Source: Sphingomonas tagetis (lineage in GTDB: Bacteria > Pseudomonadota > Alphaproteobacteria > Sphingomonadales > Sphingomonadaceae). Taken from it: 64,000 nucleotides of DNA. The notes beneath the pieces are model-generated. The model was not told where the DNA came from and ran no database searches. It was given only the letters and a program-made list of their open reading frames with translations. A program made the translations under genes and the position numbers. The stretch spans positions 62,001-126,000 of the forward strand of contig NZ_JAMLDX010000008.1 in NCBI RefSeq assembly GCF_024211275.1, in the 5' to 3' direction. Below, one piece after another: positions 1 to 64,000 of the stretch (positions within the stretch are counted from its first letter, which is position 1; each line of letters begins with the position of its first letter).

Positions 1-1036
1 ACCAGCTGTACAGGCCGTCGAGCGAGAAGTGCGTGCCCTCGGCCGGTTCAGCCTCGATCGTCACCGTCGCGCCAAGCCGCGAATAGTCCTGGTCCGAACG
101 CAGCCAGCGCGGGCTGCGATAGATGAACGCGTTGCGCGCCGTTTCGTAATTGGCAACGTTGGTCGCGCTGTTCGGCAGGCGCGGCAGCCCGGTCGCGCAG
201 TTCGCAGCGTCAGTGCCGATCGCGGCGGTGTTTACCGGGTTCTGCGGCGCGTAGCCGACCGGTGAGCAGAAGCCGCCCTGTTGCGTGCCGCGATATACTT
301 CGACCGCCGACCACGCCTCTTCGCGCGTGTGGCGCTTGGTATAGGCGATCGATGCGGCGATGCCGAGCGTGCCGTCGAGGAACTTCTTCGAGACGAGGCC
401 GGTTACGCGCGGGCTGAACTTCTCGCGCAGATCGTCATAGGTGCCCTGCGCGCTGGCGGCGAAGGTGAAGTCATCTGCATAGCCCAGCGGGCGCGGCGTG
501 GTGAGATCAACCGTCGCGCCGAGCGAGCCTTCGTCGGTGTCGGCCGAGTAGGTCTTGCGCACGGTCAGTTCGCTGAACAGCTCCGACGCGAACACGCTGA
601 AGTCGAACGAACGCGACGAGTTGAAGCCGGCGCGGATGTCGGACGAGTTGGTCGAGCTCGACCCCTGCATGCCGTTGAGGCGAACGCGCGTGAACTGCGC
701 ACCAAGGCCGCGGACCGAAATGGTCTTGCCCTCGCCGCCGTCGCCACGCGCCAGCGCGACGCCCGGCAGGCGCTGCATCGATTCAGCGAGGTTCGAGTCC
801 GGGAACTTGCCGACATCCTCGGCCGAGATCGAATCGACCACGCCGGTTTCGTTGCGCTTGGTCTGAAGCGATTTCTCAAGCGATCCGCGGAAGCCGGAAA
901 CCACGATCTCCTGCTCGGTCGCGTCATCGGCGGATGCGGGCGCGTCCTGGGCTACAGCGGGCGCGGCCCAGCACAAGCCGGCGGCCAATGCCACGAGCGA
1001 AGGGTTCAATGCGCGATTACGAAAATTGCTGGCCAT
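1..1036 (-). CDS. TonB-dependent receptor, N-terminal part (cut by left edge)
   Basis: This is an outer-membrane TonB-dependent receptor that starts at 1036 and runs off the left edge, leaving about 345 residues. The N-terminus is a Sec signal peptide ending near AVAQDAP. A TonB-box-like EIVVSGF segment follows, then FRGSLEKSLQTKR and a plug domain (VDSISAEDVGKFPDSN, LPGVALARGDGGEGK, ISVRGLGAQFTRVRLNGMQ), and then barrel strands. This plug wording is typical of the Caulobacter/Xanthomonas/Sphingomonas TonB receptor subfamily (TIGR01782 type). A GGGAGGT ribosome site at 1044-1050 supports the start. It diverges from a GH28 polygalacturonase and shares its control region, so import of oligogalacturonides is the likely role (inference). 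The C-terminal barrel cannot be seen. Confidence 0.93.
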   Translation of the reverse strand, partial: MASNFRNRALNPSLVALAAGLCWAAPAVAQDAPASADDATEQEIVVSGFRGSLEKSLQTKRNETGVVDSISAEDVGKFPDSNLAESMQRLPGVALARGDGGEGKTISVRGLGAQFTRVRLNGMQGSSSTNSSDIRAGFNSSRSFDFSVFASELFSELTVRKTYSADTDEGSLGATVDLTTPRPLGYADDFTFAASAQGTYDDLREKFSPRVTGLVSKKFLDGTLGIAASIAYTKRHTREEAWSAVEVYRGTQQGGFCSPVGYAPQNPVNTAAIGTDAANCATGLPRLPNSATNVANYETARNAFIYRSPRWLRSDQDYSRLGATVTIEAEPAEGTHFSLDGLYSW

Positions 1037-1093
1037 TCCCGGACCTCCCCTGATTAGCTGGTCCTCACCGCTGTCTCGCGCGCTTGACCAAAC

Positions 1094-1104
1094 CTGTAAG
1101 ACAG
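1094..1104. promoter_or_regulatory. Predicted GntR-family operator (CTGTAAGACAG) upstream of TonB receptor and GH28
   Basis: CTGT-AAG-ACAG is a perfect palindrome of the TnGT/ACnA type bound by FadR-family GntR regulators. It lies in the 153-bp region between the divergent receptor and polygalacturonase genes. A second, imperfect copy (TTGTATGATGA) starts at 1111. The same word recurs at 8318 and 9198 around the regulator gene. Binding by that regulator is inferred. Confidence 0.72.
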
Positions 1105-1189
1105 ATATAGTTGTATGATGACTGATAACGCAAGCGGTTTTTGCATGCGTTAGACAGCGCTAAAAAATCGTTTTAGAAGAGGATGTTAA

Positions 1190-2557
1190 ATGAGCTCAAG
1201 GCGTGGCTTGATCATGGGAGCGCCAGCGCTGGCACTCCTAACCGTTTCCGCGGCGCCTGCCCTTGCCCGCAAGCGACTCGTCGACATCCGCAGCCATGGC
1301 GCGGTCGGAGACGGGCGCACCGTCAACACCCGCGCGATCCAGAAGGCGATCGACGCCTGCGCGCGGGCGGGCGGCGGCATGATTACCGTGCCCGCGGGTG
1401 TCTTCGTCAGCGGATCGATCGTGCTGAAGCCGGGCGTCGGGCTGGAGCTTCAACGGAACGCCGTGCTGAAGGGCTCGTCCAATCTCGACGACTATCCGCT
1501 GGTGCTACGCCGCTTCTGCGAAGCCTATCCCGAAGCGGTGCGCATGGCGCTGGTGACCTCGGTCGGCAATCATGGGCTGCGCATCGTCGGGCCGGGCACG
1601 CTCGATGGGCATGGCGATCCGTTCTGGCGGCGCTTCTTCGACATGCCGGAAGAGTATGTCGGCAAGACCAAGGTCGTTTACGGTTTCCCGCAGATCGCCT
1701 TCATCCAGGACTGCAACGACGTGCTGGTCAGCGGCGTGACCTTCAAGGACGCGGCATTCTGGAACCTGCATATGTACCGCTGCCGCAATTCGGTGGTCGA
1801 GGATTGCAGTTTCGAGGTGCCGCACGAAATCCGCGCGCCGAGTTCGGACGCGATCGACATCGATAGCTGTCAGGACATCGTCGTGCGCCGTTGCCGCTTC
1901 TCGGTCGATGACGACTGTATCGCGCTGAAGGGCACGCAGGGACCGGGCGCCGCCGCCTATGCCGAGGCGCCGCCGGTCGAGCGCATCCATATCCATGATT
2001 GCGTGTTCGTTCATGGCCTCGGCTGCGTCACCTATGGCAGCAACGCGACGGTCGTGCGCGATGTGCGAGTCGAGCGCATCACCAATGTCGGCGACATCCC
2101 GACCATCCGTTTCAAGGTGCGCCCGGATACGCCGGGCCAGGTCTATGAGAAGCTTCGCGTCAAGGGCATCCGCCTCGCCGAAGCGCCGACGCCCTATGGC
2201 CCGCGCTGGCACAATGGCGAGGTATTCCACGGCTATGGCAAGCCCAATTGGAGCGAGAGCGACGCCGCGGTCGGGCTGATCGTCAACGCCCGGCTGGTGC
2301 ACGGCACCAAGGTCGAGCCGCGCATGCCCGGCGCGATCATCCGCGACGTGGTGATCGAGGATGTGAAGGGCACCACACGCCGCTTCGGCAACATCTCCGG
2401 CAATGCGACCAGCGCGATCTCGAACTTCCTGCTCAAGGATATCGACGTGCGGCTGACCGACACCGGCGACCGCCAGAAGCTGATCGCACGCGACACCAAG
2501 GACATCCGTTTCGAGAATGTCCGCGTCAACGGCGTGCCGGGTCAGATCATCAGCTGA
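1190..2557 (+). CDS. GH28 polygalacturonase / exo-polygalacturonosidase, Tat-exported
   Basis: This is a 455-residue pectinase of glycoside hydrolase family 28, which hydrolyses alpha-1,4 galacturonosyl bonds. The N-terminus carries a Tat-type signal (SSRRGLIMGAPALAL, cleavage near APALA), so the enzyme is probably periplasmic. A pectate-lyase-3-like opening follows (VDIRSHGAVGDGRTVNTRAIQKAI), then the parallel beta-helix. Candidate catalytic positions are the Asp residues in SSDAIDIDS and VDDDCIALKG, followed by GLGCVTYGS and TIRFKV, which match the order of GH28 motifs; the usual GH dipeptide reads GC here. A GAGGATG ribosome site precedes the ATG. Its neighbours are a TonB receptor and the hexuronate operon, so it probably releases galacturonate for UxaC. 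Substrate end-product (mono- or di-uronate) is not decided. Confidence 0.88.
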   Translation: MSSRRGLIMGAPALALLTVSAAPALARKRLVDIRSHGAVGDGRTVNTRAIQKAIDACARAGGGMITVPAGVFVSGSIVLKPGVGLELQRNAVLKGSSNLDDYPLVLRRFCEAYPEAVRMALVTSVGNHGLRIVGPGTLDGHGDPFWRRFFDMPEEYVGKTKVVYGFPQIAFIQDCNDVLVSGVTFKDAAFWNLHMYRCRNSVVEDCSFEVPHEIRAPSSDAIDIDSCQDIVVRRCRFSVDDDCIALKGTQGPGAAAYAEAPPVERIHIHDCVFVHGLGCVTYGSNATVVRDVRVERITNVGDIPTIRFKVRPDTPGQVYEKLRVKGIRLAEAPTPYGPRWHNGEVFHGYGKPNWSESDAAVGLIVNARLVHGTKVEPRMPGAIIRDVVIEDVKGTTRRFGNISGNATSAISNFLLKDIDVRLTDTGDRQKLIARDTKDIRFENVRVNGVPGQIIS

Positions 2558-2572
2558 ACCCGGCGCCGCGCG

Positions 2573-3991
2573 TCAGAGCCGGTAGGCGGACCGAACCAGA
2601 TTATAGGCGAGGTCCGCCGCCACCGCCTGCGCCTCATCCATGTCGATGCGGTGCTCGGCGACCAGCCGCGCCAGGAACGAGCAATCGACGCGCCGGCTCA
2701 TGTCGTGCCGCGACGGGATCGACAGGAAGGCGCGCGTGTCGTCGTTGAAGCCGACGGTGTTGTAGAAGCCGCCGGTCTCGGTCACCTGCTCGCGAAAGCG
2801 CCGCATCCCTTCCGGGCTGTCATGGAACCACCAGGCCGGCCCGATGCGAAGCGCCGGGTAATGGCCCGCCAAGGGGGCAATCTCTCGCGCATAAGTACTC
2901 TCATCGAGCGTGAAGAGGATGATCGTCAGGTCGCGATTGTTGCCGAACGCGTTGAGCAGCGGTTTCAATGACTTCACATATTCGGTGCGCGAGGGCCAAT
3001 CGTCGCCCTTGGCCTCGCCGAAAATGCCGGTGACCGCCGGGTTCTGGCTGCGCAGCGCGCCGGGATGGATCTGCATGACAAGGCCGTCATCGACGCTCAT
3101 CCGGGCCATTTCGGTCAGCATCTGGCCGCGGAAACGCTCGGCGTCGTGCGCATCGCCCTGCCCGGTAGAGACGCGCGCATATAGCGCCGCTGCTTCTTCC
3201 TGCGGCAGATTCTCGGTGTGCGCGGTCGGATGGCCGTGATCGGTCGAAGTGCAGCCGCCATGCTCGATGAAATAGCGCCGCCTAGCCCGCAGCGCGGCGA
3301 GATAGCCGTCCCAGGTGCCGACATCTTCGCCGGTGATCCGGCCCAGCTCGGGCAGGTCGCGGGCGAAGCGGGGATGTTCGGGATCGGTGACATTGTCGGG
3401 TCGGAAAGCGGTCAGCACGCGCCCGCCCCAGCCGCTCGTCTTGATCGCGCGGTGATGGCGCAAATCGTCGAGCGGGTCTTCGGTCGTCGCCAGCACCTCG
3501 ATCCTGAACCGCTCGAACAGCGCGCGCGGGCGGAAGTCATCCTGCTTCAGCTTGGCGTCGATCTGGTCATAGATCACGTCCGCCGTCGCCACGCTCAGCT
3601 TCTGCGGAATGCCCATGATCTCGTGCAGCGCGTGGCCCAGCCACATCCAGCTCGGCGTGCCGCGCAGCAGGTGGAAGTTCTTGGCGAAGCGCCGCCAGAT
3701 TTTGCGCGGATCGGATTGGGTCCAGCCGCCATCGATACGCGGCACGCCCAGTTCCTCGAGCGGCACGCCCTGCGAATAGAGCATGCGGAAGATATAGTGA
3801 TCCGGGATGATGAACAGCGAGGCGGGGTCGCTGAACGGCTCGTTGGTCGCGAACCAGCTGGGATCGGTATGGCCGTGCGGGCTGACGATCGGCAGGTCAC
3901 GCACCGAGTGGTAGAGCTCGCGTGCGATGGCCCGAACGCCGGGATCGGTCGGCAACAGCCGGTCTTCGTGAAGGCGGTAAGGGGTGGTCAT
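2573..3991 (-). CDS. uxaC: Uronate isomerase UxaC
   Basis: This 472-residue protein, the usual length for UxaC, interconverts D-glucuronate/D-fructuronate and D-galacturonate/D-tagaturonate in the cytoplasm. It belongs to the amidohydrolase superfamily. Visible motifs are the metal-binding SPHGHTDPSWF near residues 38-48, MWLGHALHEIMG in the substrate-binding region, VMQIHPGALRSQNP, and the C-terminal GFNDDTRAFLSIPSRHDMSRR. It is the last gene of the minus-strand uronate operon and starts two bases after the stop of the SDR gene. The upstream GH28 and ExuT-like genes fit galacturonate as the main substrate. Confidence 0.96.
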   Translation of the reverse strand: MTTPYRLHEDRLLPTDPGVRAIARELYHSVRDLPIVSPHGHTDPSWFATNEPFSDPASLFIIPDHYIFRMLYSQGVPLEELGVPRIDGGWTQSDPRKIWRRFAKNFHLLRGTPSWMWLGHALHEIMGIPQKLSVATADVIYDQIDAKLKQDDFRPRALFERFRIEVLATTEDPLDDLRHHRAIKTSGWGGRVLTAFRPDNVTDPEHPRFARDLPELGRITGEDVGTWDGYLAALRARRRYFIEHGGCTSTDHGHPTAHTENLPQEEAAALYARVSTGQGDAHDAERFRGQMLTEMARMSVDDGLVMQIHPGALRSQNPAVTGIFGEAKGDDWPSRTEYVKSLKPLLNAFGNNRDLTIILFTLDESTYAREIAPLAGHYPALRIGPAWWFHDSPEGMRRFREQVTETGGFYNTVGFNDDTRAFLSIPSRHDMSRRVDCSFLARLVAEHRIDMDEAQAVAADLAYNLVRSAYRL

Positions 3992-3993
3992 CG

Positions 3994-4770
3994 TCAGAAG
4001 CCTTGCGAGGCGCCGCCATCGACCGGCAGCAGGACGCCGGTCACGAAGCGCGCGGCGGGGGAGCAGAGATAGACGGCGGCGAGTCCGATATCCTCGGGCT
4101 CGCCGAAGCGGCCCATCGGCGTGCGCTGAAGGATGCGGTCAGACCGCGCGGGATCGCCGTCGAGCGCGCGGCGCAGCATCGGCGATTCGATCCAGCCGGG
4201 CGCGATCGCGTTGACCCGCACGCCCTGCCCCGCGACTTCGCACGACAGCGCGCGCACCATCCCGACATAGGCCGATTTGGCGGCGGAATAGGCGACGACG
4301 CCCGGCATCCCGATCAGCGAGGTCATCGACGCAGTGAACAGGATGCTGCCATGCCCGGCGGCGAGCATGCCGGGCAGCACCGCCTGCGTGAGCGCATGCG
4401 CGGCCAGCACATGCGTGTCGAGCATCATCGAAAAGTCCTCGACTGGCGTGTCGACCGCCAGCTTCTTGAAATTGATCCCGGCATTGTTGAGCAGGATCGA
4501 AACCTTGCCGGTCTTCGCAATCACGCGCTCGACCAGCGCCGGCAACGCCGCGAAGTCGGTGACGTCCACCGCTTCCCAATGCGCGCCCTCGCCCAGTTCC
4601 TCGGCCGCGCCGCGCACCATCTCCTCGCGGCGGCCGACGAGCACGACCTGCGCGCCGGCGGCGTGCAACGCGCGCGCCATGCCGAGGCCAAGGCCCGTGC
4701 CGCCGCCGGTGATCAGCGCGACTTCGCCATCGAGTCTGAAGGGGTCTGGGCGAAACGGATCAGGCTGCAC
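3994..4770 (-). CDS. SDR-family oxidoreductase, probable tagaturonate/fructuronate reductase
   Basis: This is a 258-residue short-chain dehydrogenase. The NAD(P) motif [10 protein letters not shown] is near residue 21, NNAG follows, and the catalytic Ser and YSAAK are in the region around residue 155. The GTG start at 4770 overlaps the stop of the altronate dehydratase gene by 11 bp, which indicates translational coupling. The operon contains UxaC and altronate dehydratase but no UxaB or UxuB, the mannitol-dehydrogenase-family reductases that normally link them. By position this SDR is the best candidate for that step. A 2-keto-3-deoxygluconate dehydrogenase (KduD-like) role is the main alternative. 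The SDR call is certain; the substrate is inference. Confidence 0.85.
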
Positions 4771-5995
4771 TGCGGCACCCCCGATCGAGATCCGGCGTGT
4801 CCTGGTGCTTGTACATCACGAAATACTCCCTGTGCCCGAGCGCTTCGGGCTTGCTCGCCTGCCCCGAGGCGACATCGGCGACCATCGCCGCAAGCTCGCC
4901 GGCGGCCGCGTCCAATGACAATTCGCCGGCCAGCACGCGGCCCGCGTCGAAATCCATGTCCTCATGCATCCGCGCATAGGTGCGGCTGTTGCCCGTCACC
5001 TTGATCAGCGGCGCGACCGGCGATCCGATCACGCTGCCGCGCCCGGTAATGAACAGCACGATCTGGCTGCCACCCGAGATCAGGTCCATGATCCCTTCGG
5101 TATCATTGGGGTTGGTATAGCCGAACTGCATGAAGTGCGGATCGGGCACCGAGTCCATGACCCACATGCCAGGCCAGGGCGGGCTCTCGCCGACCTTGAT
5201 CACGCCCTGAATGGGCCGCGATCCGCTCTTGGCGAATGCGCCCATGCTCTTCTCTTCGATCGTCGTGAGACCGCCCGCGAAATTGCCGGGTGACACCGAA
5301 TATTGCCGGACCTCCCGGCAATAATGCTCGGCCTTGGCATAGGCGGCTTCCAGCTCGCCGCGCGCGCGATCATCGGCGGCACGTGCAAGGATGATGTCCT
5401 TGAGACCGATCATCTCGACAACCTCTTCGCAGATCGCCGAGCCGCCGGCATCGACCACATAGTCGAACAACCGCCCGACCACCGGATTGCCGACCAGCCC
5501 GCTGGTGCCGTCGGACCCGCCGCATTCGGCGCCCAGCGTCAGGTCGCCAAACCCCATCGCCACGCGCGACGTCTCGCGCATGATCCGCTCGCGTAAGGAC
5601 CGAACGATGTCCTTGCCCTTCTCGGTCGAAGAGCGCGTCCCGCCGACATCCTGGATGAAGAAGGCATCGGCCGGCCGGCCGCTCTTCTCCACAGCCTCGG
5701 CGATCTTCGCCGGCTGGGTATATTCGCAGCCCAAGCCGACTGACAGCACCGCGCCGACATTGGGATGCCGCGCGAGGCTGAGCACCAGCCGGATCGCGTA
5801 CTGATTGTCGTAGCAGCCGGGAAAGCCGATGACCTGCACGTCATCCTCACCCGCCGCGATGGCGTGCGCGACGTGCGCGGCGCATTGCACGGTGTAGATG
5901 ACGAGGACGAGGTTGCGCACGCCCTTGCGCCCGTCCGGCCGCAGCCAGCCCTGCCATTCGCGCGCGCCGAGTGCAGTGTTTGGCACCTCAGTCAT
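4760..5995 (-). CDS. uxaA: Altronate dehydratase, large (catalytic) subunit, UxaA family
   Basis: This 411-residue protein matches the C-terminal catalytic domain of altronate/galactarate dehydratases. It removes water from altronate (or a related aldonate) to give 2-keto-3-deoxygluconate. Visible features are the opening [67 protein letters not shown] and [11 protein letters not shown]. The conserved Cys residues in these segments are typical of the Fe-dependent family. In many bacteria this is one protein with an N-terminal SAF domain; here the SAF domain is the separate upstream gene, which overlaps by 8 bp. Start is ATG at 5995. Confidence 0.92.
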
Positions 5996-6302
5996 AGCTC
6001 ATGTCCTTGGCCGCGCCGGTTTCGAGATCGAAGCTGCCGGAGCGCTCGTCGAAGCGGCTCGTGCAATTGTGCAGATGGACCCAGTCGCCCGCGCGAATGG
6101 CGACGCTGGCGAGGCCGATCGGGATGCCGAACTTCACCACCGGCGCGCCGGCCGCGATGTCGGCCAGCGCGACCTTGTGGCCGAGCGCCACCGGCTCGCG
6201 CAGCTCAATCTCGTTCCCCGCGACGATCGTCACCGCCCCTTCGCCATCGCCGAGCAGCGTCGCGACATTGTCGTCAGGGTGGATACGGAACGCGCTGGTC
6301 AT
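5988..6302 (-). CDS. Altronate dehydratase, small subunit (SAF domain, UxaA N-terminal part)
   Basis: This is a 104-residue protein made only of the SAF domain found at the N-terminus of UxaA. It opens with [18 protein letters not shown], and has [20 protein letters not shown] and ends with [12 protein letters not shown], including the conserved His-rich VHLHN. It should form the second half of the altronate dehydratase with the overlapping downstream gene (8 bp overlap). The two-gene layout is common outside enteric bacteria. Confidence 0.9.
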
Positions 6303-6309
6303 CGCCGCC

Positions 6310-6966
6310 TCACAATATCCCGTATTTGGCGAAGGCGGCAGTGCTCGACATGCCGGCCTCGATCTCCTGCCGCACCAACTTCTCGCCGCGTGCCTTTTCC
6401 AACGCGCGTTCGACCACTTCGGCCTCGACCGCGCGCGGAATGACGACCACGCCGTCGAGATCGCCGAACACCAGATCGCCCGGCTGCACCGTCACCGGTC
6501 CCACCTCGATCGGACAGCGATAGTCGATCACCTTGGTGCGCACCCCCGAATCCTGCGCGAAGCGGCCGCGGCTGAACACCGGCCAGTCCTGTTCGAGCAC
6601 CTGTGCCGTGTCGCGGTGATAGCCGTTGACCACCGCGCCATTGGCGCCGCGCGAGCGCGCGGTCGCGGTCAATATCTCGCCCCAATAGGCGCAGCGCATC
6701 GCGCCGCCGCTGGCGAGGTAGATGTCGCCGGATTCGAGCTGGTCGAGCGCCTCGGTCAGCTTGCCGAAGGGCTGCGCCTGTGGGCCATAGACGTCGATCA
6801 TCAGCACCGGCATGGCGCGGCCGATCAGCTTCATCTCGGTCAGCATCGGCTGGATCGGCTGCGGCAGGAACTGATGCACCAGCCCCAGCGTGTCGAGGAT
6901 ATCGCCGACCACCGGCGTGTAGAGTTCCGTGCGGAACAGGTCGAAAACCGTCTTGTCGTCCATCAT
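6310..6966 (-). CDS. RraA / HMG-aldolase family protein in uronate operon
   Basis: This 218-residue protein belongs to the RraA family, whose catalytic members are class II pyruvate aldolases such as 4-hydroxy-4-methyl-2-oxoglutarate aldolase. Visible features are [14 protein letters not shown] near the N-terminus, the metal and substrate site [14 protein letters not shown] with the Arg-Asp pair, and [11 protein letters not shown]. The start at 6966 gives an ATGA overlap with the transporter stop. A much longer open frame upstream is antisense to the transporter and was not used. No 2-keto-3-deoxygluconate kinase or aldolase lies in this window, so direct cleavage of a 2-keto-3-deoxy sugar acid is a possible role. 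That is inference; the family also includes non-enzymatic RNase E regulators. Confidence 0.87.
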
Positions 6967-8270
6967 GCTTCCAGTGTCGAAGGAGCGGCGGCTGGACGGC
7001 GCACGATCAGCGCCATGACCAGAACCGCCAGCGGGTAAGCGAGTGCGGCGCCGATGAAGAGCACCGAATAATTGCCGCCGGTCGCGTCGAGGATGCGGCC
7101 GACCGCCATCGCGACGAACATGCCGACGATGCCCGCCGCAAAGCCGCCCATGCCGATCACCGAACTGACGCCGCGCGAAGGCACCGTGTCCGATGCCAGT
7201 GTGTAGAGGTTGGCCGACATGCCCTGATGCCCCGCCGCGGCGAGCGCGATCATGAACACCGCCGGCCACAGGCCCGACACGCCGGCGATGAACGCCACGG
7301 GGATCGGGCACAGCGCCATCAGGAACATCGTCGCCAGCCGCGCCGGCACCGGGCGCATCCCGCCGCGAATCAGCCGCGAGGAAATCCAGCCCCCGGCGAT
7401 GCTGCCGACGTCCGCGACCAGATAGATCACCACCAGCGGCGCGATCGATCCCATCATGTCGATGCCGAAGCGGTCGTGCAGGAAACCGGGCACCCAGTTG
7501 AGGTAGAACCACCACACCGGACTGGTCATCAGCATGCCGACGACATAGGCCCAGGTGCCGCGATATTTGAGCAGCGAGAGCCACGGCACATGCGGCTGCG
7601 GCGCGGGGTCTTCGCCGGCTTTGATAAAGCCGAGTTCTTCCGCCGACAGCCGCCGCTGCCGTTCGGGCAGCTCGTAGAAGCGCAGCCACAGCACCAGCCA
7701 GATCAGCCCCAGGCTGCCCGCGATCAGAAAAGCGGCGCGCCAGCCGAAAAAGGCCACGACGAACGGCAGGCTGATCGGCGTCACGATCGCGCCGATATTG
7801 CTGCCCGCGTTGAAGATGCCGGTCGCGAAGGCGCGCTCCTGCGGCGGAAACCACTCGCGCACCGCCTTGATCGAGGCGGGAAAGTTGCCGCCCTCGGTGA
7901 TGCCGAGCATACCGCGCGCGATCTTGAACCCCAGGACGGTCGACATGAGGCCATGCGCCGCGGCGGCGAGGCTCCAGCCGAACACCGCGAGCGAAAGTCC
8001 CTTGCGCACGCCGATCCGGTCGATCAGCCGCCCGCCGAGCAGATAGCCGAAGGCGTACATCAGCGAGAAGGCGGCGATGATGTCGCCATAATCGGTCTCG
8101 CTCCAGCCGAACTCGGCGTCGAGCGTCGGTTTGAGTAACCCGAAGATCTGGCGGTCGATGTAGCAGATGGTGGTCGAGGCGAAGAGCAGCGCGCAGATTA
8201 CCCAGCGGTATCGCCCGCGCGGTGGCGCAGCCACGGGGACCGGGTCCCGCGCACTCGATTCGGTGGTCAT
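6963..8270 (-). CDS. MFS hexuronate transporter (ExuT-like, anion:cation symporter family)
   Basis: This is a 12-helix major facilitator of about 435 residues. The first helix has [20 protein letters not shown], and the loop between helices 2 and 3 has [33 protein letters not shown] is the signature of the ACS family, which contains ExuT and the galactonate and glucarate carriers. I chose the ATG at 8270, with GAGAGG about ten bases upstream; a TTG at 8276 is also possible. It is the first gene of the uronate operon, and its promoter region contains two copies of the predicted GntR operator. Galacturonate or glucuronate uptake across the inner membrane is the likely role. Confidence 0.9.
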
Positions 8271-8314
8271 CGCCAAAGCACCTCTCGCTCGCGGCTTCGC
8301 CGCGTTGCATCCTT

Positions 8315-8331
8315 ATCCTGTAAGACAGGAT
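8315..8331. promoter_or_regulatory. Predicted GntR operator, 17-bp perfect palindrome
   Basis: ATCCTGT-AAG-ACAGGAT is perfectly symmetric and is the most complete copy of the word also found at 1094 and 9198. It lies between the ExuT-like operon and the divergent GntR gene, about 45 bp upstream of the transporter start, so it could control both directions. Confidence 0.78.
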
Positions 8332-8344
8332 GATCGTTTTCAAG

Positions 8345-8355
8345 TTGTATGACAA
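8345..8355. promoter_or_regulatory. Second predicted GntR operator (TTGTATGACAA)
   Basis: TTGT-ATG-ACAA is an inverted repeat with the same spacing as the neighbouring site at 8315. Two sites 30 bp apart (about three helical turns, centre to centre 27 bp) would suit cooperative binding or looping. It lies 52 bp before the regulator's GTG start, so autoregulation is likely. Confidence 0.7.
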
Positions 8356-8406
8356 GTCGCAATTTGCAATCTGGGGCGGCGACAGGCGATATGTGCCGCG
8401 CGCATC

Positions 8407-9171
8407 GTGGCGGAGGATGGGTTGGAGGCAGCGAACGAGGATGATGGCGGGCTGAAGTCGATCGGGCTGGTCGATCAGGTCATCGCCTATCTGCGCGACC
8501 ATGTCGCGGCGGAGCAGCTTCGTCCGGGCTCGCGCCTGCCCAGCGAGACGACGATCAGCAATATGCTGGGCGTGAGCCGCCCCGTGGTGCGGGAGGCGAT
8601 GCGCACGCTCGCCGCAACCGGCCTGGTCGAGATGGCGGTCGGCAAGCGCGCGACGATCGTCCCGGTCGATGGCGGCATGATGTCGCGCGTGATCAGCAAC
8701 GCGGTGCTGATCGGCCAGGCGAACGAGAAGGACATTCTCGAACTCCGCCGCGGTGTTGAGATCGCGATGGTCGTGCTCGCCGCGCAGCACCGCACCGACG
8801 CGCAAGCGGCCGAGCTCGAAAAAATCGCGGTCGAGATGGCGCGGCAAATCGACGATGGCGACCGCTATCTCGAACTCGACCTCAAACTCCATGTCACGCT
8901 GGCCGAAGCCACCGGCAATCCGCTCTATTCGCTGCTGATCGATGCGCTACGCCAGTTGATCCTCGTCGCCATGAGCACGGGCCGGGAACGCTGGTCGCAG
9001 ATCGAGGGACTCGATCGCGTGCAGGAGCTGCACGAAGCGATCGTCAAGGCCGTGGTCGCCGGCGATCCTGCGGCCGCCGCCTCCGCGATGGCGCAGCATT
9101 TCGACGACGCGCTCACCGTCATTCTCGCGCCGATCGTCGCCAAGCCGAGCCAGCCGGTCGCGATGGATTGA
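8407..9171 (+). CDS. GntR-family transcriptional regulator (FadR/FCD subfamily)
   Basis: This 254-residue regulator has an N-terminal winged helix ([40 protein letters not shown]) at residues 24-85 and an all-helical FCD ligand domain ([33 protein letters not shown]). The His residues of the FCD domain that often hold a metal (in DLKLHVTLA and [10 protein letters not shown]) are present. The GTG at 8407 is the only in-frame start before the HTH. It diverges from the ExuT-like operon and precedes the enolase-family gene. In UxuR/ExuR-type regulators the ligand is a hexuronate or derivative that releases repression, and the palindromes at 1094, 8315, 8345 and 9198 are its probable targets. Confidence 0.92.
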
Positions 9172-9197
9172 TCGGCACCTCGCCGCCCGCTACAATC

Positions 9198-9208
9198 CTG
9201 TAAGACAA
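9198..9208. promoter_or_regulatory. Predicted GntR operator upstream of enolase-superfamily gene
   Basis: CTGTAAGACAA, preceded by AT-C as at 8315, lies 15 bp before the ATG of the next gene. It is the third occurrence of this word and places the dehydratase gene in the same predicted regulon. Confidence 0.7.
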
Positions 9209-9222
9209 GTTTGGGGAGCGGG

Positions 9223-10347
9223 ATGCGCATCGAGAAATTCGAGACCTGGATCTGCAACCGGCCCAAGGGCCTGTTCGACGAGGATCGCGAGGGCGCCGCG
9301 CCAATGCCGTGGAGCTATGGCGTCGGCCGCATCACGACCTCGGACGGGATCGAGGGCATCGCCACCTTCTGGGCGGCGCGCTCGGGTGCGGTCACCGACG
9401 CCTATCTGTCGGACGTGATCGCCCCGGTCATTCTCGGGCGCAGCATCCACGACCGCGAGGCGATCTGGCACGATTTCTGGAATATCGATCGCCACGGCGC
9501 CTTCTTTCCAGTGTTCCTGCCCGGCCCGATCGACGTCGCGCTGTGGGATGCCGCGGCGCGCACCGCCGGGCTGCCGCTGCACAAATATCTCGGCAGCTAT
9601 CGCACCAGCCTGCCGGTCTATGCCAGCAGCCTGTGGCTGCCGGGCATCGACGATTATGTGCGCGAGGCGCTCCACTACAAGGAACGCGGGTTCAAGGCAT
9701 ACAAGGTCCATCCATGCGGACCGAGCAGCCTCGACATGCAGATCCACGCCGCGGTGCGCGAGGCGGTCGGGCCGGACATGATCCTGATGACCGACCCTGT
9801 CGCCGAATATTCGCTGCATGAGGCGATCAAGGTCGCGCGGCACCTGGAAGAACTCGACTATTACTGGTTCGAGGAGCCGTTCCGCGATTACGAGCTCGAC
9901 AAATATGCCAAGCTGAGCGCCGCGGTCGACATCCCGATCGTCGGCACCGAGACGACGCGCGGCGGGCCGTGGGGCGTGGCGCAGGCGATCAAGGCCGACG
10001 CGCTCGACATGGTCCGCGCCGACGTGTCGTGGAAGGGCGGCATCACGGGCACGCTCAAGGTCTGCCACCTCGCCGAAGCGCACGGCATGAACTGCGAGCT
10101 GCACACGACGACGATGGGGCCGATGGACATCGCCAACATCCATGTCGCCTGCGCCGTGCGCAATTCGGAATATTTCGAGCTGTTCGTGCCCGAGGACACG
10201 TTCCAGATCCCGATGAAGCAGAGCCTGCGCGACTTCATGGACTCAGACGGCAACATCCACGCCCCGGACGGTCCCGGTCTCGGCATCGATATCGACTGGG
10301 ACCTGGTCGAGAATAATTGCGTGTCGAAGCGGACCTTCAACGCCTGA
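9223..10347 (+). CDS. Enolase-superfamily acid-sugar dehydratase (mandelate racemase subgroup)
   Basis: This is a 374-residue member of the mandelate racemase/muconate lactonising enzyme family. It should abstract a proton alpha to a carboxylate, most often dehydrating an acid sugar. The barrel shows YKVH on strand 2, metal ligands in LMTDPVAEYS (Asp), WFEEPFRDYE (Glu) and VGTETTRGG (Glu), a conserved Asp in MVRADVSWKGG, and CELHTTTMGPM with the His of a His-Asp dyad. The ATG at 9223 has GGGGAG just upstream. It lies downstream of a predicted GntR operator. The substrate is probably a C6 sugar acid (galactarate, mannonate or similar), but I cannot choose between them. Confidence 0.85.
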   Translation: MRIEKFETWICNRPKGLFDEDREGAAPMPWSYGVGRITTSDGIEGIATFWAARSGAVTDAYLSDVIAPVILGRSIHDREAIWHDFWNIDRHGAFFPVFLPGPIDVALWDAAARTAGLPLHKYLGSYRTSLPVYASSLWLPGIDDYVREALHYKERGFKAYKVHPCGPSSLDMQIHAAVREAVGPDMILMTDPVAEYSLHEAIKVARHLEELDYYWFEEPFRDYELDKYAKLSAAVDIPIVGTETTRGGPWGVAQAIKADALDMVRADVSWKGGITGTLKVCHLAEAHGMNCELHTTTMGPMDIANIHVACAVRNSEYFELFVPEDTFQIPMKQSLRDFMDSDGNIHAPDGPGLGIDIDWDLVENNCVSKRTFNA

Positions 10348-10571
10348 TCGGGCGCTGCCGGAGCAACAGGGGTTTCGCATCGCTACCCTGAAGCGGCCCT
10401 GGATGCGCTGGTCCGCTCCTTTCACTGGCGACCGATCGGCACTTGTCCTCGCGCGCAATCCGGTGTGCAGTCCATTCCCGGAGTGTCGGCATCCCCGGCG
10501 TTTGCGCTTGGCCATCTTGACCTGAGCCTGGCGTCACCAAGCGAGCGGCGGGGGCAGGCTGGGAGTGTGAA

Positions 10572-12626
10572 ATGGATCGACGGCAGTTTCTGACGAACGC
10601 CGCTTCACTCGGAATCAGCGCCGTCTGGGCGGGGCAGTCGGCGGCGGCGCCGTCGCGGGTCGCCTGGCGAGAGGATCGTGCGCTTTATCCCCAGGGCGTC
10701 GCGTCGGGGGATCCCGACGAGCATAGCGTCGTGCTGTGGACCCGGCGGCCGTTCGATCAGGGCTCCGGCCAGACGCTGACGGTCGAGGTGGCGCTGGATG
10801 CGGCATTCCGGCGCGTCGTCGCCACGGCGCGCACACCGGTGCTCGCCGCAGCCGACTGGACCTGCCGCGCGCTCGTCGGCGGCCTCTCGCCGGCGACGGT
10901 CTATTGGTACCGCTTCACCGACGCGACCGGGGCCGGCAGCCGGATCGGGCGCACCATCACCGCCCCCCGCGCCACCGATCCGCGCCCCGTCCGCTTCGCC
11001 TTCGTGTCGTGCAACACCGTCAACGAAGGCGCGCAGAACGCCTATCGCCGGATGATCTGGGAGGACGAGCGCGCGCCGGCCGACCGCAAGCTGGGCTTCG
11101 TGCTCCATCTCGGTGACTTCATCTACGAGGTCGTCCAATATCCCGACGAGGTGAAGACGCGCTTTTCGCGAACGATCTATGACATCGGCCGCGTGCCCGA
11201 TGCGCGCAAGGTCGGCAATTTCCACGTGCCGACCAATCTGGCCGGCTATCGCTTCGTCTATCGCGCGCATATCGACGACCCCGACATTCAGGACGCGCGC
11301 GCGCATTTCCCGTTCGTGTGCATGGGCGACAATCACGAATTCTCGTGGCAGGGCTGGCAAAGCTTCACCCGGTTCGGGGGCAAGGTCGAGCCCGCCCAGC
11401 AGCTGCGCGTCGACGCCAACCAGGCATGGTGGGAATATATTCCGTCGCGCGTCCGCAAGGCCTCCGGCCCGGGACTCGATCAATTCGCGCCGCCCGCGGT
11501 GACCAATGCGCCGATCGAGCGCTTCGACGAAGACGGCTTCGGCACCGAAGCCAACAACCGCGCGGCGGTGGGCAGCATGACGGCCTATCGCGCGCTGCGT
11601 TATGGCCGGAACGTCGATCTGATCCTGACCGACCTCTTCAGCTACAAGGCGGCGGACCCGACCGACCGGCCCGAGGCGCAGGCGCTCGATTCGGGCGGCT
11701 ATCCCGTCGTTCCCGGCGAGTGGCTGGAAATCATCGACGGCGGGAAAGACTATGCGGGTGGCAACCCGCCGGCCACGATCGCGATCGGCGACAAGCGCAT
11801 CCCAAATTACCGCAAGGACGAGCCCGCCCGCACCGTGCTGGGTCGCGAGCAGAAGGCATGGCTGAAGGAGCGGCTGACGAAATCGACCGCGACCTGGAAG
11901 ATCTGGGGTCTGACCAACGGTCCACTCGTCATGCGGACCGACCCGCAGAACCTGCCCGCCGGGCTGGTGAAGGACAAATGGCCGGGCACCGGCTATGGCA
12001 ATTTCGGCGGCGTCGATTTCAGCGGCACCTTCAACGAGCGTGCCGAAATCTACGACCTGATCCGTGACCGCAAGATCCCGGGCTTCGTCACCGTCTCGGG
12101 CGATCGCCACAGCTTCTGGGCCGGATACGCCACGCCCAGGCTGCCGCCCGCAGGCTTCGATCCGGTAGGCCTGAGCTTCATCACCGGATCGATCTCCGCG
12201 CCGGGCCTTGGCGAAGCGGCCGAGTTCTTCAAGGATTCAGCCCTGCGCCCGCTCTACGTGCGAAAGCCCGAAGGCGCCCCGCCCGAACACACGATCAACC
12301 TCACCATCAAGCGCGGCGTGCGCGCGGCGCTGGAATATGCGGCGAGCGGCGACATCGAGAAGGCGCGCGCGGCGACCAATCCCGGCGTCGCACCGCATCT
12401 GGCGTTCGTCGACATGGCCGGGCACGGCTATTCGGTGGTCACTGCCGGACCGAAAACGATCGACACCGAATTCGTGTGCATCGTCCGTCCGATCGCGCGT
12501 GCGACGACCCCGGACGGCGGACCGCTGCGTTACCGGGTATCGCACCGCGCAAAGCTGTGGCGACCGGGCACGCCGCCGAAGCTCGAGCAGACAATGCTCG
12601 AAGGGGACGCAAAACTGTCGATCTGA
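10572..12626 (+). CDS. phoD: PhoD-family alkaline phosphatase/phosphodiesterase, Tat-exported
   Basis: This 684-residue enzyme is of the PhoD family, Tat-exported metallo-phosphatases that release phosphate from mono- and diesters. The twin-arginine signal is MDRRQFLTNAASLGISAVWA. The PhoD N-terminal beta domain begins with YPQGVASGDPDEHSVVLWTR. The catalytic domain shows LGDFIYEVVQYPDE, MGDNHEFSWQGW, TDLFSYK and VSGDRHSFWAGYA, which hold metal-binding Asp, Asn and His residues. The 224-bp gap before it shows no clear Pho box. It is transcribed alone and converges on the sulfur operon across a hairpin at 12692. Confidence 0.93.
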   Translation: MDRRQFLTNAASLGISAVWAGQSAAAPSRVAWREDRALYPQGVASGDPDEHSVVLWTRRPFDQGSGQTLTVEVALDAAFRRVVATARTPVLAAADWTCRALVGGLSPATVYWYRFTDATGAGSRIGRTITAPRATDPRPVRFAFVSCNTVNEGAQNAYRRMIWEDERAPADRKLGFVLHLGDFIYEVVQYPDEVKTRFSRTIYDIGRVPDARKVGNFHVPTNLAGYRFVYRAHIDDPDIQDARAHFPFVCMGDNHEFSWQGWQSFTRFGGKVEPAQQLRVDANQAWWEYIPSRVRKASGPGLDQFAPPAVTNAPIERFDEDGFGTEANNRAAVGSMTAYRALRYGRNVDLILTDLFSYKAADPTDRPEAQALDSGGYPVVPGEWLEIIDGGKDYAGGNPPATIAIGDKRIPNYRKDEPARTVLGREQKAWLKERLTKSTATWKIWGLTNGPLVMRTDPQNLPAGLVKDKWPGTGYGNFGGVDFSGTFNERAEIYDLIRDRKIPGFVTVSGDRHSFWAGYATPRLPPAGFDPVGLSFITGSISAPGLGEAAEFFKDSALRPLYVRKPEGAPPEHTINLTIKRGVRAALEYAASGDIEKARAATNPGVAPHLAFVDMAGHGYSVVTAGPKTIDTEFVCIVRPIARATTPDGGPLRYRVSHRAKLWRPGTPPKLEQTMLEGDAKLSI

Positions 12627-12691
12627 ATCCCGCTCGATCGAGGGCAGCAAGGCAAGCCATTTTCGATATTCGCCAGAATCTCGCGCGGGCG

Positions 12692-12735
12692 TGCCGCTCA
12701 TCCCGACGCGCGATGCGACGTCGGGACGAGCGGCA
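12692..12735. terminator. Bidirectional hairpin terminator between phoD and the organosulfur operon
   Basis: The arms TGCCGCTCATCCCGACG (12692-12708) and its complement at 12719-12735 pair over 17 bp with one mismatch and a ten-base loop. It lies between two convergent stop codons (12626 and 12741), so it can serve both transcripts. No strong U-tract follows on either side, so the terminator mode is uncertain. Confidence 0.7.
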
Positions 12736-12740
12736 GACTC

Positions 12741-13445
12741 TCACTCGGCGGCCACGGCCAGCACTTCGTCCTGTTGCAGCAGGCCCGACATCTTCCACTG
12801 CTGCTCCAGCACGCCGGGACCGTAGTCCTTCGCCCCGCCCAGCGTCTCGGCGAGCGCCTGGAAGCGTGCGCCTTCCTCGATCAGCACGATGGTGTTGGCG
12901 AGCGCGAGCAGTCCCTTGCGGCCCCAGGCGGTCGAGCCGCCATTGGCTTCGAGGATCGCGGGCAGGTGATGGTCTTTGGCGATCGCCTCGAGGATGAAGT
13001 TCGCCTCGCCCTGGCGCCGGTCGATATAGATTGGCAGTTCGCGCGCACGGGTCCAGCGCTGGACCGGCACGTAGCGGATCGGCAGCGACCGGTGGCTCTG
13101 CGACCAGGCGCCGAGATAGACGGTATGGACGTGGCTCACCGTCGTGATGTCGGCATGCGCGCGGAAGATCGACAAATAGCGCCCGCCGCCGAGATTTGCG
13201 CCGGGCGGCCCCTGCAGCACCTCGCCGTCGAGCGCATAGATGGTCGGCTTGAGCTCGGCATCGGGCGCGAACGGGCCGGGATAGCCGATCGACACCGCGG
13301 CCTCCTCGCCCGGCACGCGCTCGACGAAGTTGACCGTTCCGGAGGGCGCGATCGTGCCGGTGGCGGCGAGGCCGCGAAAGGCGATGCCGGCATCGCGGAC
13401 GGCGGCGGCGGCGAAATCGGTGATGGTCGAGTTGAGTTGAGTCAT
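12741..13445 (-). CDS. Class II aldolase/adducin family protein with altered zinc site
   Basis: This 234-residue protein has the fuculose-phosphate aldolase/adducin fold. RGLAATGTIAPSGTVNFVER covers the phosphate-binding region, and SHVHTVYLGAW holds the HxH zinc ligands. Where family members usually read NHG (third His ligand) this protein reads ANGGSTAWG, so one zinc ligand appears missing and aldolase activity is doubtful. The start at 13445 has AAGGAG; the longer frame upstream is antisense to nothing useful and lacks homology. It is the last gene of the 12-gene operon, 11 bp after the SsuD-like monooxygenase. A role on the carbon skeleton left by desulfonation is possible but unproven. 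Confidence 0.82.
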   Translation of the reverse strand: MTQLNSTITDFAAAAVRDAGIAFRGLAATGTIAPSGTVNFVERVPGEEAAVSIGYPGPFAPDAELKPTIYALDGEVLQGPPGANLGGGRYLSIFRAHADITTVSHVHTVYLGAWSQSHRSLPIRYVPVQRWTRARELPIYIDRRQGEANFILEAIAKDHHLPAILEANGGSTAWGRKGLLALANTIVLIEEGARFQALAETLGGAKDYGPGVLEQQWKMSGLLQQDEVLAVAAE

Positions 13446-13456
13446 GTCCGTTCTCC

Positions 13457-14623
13457 TTATTCGGCGGCTTCGAGCAGGTTCTGGGTCGTGGCGGCGGTGC
13501 GGCCGAGCAGCGGCAGCACTTCCTCGCCGATCCGCCAGGCTTCCTCGAGATGCGGGGTGCCGGCGAGGATGAAGGCGTCGGCGCCGCGCTGGATCAGCTC
13601 GTCGAGCTGCTCGGCGCATTGCTCATAGCTGCCGACGATGCCGAGCGCCGGGCCGCCGCGCAGCAGGTTGAACCCGCCCCACAGATTCTTGCCGACGATG
13701 AGGTCATCCCAGCGCTTCGCCTCGGTCGGCTTGAGCGCGGACTGGCGTGCGGCGCCGACCGAATCGGTGGGCTGACCGCGCCACTGCGCGCGCGTCGCGT
13801 CGCTGACATTCTCGAAGCCGATGCGGATGTCGCGCCACGCTTCCTCTTCGGTCGGGCGCGCGACGAGATCGACGCGGATCGCGCATTTCTGCTCGCCGCC
13901 AAGCTGCGCGGTGCGTTCCTTGACCCGCGCGAACTTGTCGGTGAGCTGGTCATAGGGTTCGAGCCAGGAGAGATAGTAATCGGCGTGCTTCGCCGCCGAT
14001 TGCAGCGCGGCCTCGGACGAGCCCGAGAACCAGATTTCAGGGACTTCCTCGCGGCTCAGCAGGTCCGAGAGCTGCTCGCCCTCCACCTGATAGAAGCGGC
14101 CGTCATAGTCGAACGGCTTGCCCGCCCACACGCCACGAAAGATGTCGAGGAACTCAGTGGTGCGGCCATAGCGGTCGTCATGGGCGAAATCGTCGCCCCA
14201 CCACAGCTGCGACGGTCCGCCGCCGCCCGTGATCACGTTGAACACCGTTCGCCCGCCGGTCGCGCGCTGCAGGCTCGCCGAGATGCGCGCGGCATGGACC
14301 GGATCGAGGAAGCCGGGCTGGAACGCGATCATGAAGCGGAACGTCTTGGTCTCGCGCGCGAGCAGCGGCGAGATCACCCAGGGATCGTCGGTATTGGGAA
14401 AGGACGGGATCAGCCCGCCGATGAACCCTGACAGTTCCGCCGCCTTCGCGATCTCCGCGAGATGGTCGATATAGCGATAGCCGTCATCCTCGCCCTGCGC
14501 GGTCAGGCCGGGCGCAACATTGCCGGGCTGGAGCGGCGACCAGTCACCCCGGTCATAGGAGCCGCGGCGGATGCTGGCGTGGCAGCCATGGGTGGGCAGG
14601 CGCCAATAGAAATCGATCGACAT
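13457..14623 (-). CDS. FMNH2-dependent monooxygenase, SsuD-like (LLM class)
   Basis: This 388-residue protein is of the bacterial luciferase-like (LLM) family, closest in form to alkanesulfonate monooxygenase SsuD, which uses FMNH2 and O2 to cleave a C-S bond and release sulfite. Visible segments are the N-terminal IDFYWRLPTHG, TFRFMIAFQPGFLDPVHAAR, GRTVFNVITGGGG and EIWFSGSSEAALQSAAKHAD. AAGGAG precedes the ATG. It needs reduced flavin from a separate reductase; the only candidate in the operon is the nitroreductase-family gene, which is frameshifted. Its place beside two DszB-like genes suggests a sulfonate or sulfone substrate. Confidence 0.9.
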   Translation of the reverse strand: MSIDFYWRLPTHGCHASIRRGSYDRGDWSPLQPGNVAPGLTAQGEDDGYRYIDHLAEIAKAAELSGFIGGLIPSFPNTDDPWVISPLLARETKTFRFMIAFQPGFLDPVHAARISASLQRATGGRTVFNVITGGGGPSQLWWGDDFAHDDRYGRTTEFLDIFRGVWAGKPFDYDGRFYQVEGEQLSDLLSREEVPEIWFSGSSEAALQSAAKHADYYLSWLEPYDQLTDKFARVKERTAQLGGEQKCAIRVDLVARPTEEEAWRDIRIGFENVSDATRAQWRGQPTDSVGAARQSALKPTEAKRWDDLIVGKNLWGGFNLLRGGPALGIVGSYEQCAEQLDELIQRGADAFILAGTPHLEEAWRIGEEVLPLLGRTAATTQNLLEAAE

Positions 14624-14635
14624 GATGAGTCTCCT

Positions 14636-15535
14636 TCAGGCGGCGGCGCGCAGGTCAGCGATGCGCGCGCGGACGCGCGGCAGCACGAACTGGCCGATGC
14701 GATAGGCTTCCTCGAGCGACGGCGTCGCCGAGAGGACGACATGGCCGACACCAATCGCATGCAGATCGGCGAGACGGTTGGCGACCGCGTCATAACTGCC
14801 GGCGATCCCCTGCCCGGCCGCGACCTCCTCGGCGGTCTCGCGCGCGGTGATCGTTGCGATGACGCCGAGCTCGACGGTGCGGCCGGCGGCGAGCGCCAGC
14901 CGGTCCAGCGTCTCGGCCCGCCCGCGCAACGCGTCGAGCGGTGCGTGCGGCAGCAGATGGACGTCGGCCAGCCGCGCCGACCGTTCGAGCGCTTCCTCGT
15001 CGTCACCGCTCAGATAGACCGGCGGAAACGGTACGTTCGCGAGCGGCGCCTGAAAACCGCCGCCCTTGACCGAGAAATACTCGCCATCATGGTCGAACGG
15101 CCGCGTGCCGTGGACGCCGCGGGCGACATGAAGAAACTCGGCGGTGCGCGCCGCATCCTCTTCGCCGCCATCGCCGGTCAGCGCCCAGCCGAGCCGGTTG
15201 TGGGTCGCGCGCTGGAAGCTCACCGCTTCCTTGGCCGCATAGACCGCCGAACCCACGGTCGCGGGAAATTCGGGCACCAGGAGCAGCCGCGGCGCGGTCC
15301 GCGCGATGGCGGCGGCAACGATCTGGCTGTCGTCGCTCTCCGGCCGGTAAGCGACAAACAGCCCGTCGAACGCGGTCGTCGCGGCGGCGCGCGCGACCTG
15401 CACATAATAGTCGTAGCGGTTGAGCGACGCCGTGCGGACATCGCGCGGCACAAAGCCTGTGGCGGGGCGGGCCGATGCCTCGCCGCGCGCGGGTTCGGCG
15501 GCGGGATCAAGCCGCCAATAGAAACGAAGGGTCAT
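14636..15535 (-). CDS. Second LLM-class flavin-dependent oxidoreductase
   Basis: This 299-residue protein is a shorter LLM-class oxidoreductase that shares the opening pattern (TLRFYWRLDP) and overall order of the neighbouring SsuD-like gene. Visible segments are FDGLFVAYRPESDDS, LLLVPEFPATVGSAVYAAKE, HNRLGWALTGDGGEEDAA, ARGVHGTRPFDHDGEYFSVK and PVYLSGDDEEALERSARLAD. It lacks roughly 90 residues of the SsuD-like partner. Its ATG overlaps the nitroreductase stop (ATGA). It may be a second oxygenase of the pathway, as DszA and DszC are in dibenzothiophene desulfurisation, but sequence does not show the substrate. Confidence 0.85.
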   Translation of the reverse strand: MTLRFYWRLDPAAEPARGEASARPATGFVPRDVRTASLNRYDYYVQVARAAATTAFDGLFVAYRPESDDSQIVAAAIARTAPRLLLVPEFPATVGSAVYAAKEAVSFQRATHNRLGWALTGDGGEEDAARTAEFLHVARGVHGTRPFDHDGEYFSVKGGGFQAPLANVPFPPVYLSGDDEEALERSARLADVHLLPHAPLDALRGRAETLDRLALAAGRTVELGVIATITARETAEEVAAGQGIAGSYDAVANRLADLHAIGVGHVVLSATPSLEEAYRIGQFVLPRVRARIADLRAAA

Positions 15536-16141
15536 GCGGCACTCCTTTGCTGGATGGTTGTGTCGCCGCCGAAGCGGCCCGTGAACACAAAGTCGGCGAG
15601 CGGGCGGCGGGTATTGGGCGCTTCCTGCGCGTGGAAATCGGCGTGCAGCGTGTCGAGATCGCCCTGCCGCCCGATCGCGACCACCGCCTCGACCGCGAAA
15701 TCTTCGGGGATCGCCAACGCCACGCGCGCCGCATCGCGGTCGAACCCGCCGATCCCGTGCGTGTGCCAGCCGAGCAGCAGCGCCTGATGCGCGAAATTGG
15801 CCCAGGCCGCGCCGGTGTCGAAGCTGTGGCTGTGATTATGCCCGGTCACACCGCGCCGCTCGACCTGCGTCGCCGAGGCGATCACGATCAACGCCGAGGC
15901 TTTGCGCCGCCCATAGCCGGTTGCGCGGCATCAACAGGTCGAGAAACACCGGCCACGCCGCATCGCCGTTCCGCGCGACGATGAATCGCCACGGCTGGAC
16001 ATTCGACGCCGACGGCGCCCAGCGCGCCGCTTCGAACGCCGTCAGCAAGTCGGCGTCGGGGATCGCCTCGCCCGAAAAGCTGCGCGGCGACCAGCGGTCG
16101 ACGAACAGCGGCGCGACGGGATGGTCGGGCGCGCGACTCAT
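15532..16141 (-). pseudogene. Nitroreductase-family flavin reductase, broken by a +1 frameshift
   Basis: Two frames together encode one nitroreductase-family protein of about 202 residues. The first (16141 to about 15905) has RWSPRSFSGEAIPDADLL and WAPSASNVQPWRFIVA, the FMN-binding motifs. The second (to 15532) has [32 protein letters not shown] and IPEDFAVEAVVAIG. They join near 15903-15911, where removing one G from GGGCGGCGC restores a continuous WARKASALIV reading. The start overlaps the ABC ATPase stop, and the end overlaps the next monooxygenase start, so the gene sits exactly in operon register. It may be a true mutation or a sequencing error. If intact it would be the likely supplier of reduced flavin to the two monooxygenases. 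Confidence 0.85.
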
Positions 16142-16998
16142 GCCCGCACCTCGCGCACCGGCAGATGGACGAGGTTCTCGGGCGCCTGAGAATCTACTTG
16201 GGGGCCGGTCAGCTCGGCGAGGATTTCGTCGCGCAGGCGATGCAGGATCGGCGAGCTGCGGTCGCGCGGATGCGGCAGATCGATATCGACGATGCGGCGG
16301 ATGCGGCCGGGCTTGGCGTCCATCACGATGACGCGGTCGCCGAGGAACACCGCTTCCTCGACGTCGTGCGTGACCATCACCATCGTCGAGCGCTGAGTGA
16401 GCCAAATGCGCTGAAGCTCGCGCTGGACATGGACCCGGGTCAGCGCATCGAGCGCGCCCAATGGCTCGTCGAGCAGCAGCAGCTTGGGTTCGGTCACCAG
16501 CGCCCGCGCGATCGCGGCGCGTTGCGCCATGCCGCCCGACAGCTGGTGCGGATAGGCCTGCTCGAACCCCGTCAGGTTCACCAGCGCGATATGCTCCGCC
16601 ACGATCCGCGCGCGCTGCGGCTTGGGGATATCGGTGTTGAGCAGCGCCAGCCCGACATTCTCCTCCAGCGTCAGCCAGGGAAACAGACGATGGTCCTGAA
16701 AGATCAGCCCGCGGTCGAGGCTGGTGCCGGCGATGCGCTTGCCGTCGAGCCGGATCTCGCCCGCATAATCGGTGTCGAGCCCGGCGATCAGCCGAACCAG
16801 CGTCGACTTGCCGCAGCCCGACGGGCCGACGATGCTGACGAACTCGCCCGCGCGGATGTCGAGATCGATCCGGTCGAGCACCGGCAGCGCCTCGCGCCCG
16901 ATGCGGAAATCCTTGGACAGGTTGGCGATCGTCAGCGCGCCGTTCGCGGGTGTGTCGATCGGGACATGCGGCGTATCGATGCGAGTGTGCAGGGTCAT
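16138..16998 (-). CDS. ABC transporter ATPase, sulfonate/nitrate/taurine type (SsuB-like)
   Basis: This is a 286-residue ABC ATPase. The Walker A is [16 protein letters not shown], the Q-loop region is [16 protein letters not shown], the signature is [16 protein letters not shown], the Walker B is [16 protein letters not shown], and the H-loop is [18 protein letters not shown]. This wording is typical of the SsuB/TauB/NrtD group. I chose the ATG at 16998 because AAGGAG lies six bases upstream; a TTG at 17013 is possible. It powers the two permeases encoded just upstream in the operon. Confidence 0.93.
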
Positions 16999-17009
16999 GG
17001 ACAGCTCCT

Positions 17010-17786
17010 TCAAGCGAGCACGGGCTGCCAGCGCAGCAGGTGGCGGCGCAGGCGGGCGAAGAGGTGGTTGATCGAAAAGCCGAGCAGGGCGGCGGCGAGG
17101 ATCGCGACGAGAATCACGTCCATCCGCTGCTGCGCCTGCGCGACGCCCATCGTCGCGCCGAGTCCGGCGGGCGCGCCGAGCAATATCTCGGTGCCGATGG
17201 TGGCGATCCAGGCGAAGGCGAGCGCCTGGGTGAAACCGGTAAGGATCAGCGGCAGCGCGGCGGGCAGCAGGACGTGGCTGAAGCGTTGCGCGGGTGAGAA
17301 GCCGAACAGACTGCCGACCTCGACATAGCGGCGCTCGACCGCGGCGACGCCCTCATAGCTGTTGAGCACCGTCGGGTAGAAGGCGGCGAGGCTGACGACG
17401 AGCAATTTGGTCGCGTCGCCATTGCCGACCCACAGCCCGATCAGCGGCAGCCAGCCGAGCAGCGGCACCTGCCGCACCGCGTGGTAGAGCGGGCCGACCA
17501 CGCGGTCGAGCGGGCGCCACATCGCCATCGCCACGCCGAGCGCGGTCCCCGCGAGGCCGCCGAGCAGCAACCCGGTCAGCGCACGCGACAGGGTCGACAG
17601 CACGTCATTGAGCAGGAAGCCGCTTACGATCTGCGCGGCGAGTGTGGCACCGACTTCCTGCAATGGCACGAAGGCGAGCGCGCGCGCGCCGCCCTGCGCC
17701 GATTGTGCCTGCCACCAGATCAGCAGCAGCACCGGCACGACCAGACCGAGCAAGATGCGCGCGGCGGGGGTGTTCAGGCGAGCCAT
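17010..17786 (-). CDS. ABC transporter permease, SsuC/TauC type (first of two)
   Basis: This 258-residue inner-membrane permease starts at 17786, one base after the stop of the other permease. It has about six membrane helices, beginning with ILLGLVVPVLLLIWWQ. The EAA-like coupling loop is in EVGSLFGFSPAQRFSHVLLP, preceded by VRQVPLLGWLPLIGLWVGNG, which is characteristic of BPD permeases for sulfonates, nitrate and taurine. Two different permease genes suggest a heterodimeric channel, unlike the homodimer of classic SsuABC. Confidence 0.92.
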   Translation of the reverse strand: MARLNTPAARILLGLVVPVLLLIWWQAQSAQGGARALAFVPLQEVGATLAAQIVSGFLLNDVLSTLSRALTGLLLGGLAGTALGVAMAMWRPLDRVVGPLYHAVRQVPLLGWLPLIGLWVGNGDATKLLVVSLAAFYPTVLNSYEGVAAVERRYVEVGSLFGFSPAQRFSHVLLPAALPLILTGFTQALAFAWIATIGTEILLGAPAGLGATMGVAQAQQRMDVILVAILAAALLGFSINHLFARLRRHLLRWQPVLA

Positions 17787-17787
17787 G

Positions 17788-18537
17788 TCAGGCCTCCTTC
17801 CAGCGGGCGAAGCGGCGCTCGACGAGCTTGACCGAGCGGTCGAGCCCGAAGCCGACCAGACCGCTGACGAACACGCCAGCCAGCACCACATCGATGCGGA
17901 ACATCTGGCGGCCCATCTCCATCATCTGGCCGATGCCGCTGTCCGCCGCGAGCAGCTCGCACGCGACCAGCACCAGCCAGCCGCGCGTCAGGCCCAGCCG
18001 TAGCCCGGTCAGCACCGGCGGCACCGCAGCGGGCAACAGAATGCGCGTGATGAACGGCAGCGGCGGCGTGCGGTAGAGCCGCGCGACCTCGAACCAGGCT
18101 TTCGGGATGCCCTTCACCCCGTCGAACGTCGCCAGCGCGACCGGAAAGAACACCGCGACCGCGACGACGACGATCTTGAACCGCTCCTCGATGCCGAGCA
18201 GCAGCACCAGCATCGGGATGAAGGCGAGCACCGGCACCTGCCGCACCGCCTGGAACACCGGCGCGAACAGCGTCTCGAACAGCTTCGACAGCGCCATCGC
18301 GGCACCGAACGCCAGCCCGATTGCGGCGCCCGTCAGGAACCCGAAGACGAGCCGGAACAGGCTGGTGCCGAGGTGATCGCCCAGCTCGCCGTCCTGCCAC
18401 AGCCGGGCGAGCGTCGCGGCGACCTCGCTCGGCGGCACCAGCACCTGCGCCGGGAAGACACCGCTGGCCGACGCAAGCTGCCAGGCGAGCAGCAATGCCA
18501 GCAGCGGCGCGATGCCCTGAGCGAAGCGACGGATCAT
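17788..18537 (-). CDS. ABC transporter permease, SsuC/TauC type (second of two)
   Basis: This 249-residue permease starts at 18537 with an ATGA overlap on the MFS gene. It has PLLALLLAWQLASASGVFP as first helix, VRQVPVLAFIPMLVLLLGI, and the coupling loop WFEVARLYRTPPLPFITRIL. It is a paralogue of the permease downstream, with the same domain order. Longer open frames that extend upstream run antisense to or across the MFS gene and were rejected. Confidence 0.92.
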   Translation of the reverse strand: MIRRFAQGIAPLLALLLAWQLASASGVFPAQVLVPPSEVAATLARLWQDGELGDHLGTSLFRLVFGFLTGAAIGLAFGAAMALSKLFETLFAPVFQAVRQVPVLAFIPMLVLLLGIEERFKIVVVAVAVFFPVALATFDGVKGIPKAWFEVARLYRTPPLPFITRILLPAAVPPVLTGLRLGLTRGWLVLVACELLAADSGIGQMMEMGRQMFRIDVVLAGVFVSGLVGFGLDRSVKLVERRFARWKEA

Positions 18538-19721
18538 GGCAGGACCTCCTGCGGCGCGAGCGGCCGAGCGGTGCGGTGGCGAAGGAAGGCGAAACCGGCG
18601 GCGGCGAACAGCAGCGGCAGCCACAGCAGGAACACCGATTGCAGCGGCACCAGCTTGGTCAGCAGCCCGCCGCCCAGAGCGCCCGCCGAGGAGCCAGTCA
18701 TCGATGCGAGATTGTAGAGTCCGGCCGCCTTGCTCTTGCCGCCCGGAATGCTCGCCAGCATGCGCACATTGATCAGGTGGACGACCGCCGAAGCCGCGCT
18801 GAGCAGCACCGCGCCCGCGGCGAGCCCTGCCAGCCCATGCGCGAGGCCGACCAGCAACAGTGCGGCACCGGCGAGGCTCAACGCCACGGCGTAGGCCGCG
18901 CCGCGTCCCAGCCGTGCGACCAACGTGCCGCTCAGGAACAGGAAGGCGACCGCACTGAAGCCCTGAACCAGCAGCACGGTGATCCCGTCCTCCTTGGTCA
19001 GCGGCGGGAGCGCGGCGGCCAGCAACAGGACGAAGGTCGAAAACAGCGCCCCGGTGGCCGAGCTCAGAAACTCGACGAAGCAGCTCTCGGCGATGGCGCG
19101 GTCGCCGAGCAGCGCGCCGATCTCCGTTAGAAAGCTCGCGCTTTCCGCCGCAGCCGGATCGCGCGCGGGCAGGAAGGACAGGCTGAACAGCGCCATGACG
19201 CCGAACAGCGCCGCGACGATCCAGAAGGCCGGCGTCACCCCGGCATGGACGATCAGTAGCCCCGCCGCTGCGGGTCCAAGGATCGCCATGCCCGCCTGTT
19301 GCGACCCGCGATACCAGCCGCCGCGCGTCTCGCCATTGCCGCGCAGCCGCTCCAGGAACGAGCTGTTCATCGCGATGATGCGGAACGGAATGCAAAGCCC
19401 GATCAGCCAGCGCCCGCCGGCCAACGCGGCCCAGCCGGTCGCCAGCGGCATCGCCAGGTTGATCAGCATCGGGCCGAGACTGGCGGCGAAATAGATACCG
19501 CGCGCGCCATAGCGAGCGATGATGAAGCCCGCTGGCACCGTCACCAGCACCATGCCGATCGATTCCGCCGCACCGATCACGCCGACCTGCAACGGCGTTG
19601 CGCCCAGATCGATCGCAAACATCGTCGTGACGACCTTGCCAAGACCGATGGTGATGCCACTCACTACCGAAAGCAGCAGGAACTGCGTCATGAAGCGCCG
19701 GTCGCTGATCGCATGGGTCAT
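18534..19721 (-). CDS. MFS transporter within the organosulfur operon
   Basis: This is a 395-residue major facilitator with about 12 helices, opening RRFMTQFLLLSVVSGITIGL. GARGIYFAASLGP and RIIAMNSSFLERLRGNGETRGG occur in the N-terminal half and cytosolic loop. The start at 19721 overlaps the binding-protein stop (ATGA). Its placement between the substrate-binding protein and the permeases is unusual. Export of a desulfurised product or of sulfite is one possible role; the sequence alone does not give direction or substrate. Confidence 0.85.
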   Translation of the reverse strand: MTHAISDRRFMTQFLLLSVVSGITIGLGKVVTTMFAIDLGATPLQVGVIGAAESIGMVLVTVPAGFIIARYGARGIYFAASLGPMLINLAMPLATGWAALAGGRWLIGLCIPFRIIAMNSSFLERLRGNGETRGGWYRGSQQAGMAILGPAAAGLLIVHAGVTPAFWIVAALFGVMALFSLSFLPARDPAAAESASFLTEIGALLGDRAIAESCFVEFLSSATGALFSTFVLLLAAALPPLTKEDGITVLLVQGFSAVAFLFLSGTLVARLGRGAAYAVALSLAGAALLLVGLAHGLAGLAAGAVLLSAASAVVHLINVRMLASIPGGKSKAAGLYNLASMTGSSAGALGGGLLTKLVPLQSVFLLWLPLLFAAAGFAFLRHRTARPLAPQEVLP

Positions 19722-20815
19722 CGCGCAGCGGCCTCCGCCGTGGCGGACTGCCAATGCTGTTGCAGGTTCAGCCTTTTGAGGGCCTCGGTCGCGAACCGCC
19801 GGTCGAGCAGCTTGTCGACATCGACCTTGGTGCGGACCAGCTTCTGGTCGAACGTATAGGCCGCGGCGTCGCGATAATGCGCGACCATGAAGTCGTCATA
19901 AAGCGGCGAATAACGATCCTTCCACGCGACGCGCGGTTCGTTCAGCTCGGCCTCGACCACGCTGCGCGGGGATTCGGCGCGCGAGGTGATGTCGATCACC
20001 TCGTCACGGCGCGCGGGATCGGACGCCCAATGCTGTGCGCGGACATAGGCGTCGGCGACGAGCTGGGTCAGCTCGGGATGCCGGTCGACGAAATCGCCGC
20101 GCCCGAACAGCTCGGCGCGCATCTTCCACGATTGCGGCGCCTGCTTGGTCGACCAGATGATCCGCCCGACTTTCTTCTCGACCAGCAGATGCGCGTCGGA
20201 CAGCAGCACCACCGCATCGACATCGCCCGAAGCGAGCGCGGCGTGGCTCGCCGGGGGGTTGATGTTGAGGATGCGGAAATCGCTGAGCGTGAGCCCGTTC
20301 GCCTCGACCAGCTTGGCGAAGGGCAGCTCCCACGGCCGCCCGCGGTGGAGCGCGATGCGCTTGCCCTTGAGGTCCTTGATGCTGTTCGCGGCGACGCCGT
20401 TGCGCACGACGACATAGGCGTTCTGCCCGCGCCCGACCGGCACCACCAGCCGCAGGTCGACGCCGCCGGCAACCGCGATGATCGCGGGGAAGTCGCCATA
20501 GCTGGCGAAATCGATCCGCTTGCCCGCGAACCCCTCATTGATCACCGGGCCACCGACCGCGGTCGAGACCGGGAACCATATCAGCTTCACCCCGCGCTTG
20601 GCGAGCTCGGCCTCCAGCCAGCCCTGCTGCTGGATGATCGCGGTCTGCCCCTGATAGCGCTGCTTGCCCTCGTGCGGATAGGCGATGCTGGCGATGGTCA
20701 GCGTCGCCGGCAGCTGCCCGGCCGCGGGCTGCGCCGGACTGCGGAACTGGTACGCTAGCAACGCCCCGAGCACGAGCACCGCGCCGAGCGCGATGAAGAT
20801 GGTCTTGCGGCTCAT
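19718..20815 (-). CDS. ABC transporter substrate-binding protein, SsuA/NrtA type
   Basis: This 365-residue binding protein has an N-terminal hydrophobic segment (TIFIALGAVLVLGALLAYQF) that is a signal peptide or membrane anchor. The mature part shows IDFASYGDFPAIIAVAGGVD, RNGVAANSIKDLKGKRIALH, GDVDAVVLLSDAHLLVEK and VDRHPELTQLVADAYVRAQ, as in aliphatic sulfonate and nitrate binding proteins. Start at 20815 overlaps the stop of the DszB-like gene. Unlike the two DszB-like proteins of this operon, it carries an export signal and lacks the Cys-Pro-Val-Pro motif, so it is the genuine transporter subunit. Confidence 0.9.
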   Translation of the reverse strand: MSRKTIFIALGAVLVLGALLAYQFRSPAQPAAGQLPATLTIASIAYPHEGKQRYQGQTAIIQQQGWLEAELAKRGVKLIWFPVSTAVGGPVINEGFAGKRIDFASYGDFPAIIAVAGGVDLRLVVPVGRGQNAYVVVRNGVAANSIKDLKGKRIALHRGRPWELPFAKLVEANGLTLSDFRILNINPPASHAALASGDVDAVVLLSDAHLLVEKKVGRIIWSTKQAPQSWKMRAELFGRGDFVDRHPELTQLVADAYVRAQHWASDPARRDEVIDITSRAESPRSVVEAELNEPRVAWKDRYSPLYDDFMVAHYRDAAAYTFDQKLVRTKVDVDKLLDRRFATEALKRLNLQQHWQSATAEAAAR

Positions 20816-21852
20816 GCGGCGTCCAGCGCCTCGAGATAATCCAGCGTCTCGAACGGCCGCCGGTCGATCCAGGCGGCGACATCGACGCGCGCGGGCAGGA
20901 AGCCGCGTTCGAACAGGAAGTCGCTGAAATCCTGCAGCGCCTCGGCCGATGCGTCGTCGAGATCGGTCTTGAGCCGCTGGTGCAACGTGTCGCCGCCATA
21001 GGCTGCGCGCACGAACTGTTCGGGCGAACCAGTTTCGCGCGCGATATAGGCGAGCGTCTCGTCGGGACGTGCCTCGGCCCATTCGCCCGCCTCGACGACA
21101 TGCGCGAGCAGGCGGCGCGCGACCGCCGGGTAGCGCTCGAGCGTCGCCGCATCGACCGTCAGCGGGCGCGGCGCGCCGTTGTTGACGCGGATCCTGGGAT
21201 CGAGGTGGAAGCCGGTGTCGATGACGACATGCGCGCCGGCGAGCAGGGCATATTCATGCCCGAGCGAACCCTTGACGTGGATCGCATCGACCTCGCCGCG
21301 CACCAGCGCGTGGAACTCGGCGGCATAGAGCGGGCGACCACCCCAATTGCCGCGAGCAACCAGCTCGAAGCCGTCGGGATCGGTGGCGTCGACATCGACC
21401 CACTCGACTTCGTCCTCACCGACCCCGCCGAGCGACAGCCCGGCGAGCAGCGCGCGCAACGCGGTGGCGCGGAAGATGTCGATCTTCTGGCTCGCCCGGC
21501 GCGGCAGCGCGATCCGCTTGCCGCGCAGATCGGCGGGCGTGCGGATATCCGAGTCTGGCAACGTCAGGATCAGCTGGCTCTCGTCGACCCAGCTCAGACC
21601 GATGACACGCGTGTCCGACCCCGCCGCGCGCGCCCAGATCGCCGGCACGCTGCCGCCCTGACGGAAGCTGTGCGCGAGATGGTGGTCGTAATGACTCGCT
21701 CGGACGTCCGGGTCGGTCGTGTCCTGGATCGAGCGCACGGTGATGCCGAGCTCGGCCAGGTCGCGATCGATCACGCCCTGATTGATCGCGATGCCGAGCG
21801 GCGTCGGCACCGGGCAGCGGGTGTACCAGATCTCGTTGGGAAAAGCGGTCAT
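20812..21852 (-). CDS. DszB-like sulfinate desulfinase candidate (copy 2 of operon)
   Basis: This 346-residue protein has the substrate-binding-protein-like fold of DszB. It has no signal peptide, so it should be cytoplasmic. YTRCPVP places Cys13 where DszB has its catalytic Cys27 (in a CPVP context). In SHYDHHLAHSFRQGG, His54 and Arg64 have the ten-residue spacing of DszB His60 and Arg70, followed by the GG-x-x-P pattern. Family knowledge: DszB hydrolyses 2'-hydroxybiphenyl-2-sulfinate to hydroxybiphenyl and sulfite. The C-terminal half (GEVDAIHVKGSLGHEYALLA, NNGAPRPLTVDAATLERYPA) is closely shared with the other copy at 24241. Routine annotation would call it an ABC binding protein. AAGGAG precedes the ATG. 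The substrate is unknown. Confidence 0.8.
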   Translation of the reverse strand: MTAFPNEIWYTRCPVPTPLGIAINQGVIDRDLAELGITVRSIQDTTDPDVRASHYDHHLAHSFRQGGSVPAIWARAAGSDTRVIGLSWVDESQLILTLPDSDIRTPADLRGKRIALPRRASQKIDIFRATALRALLAGLSLGGVGEDEVEWVDVDATDPDGFELVARGNWGGRPLYAAEFHALVRGEVDAIHVKGSLGHEYALLAGAHVVIDTGFHLDPRIRVNNGAPRPLTVDAATLERYPAVARRLLAHVVEAGEWAEARPDETLAYIARETGSPEQFVRAAYGGDTLHQRLKTDLDDASAEALQDFSDFLFERGFLPARVDVAAWIDRRPFETLDYLEALDAA

Positions 21853-21864
21853 GCCTGATCTCCT

Positions 21865-24180
21865 TCAGAAGCGCGCGACGAGCGAGGCACCCCAGGTGCG
21901 CGGGTCGCCCCATTGGATGGTGTCGCCGGTGATGCCGTTGGCCGCGTTGAACTGCGGCAGCGCATGGTTGCGGTAAGTGGCGTCGAGCAGATTGTTGACG
22001 TAGACCGTGAAGGTGAAGCGGTCGTCGGGCGTGGTGTAGGCGATGCGCGCGCTCGCCAGCGTGTAGCCCGGCTGATTGAGCAGGTAGCGGTTCACCCGGT
22101 CCTGCGGCGTGATGTAGTAGAATTGGTGCGACTGGTAGCGCGCGTCGGCGCCGAGCTGAATCTTGCCTGCTTCGTCCAGATCGAACTCATAGGAGGCGCC
22201 CAGATTGAGCGTGACGTGCGGCGCCCGCACGAACTCGGCGCCGGCGAGATTAGCGCCGCCATTCACGACCTGAAGCGTGTCATACCTGGTATCGAGCAGT
22301 CCGAGCGCGGCGTTGAGCTGGAGCCCTTCGACCGGCCGCGCGGTCAGCTCGAACTCGGCGCCGTTGACATGCGCCTCGGCCGCGTTCTGGAGGTAGGACG
22401 TCGTCGTGCCGCCGACCGCGCCGGGGTTCGGCCCGACCACGTTGATCTGCACATTGTCGTACTGATAGTGGAAGGCCGTGGCATTGAAGGTCACCGCGCC
22501 GCCGAACCAGCTCGATTTGTAGCCGATCTCGAACGAATCCAGCTCTTCCGGCTCGACCACCTGCAACGCTGCGGTCAACTGCGCGGCGGTGTTGAACCCG
22601 CCCGATTTCACGCCATGCGCATATTTGAAATAAAGCAGGTGACCCGGCGCGATCTTCCACGAGGGCGTCACGTCATAGGTGAAATTGTCCCAGGTCCGCC
22701 GCAGCTGGCCCGAGAAGGTCCCCGCCCCGCCGATATTGCCGGTATAGCTGTCCCACCATTGCGCGTAGCCGCTCCACGTCGCCCCGGCCGCGGTCGCATT
22801 GGCGATACGGCGGAAGTCGAGCGTCTTGGTCTCGCGCGTGAAGCGTGCGCCGACAGTGAGGTTGAGCGTATCGGTGAGGTCGTAGCCGAGATTGGCGAAC
22901 GCGGCGCCGCTCTCGGCCTGATGGTCATAGCGCGTGCGGCTATAGGCGTTGGGCGCGGTGTCGCCGGGGCGGGCCGGCACGGCGCCGTCGGGCAGCGTCG
23001 CGGACGCCGCGTCGGAACGGATTTTCTCGTTGAAATAATAGGCGCCGAGGATCCACTTGAACGCGCCCGAGCCGTTTGAGGCGAGCCGCAACTCCTGGCT
23101 CCACTGCTTGCTGGCCGCATCGGTGTGGTTCCGCGCGATTTCCAGCGGGGTGTAGTCGCTGTCGCCGAACGATTCCGTCTCGTACCGCTCATAGCCGGTG
23201 ATCGAAGTCAGCGTCGCAGCGCCAAAGTCGAAATCGAGCTTGAGCGAGCCGCCATATTGGCTGGTGTCGCTGTTCTCGTCGGCATTGGTGTTGACCGCGT
23301 CGCGATCGACCGGCGGCGCATAGCCGTTGCGATAGACGCCGTCGGCGCGATAGCTGCCGACCGTCCAATACCCGCCGAACGTCTTGTACTTGCGGTAGTG
23401 CGCCCCGAGCAGCGCTTCGAAATTACCGCTGCGCGCAAGCAGCTGGCCGCGGATCACGCTGTCCTCGATCGCATTGTTCTTGTCGCCGCTGAACAAATTG
23501 GTGAAGCGGCCGTCACGATTCTCGATATGGCCGGAGATGCGCGCGGCGAGCGCGTCGGGCACCAGCGTGACGCCGACCCCGGCCTGGACGATCTTGTCGT
23601 CATAGCTGCCATAGTCGAGCTTGACGTAGTTCGAGTTGTCGCCAGGCGTGAAGCTCGGCTTTTTGGTCACGACCGCGATCGCGCCGCCGGTGGTGTTCTT
23701 GCCCCACAACGTGCCCTGCGGGCCGCGCAGCACCTCGACGCGTTCGAGATCGAACAGCGGCAGGCCGGTGGCGCTGGCGTTGCTGATATAGACTTCGTCG
23801 AGATAGAAGCCGACCGGGTTGGCAAGGTCGATCTGCTGCTGCCCGGCGCCGACGCCGCGGATCCACCAGCGCGGCCGGCCATGCTGCTGCGTCCCGGCGG
23901 AGGCGTTGGGCACCAGCGCCAGCACCTCATTGGCCGAGCGGCCGACACCCTGCAGCGTGAACACATCCTCGCCCAGCGCAGTGACGGCGCTCGGCACGTC
24001 CTGAATGTCCTGCTCGCGCTTGCCCGCGGTGACGACGATCTCGGTGCCCTCGGCGTCCGCCGGGTCGCTTTCGGCGACGGGCGGGTCAGCGTCCTCGGCA
24101 TAGGCCGGCAGCGCCGCGCCCAGTGCCGCGAGCGAGATGGCGATCGTCAATCCGGTCTTCTTGGTCTTCAAACGTGTCAT
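21865..24180 (-). CDS. TonB-dependent receptor of the organosulfur operon
   Basis: This is a complete 771-residue receptor. It has a Sec signal (GLTIAISLAALGAALPAYA), the TonB box-like TEIVVTAGKREQDIQDVPSA, a plug domain (LALVPNASAGTQQHGRPRWW, IRGVGAGQQQ, VEVLRGPQGTLWGKNTTGG) and a 22-strand barrel ending WGASLVARF with the terminal Phe expected for outer-membrane assembly. It lies between the two DszB-like genes, 60 bp and 12 bp from them. In the gap on its 5' side, 24200-24218 forms a 7-bp GC stem with a five-base loop. It probably carries the organosulfur substrate across the outer membrane (inference from position). Confidence 0.94.
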   Translation of the reverse strand: MTRLKTKKTGLTIAISLAALGAALPAYAEDADPPVAESDPADAEGTEIVVTAGKREQDIQDVPSAVTALGEDVFTLQGVGRSANEVLALVPNASAGTQQHGRPRWWIRGVGAGQQQIDLANPVGFYLDEVYISNASATGLPLFDLERVEVLRGPQGTLWGKNTTGGAIAVVTKKPSFTPGDNSNYVKLDYGSYDDKIVQAGVGVTLVPDALAARISGHIENRDGRFTNLFSGDKNNAIEDSVIRGQLLARSGNFEALLGAHYRKYKTFGGYWTVGSYRADGVYRNGYAPPVDRDAVNTNADENSDTSQYGGSLKLDFDFGAATLTSITGYERYETESFGDSDYTPLEIARNHTDAASKQWSQELRLASNGSGAFKWILGAYYFNEKIRSDAASATLPDGAVPARPGDTAPNAYSRTRYDHQAESGAAFANLGYDLTDTLNLTVGARFTRETKTLDFRRIANATAAGATWSGYAQWWDSYTGNIGGAGTFSGQLRRTWDNFTYDVTPSWKIAPGHLLYFKYAHGVKSGGFNTAAQLTAALQVVEPEELDSFEIGYKSSWFGGAVTFNATAFHYQYDNVQINVVGPNPGAVGGTTTSYLQNAAEAHVNGAEFELTARPVEGLQLNAALGLLDTRYDTLQVVNGGANLAGAEFVRAPHVTLNLGASYEFDLDEAGKIQLGADARYQSHQFYYITPQDRVNRYLLNQPGYTLASARIAYTTPDDRFTFTVYVNNLLDATYRNHALPQFNAANGITGDTIQWGDPRTWGASLVARF

Positions 24181-24199
24181 GTCGAAAAACGTCCCCCCG

Positions 24200-24218
24200 G
24201 CGCGGCGACGTGCCGCGC
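24200..24218. other. Intra-operon GC hairpin between first DszB-like gene and TonB receptor
   Basis: GCGCGGC-GACGT-GCCGCGC is a perfect 7-bp stem in the 60-bp gap between the two genes. It could slow transcription or protect one mRNA end and so set unequal levels of desulfinase and receptor. No U-tract follows. Chance occurrence at this GC content is possible. Confidence 0.4.
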
Positions 24219-24240
24219 GGTCATGTTCGTGTGGAAAAGA

Positions 24241-25284
24241 TCAGGCGGCCTGGCGCTCGCGCGCCTCGACCCCCGCCAGCGGGCGCGGATCGATCCAGCC
24301 GCGCGCATCGAAATCGGCCTCGAGGAAGCCGTGCTGGAACAGGAAGTCCTTGAATCGGCCAAATGCGCCGATCGCGTCGTCGCTCAGAAACGTTGCCAGC
24401 GCGCCATGCGCGTTCGCACCATAGGCTTCGCGCACCCAATCGGGCGTCGAGCCGGTCTCGCGCGCGATATAGGCGACCGTCTCGTCGGGATGCGCCGCCG
24501 CCCAGTCGCCCGCCGCGATCACGCGGGCGAGGAAACGCTCGACCAGATCGGGCCGCTGCTCGATCAGCGCGGCATCGACGGTCAGCGGACGCGGCGTGCC
24601 ATTGTTGGCGCGCACCCAGGCATCGGGATGATCGCCGAGCGAGGCGACGATATGCGCGCCGGTCAGCCGCGCGGTTTCGAGGCCGAGCGCGCCCTTGACG
24701 TAGATCGCATCGACCTCGCCGCGCACCAGCGCCAGCACTTCGGCGCGATAGCCGTGCCGCGTCCGCGCGCGGTTGCGCTCGCCGGTGGCGATGCCCTCGG
24801 TCCCGCTGCGTGCCGGGTCGGTGCTGACGGTATCGACTCGCTCGACATCGGCGAGCGACAAGCCTTCGAGTTCAAGCGCCGAGGCGAAGCCCTTGAGCGC
24901 GGTCGCACGATTGAAGTCGATCGAGATCGGGTTGACCGGCAAGCCGATGCGCCGCCCCTTCAGGTCGCGCGGGGTGCGGATGCCGAAGCCCGGCAGCGAC
25001 AGGATCGCCTGAAACTCGTCGGTCCAGGACAGGCCGATCACCTTGGTGTCCCGGCCTCGCGAGCGCGCCCAGATCGCCGGGATGCTGCCGCCCTGGCGGA
25101 ACGAGCTTGGGAGATTGTGGTCGAAGTGGCTCTCGCGGGCATTGAGGTCCGCGGTTTCCTGGATCGACTTGAGGCCGATCCCATCGACGGCGAACTCGTC
25201 GGCAAACCAGCCAAGCTGCACTGCGATGCCGAGGCCAGTCGGCACCGGGCAGCGCGTGTACCAGAGGTCGGTGATGTTGCTCAT
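24241..25284 (-). CDS. DszB-like sulfinate desulfinase candidate (copy 1, first structural gene)
   Basis: This 347-residue protein is the first full gene of the operon. It is a paralogue of the protein at 20812 and lacks a signal peptide. YTRCPVP gives Cys12; SHFDHNLPSSFRQGG gives His53 and Arg63, the same spacing as in the other copy and matching the DszB triad (Cys27, His60, Arg70) for the His-Arg distance. Other shared segments are SIPAIWARSRGRDTKVIGLS, GEVDAIYVKGALGLETARLT and NNGTPRPLTVDAALIEQRPD. AAGGAC lies about nine bases before the ATG at 25284. Two copies may handle different sulfinates, or one may act on the monooxygenase product and the other upstream; sequence does not decide. 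Confidence 0.8.
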   Translation of the reverse strand: MSNITDLWYTRCPVPTGLGIAVQLGWFADEFAVDGIGLKSIQETADLNARESHFDHNLPSSFRQGGSIPAIWARSRGRDTKVIGLSWTDEFQAILSLPGFGIRTPRDLKGRRIGLPVNPISIDFNRATALKGFASALELEGLSLADVERVDTVSTDPARSGTEGIATGERNRARTRHGYRAEVLALVRGEVDAIYVKGALGLETARLTGAHIVASLGDHPDAWVRANNGTPRPLTVDAALIEQRPDLVERFLARVIAAGDWAAAHPDETVAYIARETGSTPDWVREAYGANAHGALATFLSDDAIGAFGRFKDFLFQHGFLEADFDARGWIDPRPLAGVEARERQAA

Positions 25285-25779
25285 GAATATGTCCTTGTCG
25301 TGAGGACGAGCGACCGCCGCGGCCGAAGCGCTTGCCGCGCAACGGACCGGCACGCCGGAATGGCGCGCAGAGCGTCAGGCCGCGGACGTCAGCCCGCGAC
25401 GGTCGCCGTCAAATGATCGGATTCAGCGTTGCGTCAGCAGCGCGCCAGCAATGCCGGCGGTGGCGTGCGGGAGAGATGGATACATTGGCTCATCGTCGTT
25501 CCTTCCTGTTCGGAAACACGAGGCCGCCGGGCTCCATCGGCAACGCCGTGCGCTTTAGCAATTGGTGACGCGGCGCAATCTGCATTCCGTCAAAAACCGC
25601 GGGTCGAGATGTCGGCTGTGAGTCGCCGCACGGCGTGACCACCGCCGTGCTCAATACATATCGATTTGATGGGATTAAGGTCAATAGCTTTGGTTGGGGA
25701 CGGCAAATCCGACCTTTCCCGGCAACCGGAGGCGGCCATCCGGCGCGAACCACCGGCAGGCCCGGGGGATCGGCAAGGC
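25285..25779 (-). promoter_or_regulatory. Leader and promoter region of the organosulfur operon (495 bp)
   Basis: This gene-poor stretch separates the operon from the mreB-like gene. On the minus strand it shows a promoter-like pair TTGACC (25679-25684) and TATGTA (25655-25660) with an 18-bp spacer. Next comes an 8-bp inverted repeat GCACGGCG/CGCCGTGC (25628-25650) with a seven-base centre, then a short ORF with a strong ribosome site (25434-25493), and then small hairpins such as GACGG-CGA-CCGTC before the first desulfinase gene. The layout resembles a regulated leader. The promoter is a visual match only. Confidence 0.5.
25434..25493 (-). CDS. Short leader ORF ending in Cys (19 residues) before the organosulfur operon
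   Basis: MSQCIHLSRTPPPALLARC is preceded by AGGAAGGAAC, a better ribosome site than most genes here. It ends 149 bp before the first DszB-like gene. It holds two Cys residues, one as the last codon before the stop. Cys-containing leader peptides precede sulfur genes in other bacteria and can sense cysteine through ribosome stalling. A three-proline run is also a known stalling context. No similar ORF was seen before the other operons of this window. It is too short for homology and may be fortuitous. Confidence 0.45.
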   Translation of the reverse strand: MSQCIHLSRTPPPALLARC

Positions 25780-26832
<1,053 letters not shown>

Positions 26833-27040
26833 TCAAAAGGGCATCGTCAGCCGCAGGCAACAGCGCGCGGCGACAGGCGATGGGGTGGGCCGCCGCGCGT
26901 GGGCAAGTGGTTCGGAACGGTCAAGCGGTTAGCGGCTGGCCGAGCGGCACAAGCGTTCGGGCGATTCGCCGCCGCCGGCATTCGGCCTTAGCGGGCGATG
27001 CCCGATTCAGGCGATTGAGGCCCCTTCAGATCGTCCGCCT

Positions 27041-28378
27041 TCACTCGCCATCGACGATCCCTCGATCGGCCAACGCCGCTGCCCGATAATAGAGAAATGC
27101 GGGAACGACCGCCGCCAGATGGCCGACGACGAGAATCCAGCGCAGGCTATCGCGCCCATAGAGCGGTGCGAAATAGTCCGACGCCACACCGACCGCGAAC
27201 GACCCCAGCCCGACCCCGACCAGATTGAACAGCATCATGATGATCACGATCGTCGTCGCGCGGTATTTCGGCCCGACCAGCTGCTGCACCACCGAGAAGA
27301 ACGGGCCGAGATAGGACGCCGCCCCAACGAACGAGATCCAGTAGAGCGCCGCGAACACCCGCCAGTCGCTGCTCGCGATGGCAAGGCCCGCCGCCGGGAT
27401 GCCGATCAGCAACCCGTAGCACGGCACGAGCAGCGCCCGCCCCGGCCCGGCCCGTGCGAACCGGTCGGCGAGCGCGCCGCCATAATAGGTGCCGATCGCC
27501 CCCGCCCCCATCGTCAGCCCGAGCAGCAGGCCCGCCTGGGTCGGCGACAGCTCGACCACCCGGATCAGATAGATGCCCGTCCAGTTGGGCAAAGCGGTCA
27601 CGAACACACCGATCAGTGCGGTCGCCGCGGTCAGCCAGCGCAGCGCGGGCGAGCCGAAGATGACGCGGCAATTCTCGAGGATCGAGGGATGTGCTTCGGT
27701 TGCCACGGGCGCCGGCTCGGTCTTGCGCGGCTCGTGCAACGTCAGCTTGATGATCAGCGCCAGCAGCAGGCCCGGCGCGCCGACGATGATGAAGGTCATG
27801 CGCCAGCCGACCAGATCGGCGAGCCAGCCGCCGACCATCAGTCCCGCGAGCGTGCCCAGCGGAATGCCGAGGCTGTAGATGCCGAAGGCGCGCGAACGGT
27901 TCGCCGGGGTGACATAATGGTTCATCAGTGTGAGGATCGGCGGACCGCCGCCGGATTCGCCGACCGCGACCAACATGCGCGCGACCAGCAGCTGGCCGTA
28001 ATTGGCCGCCATGCCGCACACCATCGTCATCGCCGACCACAGTGCCATGCACGAAGCGATCACCAGCGGCCGGTCGCTGTGCGGACGATCGACATAGCGC
28101 GCGATCGGGAGTCCGGCGAACGAGTAGAACAGGGCGAAGGCAAAGCCCGTCAGAAAGCCGAGCTGGGTGTCGGTCAGGCCGAGATCCTGCTTGATCGGCT
28201 CGGCGAGGATGCTGAGGATCGAGCGGTCGAGGATGTTGAAGAAGGTCGCCAGCACGGCGATCACCAGCAACAGCTTGAACCGCGCCGTCTCGCTCAGTGC
28301 CGCGCCGCTCGCGCCGGATGCCGGGATACCCTTACTCGCCAATTTCGCCTCCGATATCCTGATGCGTTCGTGCGTCAC
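27041..28378 (-). CDS. MFS transporter, last gene of the ten-gene catabolic operon
   Basis: This is a 445-residue major facilitator with 12 predicted helices. The first helix has LLLVIAVLATFFNILDRSIL; GFLTGFAFALFYSFAGLPIA follows, and the motif-A-like region is ARYVDRPHSDRP. GVGESGGGPP-type wording (VAVGESGGGPPILTLMNHYV) is typical of the spinster-like/aromatic acid MFS groups of sphingomonads. The GTG start at 28378 overlaps the reductase stop (GTGA). It probably imports the substrate or a pathway intermediate. The 217 bp upstream of the mreB-like gene and after this stop show no further gene. Confidence 0.88.
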   Translation of the reverse strand: MTHERIRISEAKLASKGIPASGASGAALSETARFKLLLVIAVLATFFNILDRSILSILAEPIKQDLGLTDTQLGFLTGFAFALFYSFAGLPIARYVDRPHSDRPLVIASCMALWSAMTMVCGMAANYGQLLVARMLVAVGESGGGPPILTLMNHYVTPANRSRAFGIYSLGIPLGTLAGLMVGGWLADLVGWRMTFIIVGAPGLLLALIIKLTLHEPRKTEPAPVATEAHPSILENCRVIFGSPALRWLTAATALIGVFVTALPNWTGIYLIRVVELSPTQAGLLLGLTMGAGAIGTYYGGALADRFARAGPGRALLVPCYGLLIGIPAAGLAIASSDWRVFAALYWISFVGAASYLGPFFSVVQQLVGPKYRATTIVIIMMLFNLVGVGLGSFAVGVASDYFAPLYGRDSLRWILVVGHLAAVVPAFLYYRAAALADRGIVDGE

Positions 28379-29637
28379 CCGCGCGCGACGGGTTCGAGCA
28401 GTTCGTTCTTGCCGATCACCGCTTCGTCGAGCTCATGGCCGGCGTCGCGCAGGATCCGTGCATCGACCTTGGCATGCGCGCCGATCCAGCGGCCGGCCTG
28501 CATGAACTCGCGCGGGTTGTTGACCGTCTCCATGCACAGCACCTCGCTCTCACGCAGGTACCAGATCGAATAGCCCGGCTTGTCGGGGTCGCCGCGCACG
28601 ACGATCTCGTCGAACCCGTCGGCAAGCCCGACGATCTGCAGCTTGAGGTTGTACTGGTCCGACCAGAACCACGGCACATGCGCATGGCGAACCTTGCGCC
28701 CGCACATGCCGGCGGCGGCGACGCGCGCCTGCTCGAGCGCATTGTCGACCGATTCGAGCTGGATGCGGCGGCCATAGCGGACGCTCGGGTGGCGCGTGCA
28801 GTCGCCCGCGGCGAAGATCAGCGGATCGGACGTGCGGCAGCGGTCGTCGACGACGATCCCGCCCTCGCACGTCAGCCCGGCCTCCGCCGCGAGCGAGAAT
28901 TCCGGAATATTGCCCGCGGCGACGAGCACGAGATCCGCGGCGACGCGCGTGCCGTCGTCGAGCAGCACCGCCGCCACGCGCCCGTCCACGCCCTCGAAAC
29001 CCTGCGCCGAGCGGTGCAGCATCAGCTTGACGCCATGGTCGAGATGGTAGCGTGCGAAGAATTCCGACGTCACCGGCGCCGCGACCCGGCTCATCAGCCG
29101 CGCCGACAGCTCGATCACCGTGACGTCGAGTCCCGCGCCGACCGCCGATGCCGCGGTCTCCAGCCCGATATAGCCCGCGCCGATGATCGCCAGCCGCGCG
29201 CCCGGCGCGAACCCGGCGCGCATTGCGACCATGTCCTCATAGGTCCGAATGACATGGATGCCGGCGAGCTCGTTGCCCGGAATCGGCAGCCGCCGCGGCC
29301 GGCCGCCAGTGCCGATCAGCAGCTTGTCATAGTCGAGCGATGCCTCACCCTCGATCCGCACGCGGCGCGCGGCGCGATCGATGCCGGTGACATGCTTGCC
29401 GAGCATCAACTCGATCCGGCTACGTTCGTAGAAGGCGGCATGACGCAACGGCAGCCGGGTAATGTCGAGCTGGCTGACCAGCCCCTTCTTGCACAAAGGC
29501 GGACGACTGTAGGGGAGATGCGGCTCTTCGCTGACCAGCACGATGCGGCCGTCGAATCCTTCCTGGCGCAGGCAATCTGCCGTGCGCGAGGAGGCATAGC
29601 CGCCGCCGATCAGGACGAACGTCTCATTCGACAGCAT
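28375..29637 (-). CDS. FAD/NAD(P)-dependent ferredoxin/rubredoxin reductase-type oxidoreductase
   Basis: This 420-residue flavoprotein resembles the reductase components of Rieske and P450 systems. The FAD site is FVLIGGGYASSRTADCLRQE, with LPYSRPPLCKKGL. A second Rossmann motif for NAD(P)H is LAIIGAGYIGLETAASAVG, and the second FAD contact is PLIFAAGDCTRHP. In this operon it overlaps the four-cluster ferredoxin subunit by 14 bp and is therefore well placed to pass electrons between NAD(P)H and the molybdenum enzyme. No Rieske oxygenase is encoded here, which supports that partner. Confidence 0.9.
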   Translation of the reverse strand: MLSNETFVLIGGGYASSRTADCLRQEGFDGRIVLVSEEPHLPYSRPPLCKKGLVSQLDITRLPLRHAAFYERSRIELMLGKHVTGIDRAARRVRIEGEASLDYDKLLIGTGGRPRRLPIPGNELAGIHVIRTYEDMVAMRAGFAPGARLAIIGAGYIGLETAASAVGAGLDVTVIELSARLMSRVAAPVTSEFFARYHLDHGVKLMLHRSAQGFEGVDGRVAAVLLDDGTRVAADLVLVAAGNIPEFSLAAEAGLTCEGGIVVDDRCRTSDPLIFAAGDCTRHPSVRYGRRIQLESVDNALEQARVAAAGMCGRKVRHAHVPWFWSDQYNLKLQIVGLADGFDEIVVRGDPDKPGYSIWYLRESEVLCMETVNNPREFMQAGRWIGAHAKVDARILRDAGHELDEAVIGKNELLEPVARG

Positions 29638-30238
29638 TGGTACGCCCTGTCAGCACCGTCGAATGGCGGTGCGGCGTCACCAGCAGCGACGGCTGCGTGA
29701 TCGCCGGATCGGCGAGCGGCTCGACCCCGCCCAGCACCGCGTCGCCATGCTTCGCGCGCAATTCCTCGATATCGCCGAACTCGAGCGCGCGTTGCGGGCA
29801 GGCAGCGACGCAGGCCTGCTCCTCGCCCGTCCCTTCGAGGTCGACGCAGCCGTCGCACATGGTCATCACGCCCAGCGCCTCGTTGAACTGCGGCGCGTCA
29901 TAGGGGCAGCATTGGCATAGCCGGCAGCCGACACAGACTTCGGGATCGATCAGCACGCGGCCATCGTCGCGCTTGCTGATCGCCGCGACCGGGCATGCCT
30001 CCAGGCACACCGGCGTCACGCAATGATTGCACGCGATCGACAGCGAATAGGCCGAGATCTGCGGCACCATGAAGCCCGGGCTGGCGGCGTCCTGCTCCCA
30101 CGACCCCATGGTGTGATGGATCACCTTGCGGAAATTGACGCCGACCGGATTGTCATATTTGTCCTTGCACGCGACGAGGCACACTGCGCAGCCGTTGCAC
30201 GCTTCCGCATCGAGGTAGAAGCCGAGCTGTTTGGTCAT
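29624..30238 (-). CDS. Four-cluster [4Fe-4S] ferredoxin subunit (DmsB/NrfC-like)
   Basis: This 204-residue protein has four Cys groups: CNGCAVCLVAC near residues 14-24, CNHCVTPVCLEACP, CVGCRLCQCCP and CDGC with CVAACP. This is the pattern of the electron-transfer subunits of DMSO reductase family enzymes, able to carry four [4Fe-4S] clusters. It has no signal peptide. Its start overlaps the stop of the molybdenum subunit (ATGA), as expected for partners made in fixed ratio. No membrane anchor (DmsC-like) gene follows; a soluble FAD reductase takes that place. Confidence 0.93.
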   Translation of the reverse strand: MTKQLGFYLDAEACNGCAVCLVACKDKYDNPVGVNFRKVIHHTMGSWEQDAASPGFMVPQISAYSLSIACNHCVTPVCLEACPVAAISKRDDGRVLIDPEVCVGCRLCQCCPYDAPQFNEALGVMTMCDGCVDLEGTGEEQACVAACPQRALEFGDIEELRAKHGDAVLGGVEPLADPAITQPSLLVTPHRHSTVLTGRTNAVE

Positions 30239-32856
30239 GCATAGGCGTCCTTGAGCGGGATGACGTGCGCGGTCTCGACGTCGGAGCGCAGCGGCGCGCC
30301 GGTCCATTTCTCGACTTCGACGATCAGACTGTTCCAGCCGATATGCCCGCCGCCTGTCGGCTTCGATCCCTTGAGGACATTGGCGCAGCCGCCGCGGTCG
30401 ATCCCGGTTTCCTCGTCGAGATCGACGCGTGAGCCCTGCCCCAGGATCGTCACGCCCGGCATGATGTGCGGCGTCACCCACACCGTGCGCAGCACCTTGC
30501 CCCATGGGCTGCGGATCAGCACCGTGTCGCCATTGGCGATCCCGCGCGGCGCCGCATCGATCGGGTTCATGATATATTCGTGCGGAAACAGCTCGCGCAT
30601 GACGGTCGCGTTGTCGAAGAAGTTGTGCGCGCGGCGCGGCATGTGGATGTTGTAGACCTGCAGCGGATAGTCGCCCTTGATCCGTTGCTCCCAGTCGCTG
30701 AACGTCGCCTCATAGCCCTCCATCGGCGGGACATAGGCGGGGATCGGCCGGATCTGCGACCAGCCCAGCCGGTTCACGAGATCGGCGATCGCCTGGCAGT
30801 GGATTTCGAGCTTGCCGCTGCGCGTAGCGAGCGGGTTGGCGTCGGGGTCTTCGCGAAATTCCTTGAGATAGACGAAGCCGTGATTGTCGCCCGGCTCGCG
30901 CGGGATGTGGTAGATGCCCTTCTCGCGAAACTCCTCGACGGTGATGCGGCCCTGCTGCGGCACGCCCTCGACATCGAACGCCGCCAGATCGTCCTTGGTG
31001 ATCGTGACGAGCGGTTCGAACGTCTTGCCATCCTCGTTCATCACCCGCGCATCGGCGACCTGATTGAAGATCTCCTGCTTCCACGACCAGGGCTCGACGA
31101 TCGCCGGGTCGATCCCCAGCCGCTTGGCGAGCTCGACGCCGATCCACAGATCGTCGCGGCACTCGAAATAGGGCTCCATCACCTTCGAGTGCCACAGCAG
31201 CTGCTCGCGATAGCCGATGCAGACATTGCCGTCGCGCTCCCAGCGCGAGGTCACCGGCAGGACGAGATCGGAATAGATCGCGTCGGCGTTCATGAACATG
31301 TTCTGGGTGACGACGAACTCGACCTTGCGGTGCGCACGGATGCCCTCGACGGTGTTGGGCAGCTGGTTCACGCGCGATCCGTGCGCGTGATAGATCATGC
31401 GCAGGTCAATCGGGACCTTCTCGCCATCGACGCCGGTGTAGTGGCCATTCAACACCGCGGTGTTGATCTCGTTGATGTTGATGCAGCCCTTGCGCGAGGT
31501 GTGCTGGAACCCGCCCGCCATCATGTCGTCGCACACCGGGTTGGGGATCGGCGGCGCGCGCAGATGCGAGTTGGCGTAGGAGCGCGAATTCTGGCCCTGC
31601 ACCAGCTGCGGTCCGCCATTGGTGCCGAAATGATGATGCACGCCGAGCTGGCTGTGCGGCTTGCCGAAATGGCCGGTCATCGCGGTCAGCGCGATAAACG
31701 CCTGCGGCAGCGTGTCGGCATTGTCGATCCGCGCGACACCGCCGGAGGTGCAGATCGCGGCATGCTCCTCCTTGGCGAGCAGGCGCGCGAGCCAGCGGAT
31801 GCGCTCGGGCGGGGCGCCGCAGATCTGCGCGGCCCATTCGGCGTCGCGGGGCTGGCCGTCGTTGAGGCCGAGCACATAGTCCTTGAGATTGTCCCGCGGG
31901 TCCGCGCCCTCGGGCAGATGCTCGGCGTCGAAGCCGACGGTGCAGCGGTTCAGGAAATCCCAGTCGATCAGCTTGTTGGCCGCGGGATCGTCCTCGACCA
32001 GCAAGGTATGGATCATGCCCAGGATCAGCGCATGGTCGGTCCCCGGCCGGATCGGCATCCACTCGTCGGTCAGCATCTCGTAAGTCGGGTTGTAGAAGGG
32101 ATCGATCGCGATGAAGCGCGCGCCGTTCCGCTTGGCCTGCATATAGGTATAGGCGGGCAGCCCGGCCTGGCTCCACACCGGGTTGGTGCCCCACAGCAGG
32201 AACAGCTTGGTCTCGACCATGTCGAAGCGGTCGTTCCAGTGCGGATAGCCAAAGCCGGTGTGAAGGTGCGCCGGCAGCCAGGTGCCGGTCGAATGCGCAC
32301 CCCATTGATCGGTGAAGCCACCATAGGCGCCCAGCGCGCGCGCCGCGATCGCGCCGACCCACGGTGCCAGGATCGCCTCGTTGCCATAGCTTTGCTTGAT
32401 GCGCTTGAGCTCACCGGCAAGGATGTCGAGCGCCTCGTCCCACGAGATGCGCACCCATTCGTCCTTGCCGCGCAGTTCCTTCTTGCCGCCGCCCGGCTCC
32501 CAATGCTTGCGCTTCATCGGATATTTGAGCCGGTCGGCGCCGAGCAGCCACAGCCGCAGCGACTGGCCGCGGGCGCAGGCGCGCAGCTGCGGCTTGTTCC
32601 AGCTGTCCTCGATCGTGTCGTCGGTGCCCATCCGCACCACCACGCCGTCCTCGACATAGGCCTTGTTGAAGCCCTTGCTGCCGCAGTCGGGCCAGCAATC
32701 CGCGGCGATCCACTTGCCCTTGCCGCCGCCGGAGCCCAGCAACTGCCGCGCGCGCGGTTCCTTCTTGAGGCCAAAGCCGACCCCACCGGCCTGACGCACC
32801 GCAGCCGCCCACAGCTCGATCGGGTTGCGTGCGCGGGGCATGCCGGGGGCGTTCAT
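30235..32856 (-). CDS. Molybdopterin oxidoreductase, DMSO reductase family, cytoplasmic
   Basis: This 873-residue catalytic subunit should bind a bis-MGD molybdenum cofactor. The start at 32856 has GGAGAGAG upstream. There is no twin-arginine signal, so it is probably cytoplasmic. WSQAGLPAYTYMQAKRNGAR, NADAIYSDLVLPVTSRWERD and the C-terminal MNPIDAAPRGIANGDTVLIR fit the DmsA-like branch. The N-terminal Fe-S motif is degenerate: Cys54-x3-Cys58-x3-Gly62 with Cys94, so one usual Cys is missing. GAHSTG (Ser189) is at the position of the Ser molybdenum ligand. Pyrogallol transhydroxylase and DMSO-type reductases are possible relatives; the substrate is likely a ring compound, given the operon, but this is inference. 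Confidence 0.9.
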   Translation of the reverse strand: MNAPGMPRARNPIELWAAAVRQAGGVGFGLKKEPRARQLLGSGGGKGKWIAADCWPDCGSKGFNKAYVEDGVVVRMGTDDTIEDSWNKPQLRACARGQSLRLWLLGADRLKYPMKRKHWEPGGGKKELRGKDEWVRISWDEALDILAGELKRIKQSYGNEAILAPWVGAIAARALGAYGGFTDQWGAHSTGTWLPAHLHTGFGYPHWNDRFDMVETKLFLLWGTNPVWSQAGLPAYTYMQAKRNGARFIAIDPFYNPTYEMLTDEWMPIRPGTDHALILGMIHTLLVEDDPAANKLIDWDFLNRCTVGFDAEHLPEGADPRDNLKDYVLGLNDGQPRDAEWAAQICGAPPERIRWLARLLAKEEHAAICTSGGVARIDNADTLPQAFIALTAMTGHFGKPHSQLGVHHHFGTNGGPQLVQGQNSRSYANSHLRAPPIPNPVCDDMMAGGFQHTSRKGCININEINTAVLNGHYTGVDGEKVPIDLRMIYHAHGSRVNQLPNTVEGIRAHRKVEFVVTQNMFMNADAIYSDLVLPVTSRWERDGNVCIGYREQLLWHSKVMEPYFECRDDLWIGVELAKRLGIDPAIVEPWSWKQEIFNQVADARVMNEDGKTFEPLVTITKDDLAAFDVEGVPQQGRITVEEFREKGIYHIPREPGDNHGFVYLKEFREDPDANPLATRSGKLEIHCQAIADLVNRLGWSQIRPIPAYVPPMEGYEATFSDWEQRIKGDYPLQVYNIHMPRRAHNFFDNATVMRELFPHEYIMNPIDAAPRGIANGDTVLIRSPWGKVLRTVWVTPHIMPGVTILGQGSRVDLDEETGIDRGGCANVLKGSKPTGGGHIGWNSLIVEVEKWTGAPLRSDVETAHVIPLKDAYA

Positions 32857-32901
32857 TTCTCTCTCCTCACTCGTCGCCATCACATCGGCGGCATATTCTC
32901 G

Positions 32902-33774
32902 TTAGTGCTGCGTCTGCGCCGTCCGCTGGAACGCGCCGCTCCGCACCGGCTGCTCGCTGGCGACCGAAAAGAAGGACGCCGCCTCGATCACCGTGCCGCG
33001 CGCCAGCCATGCCAGTCCGCGATAGAGATCGGTGCGCGCATGCTCGACCACGTCACCGGCCCAGCGCGGCACCCAGGGCAGCAGATGCTGTCCAAGAAAG
33101 GCGCGCTGCGCATCGATCAGCCGCTTGACCTCACGCCCGTCGCGAATGTCCGAAGCCTCGATCGTGCGCTGGGCGAGTTCGGCCAGAAACGCGAATTCCA
33201 GCCCGATATGGTCTGCGGGCTCGTTATACTCGCTGGTCAGTCCGAGTTCGAACCGCAGATACCAGTTGCGGACGCTGACCGTCTCCTTCTGGAAGACCGC
33301 GCGGTCCTTGTTGGCATAGACCGACTCCCACGGCGCCGCGAGCAACCGCCCGGGGCCGACGAACAGCCGGGTATAATCGTCGGTCAGCGCGGCAAACGCC
33401 TCGTCGCCAAGTCCGCCTTCGACCGAGTTGCTCCACCGGCCGAGGCAATCGAGCGCCGCCGCGATCTCCGGCAAGTCGCTGCCGAACGGGACCGAGTCGA
33501 ACAAACCGGCCGCGACCAGACCGTCCATCCACTCGCGGTCGGGCGCGCCATACAGCGCCTTGGCGAGCACGCCGCAGACGAGCATCTGGCCCTCGAACTG
33601 GACGACCCAATCCATATTGCGGCCACGCTTGGCTTCGGGACGGTGCGGTTCCAGATTCATTCCCGCCATCGCGTTGGGAGCATGTGCTCCGAGGTTCATT
33701 CGCCACTGCATCTTCGAACTGCCGGTGGCATCACGCAAGAAGGCAAACGGGGTGCCTCGATAGGTGGCGGGCAT
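32902..33774 (-). CDS. TorD/DmsD-family molybdoenzyme chaperone
   Basis: This 290-residue protein is a TorD-like all-helical chaperone that would help insert the molybdenum cofactor into the enzyme encoded next. The family signature is DDYTRLFVGPGRLLAAPWES followed by VYANKDRAVFQ, and EPADHIGLEFAFLAELAQRT matches the later EPxDHIxxEL motif. The first 53 residues do not look like TorD, so a later start such as the ATG at 33615 is possible, but the ATG at 33774 lies two bases after the SDR stop and fits the operon spacing. The partner has no Tat signal, so the role is cofactor loading rather than export proofreading. Confidence 0.85.
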   Translation of the reverse strand: MPATYRGTPFAFLRDATGSSKMQWRMNLGAHAPNAMAGMNLEPHRPEAKRGRNMDWVVQFEGQMLVCGVLAKALYGAPDREWMDGLVAAGLFDSVPFGSDLPEIAAALDCLGRWSNSVEGGLGDEAFAALTDDYTRLFVGPGRLLAAPWESVYANKDRAVFQKETVSVRNWYLRFELGLTSEYNEPADHIGLEFAFLAELAQRTIEASDIRDGREVKRLIDAQRAFLGQHLLPWVPRWAGDVVEHARTDLYRGLAWLARGTVIEAASFFSVASEQPVRSGAFQRTAQTQH

Positions 33775-33776
33775 CG

Positions 33777-34508
33777 CTATTGCGCATAGACGCTGCCGCC
33801 ATTGACATAGAGCGTCGAGGTGTTGACCCAGCGCGCTTCGGACGAGGCCAGGAACAGCGCCGCATCGGCGACCTCCTCGGGCTCTGCAGGCCGCGCGAAG
33901 GGGGACGTTGCATCGCCCGCCGCCGCGCCCTGCGGCAGCGTCACGCCCGCGATGCGGTCGGTTCGGGCGAGGCCGGGCGACAGCGTCACCACCCGGACGC
34001 CACGCGGTGCGAGTTCACGCGAAAGCGCGCGGCACAGCTGCTCGATCGCCAGCTTGATCGACGCGTAGAGTCCGGTGGTGGGCAGAGCGAGCCGCGTCGC
34101 CGCCGAGGAGATCGCGATGATCACCCCGCCATCGCGCACCCGCCGCCCGGCCTCCTGCAAGCTGAGAATGTAGCTTTTGAACACGGCGAGCTGCTGGTCG
34201 ATCGTCGCTTCCGTCAGTTCGGTGAGTAGGCCGTGCCCCAAACCCGGATGCGCGTTGGCGACCACGATATCGAGGCCGCCCAGCGCGCGCTCTGCCTCGG
34301 CGAACAGAGTGCGCAATTCGACCGGATCGGTGACATCGGCACGCAGTGCCACCCCCTCGCCACCCGCTGCGGCCAGCGCAGCGCGCTCGTCCGCGACATA
34401 GTTCACCGCGACCCGCGCGCCTTCGCGGGCGTAAGCCTCGGCGATCGCCCGCCCGATGCCACGCGATCCGCCGGTGATCAGTGCCGACTTGCCTTCGAGC
34501 CTGCGCAT
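33777..34508 (-). CDS. SDR-family oxidoreductase of the catabolic operon
   Basis: This 243-residue short-chain dehydrogenase has ITGGSRGIGRAIAEAYAREG for NAD(P) binding near residue 10, VANAHPG in place of NNAG, the catalytic Ser in AISSAATRLALPTTG and YASIK. GGAGG precedes the ATG at 34508; a longer open frame upstream is antisense-like and rejected. It probably oxidises or reduces a ring alcohol or ketone in the pathway. No substrate is visible. Confidence 0.88.
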   Translation of the reverse strand: MRRLEGKSALITGGSRGIGRAIAEAYAREGARVAVNYVADERAALAAAGGEGVALRADVTDPVELRTLFAEAERALGGLDIVVANAHPGLGHGLLTELTEATIDQQLAVFKSYILSLQEAGRRVRDGGVIIAISSAATRLALPTTGLYASIKLAIEQLCRALSRELAPRGVRVVTLSPGLARTDRIAGVTLPQGAAAGDATSPFARPAEPEEVADAALFLASSEARWVNTSTLYVNGGSVYAQ

Positions 34509-34521
34509 CCTGGCCTCCCCG

Positions 34522-35451
34522 TCAAATCGCGACCAATGCCGCGCCCTTGAGCCCCAGGATTTCGCGTGCCTCGTCGGGCGTCGCCGGCTCCAGCCCCATT
34601 TCCGCGATGATCCGCACGGCCTTGGCGACCTGCTCGGCATTCGACACGGCAAGCTTGCCCGGCTCGATGAACAGGCTGTCCTCCAGCCCGACGCGGACAT
34701 TGCCGCCGAGCAACGCAGCTTGCGTGATGAACGGCATCTGGTGGCGTCCTGCGGCGAGCACCGACCAGCGATAGCTGTCCGCACCGAACAGCCGGTCGGC
34801 GGTCTGTTTCATGAACATCAGATTGTCGAGATCGGCACCGATCCCGCCGAGGATGCCGAAAATATGCTGGATGAAGAAAGGCGGCTCGACCAGCCCGCGA
34901 TCGACGAAATGCGCCAGATTGTAGAGGTGACCGACGTCATAGCATTCATGCTCGAACTTGGTGCCATGCTCGCGCATCGTTTCAAGGATGTAGGCGATGT
35001 CACGGAAAGTATTGCGGAAGATGTAGCCGTCGGATTCCTTCACATAGGATTCCTCCCAGCCATGTTTCCAGCTCGTGATCCGGCGGCCAGCATTGAAGAA
35101 GGCGAAGTTGATGCTGCCCATGTTGAGCGAGCACATTTCGGGCTTGAACCGCGCCGCCGCCGCCAGCCGCTCCGCCACGGCCATATTGGCGCTGCCGCCA
35201 GTGGTGATGTTGATCACCGCATCGGTCGCACCACGGATGCGCTGGAGGAAGCGGGCATAGATTTCGGGATCACCGGTCGGCTCGCCGGTTTCGGGCACAC
35301 GGGCATGAAGATGGATGATCGCTGCGCCTGCCTGCGCGGCTGCGATTGATTGCTCTGCGATCTCGTCGGGCGTGATCGGCAGCGCGTCCGACATCGTCGG
35401 GGTGTGCGCCGATCCGGTGACGGCGCAGGAAATGATGACCTTTTTGGGCAT
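34522..35451 (-). CDS. BKACE-family enzyme (3-keto-5-aminohexanoate cleavage type, DUF849)
   Basis: This 309-residue protein is of the beta-keto acid cleavage family. Members condense a beta-keto acid with acetyl-CoA to give a CoA ester and acetoacetate. The N-terminal KVIISCAVTGSAHTPTMSDA with AAIIHLHAR (the HxH zinc ligands) and the GDPEIYARFLQRIR segment are typical. Later segments are INITTGGSANMAVAERL and GLEDSLFIEPGKLAVSN. It lies next to an FAH-family hydrolase, both suited to keto acids formed after ring opening. Substrate range in this family is broad, so the exact reaction is not assigned. Confidence 0.9.
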   Translation of the reverse strand: MPKKVIISCAVTGSAHTPTMSDALPITPDEIAEQSIAAAQAGAAIIHLHARVPETGEPTGDPEIYARFLQRIRGATDAVINITTGGSANMAVAERLAAAARFKPEMCSLNMGSINFAFFNAGRRITSWKHGWEESYVKESDGYIFRNTFRDIAYILETMREHGTKFEHECYDVGHLYNLAHFVDRGLVEPPFFIQHIFGILGGIGADLDNLMFMKQTADRLFGADSYRWSVLAAGRHQMPFITQAALLGGNVRVGLEDSLFIEPGKLAVSNAEQVAKAVRIIAEMGLEPATPDEAREILGLKGAALVAI

Positions 35452-35467
35452 GGTTTGGCTCCGTGCG

Positions 35468-36337
35468 TCAGGCCGGTTCGGCGACGACGCGGTTTTCGAT
35501 GTGACCGATGCCGGTGATTTCCACCCGCGCGATGTCCCCCGCCTTCAGCCAGCGCGGCGGGGTGGACGCGGCGCCGACGCCGCTCGGCGTTCCGGTGGCG
35601 AGGATGTCGCCCGGCATCAGTGTCATCACCGTCGACAGATATGAGATCTGCTCGAAGATGTTGTGGATCATCTCCCCGGTCCGCCCGAACTGGCGCTGCT
35701 CGCCATTGACGAACATGCGCAGCTCGAGCGCGTGGGGATCCTCGATCTCGTCGTCGAGCACCAGCCACGGCCCGATCGGCCCATGCGTGTCGAACGACTT
35801 GCCGAGCGTATGGGTGGGCGTGCGCCGCTGCCAGTCGCGCACCGAGACGTCGTTGACGACCATATAGCCGCCGATCACCGACCGCGCATCCTCGACAGCG
35901 ACGTGACGGCAGCGGCGCCCGATCACCACCGCCAGCTCGGCCTCGTAATCGAGTTGCTCCGAGACCCTGGGCAGCTCGATCTCGTCATACGGCCCGGCGA
36001 TGCACGAGACCTGCTTGTTGAACCACAGCTGGTAGGGCGGCGTCTCCACCCCAGCCTGCTGCGCCTCGGCGGCATGCTCGCGATAATTCATGCCGATACC
36101 GAGAAATTTCTGCGGGTTCGTCACCGGTGCAAGCAGCTTCACATCAGCCAGCGGCAGCACCGCGTCAGCCGGCTCGCCGACCGCGCGCAGCGCTTCGCGT
36201 GCCGCCTCCCCCGCTTCGAGGAACGCGATCACGTCGCCCGGCAAATCCGGCGCCGCGACCGAAAGGTCGATGATCCGGTCGCCCGCCACCTTGCCAAGGC
36301 GCGCGTGTCCGTCATGCAGGAATGAAGCGATTGGCAT
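35468..36337 (-). CDS. Fumarylacetoacetate hydrolase-family protein
   Basis: This 289-residue protein carries an FAH domain. Members hydrolyse C-C bonds of acylpyruvates or hydrate/decarboxylate 2-oxo acids after meta cleavage. Visible motifs are FLGIGMNYREHAAEA, LDYEAELAVVIGRRCRH (metal-binding Glu residues), GYMVVNDVSVRDWQ, GKSFDTHGPIGPWLV and GDILATGTPSGVG. I used the ATG at 36337, with GGAGAAC upstream. The extradiol-type VOC gene at the front of the operon could supply its substrate. Confidence 0.93.
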   Translation of the reverse strand: MPIASFLHDGHARLGKVAGDRIIDLSVAAPDLPGDVIAFLEAGEAAREALRAVGEPADAVLPLADVKLLAPVTNPQKFLGIGMNYREHAAEAQQAGVETPPYQLWFNKQVSCIAGPYDEIELPRVSEQLDYEAELAVVIGRRCRHVAVEDARSVIGGYMVVNDVSVRDWQRRTPTHTLGKSFDTHGPIGPWLVLDDEIEDPHALELRMFVNGEQRQFGRTGEMIHNIFEQISYLSTVMTLMPGDILATGTPSGVGAASTPPRWLKAGDIARVEITGIGHIENRVVAEPA

Positions 36338-36362
36338 GTGCGTTCTCCGAAATTGCTGCGGG

Positions 36363-36749
36363 TCAGCTGACCGACAGGAAGGCCATCGCGCAGGTATTCT
36401 GCTGCCAGCCATCGCCGCGGCGGACCCAGCTCTGCGTCGCCACGGCCTTGATCTGGTTGCGCTTGTCGATGCCGCGCACCTCGACAATCTGGTCAAGCGG
36501 ACCGACCACCACCGCGATGTCGCCATAGACGCGGATGTTGAGTTCGCCGCGGTCGATGCGATGGAAGATGTATTTGGTCTCGACGCCGCTCAGATAATTG
36601 GCCTTGCCGTCGAAATGGCCGTTGCCATGGACATGGACGAGGTCGTCCGAGACCAGCTCGCCGAGCGCCGCGATGTCGCCCGAGGTCAGCGCCGCGCAGC
36701 GCCGTTGCTCATGCTCGATTATGGTCTGCCGATCGGTTTCGGTGGTCAT
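36363..36749 (-). CDS. SnoaL/NTF2-like protein
   Basis: This 128-residue protein has the NTF2-like alpha+beta cone fold: an N-terminal helix (RQTIIEHEQRRCAALTSGDI), LVSDDLVHVHGNGHFDGKAN, and a C-terminal sheet (QSWVRRGDGWQQNTCAMAF). Members include ketosteroid-isomerase-like and small dehydratase-like enzymes. GGGGAG precedes the ATG at 36749. The His-rich VHVHGNGH is a possible active-site region. The function in the pathway is unknown; an isomerase or hydratase step on a ring intermediate is plausible. Confidence 0.82.
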   Translation of the reverse strand: MTTETDRQTIIEHEQRRCAALTSGDIAALGELVSDDLVHVHGNGHFDGKANYLSGVETKYIFHRIDRGELNIRVYGDIAVVVGPLDQIVEVRGIDKRNQIKAVATQSWVRRGDGWQQNTCAMAFLSVS

Positions 36750-36762
36750 GGTCGCGCTCCCC

Positions 36763-37350
36763 TCACGTGCCGAAGACATATTCGGTGCCCGGCACGCGCG
36801 GCGCGACGCCCTGCTGTTTCAATTCGACTTCGGGGACGCCGTCGCGGAACAGCTCGACCAGCTTGTCGGGGTCGAACTGCACGCCCAGCACATTCTCGCG
36901 ATAGGCGTCGGTGTGGAAATAGCCGGTCAGTTCCTCGACCGTGGCGAAATTGTCGGTCTGCGTCTCGATCTGGTTACCGTCGCGGTCGCGATAGTAGAGC
37001 GATGTGGTCGGGCCGTGGTTGATGCACCAATAGGGCGCGATCCCGGCATCCTTGAGCCGCAGATAATTGGCCAGCAGATCGCCCAGCGACGCGAAGGCAT
37101 AGGCGATATGCTCGAACCCCGCCGCGCCGCGGTCGAGGTCGGGGAGATCGCCGAAATCGGCAATCGCGACGCGGTGATGCTCCTGATCGTAGGTGAGGAA
37201 CGACACGCTCTCGTCGCCGAACACTTCCCAGGCGTTGAGAAAGGTCTTGTAGAATTCGACCTGCTCGGCGAACCGCCCCGTCTTCAGCACGAAATGAACG
37301 AAGCCACTGGGGCGCACATCGCGCTTGGCCAGTTCACTGTCCCTGCTCAT
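36763..37350 (-). CDS. VOC-family, extradiol dioxygenase-like protein (first gene of ten-gene operon)
   Basis: This 195-residue protein is of the vicinal oxygen chelate superfamily. FVHFVLKTGR, FEHIAYAF and DGNQIETQTDNF supply the His, His and Glu metal ligands of type I extradiol dioxygenases and glyoxalases. PTTSLYYRDRDGNQIE matches the C-terminal module of catechol-cleaving enzymes, and the single-domain length suits the short extradiol class. GGAGAGG precedes the ATG. A 42-bp repeated element lies 72 bp upstream. Ring cleavage is the favoured role, in keeping with the FAH and BKACE genes that follow. Confidence 0.85.
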   Translation of the reverse strand: MSRDSELAKRDVRPSGFVHFVLKTGRFAEQVEFYKTFLNAWEVFGDESVSFLTYDQEHHRVAIADFGDLPDLDRGAAGFEHIAYAFASLGDLLANYLRLKDAGIAPYWCINHGPTTSLYYRDRDGNQIETQTDNFATVEELTGYFHTDAYRENVLGVQFDPDKLVELFRDGVPEVELKQQGVAPRVPGTEYVFGT

Positions 37351-37421
37351 CTACCTCTCCATCATTCGATGCCGTCCGCGTTTCGCGGTGTGGGCATGTC
37401 ATCGCCGGAGGGGGGTGGATT

Positions 37422-37463
37422 GTCGCGATGGATTATGGCCAGAGCCGATGCCCGCGGCCTATC
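37422..37463. promoter_or_regulatory. 42-bp repeated control element, copy A (upstream of VOC operon)
   Basis: The 42 bp starting GTCGCGATGG match those at 42043-42084 in 33 positions, including runs GTCGCGATGGA, TGGCC, CGATGC and CTATC. Both copies have the same orientation and lie 72-79 bp before the start codon of a minus-strand operon. It is probably a shared promoter or operator. Confidence 0.6.
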
Positions 37464-37472
37464 GCGCGCGGT

Positions 37473-38594
37473 TCACCGCCACGGATCGAGCAGGAATTTC
37501 CGCCCCGTCGCGCGCTGCGCATAGGCGTGGATGACGTCGGGCCGAATGGCGTCGGCGAGGCCGATCGTCGTGTCGAACGAGCTGGCGAAGATCGTCCCCA
37601 GATCGTCCGCGACACGCTGGCGCATCCGCTTGAAGACGTCGGGACCGGCGCGCTGGACCAGCTGGAACAACAGCCAGCCCGAGATGCTCCACGCCATCCC
37701 CATCGCGCGCGGCGTCACGATCGGGCCGGGATCGAGCGCGCCATAGACATAGACCTGCTTGGGTTCGGTCGAGCCGTAATGGCTATAGTCCGCCATGCGC
37801 CGCACGCCCGCTACCTCCATCGCCGCGAGCAGCCGTCCGGGCATCTCGCCGCCGATCGCGTCGAACGCCAGCCGCACGTCGGTCGCCGTGACCGCAGCAT
37901 CGAGCTGCGCTACGAAGTCGGCATCACTGCTGTTGCAGATGTGGACCGCCCCCTGCCCTAGCAACAGCTCGGCCTGCGCCGCGCTGCGCACGATGTTGAT
38001 GAGCGGGATGCCCTCGGCGAGGCACAGGCGGTTGAGCATCTGCCCGAGGTTCGACGCGGCGGCGGTGTGGATCAGCGCGCCATGGCCGTCGAGCCGCATC
38101 GTCTCGATCATGCCGAGCGCGGTGAGCGGGTTGATCAACGCCGCCGCGCCCTGTGCCGCAGTCACGCCATCGGGCAATACCAGACAGGCATCGGCCCTTG
38201 TTACGCGATATTGCGCATAGGTGCCCGGTCCGAAGATCGCCACCCGCCGTCCGAGCAAGGCTTGTGCGTTCGCACCGGCGCGGACCACGGTGCCTGCGCC
38301 TTCGCTTCCGACCGCCAAGGGCCGGTCGAGCCGCCCGGCGAAGCGCGGCAGCACCGCAGGCGGCACCGTCGCGACGGTCTTTCCACCGTTCGCGGTCAGC
38401 GTGGTGAGGTCTGCCGCGGCGAACATCAGGCCGATATCGGTCGGATTGACCGGCGCCGCCTCGATCCGCACGACCAGTTCGTCGTCGCCTGGATCAGGCA
38501 CCGGCGCTTCGACGAGCGAGAGTTCCAGCGTCCCCCCCGAGGTCATCTCGGACTGAAGCTGAAGGCTGGTGAGCGGTCCCGTATCGATGGTCAT
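37473..38594 (-). CDS. MDR-family (quinone oxidoreductase-like) dehydrogenase
   Basis: This 373-residue medium-chain oxidoreductase has a GroES-like domain (RIEAAPVNPTDIGLMFAAAD, VGSEGAGTVVRAG) and a Rossmann domain with LIHTAAASNLGQMLNRLCLA. The zinc ligands of alcohol dehydrogenases are not evident, so it fits the quinone oxidoreductase/enoyl reductase branch. AAGGGG precedes the ATG. It follows a Tat-exported esterase by 8 bp and a TonB receptor, all on the minus strand. The 121 bp after its stop hold the control element of the next operon. Confidence 0.87.
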   Translation of the reverse strand: MTIDTGPLTSLQLQSEMTSGGTLELSLVEAPVPDPGDDELVVRIEAAPVNPTDIGLMFAAADLTTLTANGGKTVATVPPAVLPRFAGRLDRPLAVGSEGAGTVVRAGANAQALLGRRVAIFGPGTYAQYRVTRADACLVLPDGVTAAQGAAALINPLTALGMIETMRLDGHGALIHTAAASNLGQMLNRLCLAEGIPLINIVRSAAQAELLLGQGAVHICNSSDADFVAQLDAAVTATDVRLAFDAIGGEMPGRLLAAMEVAGVRRMADYSHYGSTEPKQVYVYGALDPGPIVTPRAMGMAWSISGWLLFQLVQRAGPDVFKRMRQRVADDLGTIFASSFDTTIGLADAIRPDVIHAYAQRATGRKFLLDPWR

Positions 38595-38602
38595 CGTGCC
38601 CC

Positions 38603-39757
38603 TTATTTGTCGAGATGCGTGTCGAAGAACACCGCCATCGCGCCGTACATTTCCTTGGTCGCTCCCGAGGTCGGCGCGAACAGGAAGGACGAATGCGACA
38701 CCGCCTCGAACACCAGCAGTTCGGCGGGAATGCCCGCCCGCCGCAGCTTGCGGTGGACATGCGCGGCGTCGGACAGGAACACGTCGCGCGTGCCGGTGGA
38801 GATCACGCCCGGGGGAAAGCCGGTAAAGTCTCCGAGCAGCGGCGAGACCAGCGGATTGTCGAGCGATTCCTTGCCCGCGTAAAGTTCATGGACCGCATTG
38901 AGATAGCTGCTGTCAGGAGTCACCACGATATTGTCGGCCCATTCATTGGTCCGCCAGCTGTCGCCCCGGCGCCCCTTGTCGGCGGGCGGCGATCCGAGGC
39001 CGAGCGCGCCGGGCATAGGCAGGTCGAGCGACTTCATCTTGAGCAGCGCGGCGAGCCCGATATTGGCGCCTGCCGAAGTGCCGTGAAGCGCGATGCGCCG
39101 GGGATCGCGGTCGGCAGTCAGCGCTTTCCATGCCTTGATCGTGTCGTCGATCCCCGCCGGGAACGGGCGGTCGGGCGCCATGCCATAATCGAGCGAAAGT
39201 ACGGGATAGCCGGTATAGGCCGCGATCAACGTCGCCTCGAACGTCCCTGCCTCGCCATTCCCCAGCACATAGCCGCCGCCGTGGAGGTGGAAGATCAGCT
39301 TGTCCTGCCGCGCGGGATCGAGGCGCTTCGACGCCAGCCGATAGGCGTTTACCCCGCCGATCGGCGCCCGCGCCATCGCGACACCGAGCTTCTCGCGCAT
39401 GCCGGCCGCCGCCGCCGCGGCAAGCGCATCGCGTTCGCGCACGATCGCGCGCCAGCCATCGGCATTCGCCGCATCGAGATTCCATAGCGGCGAATAGGGA
39501 CCGCCGACACTCGCCGCCATTTCGGGATCTTCGGCGAGCGTCGATGGCACGGGGATCGCCCGCGCCGGCACATGGCGCGGGCCGGGTTTGGCGTTGGCCG
39601 CACCCTGCCGCGCATGAAGCGGGTTGCCGGGCTCAGCGTTCGCAGGGGTTGCCATGTCGGTCAGCGCCGTCGTGATCACCGCGGTGGCGATGAGGTTGCG
39701 TCGTGAAATGCGGGGAGGCTCGTCATGCACTCGATCATCCCCGCTCGCTCCAGACAT
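38603..39757 (-). CDS. Tat-exported alpha/beta hydrolase (HSL-type esterase)
   Basis: This 384-residue esterase has a twin-arginine signal (ISRRNLIATAVITTALTDMA, cleavage near ANA), so it should act in the periplasm. The oxyanion motif is LHGGGYVLG, the nucleophile is in GTSAGAN, the Asp is in GTRDVFLSD and the His is in VSHSSFLF. It is encoded 20 bp after the TonB receptor stop and 8 bp before the MDR gene. It probably hydrolyses an ester of the imported compound in the periplasm. Confidence 0.91.
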   Translation of the reverse strand: MSGASGDDRVHDEPPRISRRNLIATAVITTALTDMATPANAEPGNPLHARQGAANAKPGPRHVPARAIPVPSTLAEDPEMAASVGGPYSPLWNLDAANADGWRAIVRERDALAAAAAAGMREKLGVAMARAPIGGVNAYRLASKRLDPARQDKLIFHLHGGGYVLGNGEAGTFEATLIAAYTGYPVLSLDYGMAPDRPFPAGIDDTIKAWKALTADRDPRRIALHGTSAGANIGLAALLKMKSLDLPMPGALGLGSPPADKGRRGDSWRTNEWADNIVVTPDSSYLNAVHELYAGKESLDNPLVSPLLGDFTGFPPGVISTGTRDVFLSDAAHVHRKLRRAGIPAELLVFEAVSHSSFLFAPTSGATKEMYGAMAVFFDTHLDK

Positions 39758-39777
39758 GGCAACACCCTTGCCCGGGA

Positions 39778-41964
39778 TCAGAACTTGAAGCCGAGCGTCG
39801 CCGAATAGACGCGCGGGGCGAAGCCATAATTGACAAGATAGGCATTGGCGTTGGTGATGTTGCGCGCGATCACGCTCTCGTCGAGCAGGTTGTTCACCGC
39901 AAGCGTCAGGCTGACATGGTCCGACGGGTCTGAGATGCGCACCGACGCATTGAGCATGACATAGGCCGGCTGCCGGACATAATTGTCCGCTTCGAGATAA
40001 TAGTCGCCATTATAGGTCGCGGTGACGTTGAACAGCGTGTTCACGTCGCCGATCGGCACCTTGTAATCGGCGGCGATCGTGCCGACGAACTCCTGCGAGA
40101 GCGGCAGGCGATTGCCCGTCGCCGACCCCGGCACGATCAGCGCGCCGCCGGTCGCCCGTGGAGTCGAGATCGACGCGTTGGGATAGCTGGAGAATTCCGC
40201 CTTCATCAATTCGAGGCCACCGCGCAGCGTCAGCTGGTCTGATACCCGCGCGTTGAAGTCGACGTCGATGCCGTAGAGCCGTGCGCGCGCGCCGTTGGTC
40301 ACGGTCGGCGACAGGCCGGCGATGAAGGTCGTCACCTGCAGATTCTGGTAGCTGTAGTAGAAAGCACCGACGTTGAAGATCAGCCGGTTGTCGAACAGCT
40401 GCGTCTTGAGCCCGGCTTCCCAGTCGTCGAGCGTCTCGGGCAGATAGGCCGGCGTGCTCGCGGTCGCGATGTTGAACCCGCCGCTCTTGATGCCGCGATT
40501 GTACGAGACATAGGCCGACACGTCGGGCGAGAATTGGTGGTTGAGCGCGGCGCGCCAGGTCGGCCGCTTGATCGTCAGCGTGTTGTTGGCCTGCGCCGGA
40601 ACGAACAGGGTCGTGCCGTTGTAGCGCGTAATCGTGTCGCCACCGCTGATCGTGCGCTTTTCGTAAGTCCAACGCCCGCCGAGCGTCAGCGTGGTCGCAT
40701 CGCCCAGCTTGATGTCGACCTGCGCGAAGGGCGCGAAGGATTCAGCAACCTCCTCCGTGTTGCTGACCACCGTCCGGTTCGAGGTCGGCAACGGCGCGAA
40801 GATGCCCGTGAAGGCGCGTTCGAAATTGCGATAGGCCAGACTGTTGTGGAAGTAGAACACGCCGGCGACCCACTGGAACGCGCCGCCACTCGGCGAGATC
40901 AGCTGGAGTTCCTGCGAATAGCTCTCGTTGGGCACTTCGCCGGTGCTGATGATCAGCGGCGCGGCGACATTGGTGAAGTCGAAGCGGAAGCCGCCATCGC
41001 CCTTGCGATAAGCGCTGATCGACACGAACTTCGCGAAATCGAGGTCATGGTCGATCTCGAGGCTCGCGCCCCAGCCCTCGAAGCTGCTCCAGCCCGGCGT
41101 GCCGGCATAGCTCTGGTACCGGCTGGTGGTCGGGCCAAAGCCGGGATAGGCGAAGGTCGTGCCCGGATAGGGCTGATAGTTGGCGCCCGAATCGCGCCGA
41201 TTGACGTAATCGCCGATCAGCGTGATCTCGGTCCGGCTGCCGGGCGTGAACACCAGCTTGCCGCGCAGCGATGCGGCGTGCTCCAGCCGATAGATGTCGA
41301 AACCGGCCGACAGGCTCTTGCCCCAGCCGCGGCCCTGCGTGGTGTAGCTGCCCGAGAGGCTGGCGGCGACGCCCTCGCCCAGTCCGCCGCTGACATAAGC
41401 GCTGGCCCGGACCGTATCGTAGCTTTCATAGCCGATCTTGCCCATCAGCTTCGGCGTATCGCTGGGCTGCAGCGTCGTGATCTGGATGACGCCAGCGGTC
41501 GCGTTACGGCCGAACAGCGTGCCCTGCGGCCCCTTGAGCACGGTGACCTGCTCGACATCGGGCAAGTCGCGCAGGCCGTCGCGCTGGTTGGGCAGATAGA
41601 CGCCGTCGATATAGAGCGCGACGGCGTTCTCGACGACATTGCTGCCCGCCGCGATGCCGCGCAGCGAGGGGATGAAGGTGCCGATCGTGGTCGCGATATT
41701 GAGGCCGGGGACGACCGCATTGAGCGACTGCATGTCCTTGATGCCCGAATTTTCGAGCTGCTCGGTAGTCGCGACCGACACCGCGATCGGCACGTCCTGA
41801 AGCCGCTCGGAGCGCTTCTGCGCGGTGACCACGATGTCGTCCGAACTGGTCTGCGCCGCATCGCCGCTTGCCGCGCCGGCCGGCGTTTCCTGCCCGGCAT
41901 GCGCCCATGCGGCCGACGCCAGAAGCTGCGTCGCCAGTACCGCTGCTAAGGTTCGCTGTGTCAT
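39778..41964 (-). CDS. TonB-dependent receptor of the catabolic locus
   Basis: This 728-residue receptor has a Sec signal (TLAAVLATQLLASAAWAHA), the TonB-box segment DDIVVTAQKRSERLQDVPIA, a plug (VEQVTVLKGPQGTLFGRNAT) and a beta-barrel ending VYSATLGFKF. GGAGGGG lies about six bases before the ATG at 41964. Copy B of the 42-bp element is 79 bp upstream. It is the first gene of a receptor-esterase-MDR operon and diverges from an FAD monooxygenase. The ligand is probably the ester that the next gene cleaves. Confidence 0.94.
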   Translation of the reverse strand: MTQRTLAAVLATQLLASAAWAHAGQETPAGAASGDAAQTSSDDIVVTAQKRSERLQDVPIAVSVATTEQLENSGIKDMQSLNAVVPGLNIATTIGTFIPSLRGIAAGSNVVENAVALYIDGVYLPNQRDGLRDLPDVEQVTVLKGPQGTLFGRNATAGVIQITTLQPSDTPKLMGKIGYESYDTVRASAYVSGGLGEGVAASLSGSYTTQGRGWGKSLSAGFDIYRLEHAASLRGKLVFTPGSRTEITLIGDYVNRRDSGANYQPYPGTTFAYPGFGPTTSRYQSYAGTPGWSSFEGWGASLEIDHDLDFAKFVSISAYRKGDGGFRFDFTNVAAPLIISTGEVPNESYSQELQLISPSGGAFQWVAGVFYFHNSLAYRNFERAFTGIFAPLPTSNRTVVSNTEEVAESFAPFAQVDIKLGDATTLTLGGRWTYEKRTISGGDTITRYNGTTLFVPAQANNTLTIKRPTWRAALNHQFSPDVSAYVSYNRGIKSGGFNIATASTPAYLPETLDDWEAGLKTQLFDNRLIFNVGAFYYSYQNLQVTTFIAGLSPTVTNGARARLYGIDVDFNARVSDQLTLRGGLELMKAEFSSYPNASISTPRATGGALIVPGSATGNRLPLSQEFVGTIAADYKVPIGDVNTLFNVTATYNGDYYLEADNYVRQPAYVMLNASVRISDPSDHVSLTLAVNNLLDESVIARNITNANAYLVNYGFAPRVYSATLGFKF

Positions 41965-42042
41965 CGTGACCCCTCCATGCTCATGCCGTCCGCCATCATG
42001 GGCGGCGGCTTGGCGCATCTACTGAACGGGTCGCTATCATTC

Positions 42043-42084
42043 GTCGCGATGGAATTTGGCCGGACTCGATGCCTGCCATCTATC
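42043..42084. promoter_or_regulatory. 42-bp repeated control element, copy B (upstream of TonB receptor operon)
   Basis: This is the second copy of the element at 37422, 33 of 42 bases identical and in the same orientation to the downstream minus-strand genes. It lies in the 285-bp region shared with the divergent FAD monooxygenase, so it could also influence that gene. Confidence 0.6.
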
Positions 42085-42249
42085 AATCGCGGGACGGCCG
42101 ACGCTGTCATTCGCTGCGGATCATGGCGGCCCCCGACGGATCGGGCAAGCCGCACGGCGCGGCCGATAGGTCGGGGGCATCAACTACGCGATTATTCCAT
42201 CCTCTCGCGCCGCATCCGGCGGGATACCGACACCGCAGGAGAGGTGCCC

Positions 42250-43908
42250 ATGAAATCAGCCAGCCCAGATTCGCGTCCGCAGGTCATCATCGTCGGCGCC
42301 GGCCCGACGGGGCTGGCGCTCGCGATCGAGCTCGGCACGCGGGGCGTCCCATGCCTGGTCGTCGAGCGCACCGAGCGCGGCGGCTATGCGCCGCGCGCCA
42401 AGACCACCCATGTCCGCACGCGCGAGCTGATGCGCCGCTGGGGGATCGCCGGCGAGCTGGCGAAGGTGTCGCCGTTCGGGATCGATTATCCCGCCGACAT
42501 TCATTTCGTGACGCGCCTTTCAGGGCGCAGCCTCGTCCGCTTCCGCGATGCGCTCAACTGCGCGCCGGCGCGTGACGAGCGCTATTCCGAGCATGCGCAA
42601 TGGGTGCCGCAATACAAGCTCGAGGCGGTGCTACGGGCGAAGGCGCTGTCATTGCCGCATGTTCGCATGCTCTACGGCACCGAGTTCGTCGACTTTGCGC
42701 AGGACGCCGGCGAGGTTCGCGTGCGACTGCGGGGGAGCAGCGGGCAGGAAGAGGTCATCGCCGGCGACTATCTCGTTGGTGCTGACGGCGCGCGCAGCGT
42801 CGTGCGCGAGCAGATCGGCGCGACGATGGTCGGCACTTACGGCCTCTCGCGCAACTACAACGTCATCGTCCATGCGCCCGGGCTGGCGCAGGCGCATGCG
42901 CATGGCCCGGGGATCATGTACTGGCAGCTCAACGCCGAGGCGCCGAGCGTGATCAGCCCGATGGACGAGGGCGATCTGTGGTCGTTCGGCCCGACCGGCC
43001 TGCCCCCCGGCGTGACTCTGACCGACGATGCCGCACTCGACCTGATCCGGCGCTCGACCGGTATCGACCTGCCCTACAAGGTGCTGAGCTCGGACCTGTG
43101 GATCGCCAGCCGGCTGCTTGCCGACCGCTACCGCAAGGGCCGCGTGTTTCTGGCCGGCGACGCCTGCCACCTGCATCCGCCGTTCGGCGGGTTCGGGATG
43201 AACATGGGCATCGCCGACGCGGTCGATCTCGGCTGGAAGCTGGCGGCGGTCGCGCAGGACTGGGGCGGGCCGCGGTTGCTCGACAGCTATGAGGCCGAAC
43301 GCCGACCGGTGCACGACATGGTGATGGACGAGGCCGAGGCCAATCACGCCGTCCTGCCCAACCAGTTGTTCCGCGAGGGAATAGAGGACGACACGCCCGA
43401 GGGCGAGGCGATCCGGCAGGAGGTGGCGGCGTTCATCCAGCGCACCAAGGTCCGCGAATTCTATGCGCTCGGCGTGGTGCTCGGCCTGCGCTATCGCGGG
43501 TCGCCGGTGATCGCGGAGGACGGGACCGAGGCGGCTTGGCGCATCTCGCGCGACTATCAGCCGAGCGCGGCGCCGGGCTGTCTCGCGCCGCATGCCTGGC
43601 TCGATGACGGCCAATCGCTTTACGACCTGTTCGGGCAAGGCTTCACGCTGCTCGTGCTGGGCGACCCTGACGGCGCCGATATCGACGCAGCGCGGCGCGA
43701 GGCGGAGCGCAGCGGAACGCCGCTCGACATTGTCGTCCTCGACGATCCGCGCCTTCGCTCGCTGTACGACGCGACGCGCGCGCTGGTGCGGCCGGATCAG
43801 ATCGTCGCCTGGCGCGGCGACCAATGGCCCGGCACCGGCTTGCTCGGCCTCGCCTCGGGCCGGGCCGAAGCGCCACAGGCGGCCCCGCGTCAGGCCGCCC
43901 TGCCCTGA
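42250..43908 (+). CDS. FAD-dependent aromatic monooxygenase (PHBH/MhpA class A)
   Basis: This 552-residue class A flavin monooxygenase should hydroxylate an aromatic ring with NAD(P)H and O2. It has the GxGxxG site VIIVGAGPTGLALAIELG, the DG motif GADGARSVVRE and the GD motif VFLAGDACHLHPPFGGFGMN. A C-terminal thioredoxin-like region follows residue 430, as in phenol and 3-(3-hydroxyphenyl)propionate hydroxylases. I used the ATG at 42250, with GGAGAGG upstream, because residues before it have no homology. It converges on a LysR gene only 3 bp after its stop. Hydroxylation could prepare the ring for the VOC-family dioxygenase. Confidence 0.93.
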   Translation: MKSASPDSRPQVIIVGAGPTGLALAIELGTRGVPCLVVERTERGGYAPRAKTTHVRTRELMRRWGIAGELAKVSPFGIDYPADIHFVTRLSGRSLVRFRDALNCAPARDERYSEHAQWVPQYKLEAVLRAKALSLPHVRMLYGTEFVDFAQDAGEVRVRLRGSSGQEEVIAGDYLVGADGARSVVREQIGATMVGTYGLSRNYNVIVHAPGLAQAHAHGPGIMYWQLNAEAPSVISPMDEGDLWSFGPTGLPPGVTLTDDAALDLIRRSTGIDLPYKVLSSDLWIASRLLADRYRKGRVFLAGDACHLHPPFGGFGMNMGIADAVDLGWKLAAVAQDWGGPRLLDSYEAERRPVHDMVMDEAEANHAVLPNQLFREGIEDDTPEGEAIRQEVAAFIQRTKVREFYALGVVLGLRYRGSPVIAEDGTEAAWRISRDYQPSAAPGCLAPHAWLDDGQSLYDLFGQGFTLLVLGDPDGADIDAARREAERSGTPLDIVVLDDPRLRSLYDATRALVRPDQIVAWRGDQWPGTGLLGLASGRAEAPQAAPRQAALP

Positions 43909-43911
43909 CGC

Positions 43912-44835
43912 TCATCGTCCGGCGGACAGCCGCATCCCATAATTGAGCCCCGCCCCGCGCACCATATCGCACAGTCCTTCGGCCAGCGGAGTCAGCGGGA
44001 GATCGCCGCGCCGCACGATGCAAACCGGCGCCGCGTGGAGCGGCTGTTCGAGCGGGATCATGTCGATATATTGTCCGCCCAGCGCGAACTCGTCGAGCCA
44101 TTGGATCGGCAGGATCGTCAGCATATCGGTATTGGCGATCGCCAGGACGGTCACTGTCGCCGACCGCGAATGCATCACGATATTGGGCAGTGGCAGCCCC
44201 GCGCGTTCGAAAATCGCTTCGAAATCGGCTTCGTCGCGGCGGTCGGAAAAGGACGGCCGCACCCAGGCCGCGCCCTGCAACTGCTCCAGCGTGGTGGCGC
44301 TCGCCAGCGGATGGCCACGGCGGGCGACGATGATGCGCCGGTTGTCGAACAGCTTCTCGACCGTCAGCCCGGCGGCGGCACGATTTTCGTAGAGCGGGCC
44401 GACGAAGAAATCGATCTCCCCCGACAGGATGTCGCTCTCGATCGGCTGCAACAGGCTTTCGCTAACGCGCAGCAGGGCCTGCGGAAATCGCTTGTAGAAT
44501 TTCTGAAGCACGGTCGGGACGATCGAGATGCTCGCCGCAGCCGAGACGGCGATCGACACCTGGCCGACGAAGCGGCCCTTCGCCTGTTCCAGCTCCTCGA
44601 AGATGTGGCGAACTTCGGACTGAATCGCGACGGCGCGGCGCACGAACATATGCCCGGCCTCGGTCAGCACGACGCCGTGCGGCTGGCGCATGAACAGCGA
44701 CTGGCCGAGTTCGTTCTCGGTATCGCGGATGCTGCGCGTGATCGTCGGCTGCGTGATGCCGAGTTTGCGGCTCGCCCCGCGCAGGCTGCCGGCTTCGGCG
44801 ACGGCGAGAATGTCGCGAATGTGGCTCAGCTTCAT
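43912..44835 (-). CDS. LysR-family regulator (first)
   Basis: This 307-residue regulator has the LysR HTH (LAVAEAGSLRGASRKLGITQ, PTITRSIRDTENELG) and a periplasmic-binding-like effector domain from about residue 93 (GQVSIAVSAAASISIVPTVL). It has GGGGGAGG before its ATG. It is the last gene of a LysR-MFS-LysR group on the minus strand and abuts the monooxygenase. It is a candidate regulator of the aromatic operons and of the 42-bp element. Confidence 0.92.
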   Translation of the reverse strand: MKLSHIRDILAVAEAGSLRGASRKLGITQPTITRSIRDTENELGQSLFMRQPHGVVLTEAGHMFVRRAVAIQSEVRHIFEELEQAKGRFVGQVSIAVSAAASISIVPTVLQKFYKRFPQALLRVSESLLQPIESDILSGEIDFFVGPLYENRAAAGLTVEKLFDNRRIIVARRGHPLASATTLEQLQGAAWVRPSFSDRRDEADFEAIFERAGLPLPNIVMHSRSATVTVLAIANTDMLTILPIQWLDEFALGGQYIDMIPLEQPLHAAPVCIVRRGDLPLTPLAEGLCDMVRGAGLNYGMRLSAGR

Positions 44836-44853
44836 GCGCCCTCCCCCGATGCT

Positions 44854-46059
44854 CTATTTGGCTGCTTTCCAGCGAGTCGATGCTTGATAGCTATATGCGC
44901 GACCTGCGACGAGTCCAAGGCCTGCGATGATGACTGCCGACGCGGCGAAGGGCAGCGTTGTTCCCGCACGGTCGACCAGCCAGCCGCCGATGCTGGCGCC
45001 CGCCGCCTGGCTGAGGAAGAACATCGCGGCGAACAGCGAGATGCCGGTGCCGGGTGCGTCCGGCGCCATTTGCGTGGCGTGCAGCTGGATGACGTTGTGG
45101 AGCATGAAGAAGCCGAAGCCGAGCATGAACAAGGCGGCGGCCGTGAGCGCCAGCGGCCCGCCCAGCGCCAGCGCGGCAAGTCCCGCGGCCGCCAGCATGC
45201 CCGCTACGGCGGCGCGAATGCCATCGCTCGACCGGGAGACGATCGCGCGCGCACCCATGACGAACGCTACGCCGCCCGCGCCGAACAGCGCGATCAGCAG
45301 TCCCGCACCGGCGCTCCCGACGCCATGCCGCGCCTGCAACAGCGGCGCGGCATAGGTGAAGCTCATAAACAGCGCGAAGCCTTCGACGCCGACCGCGCTG
45401 AGGACCAGCCAGACGGCGCGCCGGCGGAGCAGCTGCATCGGTGACGGCGCGGCGCGGTCATCCGCTTCGCGACGGCCGACATTGCGGAGCTGCGCATGAC
45501 GCCCGGCGGCCCGGACCAGCACGGCGCCCGCGACCGCGAACGCCACGGCGATCACCACGAATACGGCGCGCCAGCCGACGAAACCGCTCAACAGCCCGCC
45601 GCCGACCTGCCCCGCCGTGGTGCCGAGGATCGACGCGGCGGTCAGATTGGCGATCGCGACCGCGCGCTCGCCATCCGGCGCGGCATGACTCACCCATAAC
45701 AGCGTCAGCGGTCCGATCGCCGCAGCCACGCCGCCCGCGAGAAAGCGCAACACGACGAGCCATTCGAACGTCGCCGCCAATGCGCAGCCGCCGGCGAACA
45801 CCGCCGAGCCGAGCGCCGCCCAGCTGATCACCCGATAAGGCCCGAGCCGGTCGCCCAGCGGACCCGCGACGAGCTGAAGCGCGCTGTAGCTCAGCGCATA
45901 GGCGGTCACCACCGCGCCCGCCGTGCCGATGCTTCGCCCGAACTCGCCCGCGATCACCGGCAATGCGGCGTCGAGGCAGCGGATCGATGCCGCCCCGACG
46001 AAAATGCCCATCGCCAGCGCCAGCCAGACGAGGCGGCCTTGCGCTGTGGTTGCACTCAC
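44854..46059 (-). CDS. MFS transporter between two LysR genes
   Basis: This 401-residue major facilitator has about 12 helices, beginning GRLVWLALAMGIFVGAASIR and with LVAGPLGDRLGPYRVISWAA as motif A. LGTTAGQVGGGLLSGFVGWR matches the motif C area of DHA1-type exporters. The GTG start overlaps the upstream LysR stop (GTGA). It may export or import an aromatic acid; DHA1-like features lean to efflux, but no substrate is visible. Confidence 0.87.
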   Translation of the reverse strand: MSATTAQGRLVWLALAMGIFVGAASIRCLDAALPVIAGEFGRSIGTAGAVVTAYALSYSALQLVAGPLGDRLGPYRVISWAALGSAVFAGGCALAATFEWLVVLRFLAGGVAAAIGPLTLLWVSHAAPDGERAVAIANLTAASILGTTAGQVGGGLLSGFVGWRAVFVVIAVAFAVAGAVLVRAAGRHAQLRNVGRREADDRAAPSPMQLLRRRAVWLVLSAVGVEGFALFMSFTYAAPLLQARHGVGSAGAGLLIALFGAGGVAFVMGARAIVSRSSDGIRAAVAGMLAAAGLAALALGGPLALTAAALFMLGFGFFMLHNVIQLHATQMAPDAPGTGISLFAAMFFLSQAAGASIGGWLVDRAGTTLPFAASAVIIAGLGLVAGRAYSYQASTRWKAAK

Positions 46060-46973
46060 AAGCCGAGCCGGGCGACGGTCTCGATCACCTTGGCCCGGAA
46101 CCAGCGCACGCCTTCATCCTGATCGAGATAGCGGTGCCACTGCATCACGATCGGAAGCACCGGGAAGTCGAACGGCGCGGGCAGGATGCGGATCGGCAGC
46201 TGCCGCGCCAGTTTCTCGGCGAGGCGGCGCTGGATGGTGGCGACATAGGGCGTGCCCGGCAGCACCGGCAGGACCTGCGCGAAGGACGGCACCTGGATCG
46301 CGACATCGCGCACGATCGCCGACTGTTTCAGGAACCACTGGTCGAGGATCGGCAGCCGCCGCCCGCCCTGACCCGAGGGATGCACGGCGTGCCGGGCGGC
46401 AAGATATTGCGCTTCGGAAATGGTGTCGCCGATCTCGGGATGCTGGTCCCAGATCGCGCACACGAAGCGTTCCTCGAACAGCTCGGCGGTCGGGTGGTCG
46501 GCATAGGCGAGCTGGCGCGGCAGGATCACGACGTCGATCTTGCCGCGTTCGAAATCGTCGATCGTCTGCATGCCGAGCATTTCGAGATGCGCGCTGAGAT
46601 GCGGTCCCGCCATCGCGACGTCGCGCAGGATCTCGCCGCCGAACGTCGTCGCGACATAATCCGAGCCGAGGAACGAGAAGGCACGCATGTCCTTCGCCGG
46701 ATCGAAGCTCGCGCGCTGCGTGATGAGCGCATCGGTGCGCGCGAGTACATCGGTCAGCGGCGCGCGCAACCGTTCGGCCAGCGGCGTCGCCACATTCACC
46801 CGCCCGACCTGCACCAGCAATTCATCCGAGAAATGATCGCGCAGCCGCCCCAGCCCCGCGCTCACCGCCGGCTGGGTCAGCCCGAGAATTTCGGCCGTGC
46901 GCGTGATGCTGCGCGTTTCCAGCAGCAGGTCGAGCATCACCAGCAGGTTAGTGTCCAGTGCACGATAACGCAT
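46056..46973 (-). CDS. LysR-family regulator, NodD-like (second)
   Basis: This regulator of about 305 residues opens MRYRALDTNLLVMLDLLLE, close to the NodD subgroup opening, then has the HTH ITRTAEILGLTQPAVSAGLG and an effector domain. The ATG at 46973 fits the family; an ATG at 46982 is also open. It diverges from an aldehyde dehydrogenase gene, and a LysR-box candidate lies between them at 47045. Control of that dehydrogenase and of itself is the likely arrangement. Confidence 0.9.
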   Translation of the reverse strand: MRYRALDTNLLVMLDLLLETRSITRTAEILGLTQPAVSAGLGRLRDHFSDELLVQVGRVNVATPLAERLRAPLTDVLARTDALITQRASFDPAKDMRAFSFLGSDYVATTFGGEILRDVAMAGPHLSAHLEMLGMQTIDDFERGKIDVVILPRQLAYADHPTAELFEERFVCAIWDQHPEIGDTISEAQYLAARHAVHPSGQGGRRLPILDQWFLKQSAIVRDVAIQVPSFAQVLPVLPGTPYVATIQRRLAEKLARQLPIRILPAPFDFPVLPIVMQWHRYLDQDEGVRWFRAKVIETVARLGL

Positions 46974-47044
46974 GTTCCGCATCCCCGCCGGCAGTGACCG
47001 GCCATCCTATGGCGCCTGTGCCACAGCGTCCAACGGCACGCTCC

Positions 47045-47059
47045 ATAATCGTTTTTTAT
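47045..47059. promoter_or_regulatory. Candidate LysR box (T-N11-A palindrome)
   Basis: ATAA-TCGTTTT-TTAT has the T-N11-A core and outer symmetry expected of a LysR-type binding site. It lies in the 167-bp gap between the divergent NodD-like regulator and the aldehyde dehydrogenase gene. Confidence 0.5.
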
Positions 47060-47140
47060 CCGGCGCATGAATCGAAGTGATTTGTCAGCGGGCGGGGCGG
47101 CGATGAAGGGTCGGGCGAAGTAAATTCAGGAGAGTCCGAG

Positions 47141-48655
47141 ATGAACGACATGAGCGCCCTGCCCCGCTTCACGCGCCCGGACTTCAACCAGCAGTTCGGC
47201 CAGTTCATCGACGGCGAGTGGGTCGAAGGAGCGACCGGGGAGACGATCGCGCTGATGAACCCGGCGACCGGCGAGAAGCTCGCCGATATCGCCAAGGGCG
47301 ACGCGCGCGACGCCGACCGCGCCGTCACTGCCGCGCATCGCGCGTTCGGATCGTGGCGGGAGTCGCCGCCGGAATTGCGGCAGGAACTGCTGCTCGAGAT
47401 TGCGCGCCGGGTCGAGGCGCGGCGGGCCGATTATGCGGTGCTGGAGACGCTCAATAACGGCAAGCCGGTGATGGAAGCGTTCATGCACGACATCCCCGGC
47501 GTGATCGAGCTGTTCCGCGTCCATGCCGGGATCGCCTGGGACCTTGGCGGCACGACGATCGACCGGACCAATTCGGTCTCGCTGATCCACCGCCAGCCAC
47601 TCGGCGTGTGCGCGCAGATCATTCCGTGGAACGTGCCGATGCTGATGATGGCGCTGAAGGTCGCGCCGGCGCTGGCGACCGGCAACACGATCGTACTCAA
47701 GCCGTCGGAGATCGTGTCGCTGTCGGTGATGGAGTTCTTCCGCGAGATGGCCGACCTGATCCCGCGCGGCGTGGTCAATGTGCTGACCGGCCAGGGGCCG
47801 GATGTCGGCGAGGCGCTGGTCACCGACCATCGCGTCCGCAAGGTGTCGTTCACCGGCTCCAAGCGCACCGCGCGCGAGCTGATGAAATATGCCTCGGTCA
47901 ACATCATCCCGCAGAGCCTCGAGCTCGGCGGCAAGTCGGCGGTGGTGATCTGCGAGGACGCCGATCTCGAAGCCGCGGCGGAGAGCTGCGCGGCATCGAC
48001 CGTGTTCAACAAGGGCGAGGTGTGCGTTGCCGGCTCGCGCATCTTCGCGCACGAAAAAATCCGCGAAGAGTTCCTCGACATCTACAGCGCGATGCTCAAC
48101 AGCGTCCGCATCGGCAACCCGCTCGACGTGCATACGCAGATGGGCGCCTCGGCGTCGAAGATGCAGATGGACAAGGTGCTCGGCTATCTCGATTTGGGAC
48201 CGAAGGAAGGCGCGACGCTTCACCTGAGCGGCGGCCGTGCGACCGGTGGCGAACTGGATCAGGGCATGTATCTCAAGCCCGCGATCTTCACCGGCGTCCA
48301 CAACCAGATGACGATCGCGCGCGAGGAGATTTTCGGCCCGGTCAGCCTCGTCTATGGCTGGACCGACGAGCATGACGTGGTCGAGCAGGCCAACGACACC
48401 GAGTTCGGGCTCGCGGCGGGCGTGTGGACCCGCGACCTTGGCCGGGCGCACCGCCTGACGCGCAACCTCGAGGCCGGGATCGTGTGGGTGAACCGCTATT
48501 TCAACTTCGTCGGCGGCGCATCGGCCGGGCCATTCCACGGCAGCGGCTTCGGGCGCGAATTCGGGCGCGAGGCGGCGCTCGAAAGCTATACGCATTCCAA
48601 GCTGGTGACGATCAATCTGGACGAACGGCCGCTGGGCTTCTTCAACTGGAAGTGA
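47141..48655 (+). CDS. NAD(P)-dependent aldehyde dehydrogenase
   Basis: This 504-residue aldehyde dehydrogenase oxidises an aldehyde to a carboxylate. Visible motifs are IPWNVPMLMMALKVAPALAT, FTGSKRTARELM for the cofactor site, LELGGKSAVVICED with the general base Glu, and FNKGEVCVAGSR with the nucleophilic Cys. The C-terminal GSGFGREFGREAALESYTHS is typical of betaine/aromatic-aldehyde type enzymes. AGGAGAG precedes the ATG. Its last 14 bp overlap the end of the convergent trehalase gene. The substrate is not visible. Confidence 0.93.
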   Translation: MNDMSALPRFTRPDFNQQFGQFIDGEWVEGATGETIALMNPATGEKLADIAKGDARDADRAVTAAHRAFGSWRESPPELRQELLLEIARRVEARRADYAVLETLNNGKPVMEAFMHDIPGVIELFRVHAGIAWDLGGTTIDRTNSVSLIHRQPLGVCAQIIPWNVPMLMMALKVAPALATGNTIVLKPSEIVSLSVMEFFREMADLIPRGVVNVLTGQGPDVGEALVTDHRVRKVSFTGSKRTARELMKYASVNIIPQSLELGGKSAVVICEDADLEAAAESCAASTVFNKGEVCVAGSRIFAHEKIREEFLDIYSAMLNSVRIGNPLDVHTQMGASASKMQMDKVLGYLDLGPKEGATLHLSGGRATGGELDQGMYLKPAIFTGVHNQMTIAREEIFGPVSLVYGWTDEHDVVEQANDTEFGLAAGVWTRDLGRAHRLTRNLEAGIVWVNRYFNFVGGASAGPFHGSGFGREFGREAALESYTHSKLVTINLDERPLGFFNWK

Positions 48656-50150
48656 CGCCCGGGCGGGTGTCGCGTTCGTCGATCAGGTCCGCCGTCACGC
48701 CATTGGTCCAGCCAAACCCGATCTGCGGGGCATATTCGCCGCCATGGCCGACCGCGGACGTCTCGACATCGTATTTCTCGTAGAGCATGCCGGTGCGGAC
48801 ATAGGTCGCATCGACCGTGGCGATCCATCGGCTTGCGATGTCCCCGGCCAGCGCATCATGGCCGTAGCGGCGCAGCCCGGCGATGGCGATCCATTGCAGC
48901 GGCGCCCAGCCATTGGGACTATCCCATTGCTGGCCGCTGTCGACCAACGTGGTGCGCAGCCCGCCCGGCGCGAGCAGCTTGTCCTGTGTGAAGCGCGCGG
49001 TCGCGTCCGCCTGATGTTGCGAAGCGAGTCCTGCCAACAACGGCGCCAGCGCCGCGGCGCTGGCGGACGGCCGGATGCTCCCGCGCTCGAGATCGTAATC
49101 CGCGAAATAACCCTCGCGCTCGTTCCACAGATGCTTGTGCATCGCGTCGCGGCGAAGGCGGGCGTGTTCGGCATAGCGGGCGGCGTCGGCATCGCCGCTC
49201 GCCGCGATGGCGGTTTCGAGGCCATAGAGGAATGCGTTGAGATCGACCGGCGCGATCGCGGTGGTGCGGATCGAGGACAGAAATTCGTCGTCCAGCCAGC
49301 GTGAGGAGAAATCCCAGCCGCTCTCCGCGCCCGCGCGCAAATCCTGATAGACTTGCTCGGGCGGACGACCGCTGCCGACCGCGGTCTCGACATCCTCGCG
49401 CCAGCTCTCGTCGCGCGGAGTACCGCGCGGGTCCCAGTAGCGGTTGAGCACGCTGCCATCGGGCAGCATCGCGACATGATTCACGCGCGCGCCGGGCGTC
49501 AGATCGCCGGCGCCATCCATCCACCACGCATGTTCGCGCTTCATCGCCACGAGCCGGCGCGCGGCGACTTGCGGGTCCGGGTCGTCGAGCAGTGCGACCA
49601 TCATGTGGAACAAGGGCGGCTGCGACCGGCCAAGATAATAGGTCCGCGTGCCGTTAGGGATATGGCCATGATCCTCGATCAGGTCGGTCATTGCATCGAC
49701 GATGCCGGTCGCGAGCGCGATCTCGCCATCGCGCACCAGCCCCAGCATCGTGAAGAAGCTGTCCCAATAATAGATCTCGCGGAACCGCCCGCCCGGCACG
49801 ACATGGCGGTGCCCGACCGGCAGCGCCGAGGAGTTGACCGCGCCGGTTTCCGGGTCGCGCGCGAGGATCGCCCACATCGCGCGGATATGCGCGCGCAGCG
49901 GCTGCGCCGGCATGTTGGGCGCCGCGAGCTCGATCGAGGGCGGCAGCTTGAAATTGCTGACGACGAAACGCAGCAGTTCGCTGTCGCCGCCGTGGAGCGC
50001 CGCGAAGTCCGCCATGATGTCGGCGATCGGCCGCAGCGGCACGGCATCGACGAAAGTCTTGCCGTCCGCGAGGATGCCGCGCTCCTGCACGCGCGCCAGC
50101 AGCGGGCCGTACAGTTCGGCGGGGGTTTCAGCGCCTCTGGTTTTCGGCAT
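48642..50150 (-). CDS. treF: Alpha,alpha-trehalase, GH37
   Basis: This is a 502-residue family 37 trehalase that hydrolyses trehalose to two glucose units by inversion. The family signatures PGGRFREIYYWDSFF and QQWDSPNGWAPLQW are present, as are the catalytic acid region ESGWDFSSRW (Asp) and base region YEKYDV (Glu). There is no signal peptide, so it is cytoplasmic like TreF. It uses the ATG at 50150 and overlaps the acyl-CoA ligase end by 23 bp, which makes it the last gene of the receptor-hydrolase-ligase-trehalase operon. This linkage hints at an acylated trehalose as the imported substrate. Confidence 0.93.
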   Translation of the reverse strand: MPKTRGAETPAELYGPLLARVQERGILADGKTFVDAVPLRPIADIMADFAALHGGDSELLRFVVSNFKLPPSIELAAPNMPAQPLRAHIRAMWAILARDPETGAVNSSALPVGHRHVVPGGRFREIYYWDSFFTMLGLVRDGEIALATGIVDAMTDLIEDHGHIPNGTRTYYLGRSQPPLFHMMVALLDDPDPQVAARRLVAMKREHAWWMDGAGDLTPGARVNHVAMLPDGSVLNRYWDPRGTPRDESWREDVETAVGSGRPPEQVYQDLRAGAESGWDFSSRWLDDEFLSSIRTTAIAPVDLNAFLYGLETAIAASGDADAARYAEHARLRRDAMHKHLWNEREGYFADYDLERGSIRPSASAAALAPLLAGLASQHQADATARFTQDKLLAPGGLRTTLVDSGQQWDSPNGWAPLQWIAIAGLRRYGHDALAGDIASRWIATVDATYVRTGMLYEKYDVETSAVGHGGEYAPQIGFGWTNGVTADLIDERDTRPGVTSS

Positions 50151-51759
50151 CACGCATCACGAATTTCTGGACCTTGCCGGTAACTGTCATCGGGAGTTCG
50201 TCGACGATGCGGACCAGCGCCGGCACCTTGTGGTGCGCGATTCTGCCACGGCACCATTCGACGATCGCATCGGGTTCGATGGGCTGCCGCGCGCGGACCC
50301 AGGCGCAGACGCGCTCGCCCAACCGCTCATCGGGAATGCCGAACACCGCGACATCGGCGATGTCGGGATGGCCGAGCAGGAACGCCTCGATCTCCGCCGG
50401 ATAGATGTTCTCGCCGCCGCGGATGATCATGTCCTTGATCCGCCCGACGATGCGTACGCGCGCCTGCTCGTCGATCGTCGCGAGGTCACCGCTGTGCATC
50501 CAGCCGTCGCGGATCGCCGCCGCGGTGGCATCGGGCTGGTTCCAATAGCCGAGCATCACGCCCGGCCCGCGCGAGCAATATTCGCCGGGCTGCCCCAGCG
50601 GCAGAAGCGCGCCCTGCGCATCGATCACCCGGCCTTCGAAATGCGGGAGCATCTGTCCGACCGTGTCGGTGCGTGTCTCGAGATTCGCGCCGGGCCGCGT
50701 CTGCGTGCTGAGCGGGCTGGTCTCGGTCATGCCATAGCCGATGGTGATGTCGTGCAGGTTCATCTGGTCGATCATCCGCCGCATCATCGCCGGCGGGCAT
50801 GGCGCGCCAGCGGCGATGCCGGTGCGCAGCGTCGACAGGTCGAACTTGGCGAAGTCGGGATGGTCGAGCATCGCGAGGAACATCGTCGGCACGCCGTGCA
50901 GCGCGGTGCAGCGCTCGTCCTCGACACAGCCGAGCACGGTCGCCGCTTCGAAGCTTTGCCCGGGAAAGACCATCGCCGCGCCGCTGGTCAGGCACACCAG
51001 CACGCCGAGCACCATGCCGAAGCAATGGTAGAGCGGCACGGGGATGCACAGCCGGTCGTCCGGGCCGAGCTGCATCCCCGCCGCCGCGGCTGCGGCATTG
51101 TGCAGCAGGTTGCGGTGGCTGAGCGTGGCGCCCTTGGGCGCGCCGGTGGTGCCGCTGGTGAACTGGATGTTGATCGGCTGATGCGCGTCGAGCGCCACGC
51201 GGATCGGATCGCCCGGCAGCAGCAGCGAATCGAACGCGATCCGCGCGCCTTCGCCGGTGCCGCCGATCTCGATGACGTGGCGCAGGTCGGGCAGTGCGGG
51301 GTCGAAGATGCGGGGCGCGCTTGCCGCCGTTGCCGGCGCCAGCTCGGCCAGCATGCCGAGATAGTCGGAGGTCTTGAAGCGCGACGCGGTGACCAAAGCG
51401 CGAATACCCGACAGGCGCAGCGCATGGCCGAGCTCGTGCGTGCGATAGGCCGGGTTGATCGAGACGAGGATGATGCCGAGCCGCGCCGTGGCGAGCTGGG
51501 TCAGCACCCATTCGGCGCAGTTCGGCGCGCAGATGCCGACTCGATCGCCCGCGCTCAGCCCCAGGCTGTCGAGTCCGCGTGCCAGCGCATCGGTGCGCTC
51601 GCGCAGCTCGGCCCAGCTCCAGCGGATGTTCTGCCACGGCAGGACCAGCGCATCGTTTGCGCCGAAGCGCTCGGCGGCGGCATCGAGCCAGTCGCCGATC
51701 GTCCCGTGCGGGACCGGCGGCTTGGCGGGACCGACGGCATGGGACAGCCCCTCGCTCAT
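50128..51759 (-). CDS. AMP-forming acyl-CoA synthetase
   Basis: This 543-residue adenylate-forming ligase activates a carboxylic acid to its CoA ester. Visible motifs are FTSGTTGAPKGATLSH (phosphate loop), YGMTETSPLS, HSGDLATIDEQARVRIVGR, KDMIIRGGENIYPAEIE and the C-terminal catalytic Lys in MTVTGKVQKFVM. The sequence fits the medium/long-chain fatty acid group. The ATG at 51759 overlaps the hydrolase stop (ATGA). With an esterase upstream and trehalase downstream, it could activate the acyl chain released from a glycolipid. Confidence 0.92.
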   Translation of the reverse strand: MSEGLSHAVGPAKPPVPHGTIGDWLDAAAERFGANDALVLPWQNIRWSWAELRERTDALARGLDSLGLSAGDRVGICAPNCAEWVLTQLATARLGIILVSINPAYRTHELGHALRLSGIRALVTASRFKTSDYLGMLAELAPATAASAPRIFDPALPDLRHVIEIGGTGEGARIAFDSLLLPGDPIRVALDAHQPINIQFTSGTTGAPKGATLSHRNLLHNAAAAAAGMQLGPDDRLCIPVPLYHCFGMVLGVLVCLTSGAAMVFPGQSFEAATVLGCVEDERCTALHGVPTMFLAMLDHPDFAKFDLSTLRTGIAAGAPCPPAMMRRMIDQMNLHDITIGYGMTETSPLSTQTRPGANLETRTDTVGQMLPHFEGRVIDAQGALLPLGQPGEYCSRGPGVMLGYWNQPDATAAAIRDGWMHSGDLATIDEQARVRIVGRIKDMIIRGGENIYPAEIEAFLLGHPDIADVAVFGIPDERLGERVCAWVRARQPIEPDAIVEWCRGRIAHHKVPALVRIVDELPMTVTGKVQKFVMRDAENQRR

Positions 51760-52712
51760 GCTTGCACGTGGCGCTCGAAGAACGCCGCTTGCGCCGCCAG
51801 CGCGACTTCGGTTTCGGGGCATTCGATCCACGCCCAGAAGGCGTGCGCCATCCCTTCATAGACGCGCAGGTCGACGTCGACGCCGGCCTGTCGCAGCGCG
51901 AGATCGGCGAGCACGGTCTGGCTGAGCAGCTGATCGCGCGTGCTGGTCATCAGCAGCATCGGCGGCAGGCCGGTCAGGTCGCCAAAGATTGGCGAGAGCA
52001 GCGGATCGGTCCGCTCCGTGTCTCCACAATAATCGGCCAGGGTCTCGGGCGCGGTGCGCGTTCCCATGATCGACGGCAGAAAGGCTTCGCAATCGCCGGG
52101 CCGGGCAAGATCGCCCGAGCCTGAGAAGAAACCGCCAGCCGCCGGCATCGGCAGCCCCTCGGCCTTGATCCGCGCCAGCAATTGCAGCGTCAGCACGGCG
52201 CCCGCCGACGTGCCATAGATCGCGATCGACCTGGCCGGGCGCTGCGACAGCGCCTCCTTGTACACCGCGAGCGCGTCGTCCACCGCCGCCGGATAGGGAT
52301 GCTCGGGCGCCATGCGGTACATCACCGTCACGACAGGAATGCCGGTGAGTCCGGCGATCGGGATCGTCTCAGTGAGCGAGCCCGCATCGACCATGAAGCC
52401 GCCGCCGTGGAAATTGATCAGCAAGCGCTGGTCGCCAATATCGGCGTCGCGCCGCCGCACGAACTTGACCGGCACACCGGCGATCTTGCCCTTGGCGACA
52501 TCGACGCCGAAGCGCTTCGCCCGCCCCTTGTTGAGCGGTTTGAGATGATTGGCCGCGGCGGCGCGGATCGCGGCGCGAGTGACCGGATTGCGCATCAGCG
52601 TCGCCGTCATCTCTGGCGCCGGGGCCTGCGTCAGCATCGGCGTCATGACCGCCCGCGCCTCCGCGCTGACGGTCAGCGCGAAGGGCGGTTGTACGGGGGC
52701 ACCCGCCGCCAC
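51756..52712 (-). CDS. Alpha/beta hydrolase, HSL type (operon with TonB receptor)
   Basis: This 318-residue esterase starts at a GTG two bases after the TonB receptor stop. The oxyanion motif is NFHGGGFMVDAGSLTETIP, the nucleophile is in YGTSAGAVL, the Asp in STRDQLLSQ and the His in GMAHAFW. No signal peptide is visible, so it is probably cytoplasmic. It is a close paralogue of the exported hydrolase at 59335; both contain GSLTETIP and MPAA-GFFSG segments. Ester hydrolysis on the receptor's ligand is the likely role. Confidence 0.9.
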   Translation of the reverse strand: MAAGAPVQPPFALTVSAEARAVMTPMLTQAPAPEMTATLMRNPVTRAAIRAAAANHLKPLNKGRAKRFGVDVAKGKIAGVPVKFVRRRDADIGDQRLLINFHGGGFMVDAGSLTETIPIAGLTGIPVVTVMYRMAPEHPYPAAVDDALAVYKEALSQRPARSIAIYGTSAGAVLTLQLLARIKAEGLPMPAAGGFFSGSGDLARPGDCEAFLPSIMGTRTAPETLADYCGDTERTDPLLSPIFGDLTGLPPMLLMTSTRDQLLSQTVLADLALRQAGVDVDLRVYEGMAHAFWAWIECPETEVALAAQAAFFERHVQA

Positions 52713-52714
52713 GG

Positions 52715-55006
52715 TCAGTTCCCGAAGCGGTAGCCGACCCGCACGCCGAACATGCGCGGCTCGGAATAGGTCAGGCCAACGACGCCGATCGCGGTATTAT
52801 AGCCGTCGAGCACGCCGACCGGCTTGGCGACATCGGTCAGATTGGTCACGAACAGGCCGATATCGAGCGGCGATCCGCCGACATTGCGCAAGTCGATGCC
52901 GGCGTTGAGCACGCCATAGGCCGGCAGGAAGCGATAGAAGGAGGCGTTGGTCTGTGCGGTCGAAACCTCCGTCTGGCGGACGTAATTCGCCGACAGCACG
53001 AGCTCGCCGATGCCGCCCAGCGACGCCTCATAGATGCCGCCGATCGAGAATTTATGTTCGGGCGTGAAGGGGAACGGCGAGCCGGCGAGGATCGCGCCCG
53101 CGCTGGCGTCGGTCACCTTGGTGTATTTCGCATCGATATACGAATAGCTGCCGTTGATCGTCAGCCCGCGCACCGGGACGATCGAGCCGTTGAACTCCAG
53201 CCCCTGAATCTTGCCCTTGGCCGCGCTGCGCGTGACGTTGAGCAACAACGGCGCCCCCGCCACCGTGATCGATTCGACCGTGGTACGCTGGATATTGTCA
53301 TAGATGCCGCGATAGACCGCGAGGTTGGCGCGAGCAGCAACGCCGCCGATCGTGAATTGCGACTTCAGACCAAGCTCGATGTCCGACAGCTTTTCCGGCG
53401 GGAAGGTGCGGAAGCTCGATCCCACCGGCACCGGCCCGTTGACGCCGCCCGACTTAAAGGCGTTGCGCGCGGTGATATAGGCATGCACGCCTTGCGACAC
53501 GTCATAGTCGAGCGTCGCGGTGTAGCTCAGATAATCGCTATTCGCGTCGCCGGCGACGACCGTGCCGCTGATGTTCTGCGAGACGAAGCTATGCTCCCAG
53601 GTATAGCGCAGCCCGCCGGTGACGCTGAGGCCGGTCAGCGACGGCGACAGCGTGCCGAGATCGACGGTAGCCTGCCCGAACACCGCTTCGCTCTTGTTGG
53701 TCTGCGTGAAAAACGCCTGGGCAGGCGGCAGCACCGTGCCGAGCGGGAACTGATAGAAGGTCTCAATGCCCGCCGGATCTTCCCAGGTCTGGCGATCGAG
53801 ATAGCCGCCGACCGAGAAGTCGATCGCGCCGCCAAAGGCACTGCCCTGGAGCTGCAGTTCCTCGGTGAAATAATTGGGCGCATTGGTGTCGTAGGACTGC
53901 GAGCTTTGCCCCGCGAGCGGGAACATTGTCGCGTCGTAATCATAGGCGTAGCGGTTGCGGAACTGCGAATAGCTGATGATGTTGCGCAGCTTGATATTGT
54001 CGGTCAGCTCGATCGAGGTCTGGTTGATGACCTGCCAATATTGCGTGTCGGAAAACTGATCGAGATCATAAGCGACCCGGCGCGGCCCTCTTGCCTGCTG
54101 CTGGGCCACCGCGGTCGCCATGCCCGGATAGAAGGCCACCACCGGCAGGAAGCCCAAGCCGAACGCAGAGGCGTCGAAACCCGCCGTCGGCTTGAACGCA
54201 CCCAGCGTCGTGCCGCCGCCATTGGTCGCGGAATGGAAATAGCGGCCCATCGTATAGATTTCGACGCCGTCCATCGGGCGCAGCGTCAGGCCGACGCGGA
54301 CGCTCTCATAGCCGAGATCGTCATAATCCTTGCCCGCGAACTTCGTGCCGACATCGATCGTATAGCCGTCGCGCCGGCCGATCGATCCCGCGACGCGCAA
54401 CAGCACCTTGTCGGTCACGATCGGCACGTTGATCGCACCCTCGGCCCGGCGATTGTTGTAATTGCCATATTCGGCGCGGACATAGCCGCCGAACTCGCTG
54501 GTCGGCTTCGCCGGCTCAAACAGGATGTTGCCGCCGGTCGCGTTCTTACCGAACAGCGTGCCCTGCGGCCCGGCCAGCACCTGGACGTTGGCGAGGTCGT
54601 AATAGGTGCCGGTGCGCCCGTCGATGTTGACGCTGTTGGGGACCTCGGCGAAGTAATTGACCACGCCGGGCGTCGATCCGAAGGCCGGACCCTGGCCGCG
54701 CAGCGCGAAGAAGGCGAACTCACGCGGATAGCCGCCATTGATCGTGAACAGCGACGGCGTGTTGTCGGCGAGCGAGGTGCGGTCGGTAATCCCCTTCTGC
54801 GCCAGCGCCTCGGGCGAGAACGCAGTCACCGCGATCGGCACGTCCTGAAGATTCTCTTCGCGGCGGCGGGCGGTGACGACGATGTCGTCGAGGCCGCCGG
54901 CCTGCTGCGTAGCGTCATCGGCCGCAGTCTGCGCATGCGCCATCGTTGGAATCAGGCTGGTGCCGGCAAGCAGCGCCAGGGCAAGTGCGGAACGCATCGA
55001 CTTCAT
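52715..55006 (-). CDS. TonB-dependent receptor of the trehalase/esterase operon
   Basis: This 763-residue receptor has a Sec signal (SALALALLAGTSLIPTMAHA), the TonB-box segment DDIVVTARRREENLQDVPIA, a plug (VQVLAGPQGTLFGKNATGG) and a barrel ending MFGVRVGYRF. GGGAGAGGA precedes the ATG at 55006. A LacI-type palindrome lies 57 bp upstream. It is the first gene of an operon that continues with hydrolase, acyl-CoA ligase and trehalase. The receptor probably imports the glycolipid-like or ester substrate of those enzymes. Confidence 0.94.
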   Translation of the reverse strand: MKSMRSALALALLAGTSLIPTMAHAQTAADDATQQAGGLDDIVVTARRREENLQDVPIAVTAFSPEALAQKGITDRTSLADNTPSLFTINGGYPREFAFFALRGQGPAFGSTPGVVNYFAEVPNSVNIDGRTGTYYDLANVQVLAGPQGTLFGKNATGGNILFEPAKPTSEFGGYVRAEYGNYNNRRAEGAINVPIVTDKVLLRVAGSIGRRDGYTIDVGTKFAGKDYDDLGYESVRVGLTLRPMDGVEIYTMGRYFHSATNGGGTTLGAFKPTAGFDASAFGLGFLPVVAFYPGMATAVAQQQARGPRRVAYDLDQFSDTQYWQVINQTSIELTDNIKLRNIISYSQFRNRYAYDYDATMFPLAGQSSQSYDTNAPNYFTEELQLQGSAFGGAIDFSVGGYLDRQTWEDPAGIETFYQFPLGTVLPPAQAFFTQTNKSEAVFGQATVDLGTLSPSLTGLSVTGGLRYTWEHSFVSQNISGTVVAGDANSDYLSYTATLDYDVSQGVHAYITARNAFKSGGVNGPVPVGSSFRTFPPEKLSDIELGLKSQFTIGGVAARANLAVYRGIYDNIQRTTVESITVAGAPLLLNVTRSAAKGKIQGLEFNGSIVPVRGLTINGSYSYIDAKYTKVTDASAGAILAGSPFPFTPEHKFSIGGIYEASLGGIGELVLSANYVRQTEVSTAQTNASFYRFLPAYGVLNAGIDLRNVGGSPLDIGLFVTNLTDVAKPVGVLDGYNTAIGVVGLTYSEPRMFGVRVGYRFGN

Positions 55007-55062
55007 ATTCCTCTCCCGAGTTGCCGGATCTGCGCCGGGCACGACATCGAATTACGAGCGAA

Positions 55063-55076
55063 TGATATCGATGTCA
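55063..55076. promoter_or_regulatory. Predicted LacI-family operator, site 1
   Basis: TGATATCGATGTCA is a near-palindrome centred on CG, the usual centre for LacI-family sites. It lies between the divergent TonB receptor operon and the hydrolase at 55156. Its reverse complement (TGACATCGATATCA) occurs exactly at 58046. The regulator gene lies between the two sites. Confidence 0.75.
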
Positions 55077-55155
55077 ATATCGCTTGCGATGTTTGGAAAC
55101 GCTCTTATGATCATGGCCAATGAACGAATGCTATCGGTAGCAAGGTGAGGATGTG

Positions 55156-56088
55156 ATGATCGACCCCAACCGGTTCGCGCCGTGGGTCAGCGAGGAAGCG
55201 CAGGCACTGTTCCGTGCTGAAGCCGAAGCCCCCGCCGCCCCTGAAGGCGACATCGCCGCGCTGCGCACGCATTATGACGCCTTCAACCAGCGCCATCTTG
55301 CCGCCGCGCGTGATGCCTATCCCGTCGACATCGCATCGGACGCGATTGCCGGCGTTCGAGTCGACATCGTCACCCCGCCGGGCGCCGATACGGGCGGCCG
55401 CACGCTGCTGTGCCTGCATGGCGGGGCGTTCATGTGGGGCCGCGGTGCGGGCGCGCTGCTCGAAGCCGTGCCGGTCGCTGCGACCAGCGGCATCCGCGTG
55501 ATCGCAGTCGAATATGCACTCGCGCCCGAGCAGGTGTTTCCCGCCGCGGTCGAAGATGTGCTGGCGGTGTATCGTGCGCTGCTCGCGGACCAGCCGGCGG
55601 GCAGCACCGGCATCTATGGCTGCTCGGCGGGCGGCATCCTCACTGCGCAGGCGACCGCGCGAATGATCGCGGACGGGCTGCCATTGCCCGGCGCGATCGC
55701 GATGCTGTGCGGCACCGGCCTCGAAATGCAGGGCGATTCGGCCGCCAGCACCGCTGCATTCAACGGCCAGCCCGAGACCGCCGAGCCGCTCGGCCTGGCC
55801 GGCCTGCCCTATTTCACCGGCGCCGATCCGCGCGACCCGCTGGTGTTCCCCGGCGAGCATCCCGAAATGCTCGCGCAATTCCCGCCCAGCCTGCTGGTCA
55901 CCGGCACGCGCGATTTTGCGGCCAGCTCAGTGGCCGTGATGCACCGCCGCCTGCTCGCCGCCGGTGCCGAGGCGTCGCTCATCCATTTCGACGGCATGTG
56001 GCACGCGCATCACATGGCGACGACATTGCCCGAATCGCGCGAGACCTTCGCGGCGATGGCGCGCTTCTTCGACACGCATTTGACGTGA
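55156..56088 (+). CDS. Alpha/beta hydrolase, HSL type (divergent from TonB receptor)
   Basis: This 310-residue esterase uses the ATG at 55156, with GTGAGG five bases upstream. It has LHGGAFMWGRG as oxyanion region, GCSAGGIL as nucleophile site, GTRDFAASS with the Asp and GMWHAHHM with the His. No signal peptide is visible. It shares a control region and predicted LacI operator with the receptor operon and converges on the LacI gene with 17 bp between stops. Confidence 0.89.
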   Translation: MIDPNRFAPWVSEEAQALFRAEAEAPAAPEGDIAALRTHYDAFNQRHLAAARDAYPVDIASDAIAGVRVDIVTPPGADTGGRTLLCLHGGAFMWGRGAGALLEAVPVAATSGIRVIAVEYALAPEQVFPAAVEDVLAVYRALLADQPAGSTGIYGCSAGGILTAQATARMIADGLPLPGAIAMLCGTGLEMQGDSAASTAAFNGQPETAEPLGLAGLPYFTGADPRDPLVFPGEHPEMLAQFPPSLLVTGTRDFAASSVAVMHRRLLAAGAEASLIHFDGMWHAHHMATTLPESRETFAAMARFFDTHLT

Positions 56089-56105
56089 CGCCGGCGCGCC
56101 GCCCC

Positions 56106-57116
56106 TCAGCTGCTGCTCTCGCGCACGATCAGCGCGACCGGAAGCGGCGTGGCGACCGGCAAGGCGGACGCGCCGTCGATCAGCGCGAGGATGGCGTTGC
56201 CCAGCGCGCGCCCGGCGGCGGTGGCGTCCTGCCGCACCGAGGAGATCGACGGGCGATGCGTGCTGGCGATCGGCGTATCGTCGAACCCGACGATCGCGAC
56301 GGCGCGCGGCACCGCGATGTCATGCGCGGTCAACGTGTCGCAGGCGCCCGCGGCGATGAAGTCGCTGACGGCGACGATCGCGTCGAAGCGAGTCCCGGCG
56401 TCGAGCGCCGCCTGAGTCGCTTCCGCGCCGCTTTCGATCGAGAAGGCGCATGGCACCACGCCAGCGAGCACCGCCTCGCTCGCGGCGAGCACTTCGCGCA
56501 CGCCCTCCAGCCGGCCGGCGACTTCGGGATGTTGCGCGTCGCCGAGGAACAACAGGCGCTTGCGGCCTGCCGCGACGAGATGTTCGGCGGCGAGCCGCCC
56601 GCCCTGGCGATTGTCGCTGCCGATCACCGGCACGTTCAGCCCCGGCACCGGCTCGCCCCACGCCACCAGCGGCAGCCCGAAATTGCCGAGCTGCGCGAGG
56701 CAGCGCCCGCCTTCGCCCTGCCCGATCACGACCACGCCGTCGGCGCCGATTGTGTTCGATTCGAGGAAGTGATCGTTGGTGGTCAGCAGCATCGCGTGAT
56801 CGGCGGGCGTGAGCACTTCGAGCAGACCGCCGATCATCGTCAGCAGCAACGGATCGGCGATCGGGCGATCATCGCGCGCGAGCTGTTCGATCACCACCGC
56901 GATCGTCTGGGTGCGCCGCGTGCGCAGGCTGCGCGCGGCGACGTTCATGCGATAGCCGGCCTCGCCCGCGATCCGGGCGATTCGTTCGCGCAGTTCGGGG
57001 CGCACCAGCTCGCTGCCGCGCAGGGCGCGCGACACGGTGATCTTGGAGACGCCGGCGAGCGCCGCGACCATCTCCATCGTCGGCCGCTCGCTGGCGGTGC
57101 CGGGCTTGTTCATCAT
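56106..57116 (-). CDS. LacI-family transcriptional regulator
   Basis: This 336-residue regulator has the LacI HTH and hinge (MEMVAALAGVSKITVSRALR, AGYRMNVAARSLRTRRT) and a sugar-binding-like effector domain (ADGVVVIGQGEGGRC, GRKRLLFLGDAQHPEVAGRL, AIVGFDDTPIASTHRPSISS, VRQDATAAGR). GGGGGG lies just before the ATG pair at 57113/57116. It follows a hydrolase gene by 6 bp in one transcript. The palindromes at 55063 and 58046 flank its locus and are probable targets, so it would repress the esterase, receptor and transporter genes until a sugar-like inducer is present. Confidence 0.93.
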   Translation of the reverse strand: MMNKPGTASERPTMEMVAALAGVSKITVSRALRGSELVRPELRERIARIAGEAGYRMNVAARSLRTRRTQTIAVVIEQLARDDRPIADPLLLTMIGGLLEVLTPADHAMLLTTNDHFLESNTIGADGVVVIGQGEGGRCLAQLGNFGLPLVAWGEPVPGLNVPVIGSDNRQGGRLAAEHLVAAGRKRLLFLGDAQHPEVAGRLEGVREVLAASEAVLAGVVPCAFSIESGAEATQAALDAGTRFDAIVAVSDFIAAGACDTLTAHDIAVPRAVAIVGFDDTPIASTHRPSISSVRQDATAAGRALGNAILALIDGASALPVATPLPVALIVRESSS

Positions 57117-57122
57117 CCCCCC

Positions 57123-58028
57123 TTACGCGGCGGCAAAATAGCGGCGCAGCAGCCGCGCGATCAAGTCGAACGCGCGCGAGACGGCGGGCAGTTCGACCGG
57201 CAGGAACATGAAGCCATGCGGCAGGCCGGGCAACCGGGAGACCAGCGTCTCGACCCCCGCCCGCGCCAGCGCCGCAGCATAGTACTCGCCATCGTCGCGC
57301 AACGGATCCTCCGCCGCGGTCAGCACGATCGCCGGCGCCAGCGCGTCATGCCGATCGGCACGCAGCGGCGAGATCAGCGGGTCGGCGACATCGGCCTTCC
57401 CGGCATACATCGCGACCCCGCTGTCGAGATAATCCCGGCTCAATCCCGGCGCTTCGACCTCGTCGAACGACGGCATCTGGAAGGCGAGATCGGTCGCGGG
57501 GTGGACGAGCAGCTGGAACAGCGGCTGCGGCTCGCCGACCTCGCGCAGCTTCAGCGTGATCGCGGCGGTGAAGTTGCCGCCCGCACTTTCACCGCCCAGC
57601 GCGATTCGGTCCGGGTCGCAGCCGAGCGCCTGCGCCTCGCGCCGTGCCCAAGCGAACGCCGTGGCCGCGTCGTCGAGCCCTGCGGGAAAGCAATGCTCGG
57701 GCGCCAGCCGGTAGCCGACGCCGAGCACCGCGCAGCCGGTGCGTGCGGCGAGGTGGCGATGCATCGCATCATGCGTCTCGAGGTCGCCGAACATCCAGCC
57801 GCCGCCATGCAGGAACACGAGCAGCGGGAGCGGCCCCTCGCCCTCGGGCAGATACAGCCGCACCGGCACGCCGTCGGCATCGAGATCGCGAATGTTCGCC
57901 AGTTCAGGCCCGGTCAGCGCCTGTCCGGCCGCGGCCATGCCGGCGCGCATCATCGGAATGATCTCGGGGGTCAGCGCCGGCATCGGCGCGGGCTCCCCCA
58001 GCAATGCGGCAATGTCGCGATCCAGCAT
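57123..58028 (-). CDS. Alpha/beta hydrolase, HSL type (operon with LacI gene)
   Basis: This 301-residue esterase has LHGGGWMFGDLETHD as oxyanion region, GGESAGGNF as nucleophile site (GESAG, the classical HSL form), AAEDPLRDDGEYY with the Asp, and GLPHGFMF with the His. The start at 58028 has GGAGAGG upstream. It precedes the LacI gene in the same transcript and has operator site 2 about 18 bp before its start. It is likely cytoplasmic. Confidence 0.9.
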   Translation of the reverse strand: MLDRDIAALLGEPAPMPALTPEIIPMMRAGMAAAGQALTGPELANIRDLDADGVPVRLYLPEGEGPLPLLVFLHGGGWMFGDLETHDAMHRHLAARTGCAVLGVGYRLAPEHCFPAGLDDAATAFAWARREAQALGCDPDRIALGGESAGGNFTAAITLKLREVGEPQPLFQLLVHPATDLAFQMPSFDEVEAPGLSRDYLDSGVAMYAGKADVADPLISPLRADRHDALAPAIVLTAAEDPLRDDGEYYAAALARAGVETLVSRLPGLPHGFMFLPVELPAVSRAFDLIARLLRRYFAAA

Positions 58029-58045
58029 GAACCTCTCCTGATTGA

Positions 58046-58059
58046 TGACATCGATATCA
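58046..58059. promoter_or_regulatory. Predicted LacI-family operator, site 2
   Basis: TGACATCGATATCA is the exact reverse complement of site 1 at 55063. It lies in the 68-bp region between the divergent hydrolase-lacI unit and the MFS-hydrolase unit, so one bound dimer could control both. Confidence 0.75.
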
Positions 58060-58096
58060 ATCAGGCTGCGGCGCATTACAATAGCGGGAGTGGAAA

Positions 58097-59338
58097 ATGA
58101 GTTTGGAGATGAGCCCGTCGGGCATCGGCCTAGTGCCCGGTGCAGCGCCTGATCGTGCCGCGCGGCGTCTCTCGCTGGGCGTGTCGGGGCTCTATCTCGC
58201 TCTGTACCTGCATTACGGCTTCTTCGCCTTCATCCCGCTGTACCTGAAGACGATGGGCGCCACGCCGGGCGAGATCGGCGTGCTGCTGGCGATCCCGCTG
58301 GTGTTGCGACTGCTGACGGTCGCGCCCTTCTCGGCCTGGGCCGGCAAGCGCGGCCGGGTGCGCGATTCGATCATGGTGACGGCGCTGCTGTCGGCGGCGC
58401 TGATCACCTTGCTGCTCGGCAATCCCGAACATGCCGGGCGGATCGCGATCATCCTCGCCTTCTCGATCATGTGGGACCAGCTGCCGGTGCTGACCGATGC
58501 TTATGCGGTCATGGCGGTGCGCAGCCGCGCGCTGGATTTCGGGCGGATGCGCGTGTGGGGGGCGATCGGCGTGGTCGCGTCCACCGCGGCCGCCGGCTGG
58601 GCGTTCGGCGTGATCGGGATCGAATCGCTCCCCTGGCTGGTCGCGCTGCTGCTGTTGCTGCCGGCCGCGGTCGCGCCGTTGCTGCCGTCCGACCGCCAGA
58701 TGGCGACGGTCGAGGCCGGGGTGACCGGCAAGTGGCGCGACGTCATCGCCGACCGCAAGCTGATGCGCGCGATGATCGCCGCCGCGATGATCATGGGCAG
58801 CCACGGCGTGCTGACCAGCTTCGGCGCGATCCAGTGGAGCGCACAGGGCATCTCGACCGGGATGATCGGCCTGCTGCAAGCGCTGGCGGTCAGCGCCGAG
58901 ATCCTCGCTTTCTGGTTCGGCTCGAAGCTGCTCGGCCGGCGCGATCCGAGCCTGCTGATCTGTATCGCCGCCGCCGCGGCGGCGCTGCGCTGGCTGGTCA
59001 TGGCGAGCGATCCCGTGATCGGCATATTGTTCGCGGCGCAGCTGCTGCACGGCATCACCTCGACCGGCGCGATCCTCGGCACGATGCTGGTGATCGCGGC
59101 GCGCGTGCCGGTGCAGACCAGCGCGGCGGCGCAGGGTCTCAACGCCGTGCTGCTCGGGGTGGCGCTCGCCGTCACCACCGCCGGGTCGGGCCTGCTGTGG
59201 TCGCACGGTGTCGCGCCCGCCTATCTCGCCATGGCCGTGCTGGCCGCGCTCGGCGTGGCGTTCGCCTGGCCGGCGAAGACACCGGACTCAATCGAACAAC
59301 CCCAACAGCCCTTGTCCGCATCGGGAGTGGAAGCATGA
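58097..59338 (+). CDS. MFS transporter (PPP/LacY-like type)
   Basis: This 413-residue transporter has about 12 helices. GLYLALYLHYGFFAFIPLYL and LKTMGATPGEIGVLLAIPLV open it, and AWAGKRGRVRDSIM is the motif A loop. FGRMRVWGAIGVVASTAAAG resembles the phenylpropionate permease (PPP)/LacY-like group. It is the first gene of a two-gene unit with the exported hydrolase (ATGA overlap) and follows LacI operator site 2. It probably imports the product of periplasmic ester cleavage. Confidence 0.9.
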   Translation: MSLEMSPSGIGLVPGAAPDRAARRLSLGVSGLYLALYLHYGFFAFIPLYLKTMGATPGEIGVLLAIPLVLRLLTVAPFSAWAGKRGRVRDSIMVTALLSAALITLLLGNPEHAGRIAIILAFSIMWDQLPVLTDAYAVMAVRSRALDFGRMRVWGAIGVVASTAAAGWAFGVIGIESLPWLVALLLLLPAAVAPLLPSDRQMATVEAGVTGKWRDVIADRKLMRAMIAAAMIMGSHGVLTSFGAIQWSAQGISTGMIGLLQALAVSAEILAFWFGSKLLGRRDPSLLICIAAAAAALRWLVMASDPVIGILFAAQLLHGITSTGAILGTMLVIAARVPVQTSAAAQGLNAVLLGVALAVTTAGSGLLWSHGVAPAYLAMAVLAALGVAFAWPAKTPDSIEQPQQPLSASGVEA

Positions 59339-60381
59339 CACGCACGGCACCGTCGAGAATCCACCTTTTTGCCCGCATCGCGGCGGTCACGCTGCTGGCC
59401 GGCGGCATCGCGACCGCCGCCTTCTCTCAGACCACGCCGCCCGCGCGCAACATCCGCATCTGGCCGATGCCCGAAACGGTCAGCCCGGAGGGGCGCGCGG
59501 CGGCGATGGCGTCGGCCAACACGCCGATGCCCAATCCACTGCCGCCGATGCCGGTGATCCGCCAGCTCGTCGGCGGGATGCAGGACGCGATGGGGGCGAA
59601 GCTCGCAAAGCGCCACGGCGTCCGCATCGAGGCGGCGGTGATCGCCGGCGTGCCGGTACGGATCATCTATCCCAAGGGCGTGAACGCGCTCGGCAAGGGG
59701 CCGGTGCTGCTCAACCTGCATGGCGGGGGCGGCAAGGTCGATTCGGGATCGCTGACCGAGACCATTCCAATGGCTGCGCTGACGGGGGTGCCGGTCGTCG
59801 CGGTGCTCTACCGGCTCGCGCCCGAAAACCCCTATCCTGCCCGGCTCGACGACGCGCTCGCCGTGTATCAGGCGCTCGAGAAGGACCGCAAGGCGTCGCG
59901 GCTCGCGGTCTATGGCACCTCCGCCGGCGCCGTGCTGGGCGCGCAGCTGCTCGCGCGGCTGACCAGCCTCGGCCGGCCGATGCCGGCGGCGCTCGGCTTC
60001 TTCTCGGGCACCGCCGATGCCAGCAAGAAGGGCGATTCGGAATCCTGGATGCCGATGCCGGGCGGCGGGTTGGAGCTGGAGGACAGCTACAAGGTGCCGC
60101 GTACCGATCCCGTCCTCTCGCCGATCCATGGCAATCTGTCGGGCTTCCCGCCGACGCTGCTGGTCAGCAGCACGCGCGACCTGGCGCTGAGCGGCACGTC
60201 GATCTTCGGCCGAGCGCTGCTCGAACGCGGCGTGGACGCGCAGCTGGTGATCTTCGACGGCCTGCCGCACGCTTTCTGGACCTACCTTCTCGACATTCCC
60301 GAGACCGATCAGGCCAACGCACTGATGGCGAACTTCCTCAAGCGCCGCCTCGTGCCGTCCTCACGGCCTCAAGCGAGGTGA
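59335..60381 (+). CDS. Exported alpha/beta hydrolase (HSL type), paralogue of 51756
   Basis: This 348-residue esterase has a Sec signal (LFARIAAVTLLAGGIATAAF, cleavage near SQT), unlike its paralogue at 51756, so it probably acts in the periplasm. The oxyanion site is NLHGGGGKVDSGSLTETIP, the nucleophile is in YGTSAGAVLG, the Asp in STRDLALSG and the His in GLPHAFWTY. The start at 59335 overlaps the transporter stop. Its last 13 bp overlap the convergent amidohydrolase. The pair suggests ester cleavage in both periplasm and cytoplasm. Confidence 0.9.
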   Translation: MTRTAPSRIHLFARIAAVTLLAGGIATAAFSQTTPPARNIRIWPMPETVSPEGRAAAMASANTPMPNPLPPMPVIRQLVGGMQDAMGAKLAKRHGVRIEAAVIAGVPVRIIYPKGVNALGKGPVLLNLHGGGGKVDSGSLTETIPMAALTGVPVVAVLYRLAPENPYPARLDDALAVYQALEKDRKASRLAVYGTSAGAVLGAQLLARLTSLGRPMPAALGFFSGTADASKKGDSESWMPMPGGGLELEDSYKVPRTDPVLSPIHGNLSGFPPTLLVSSTRDLALSGTSIFGRALLERGVDAQLVIFDGLPHAFWTYLLDIPETDQANALMANFLKRRLVPSSRPQAR

Positions 60382-63300
60382 TCGGCGCAGCAACTCGTCC
60401 GGGCGCTGGCCGTATAGGCGGCATCCTCCCACCAATGCTGCGGCGGGCCTGCATGCGCGCGCCGCGGTGTTTCGCGGACGCCGGCTGACGTGCGGACGCC
60501 GGCGAACGGCGCGATGAGCGCGTCCGGCGTCTGCGGCGTGCCGTTGAGGATGATCCACTTGACCTTGGCCGCATCCTCGATCCGGTTCAGCGGATCGCCA
60601 TCGACGAGGATCATGTCGGCCAGCATGCTCGGCGCGATACGGCCGATCGGCTCGTTCATGAACTCGCCCGAATGCCGTGTCGCGGTCAGCAGCGCCTCGT
60701 GCGGCGTGATCCCGAAGCGGACCATGCCGCGCAGGTTGAGGTGCAGGCTGATGCCCGAAAAATCGATCGGCGCGTCGGTGCCGGTCATCACATGCCAGCC
60801 GGCCGCCATGATGTCGCGGATCTGGCGCACCTGCCGCGCGAGATTGGCGAGCGCGGGCGCCGGATCGCTCTCGCGCATCAGCTTCACCCGCGCCGCGAGC
60901 TTCGCATAGTCCCACGCCGGATAGAGCGCGCGTATCCGCGGATCGTCCAGCCACTCGTCGCTCTCGCCGAGCAGCGCATGCGCGCTGAACAGGGTCGGCA
61001 CCCGCCCCGCCCGCGCGGCGGCGAACAGGCCGTTCACATCCTGATAGCCGCCGCCCAGCGTCGTCATCGTGCGCGAATAGCCATAGCGGCTGGTCGCGCC
61101 CATATGCTCGACGCAATCCATCCCGCTGGCGAGCGCGGGATAATGATAGTGCGACGACAGGTGCATCCCCATCGCATGCGCCGCGCGCGCGACGTCCGCC
61201 TGGTCGGCATGCGGCAGCCGGACATAGGTTTTGACCATGTCGTAGGACAGCGCCCGTGCCCGCGACAGTTCGAGGGCAAGCTGGCCCGGCTCGGTCACCG
61301 GCCGCATGAAATTGTAGAAGATGCGCGACCCGTCGATCGCTTCGCCGGTGGCATAGTGCCGCGCGCCGATCCGCGCGCCGCTGTCGATCGCCTCGCGGTC
61401 CTCGACCATATGATAGGCTGGCGCGCCGGGCGAGCGCGTCGCCGTTACCCCCATCGCCAGCCACAACCGCCCCATGCGGTCGCCATAGGCATAGCCCTGC
61501 ATCTGGCGATGCGTGTGCATGTCGATCAGGCCGGGCAGCAATGTCAGCCGGCCGCCGTCGATCACGCGCGCATCGGCATCGGTGACGCTGCCGCGCGGCA
61601 CAATCGCGGCGATACGGTTGCCCTCGATCACCACATCGGTATCGCGCCGATAGGCCGGGCCGCTCGCATCCCATAGCCGCCCGGCGCGCACCACCATCCG
61701 CCCGGCGACCCGGGCATTGGCCCAGTCGAGCGCGCACGGGATCGTGCGCGGCTTGCCGCCCGCCGCCGCGATCAGCCGCAATTTGCCGTTGCAGAGATAG
61801 AGGATCGACTTCGAATCCCCGCTCCAGCTGATCGCATCGGTGACCTCGGCGTTGAGCTGTTTCGGCTTGCCGGTGAACGTGCCATTCGCATCGACCGGCG
61901 CGGTCCACAAGGTCGAGGCGAAGACGAACGCCATGGCCTTGCCATCGGGCGACCACACCGGCCCGTCGTCGCCGCGCGTCGCGATCGACTTGCCCGGCAG
62001 GACCGGCGCATAGCTGCCCCTGCCCGTCGCGCGGTCGATCGTCAGGATCTCGCTGAGCCCTTCACGGTAGCGCGCCGAAGCCGGCTTGAACGCCGCCAGC
62101 GCGATGGTGCGAGCCTCCGGTCCGAACGACGGGCGGCCGGGCTCCCACAGCGCGTCATAGACTTTGCGCACCGCGCCGCTCGCCAGCTCGACCGTATGAA
62201 GCTCACCGTCCTGCGTGAGGAACGCGATCAGCTTGCCGTCCTGCGACCAGGCTGGTGACACCGCAGCGGCGTTGGGCAGGCTGGTCAGCTGCCGTTCCGC
62301 GCCATCCCGCAAGTCGCGCAGCCACAATTGCAGCGTGCCGCCGCGATCGCAGGCATAGGCAAGCATGCGCCCATCGGGCGACCAGGCCGGATGGCATTTG
62401 TACCAGCCATCGTCGGTCAACCGAACCGGCCGTCCGCCGATCGGCATCGTCCAGAGCTGGCTGAGCGCGGCAAAGGCGACCGTCCGCCCGTCCGGCGAGA
62501 GCATCGGGGAGGCGATACCGGCCACCGGGCGCCGCGCCGCGCTGTCGAAATCACGCCGCCGCTTGGCATAGTTCGGCGTCCTGACCGGCGCCTTGAGCGA
62601 AAAAGGAACGATGCGGCTGACCCCGGTCGCCGACATCGTGCGGATATGTCCGGCTGCGCCATAGAGGTAATCGCCATTGGGCAGCCAGGCTGGCCGGAAC
62701 ACATAGAGATCCTGACCGACGATCCTGTCCTTGCCGTCGACGACCAGCGTCACGCCGCCAGCCTCGACCCGCAAATAGGCCAGCCGTCCATCAGGGGCGA
62801 AGCTCGGCGCGCGCAGGGTGGCGGGCGACGCCACGATGGCGACCTGCTCGCCTCGTCCGGCGAGGTCCACGACCATCAGCTTCGTGCCGTCCGTGACATA
62901 GGCAATCCGCTTGCCGTCGGGCGACCAGGCCGGTTCGGAATCCTGCCCCGTGCCGCGCGAGAACAGGCTCACTCGGCCCGATGCGATGTCGAGCAGGTGG
63001 ATGGCATAGCGCCCACCGCTGCGGTCCGAGGCAAAGGCAATCGTCCGGCCATCGGGGGACCAGCGCACCTCGCGATGGTCGAACGGCCCATCGCTATGCT
63101 GTCTCAGCCCGGTGCCGTCTGGCGCAATCGACCAGATCTGGAAATTGCCGGTGCGATAGGATTGAAAGGCGATGCGCTTGCCATCCGGTGACCAGTCGGG
63201 CTGGGCGATATCGTCGAAATCGCCGGTCAGCCGGATCGCCTCGCCACCGCCGGCCGGGATGGTCCACAGGATGCCGAGCAGATCGAAGGCGATGCGCTTG

Positions 63301-63449
63301 CCGTCGGGCGATGCGGCGAGCGCGACGTTGGTCGCCTCGCTCACCGTCACGTCGCGCTTTCGATCGACCGCGCCCGCCGGCACCGGCGCGCCGGCGGCGA
63401 GCGCCAGCCCGGCCCCGCCGCTCGCGGCCAGAACCTCGCGCCGCCTCAT
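60369..63449 (-). CDS. Exported amidohydrolase with N-terminal TolB-like PD40 repeats
   Basis: This 1026-residue protein has a Tat-like signal (MRRREVLAASGGAGLALAAG). From about residue 45 to 600 it has roughly ten TolB-type repeats (WSPDGKRIAF, WSPDGRTIAF, WSPDGRMLAY, WSGDSKSILY and similar), which should form a beta-propeller. The C-terminal amidohydrolase domain shows LLPGLIDMHTHRQ with the HxH metal site, SSHYHYPALASG and TGTDAPIDFSG. Such proteins hydrolyse cyclic amides, peptides or related bonds. Its end overlaps the convergent hydrolase, and its start overlaps the stop of the esterase on its 5' side (ATGA). The substrate is unknown. Confidence 0.92.
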   Translation of the reverse strand: MRRREVLAASGGAGLALAAGAPVPAGAVDRKRDVTVSEATNVALAASPDGKRIAFDLLGILWTIPAGGGEAIRLTGDFDDIAQPDWSPDGKRIAFQSYRTGNFQIWSIAPDGTGLRQHSDGPFDHREVRWSPDGRTIAFASDRSGGRYAIHLLDIASGRVSLFSRGTGQDSEPAWSPDGKRIAYVTDGTKLMVVDLAGRGEQVAIVASPATLRAPSFAPDGRLAYLRVEAGGVTLVVDGKDRIVGQDLYVFRPAWLPNGDYLYGAAGHIRTMSATGVSRIVPFSLKAPVRTPNYAKRRRDFDSAARRPVAGIASPMLSPDGRTVAFAALSQLWTMPIGGRPVRLTDDGWYKCHPAWSPDGRMLAYACDRGGTLQLWLRDLRDGAERQLTSLPNAAAVSPAWSQDGKLIAFLTQDGELHTVELASGAVRKVYDALWEPGRPSFGPEARTIALAAFKPASARYREGLSEILTIDRATGRGSYAPVLPGKSIATRGDDGPVWSPDGKAMAFVFASTLWTAPVDANGTFTGKPKQLNAEVTDAISWSGDSKSILYLCNGKLRLIAAAGGKPRTIPCALDWANARVAGRMVVRAGRLWDASGPAYRRDTDVVIEGNRIAAIVPRGSVTDADARVIDGGRLTLLPGLIDMHTHRQMQGYAYGDRMGRLWLAMGVTATRSPGAPAYHMVEDREAIDSGARIGARHYATGEAIDGSRIFYNFMRPVTEPGQLALELSRARALSYDMVKTYVRLPHADQADVARAAHAMGMHLSSHYHYPALASGMDCVEHMGATSRYGYSRTMTTLGGGYQDVNGLFAAARAGRVPTLFSAHALLGESDEWLDDPRIRALYPAWDYAKLAARVKLMRESDPAPALANLARQVRQIRDIMAAGWHVMTGTDAPIDFSGISLHLNLRGMVRFGITPHEALLTATRHSGEFMNEPIGRIAPSMLADMILVDGDPLNRIEDAAKVKWIILNGTPQTPDALIAPFAGVRTSAGVRETPRRAHAGPPQHWWEDAAYTASARTSCCADHLA

Positions 63450-64000
63450 GGCTGCGGCGGCAGCGCGAACCGCAGCGCGCGCGACAGAAAGGCCGGCGGC
63501 ACGGTCATATGGTTCTCATCGGGCACCGACCAATAGCGCAATGTCACGCCGTTGCCCGGCCGGTCGAGCGCCGCGTGCAGCTCCTTTGCGAGCATGAACG
63601 GCTTCTCCTCGCCGCCAATAGCGATGAACACGCGCTTGGGCGATGCCGCGCTCTCGAACGCCTTCGCCATTTCCAGCAGTTTCGGCTGAGCCCAGATCGA
63701 CGGGCTGCCGAGCAGATAGGTTTCGAACGCTTCGGGATGCCGCAGCAGCACATTGGTCGCGAACAGCCCCCCGAACGAATAGCCGACCAGCACGTTGCGC
63801 GCCGGATCGACGGGGTAGCGCTTCTCGATCAGCGGCTGCAGCTCCTTGATCACGAACTGCGCGAACCGCGCGCCGTTGCCGGTCGCGATCGCCGCCTTCA
63901 TGTCGACATGCGTCAGATGCTGCGAACGATCGCGGTACCACCGCTCGCGGTCCTGCTCGGGATAGCCGATGCCGACATAATAGGCCGGCGCCGTGCTCTC
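63446..64000 (-). CDS. IroE/Fes-like esterase, C-terminal part (cut by right edge)
   Basis: At least 184 residues are seen, open to the right edge. YYVGIGYPEQDRERWYRDRS matches the start of the putative-esterase (esterase D/IroE) domain, GYSFGGLFATNVL holds the nucleophile, and PDENHMTVPPAFL has the His. This family includes siderophore esterases, but many members act on other esters. It overlaps the amidohydrolase start (ATGA) and should be in one transcript with it. The N-terminus and any signal peptide are outside the window. Confidence 0.88.
   Translation of the reverse strand, partial: ESTAPAYYVGIGYPEQDRERWYRDRSQHLTHVDMKAAIATGNGARFAQFVIKELQPLIEKRYPVDPARNVLVGYSFGGLFATNVLLRHPEAFETYLLGSPSIWAQPKLLEMAKAFESAASPKRVFIAIGGEEKPFMLAKELHAALDRPGNGVTLRYWSVPDENHMTVPPAFLSRALRFALPPQP

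Follow-up and report, generated by a model that had tools for sequence, protein, structure and literature searches.

The window analyzed here (the whole stretch of 64,000 nucleotides of Sphingomonas tagetis DNA) contains an operon of 12 minus-strand genes that almost touch one another, running from 25284 down to 12741. The coordinates thus confirm the original prediction of a nearly overlapping minus-strand operon of 12 genes; of the extent given for it, the boundary at 12741 holds, but a 19-codon upstream ORF starts at 25493, and the 12 genes themselves start at 25284. By their coordinates, neighboring genes either overlap by 4 bp or are separated by 1 to 12 bp; only the spacing from the first desulfinase gene to the TonB gene is larger, at 60 bp. 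The features of the locus are as follows.

25560..25605, minus strand: conserved upstream element of about 45 bp, present in 4/4 operons of the window type
25434..25493, minus strand: upstream ORF of 19 codons with two Cys codons (ORF list)
24241..25284, minus strand: DszB-like desulfinase candidate A, 347 aa (Pfam NMT1 and match to DszB 2de2)
21865..24180, minus strand: TonB-dependent outer-membrane receptor (Pfam Plug and barrel)
20812..21852, minus strand: DszB-like desulfinase candidate B, 346 aa (sequence, tree, model and fold search)
19718..20815, minus strand: SsuA-type substrate-binding protein, N-terminal segment hydrophobic (Pfam/NCBIfam)
18534..19721, minus strand: MFS transporter (Pfam MFS_1)
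17788..18537, minus strand: ABC permease 1, sulfonate/nitrate/taurine type (Pfam/NCBIfam)
17010..17786, minus strand: ABC permease 2 (Pfam BPD_transp_1)
16138..16998, minus strand: ABC ATP-binding protein, sulfonate/nitrate/taurine type (Pfam/NCBIfam)
about 15532..16141, minus strand: nitroreductase-family protein, a candidate flavin reductase, frameshifted (Pfam PF00881 on the first half)
14636..15535, minus strand: LLM-B, a short luciferase-like protein (Pfam, alignment with LLM-A)
13457..14623, minus strand: LLM-A, SsuD-type flavin monooxygenase (Pfam/NCBIfam, solved relatives, alignment)
12741..13445, minus strand: class II aldolase/adducin-fold protein (Pfam and fold)

Pfam and NCBIfam bear out the gene families originally proposed, except that the nitroreductase is not one open frame here. 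No regulator gene lies within the operon, and by Pfam and the ORF list no ring-cleavage or CoA-ligase gene occurs among its genes. The type of TonB receptor varies among relatives.

Candidates A and B are 53% identical to each other and about 25% identical to DszB. Compared by sequence with solved structures, both match DszB (2de2) best, ahead of every solved binding protein, with E values of 2e-11 for candidate B and 4e-15 for candidate A, whose match is split in two, the piece with the catalytic residues being weak taken alone. The DszB residues C27, H60, S25, R70 and G73 are named in excerpts of PMC6100217; C13, H54, R64 and G67 of candidate B align with C27, H60, R70 and G73, the active-site Cys, His, Arg and Gly are also present in candidate A, and the Ser25 position is Thr in the window candidates. 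Retention of the catalytic residues in both proteins favors their predicted identity as DszB-like desulfinases. Among 41 aligned homologues, Cys13 and His54 are each found in 38 and Arg64 in all 41; the three sequences lacking Cys13 are the same three that lack His54, forming one clade in which both were lost together, and in a third sphingomonad paralogue Asp replaces the His in 5/25 sequences.

In the desulfinase tree, 20 binding proteins split from 68 desulfinase-like rows, including DszB on a long branch, with support of 100/100; the SsuA-type binding protein of the operon falls in a group separate from the desulfinases. The model of candidate B (pLDDT 89.9) matches DszB with Z of 33.0 and 31.9 (rmsd 3.0 over 318), followed by SsuA with Z of 25.4; in Foldseek, DszB scores 3.1e-21 to 4.2e-19 with SsuA close behind at 2.7e-18, and the fold is common also to other binding proteins, Thi5 and 4,5-dihydroxyphthalate decarboxylase. 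The best NCBIfam model for both candidates is the SsuA binding-protein family, at scores below the cut-off (84.9 and 101.9 vs 163.5 bits). The structure search proposed as a possible refutation, run on candidate B, places DszB ahead of plain binding proteins; assignment of the candidates as plain binding proteins is rejected by the tree, and for candidate B by the fold as well.

The nearest solved relatives of LLM-A are MsuD and SsuD. The active site of SsuD comprises H11, C54, R226, H228, R297, Y331 and H333, of which LLM-A retains H11, R226, R297 and H333 while C54, H228 and Y331 are replaced, with Asp at the His228 position and Thr at the Tyr331 position. Counterparts of R226, R297 and H333 are present in LLM-A and its 9 close homologues, and across the aligned LLM sequences the H228 position is Asp in 54/55 and Y331 is replaced in 53/55. 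Because of these substitutions in LLM-A, and because its NCBIfam scores are far below the cut-offs for the SsuD (252.2 vs 518.2 bits) and SfnG (119.2 vs 382.95 bits) equivalogs, the reaction of LLM-A cannot be read off from SsuD. When LLM-B is aligned with LLM-A, neither R226 nor H333 of SsuD has a counterpart in it, and it lacks an internal segment; the prediction of two luciferase-like monooxygenases therefore stands for LLM-A, as an SsuD-type enzyme, but LLM-B is probably a non-catalytic partner.

The nitroreductase stretch (16141 to about 15532) consists in this assembly of two halves in different frames, whereas it is one open frame in loci L046, L047 and L048, and the gene is intact in Sphingomonas oleivorans and S. 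colocasiae; PF00881 covers the first half only, and the second half has no Pfam family. This break might mean that the operon is decaying in this strain, which we regard as very unlikely: both halves are still 62–75% identical to relatives, the remaining 11 genes are open, and as the assembly is in 58 contigs a sequencing error is possible.

The product of the aldolase-like gene has the class II aldolase fold, as proposed (L-fuculose-1-phosphate aldolase, Z 20.8), a fold that also includes NovR, TqaM and pyruvic oxime dioxygenase. Class II aldolases have three metal-binding histidines; here the HxH is present, but the position of the third histidine ligand is Gly in 35/35 sequences, so that the protein may not truly be an aldolase.

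The conserved upstream element contains GG-N10-GC but fits the sigma-54 consensus only weakly (3/6 flexible positions are off in the same 16-mer from L047); allowing up to 3 mismatches, it occurs once in the genome. In related clusters, consensus sigma-54 sites precede genes at 58/79 loci vs 4 for the reversed control, and these clusters carry activator genes. RpoN is encoded in the present genome; with the activator of sphingomonad variant clusters as reference, no orthologue was found in it, the best matches being 46% over most and 49–50% over part. Since the site, though conserved, is weak and the activator is missing from the genome, sigma-54 control of the window operon is not claimed. 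The 19-codon ORF with its Cys codons possibly encodes a leader peptide, which might serve as an attenuator; its sequence is not conserved across three relatives. Rfam gave nothing above the gathering score in 12000–27000, two animal microRNA matches far below threshold being dismissed; no sigma-70 promoters were found in 12000–26000, and terminators were at chance level (7 found vs 6.6 expected).

The search for the same gene order in other sphingomonads, suggested with the original prediction, found the whole order in three named Sphingomonas species, which places it beyond chance. A core set, defined as at least two desulfinase genes with an SsuD-type monooxygenase, a TonB receptor and ABC permeases, is present at 37/79 loci in 9 genera, and at least two desulfinase-like genes at 65/79, while two of the core parts occurred together in 0/20 random 20-kb control stretches. 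Related clusters occur in several other bacterial groups. Elsewhere, desulfinase homologues adjoin SfnB-family and cysteine-dioxygenase genes, sulfate ABC and NtaA/DmoA-type genes and an arylsulfatase; in annotation the homologues are vaguely labeled, for example as 'ABC transporter substrate-binding protein'. At E 1e-20, 115/121 genomes of the genus sample have no match; the other 5 each have at least 3, with best identities of 46–49%. Given this distribution the operon was possibly gained by transfer; GC content in 8000–32000 ranges from 64.5 to 69.0%, with no step marking foreign origin. No description of the cluster was recognised among the open-access literature matches listed.

DszC is an acyl-CoA dehydrogenase-like sulfide monooxygenase. 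No such family occurs among the 12 genes of the operon, and a DszC probe has no match in the three same-order operons; it matches at 14/79 loci, many of them weakly (23–81% identity). As in the window, a DszB-type desulfinase adjoins a flavin-dependent monooxygenase in the Dsz (4S) system of Rhodococcus and in Gordonia bdsABC, the latter presented in excerpts of PMC3868597 as a desulfinase with an 'alkanesulfonate monooxygenase' as DszA analogue. Unlike these systems, the window operon, in a proteobacterial host, has no DszC-type oxidase and includes an SsuD-type monooxygenase, two desulfinases, a TonB receptor, an ABC transporter and an MFS protein. With Ssu/Msu it has in common the SsuA-type binding protein, the monooxygenase of the SsuD/MsuD branch and the sulfonate-type ABC transporter, to which it adds two permeases, desulfinases, the receptor and the aldolase-fold protein; its LLM-A lacks His228, Tyr331 and Cys54 of SsuD, and a nitroreductase-family protein stands in the place of SsuE. 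The sfn/SfnR system for dimethyl sulfone (PMC8234197 and PMC13352529) resembles it in the LLM sulfone-to-sulfinate chemistry proposed for the window and, in related clusters, in sigma-54 sites, but LLM-A is not SfnG (119 vs 383 bits) and the variant-cluster activator has no orthologue in the genome. asfRABC of Pseudomonas putida S-313, as excerpted from PMC4267179, shares a binding protein and an ABC-type transporter, and it obtains sulfur from aromatic sulfonates, as the window operon may do; unlike it, the window operon has desulfinases and no reductase/ferredoxin pair.

The fold of candidate B, the catalytic residues of both candidates and the location of homologues in sulfur gene clusters support the predicted role in organosulfur import and desulfurization, and we infer that the operon is rather probably a sulfur-scavenging system acting on a bulky sulfone or sulfonate by way of a sulfinate. 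The TonB receptor would pass an organosulfur compound that is bulky or scarce, and most likely already oxidized as a sulfone or sulfonate, through the outer membrane, and the SsuA-type binding protein with the two-permease ABC transporter would bring it into the cytoplasm. There LLM-A, probably paired with LLM-B and supplied with reduced flavin by a nitroreductase-family reductase, would cut the first C–S bond to leave a sulfinate, whose sulfinate group the two DszB-like enzymes would take off as sulfite. The sulfite would be reducible by the cell, and contig C12 of the genome encodes a sulfite/nitrite-reductase-type protein. The MFS protein would probably export what is left once the sulfur is gone, and a carbonyl or aromatic intermediate may be processed by the aldolase-fold protein.

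A divergent Ssu system, in which a sulfonate yields sulfite directly through LLM-A, leaving the DszB-like proteins only to dispose of sulfinate by-products or to serve a second substrate, would fit the nearest solved relatives of LLM-A, its conserved counterparts of R226, R297 and H333 and the sulfonate/nitrate/taurine type of the ABC parts; it is unlikely, as two or more desulfinase-like genes are too constant across the loci for a clean-up function and His228 and Tyr331 are almost always replaced. It is quite improbable that the DszB-like proteins are instead soluble binding proteins or enzymes of another kind with the same fold, such as decarboxylases or other lyases, and that the operon handles some other sort of compound. 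The breadth of the fold, the best NCBIfam model, the low identity to DszB, the clade without Cys and His and the third paralogue with Asp for His are consistent with such a function, but for candidate B DszB leads the next fold by 7 to 8 Z units, the four active-site residues are retained, and homologues are located in sulfur gene clusters.

Use of the operon for carbon catabolism of an organosulfur compound, not for sulfur supply, we consider highly unlikely: the aldolase-fold and MFS proteins would fit carbon processing, as would an operon without a sulfur regulator, but the operon has no ring-cleavage or CoA-ligase gene, and the sigma-54 sites and activator genes of related clusters resemble the SfnR control of sulfone use named in PMC8234197 and PMC13352529.

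DszB is known chiefly from fuel-desulfurizing bacteria, and members of the proteobacterial DszB-like branch are currently labeled ABC binding proteins or monooxygenases. We suggest tentatively, and with more doubt than confidence, that this widespread branch, in clusters of TonB, ABC and LLM genes, represents a general sulfinate route by which bulky organosulfur compounds of natural origin serve as sulfur sources, and that the aldolase-fold protein is a new non-haem iron oxygenase using two His and a carboxylate. That the cluster has its own receptor and transporter points to a substrate as yet unnamed. If the DszB-like proteins act in the way their fold and residues imply, the cluster would be a source of new desulfinases for biodesulfurization, where slow turnover of DszB is described as the bottleneck in the abstracts of PMC12168087 and PMC6100217, and sulfinate desulfination would be a recurrent sulfur-supply step in several proteobacterial groups, masked until now by the labels its enzymes carry.

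The 12 genes of the proposed organosulfur import and desulfurisation operon run on the minus strand from 25284 to 12741, and both the layout and the protein families of the original prediction were borne out by gene coordinates and family searches. The operon, in order, and two neighbouring features are:

24241-25284, minus strand, desulfinase-like candidate A
21865-24180, minus strand, TonB receptor
20812-21852, minus strand, desulfinase-like candidate B
next four genes, minus strand, SsuA-type binding protein, MFS gene and two ABC permeases
next two genes, minus strand, ABC ATPase and nitroreductase
14636-15535, minus strand, short luciferase-like protein LLM-B
13457-14623, minus strand, luciferase-like protein LLM-A
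last gene, minus strand, aldolase-fold protein
27041-33774, minus strand, DMSO-reductase-type set (DmsA-like and DmsB-like subunits, DmsD/TorD-type chaperone, ferredoxin-NAD reductase-like flavoprotein, MFS transporter)
25434-25493, minus strand, 19-codon ORF with two Cys codons, preceded by GGAAGGA

An MreB gene lies upstream on the same strand and a PhoD-type gene downstream on the opposite strand. The DMSO-reductase-type set lies beside the MreB gene, and an S-oxide substrate would be in keeping with the adjacent operon. In L047 and L048, two of the same-order loci of relatives, short ORFs whose final part contains Arg-Cys runs lie at roughly the position of the 19-codon ORF.

The complete gene order, which the original prediction proposed to seek in other sphingomonads, is shared by Sphingomonas oleivorans, S. 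deserti and S. colocasiae (among the best 80 of at least 571 relatives). In every pair of the four operons all genes except the receptor are 61-89% identical, whereas the receptor is of two types (72% identity between the window and S. deserti, 80% between S. oleivorans and S. colocasiae) that share 39-42%; the receptor has thus been swapped at least once within a conserved operon. The window nitroreductase is split across two frames; because the corresponding stretch is a single open frame in L046, L047 and L048, to which both halves are 62-75% identical, the break is either recent or an assembly error.

With the window's own genome counted each time, homologues of B are present in 11 of the 298 family genomes, 6 of the 121 genus genomes and, at a stricter limit, 7 of the 398 phylum genomes. 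A single scan of named genomes gave 79 loci, which are similarity-selected, being drawn from the best 80 of at least 571 relatives; among these, at least two desulfinase genes are present at 65, a TonB receptor at 52, ABC permeases at 51, an SsuD-type luciferase-like gene at 50, an aldolase-fold gene at 48, an MFS gene at 36 and a nitroreductase at 13. The first four parts occur together at 37 of the 79, in 9 genera. Among 20 control stretches of 20 kb, taken at random from five phylum genomes, none contained two of these core parts; one stretch had a TonB match, and in five the ABC ATPase matched, either by itself or together with a weak dehydrogenase match. Other homologues lie with NtaA/DmoA-type, SfnB-family, sulfate-transport or acyl-CoA dehydrogenase-type (DszC-like) genes.

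Candidates A and B are 53% identical, and for each the best solved relative in sequence searches is DszB, although in NCBIfam both score best, below the cut-off, with the SsuA family model, which counts against a desulfinase reading. A aligns with DszB in two segments, of which the one carrying the catalytic residues is a weak match by itself. The active site of DszB includes C27, H60, S25, R70 and G73 (PMC6100217). Cys13, His54 and Arg64 of B align with Cys27, His60 and Arg70, the His-Arg stretch without gaps, and the C27S mutant chain of DszB, matched in the same search, departs at this Cys. Of 41 aligned homologues, 38 retain Cys, 38 retain His and all have Arg; the three that lost Cys and His jointly come from Rudaea (one) and Burkholderia (two). 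Across 25 sequences, taken from the window and from ten further family genomes, Cys, Arg and Gly are invariant and His is kept in 20, the five others being third paralogues with Asp. The original prediction had named grouping with plain binding proteins in a structure search as evidence against it; for the model of B (pLDDT 89.9), Foldseek instead placed DszB first (E 3.1e-21 to 4.2e-19), followed by SsuA (2.7e-18), and Z was 33.0 for DszB versus 25.4 for SsuA, the next match. In an 88-row tree 20 cluster binding proteins separate from all 68 desulfinase-like rows, DszB included on its own long branch, with support of 100/100. As read from the sequences, the operon's binding protein has an N-terminal hydrophobic segment, and A and B have none. 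Paralogues with Ser for Cys and Ile for His (L059 3144-4139, L063 3218-4213, L065 10001-11005) are possibly binding or partner proteins.

The nearest solved proteins to LLM-A are MsuD and SsuD, and it scores far below the SsuD and SfnG cut-offs. In an alignment of 55 luciferase-like sequences from related loci (best 80 of at least 571 relatives), a mixed set with some members only ~30% identical, 53 members have SsuD Arg226 and 53 have His333; at the Arg297 position 30 have Arg and 23 have Lys; 27 retain His11; Tyr331 is substituted in 53, and the His228 position is Asp in 54. LLM-A and 9 close homologues keep H11, R226, R297 and H333. LLM-B has neither R226 nor H333 when aligned with LLM-A and is missing an internal segment, and is therefore probably a structural partner. 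The aldolase-fold model (pLDDT 89.4) has a class II aldolase fold, with sugar-phosphate aldolases and epimerases as top matches (Z 15 to 21); non-haem iron oxygenases (NovR, TqaM, pyruvic oxime dioxygenase; Z 15.7 to 17.0) share the fold. In its 35 homologues His105, His107 and Glu166 are invariant, as is a Gly aligned with the epimerase's third metal His. In a plasmid collection (E 1e-15) this protein occurs in three records, one Sphingobium and two Burkholderia, the latter both with desulfinase homologues too.

A second sphingomonad cluster type (L034-L037, L039) has three desulfinase-like genes, the third with Asp at the catalytic His, and in each case an activator gene and two good sigma-54 sites with at most one flexible position off. 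In the variant cluster on the 1.28-Mb plasmid of Sphingobium sp. TomTYG65 (L171, the Sphingobium record above), the three desulfinase-like genes bear the annotation "monooxygenase" or soxB; the cluster also includes an NtaA/DmoA-type monooxygenase and, by the probes used, all other window genes, including the aldolase-fold protein, except MFS; an arylsulfatase gene lies 8.6 kb away, adjoined by its own TonB receptor gene. On the symbiotic plasmid pSymA of Sinorhizobium meliloti ml46 (L045), two DszB-like genes annotated as binding proteins flank an acyl-CoA dehydrogenase-type gene, with an NtaA/DmoA-type monooxygenase downstream.

Sigma-54 sites were sought with the consensus TGGCAYR-N4-TTGCW, allowing at most one mismatch, upstream of probe-matched gene starts with no matched gene just before. 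They precede 88 of 365 such starts in related clusters (reversed pattern 4; opposite-strand control 33 of 365, partly expected from divergent genes) and occur at 58 of the 79 loci (best 80 of at least 571 relatives) versus 4 for the reversed pattern. Their density is ~40 per Mb in cluster loci (123 in 3.06 Mb; reversed 17) versus 8.75 per Mb in random stretches. Enhancer-binding activator genes occur in 27 of 94 stretches, some overlapping. All four window-type operons share a 45-bp element containing GG-N10-GC, a poor sigma-54 fit; RpoN is present in the window's genome, where no orthologue of the cluster activator was found.

We infer every reaction of the proposed pathway. Because no sulfide oxidase is among the 12 genes, the imported compound would probably already be a sulfone or sulfonate, and the sulfite could be assimilated via a sulfite/nitrite-reductase-type protein encoded on contig C12 of the same genome. 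Gordonia bdsABC, in which a desulfinase is paired with an "alkanesulfonate monooxygenase" as DszA analogue (PMC3868597), is a precedent for the two proposed enzyme steps. Such a cluster apparently has no description in the portion of the open-access literature covered; SfnR-controlled use of sulfones and asf-dependent use of arylsulfonates are already known.
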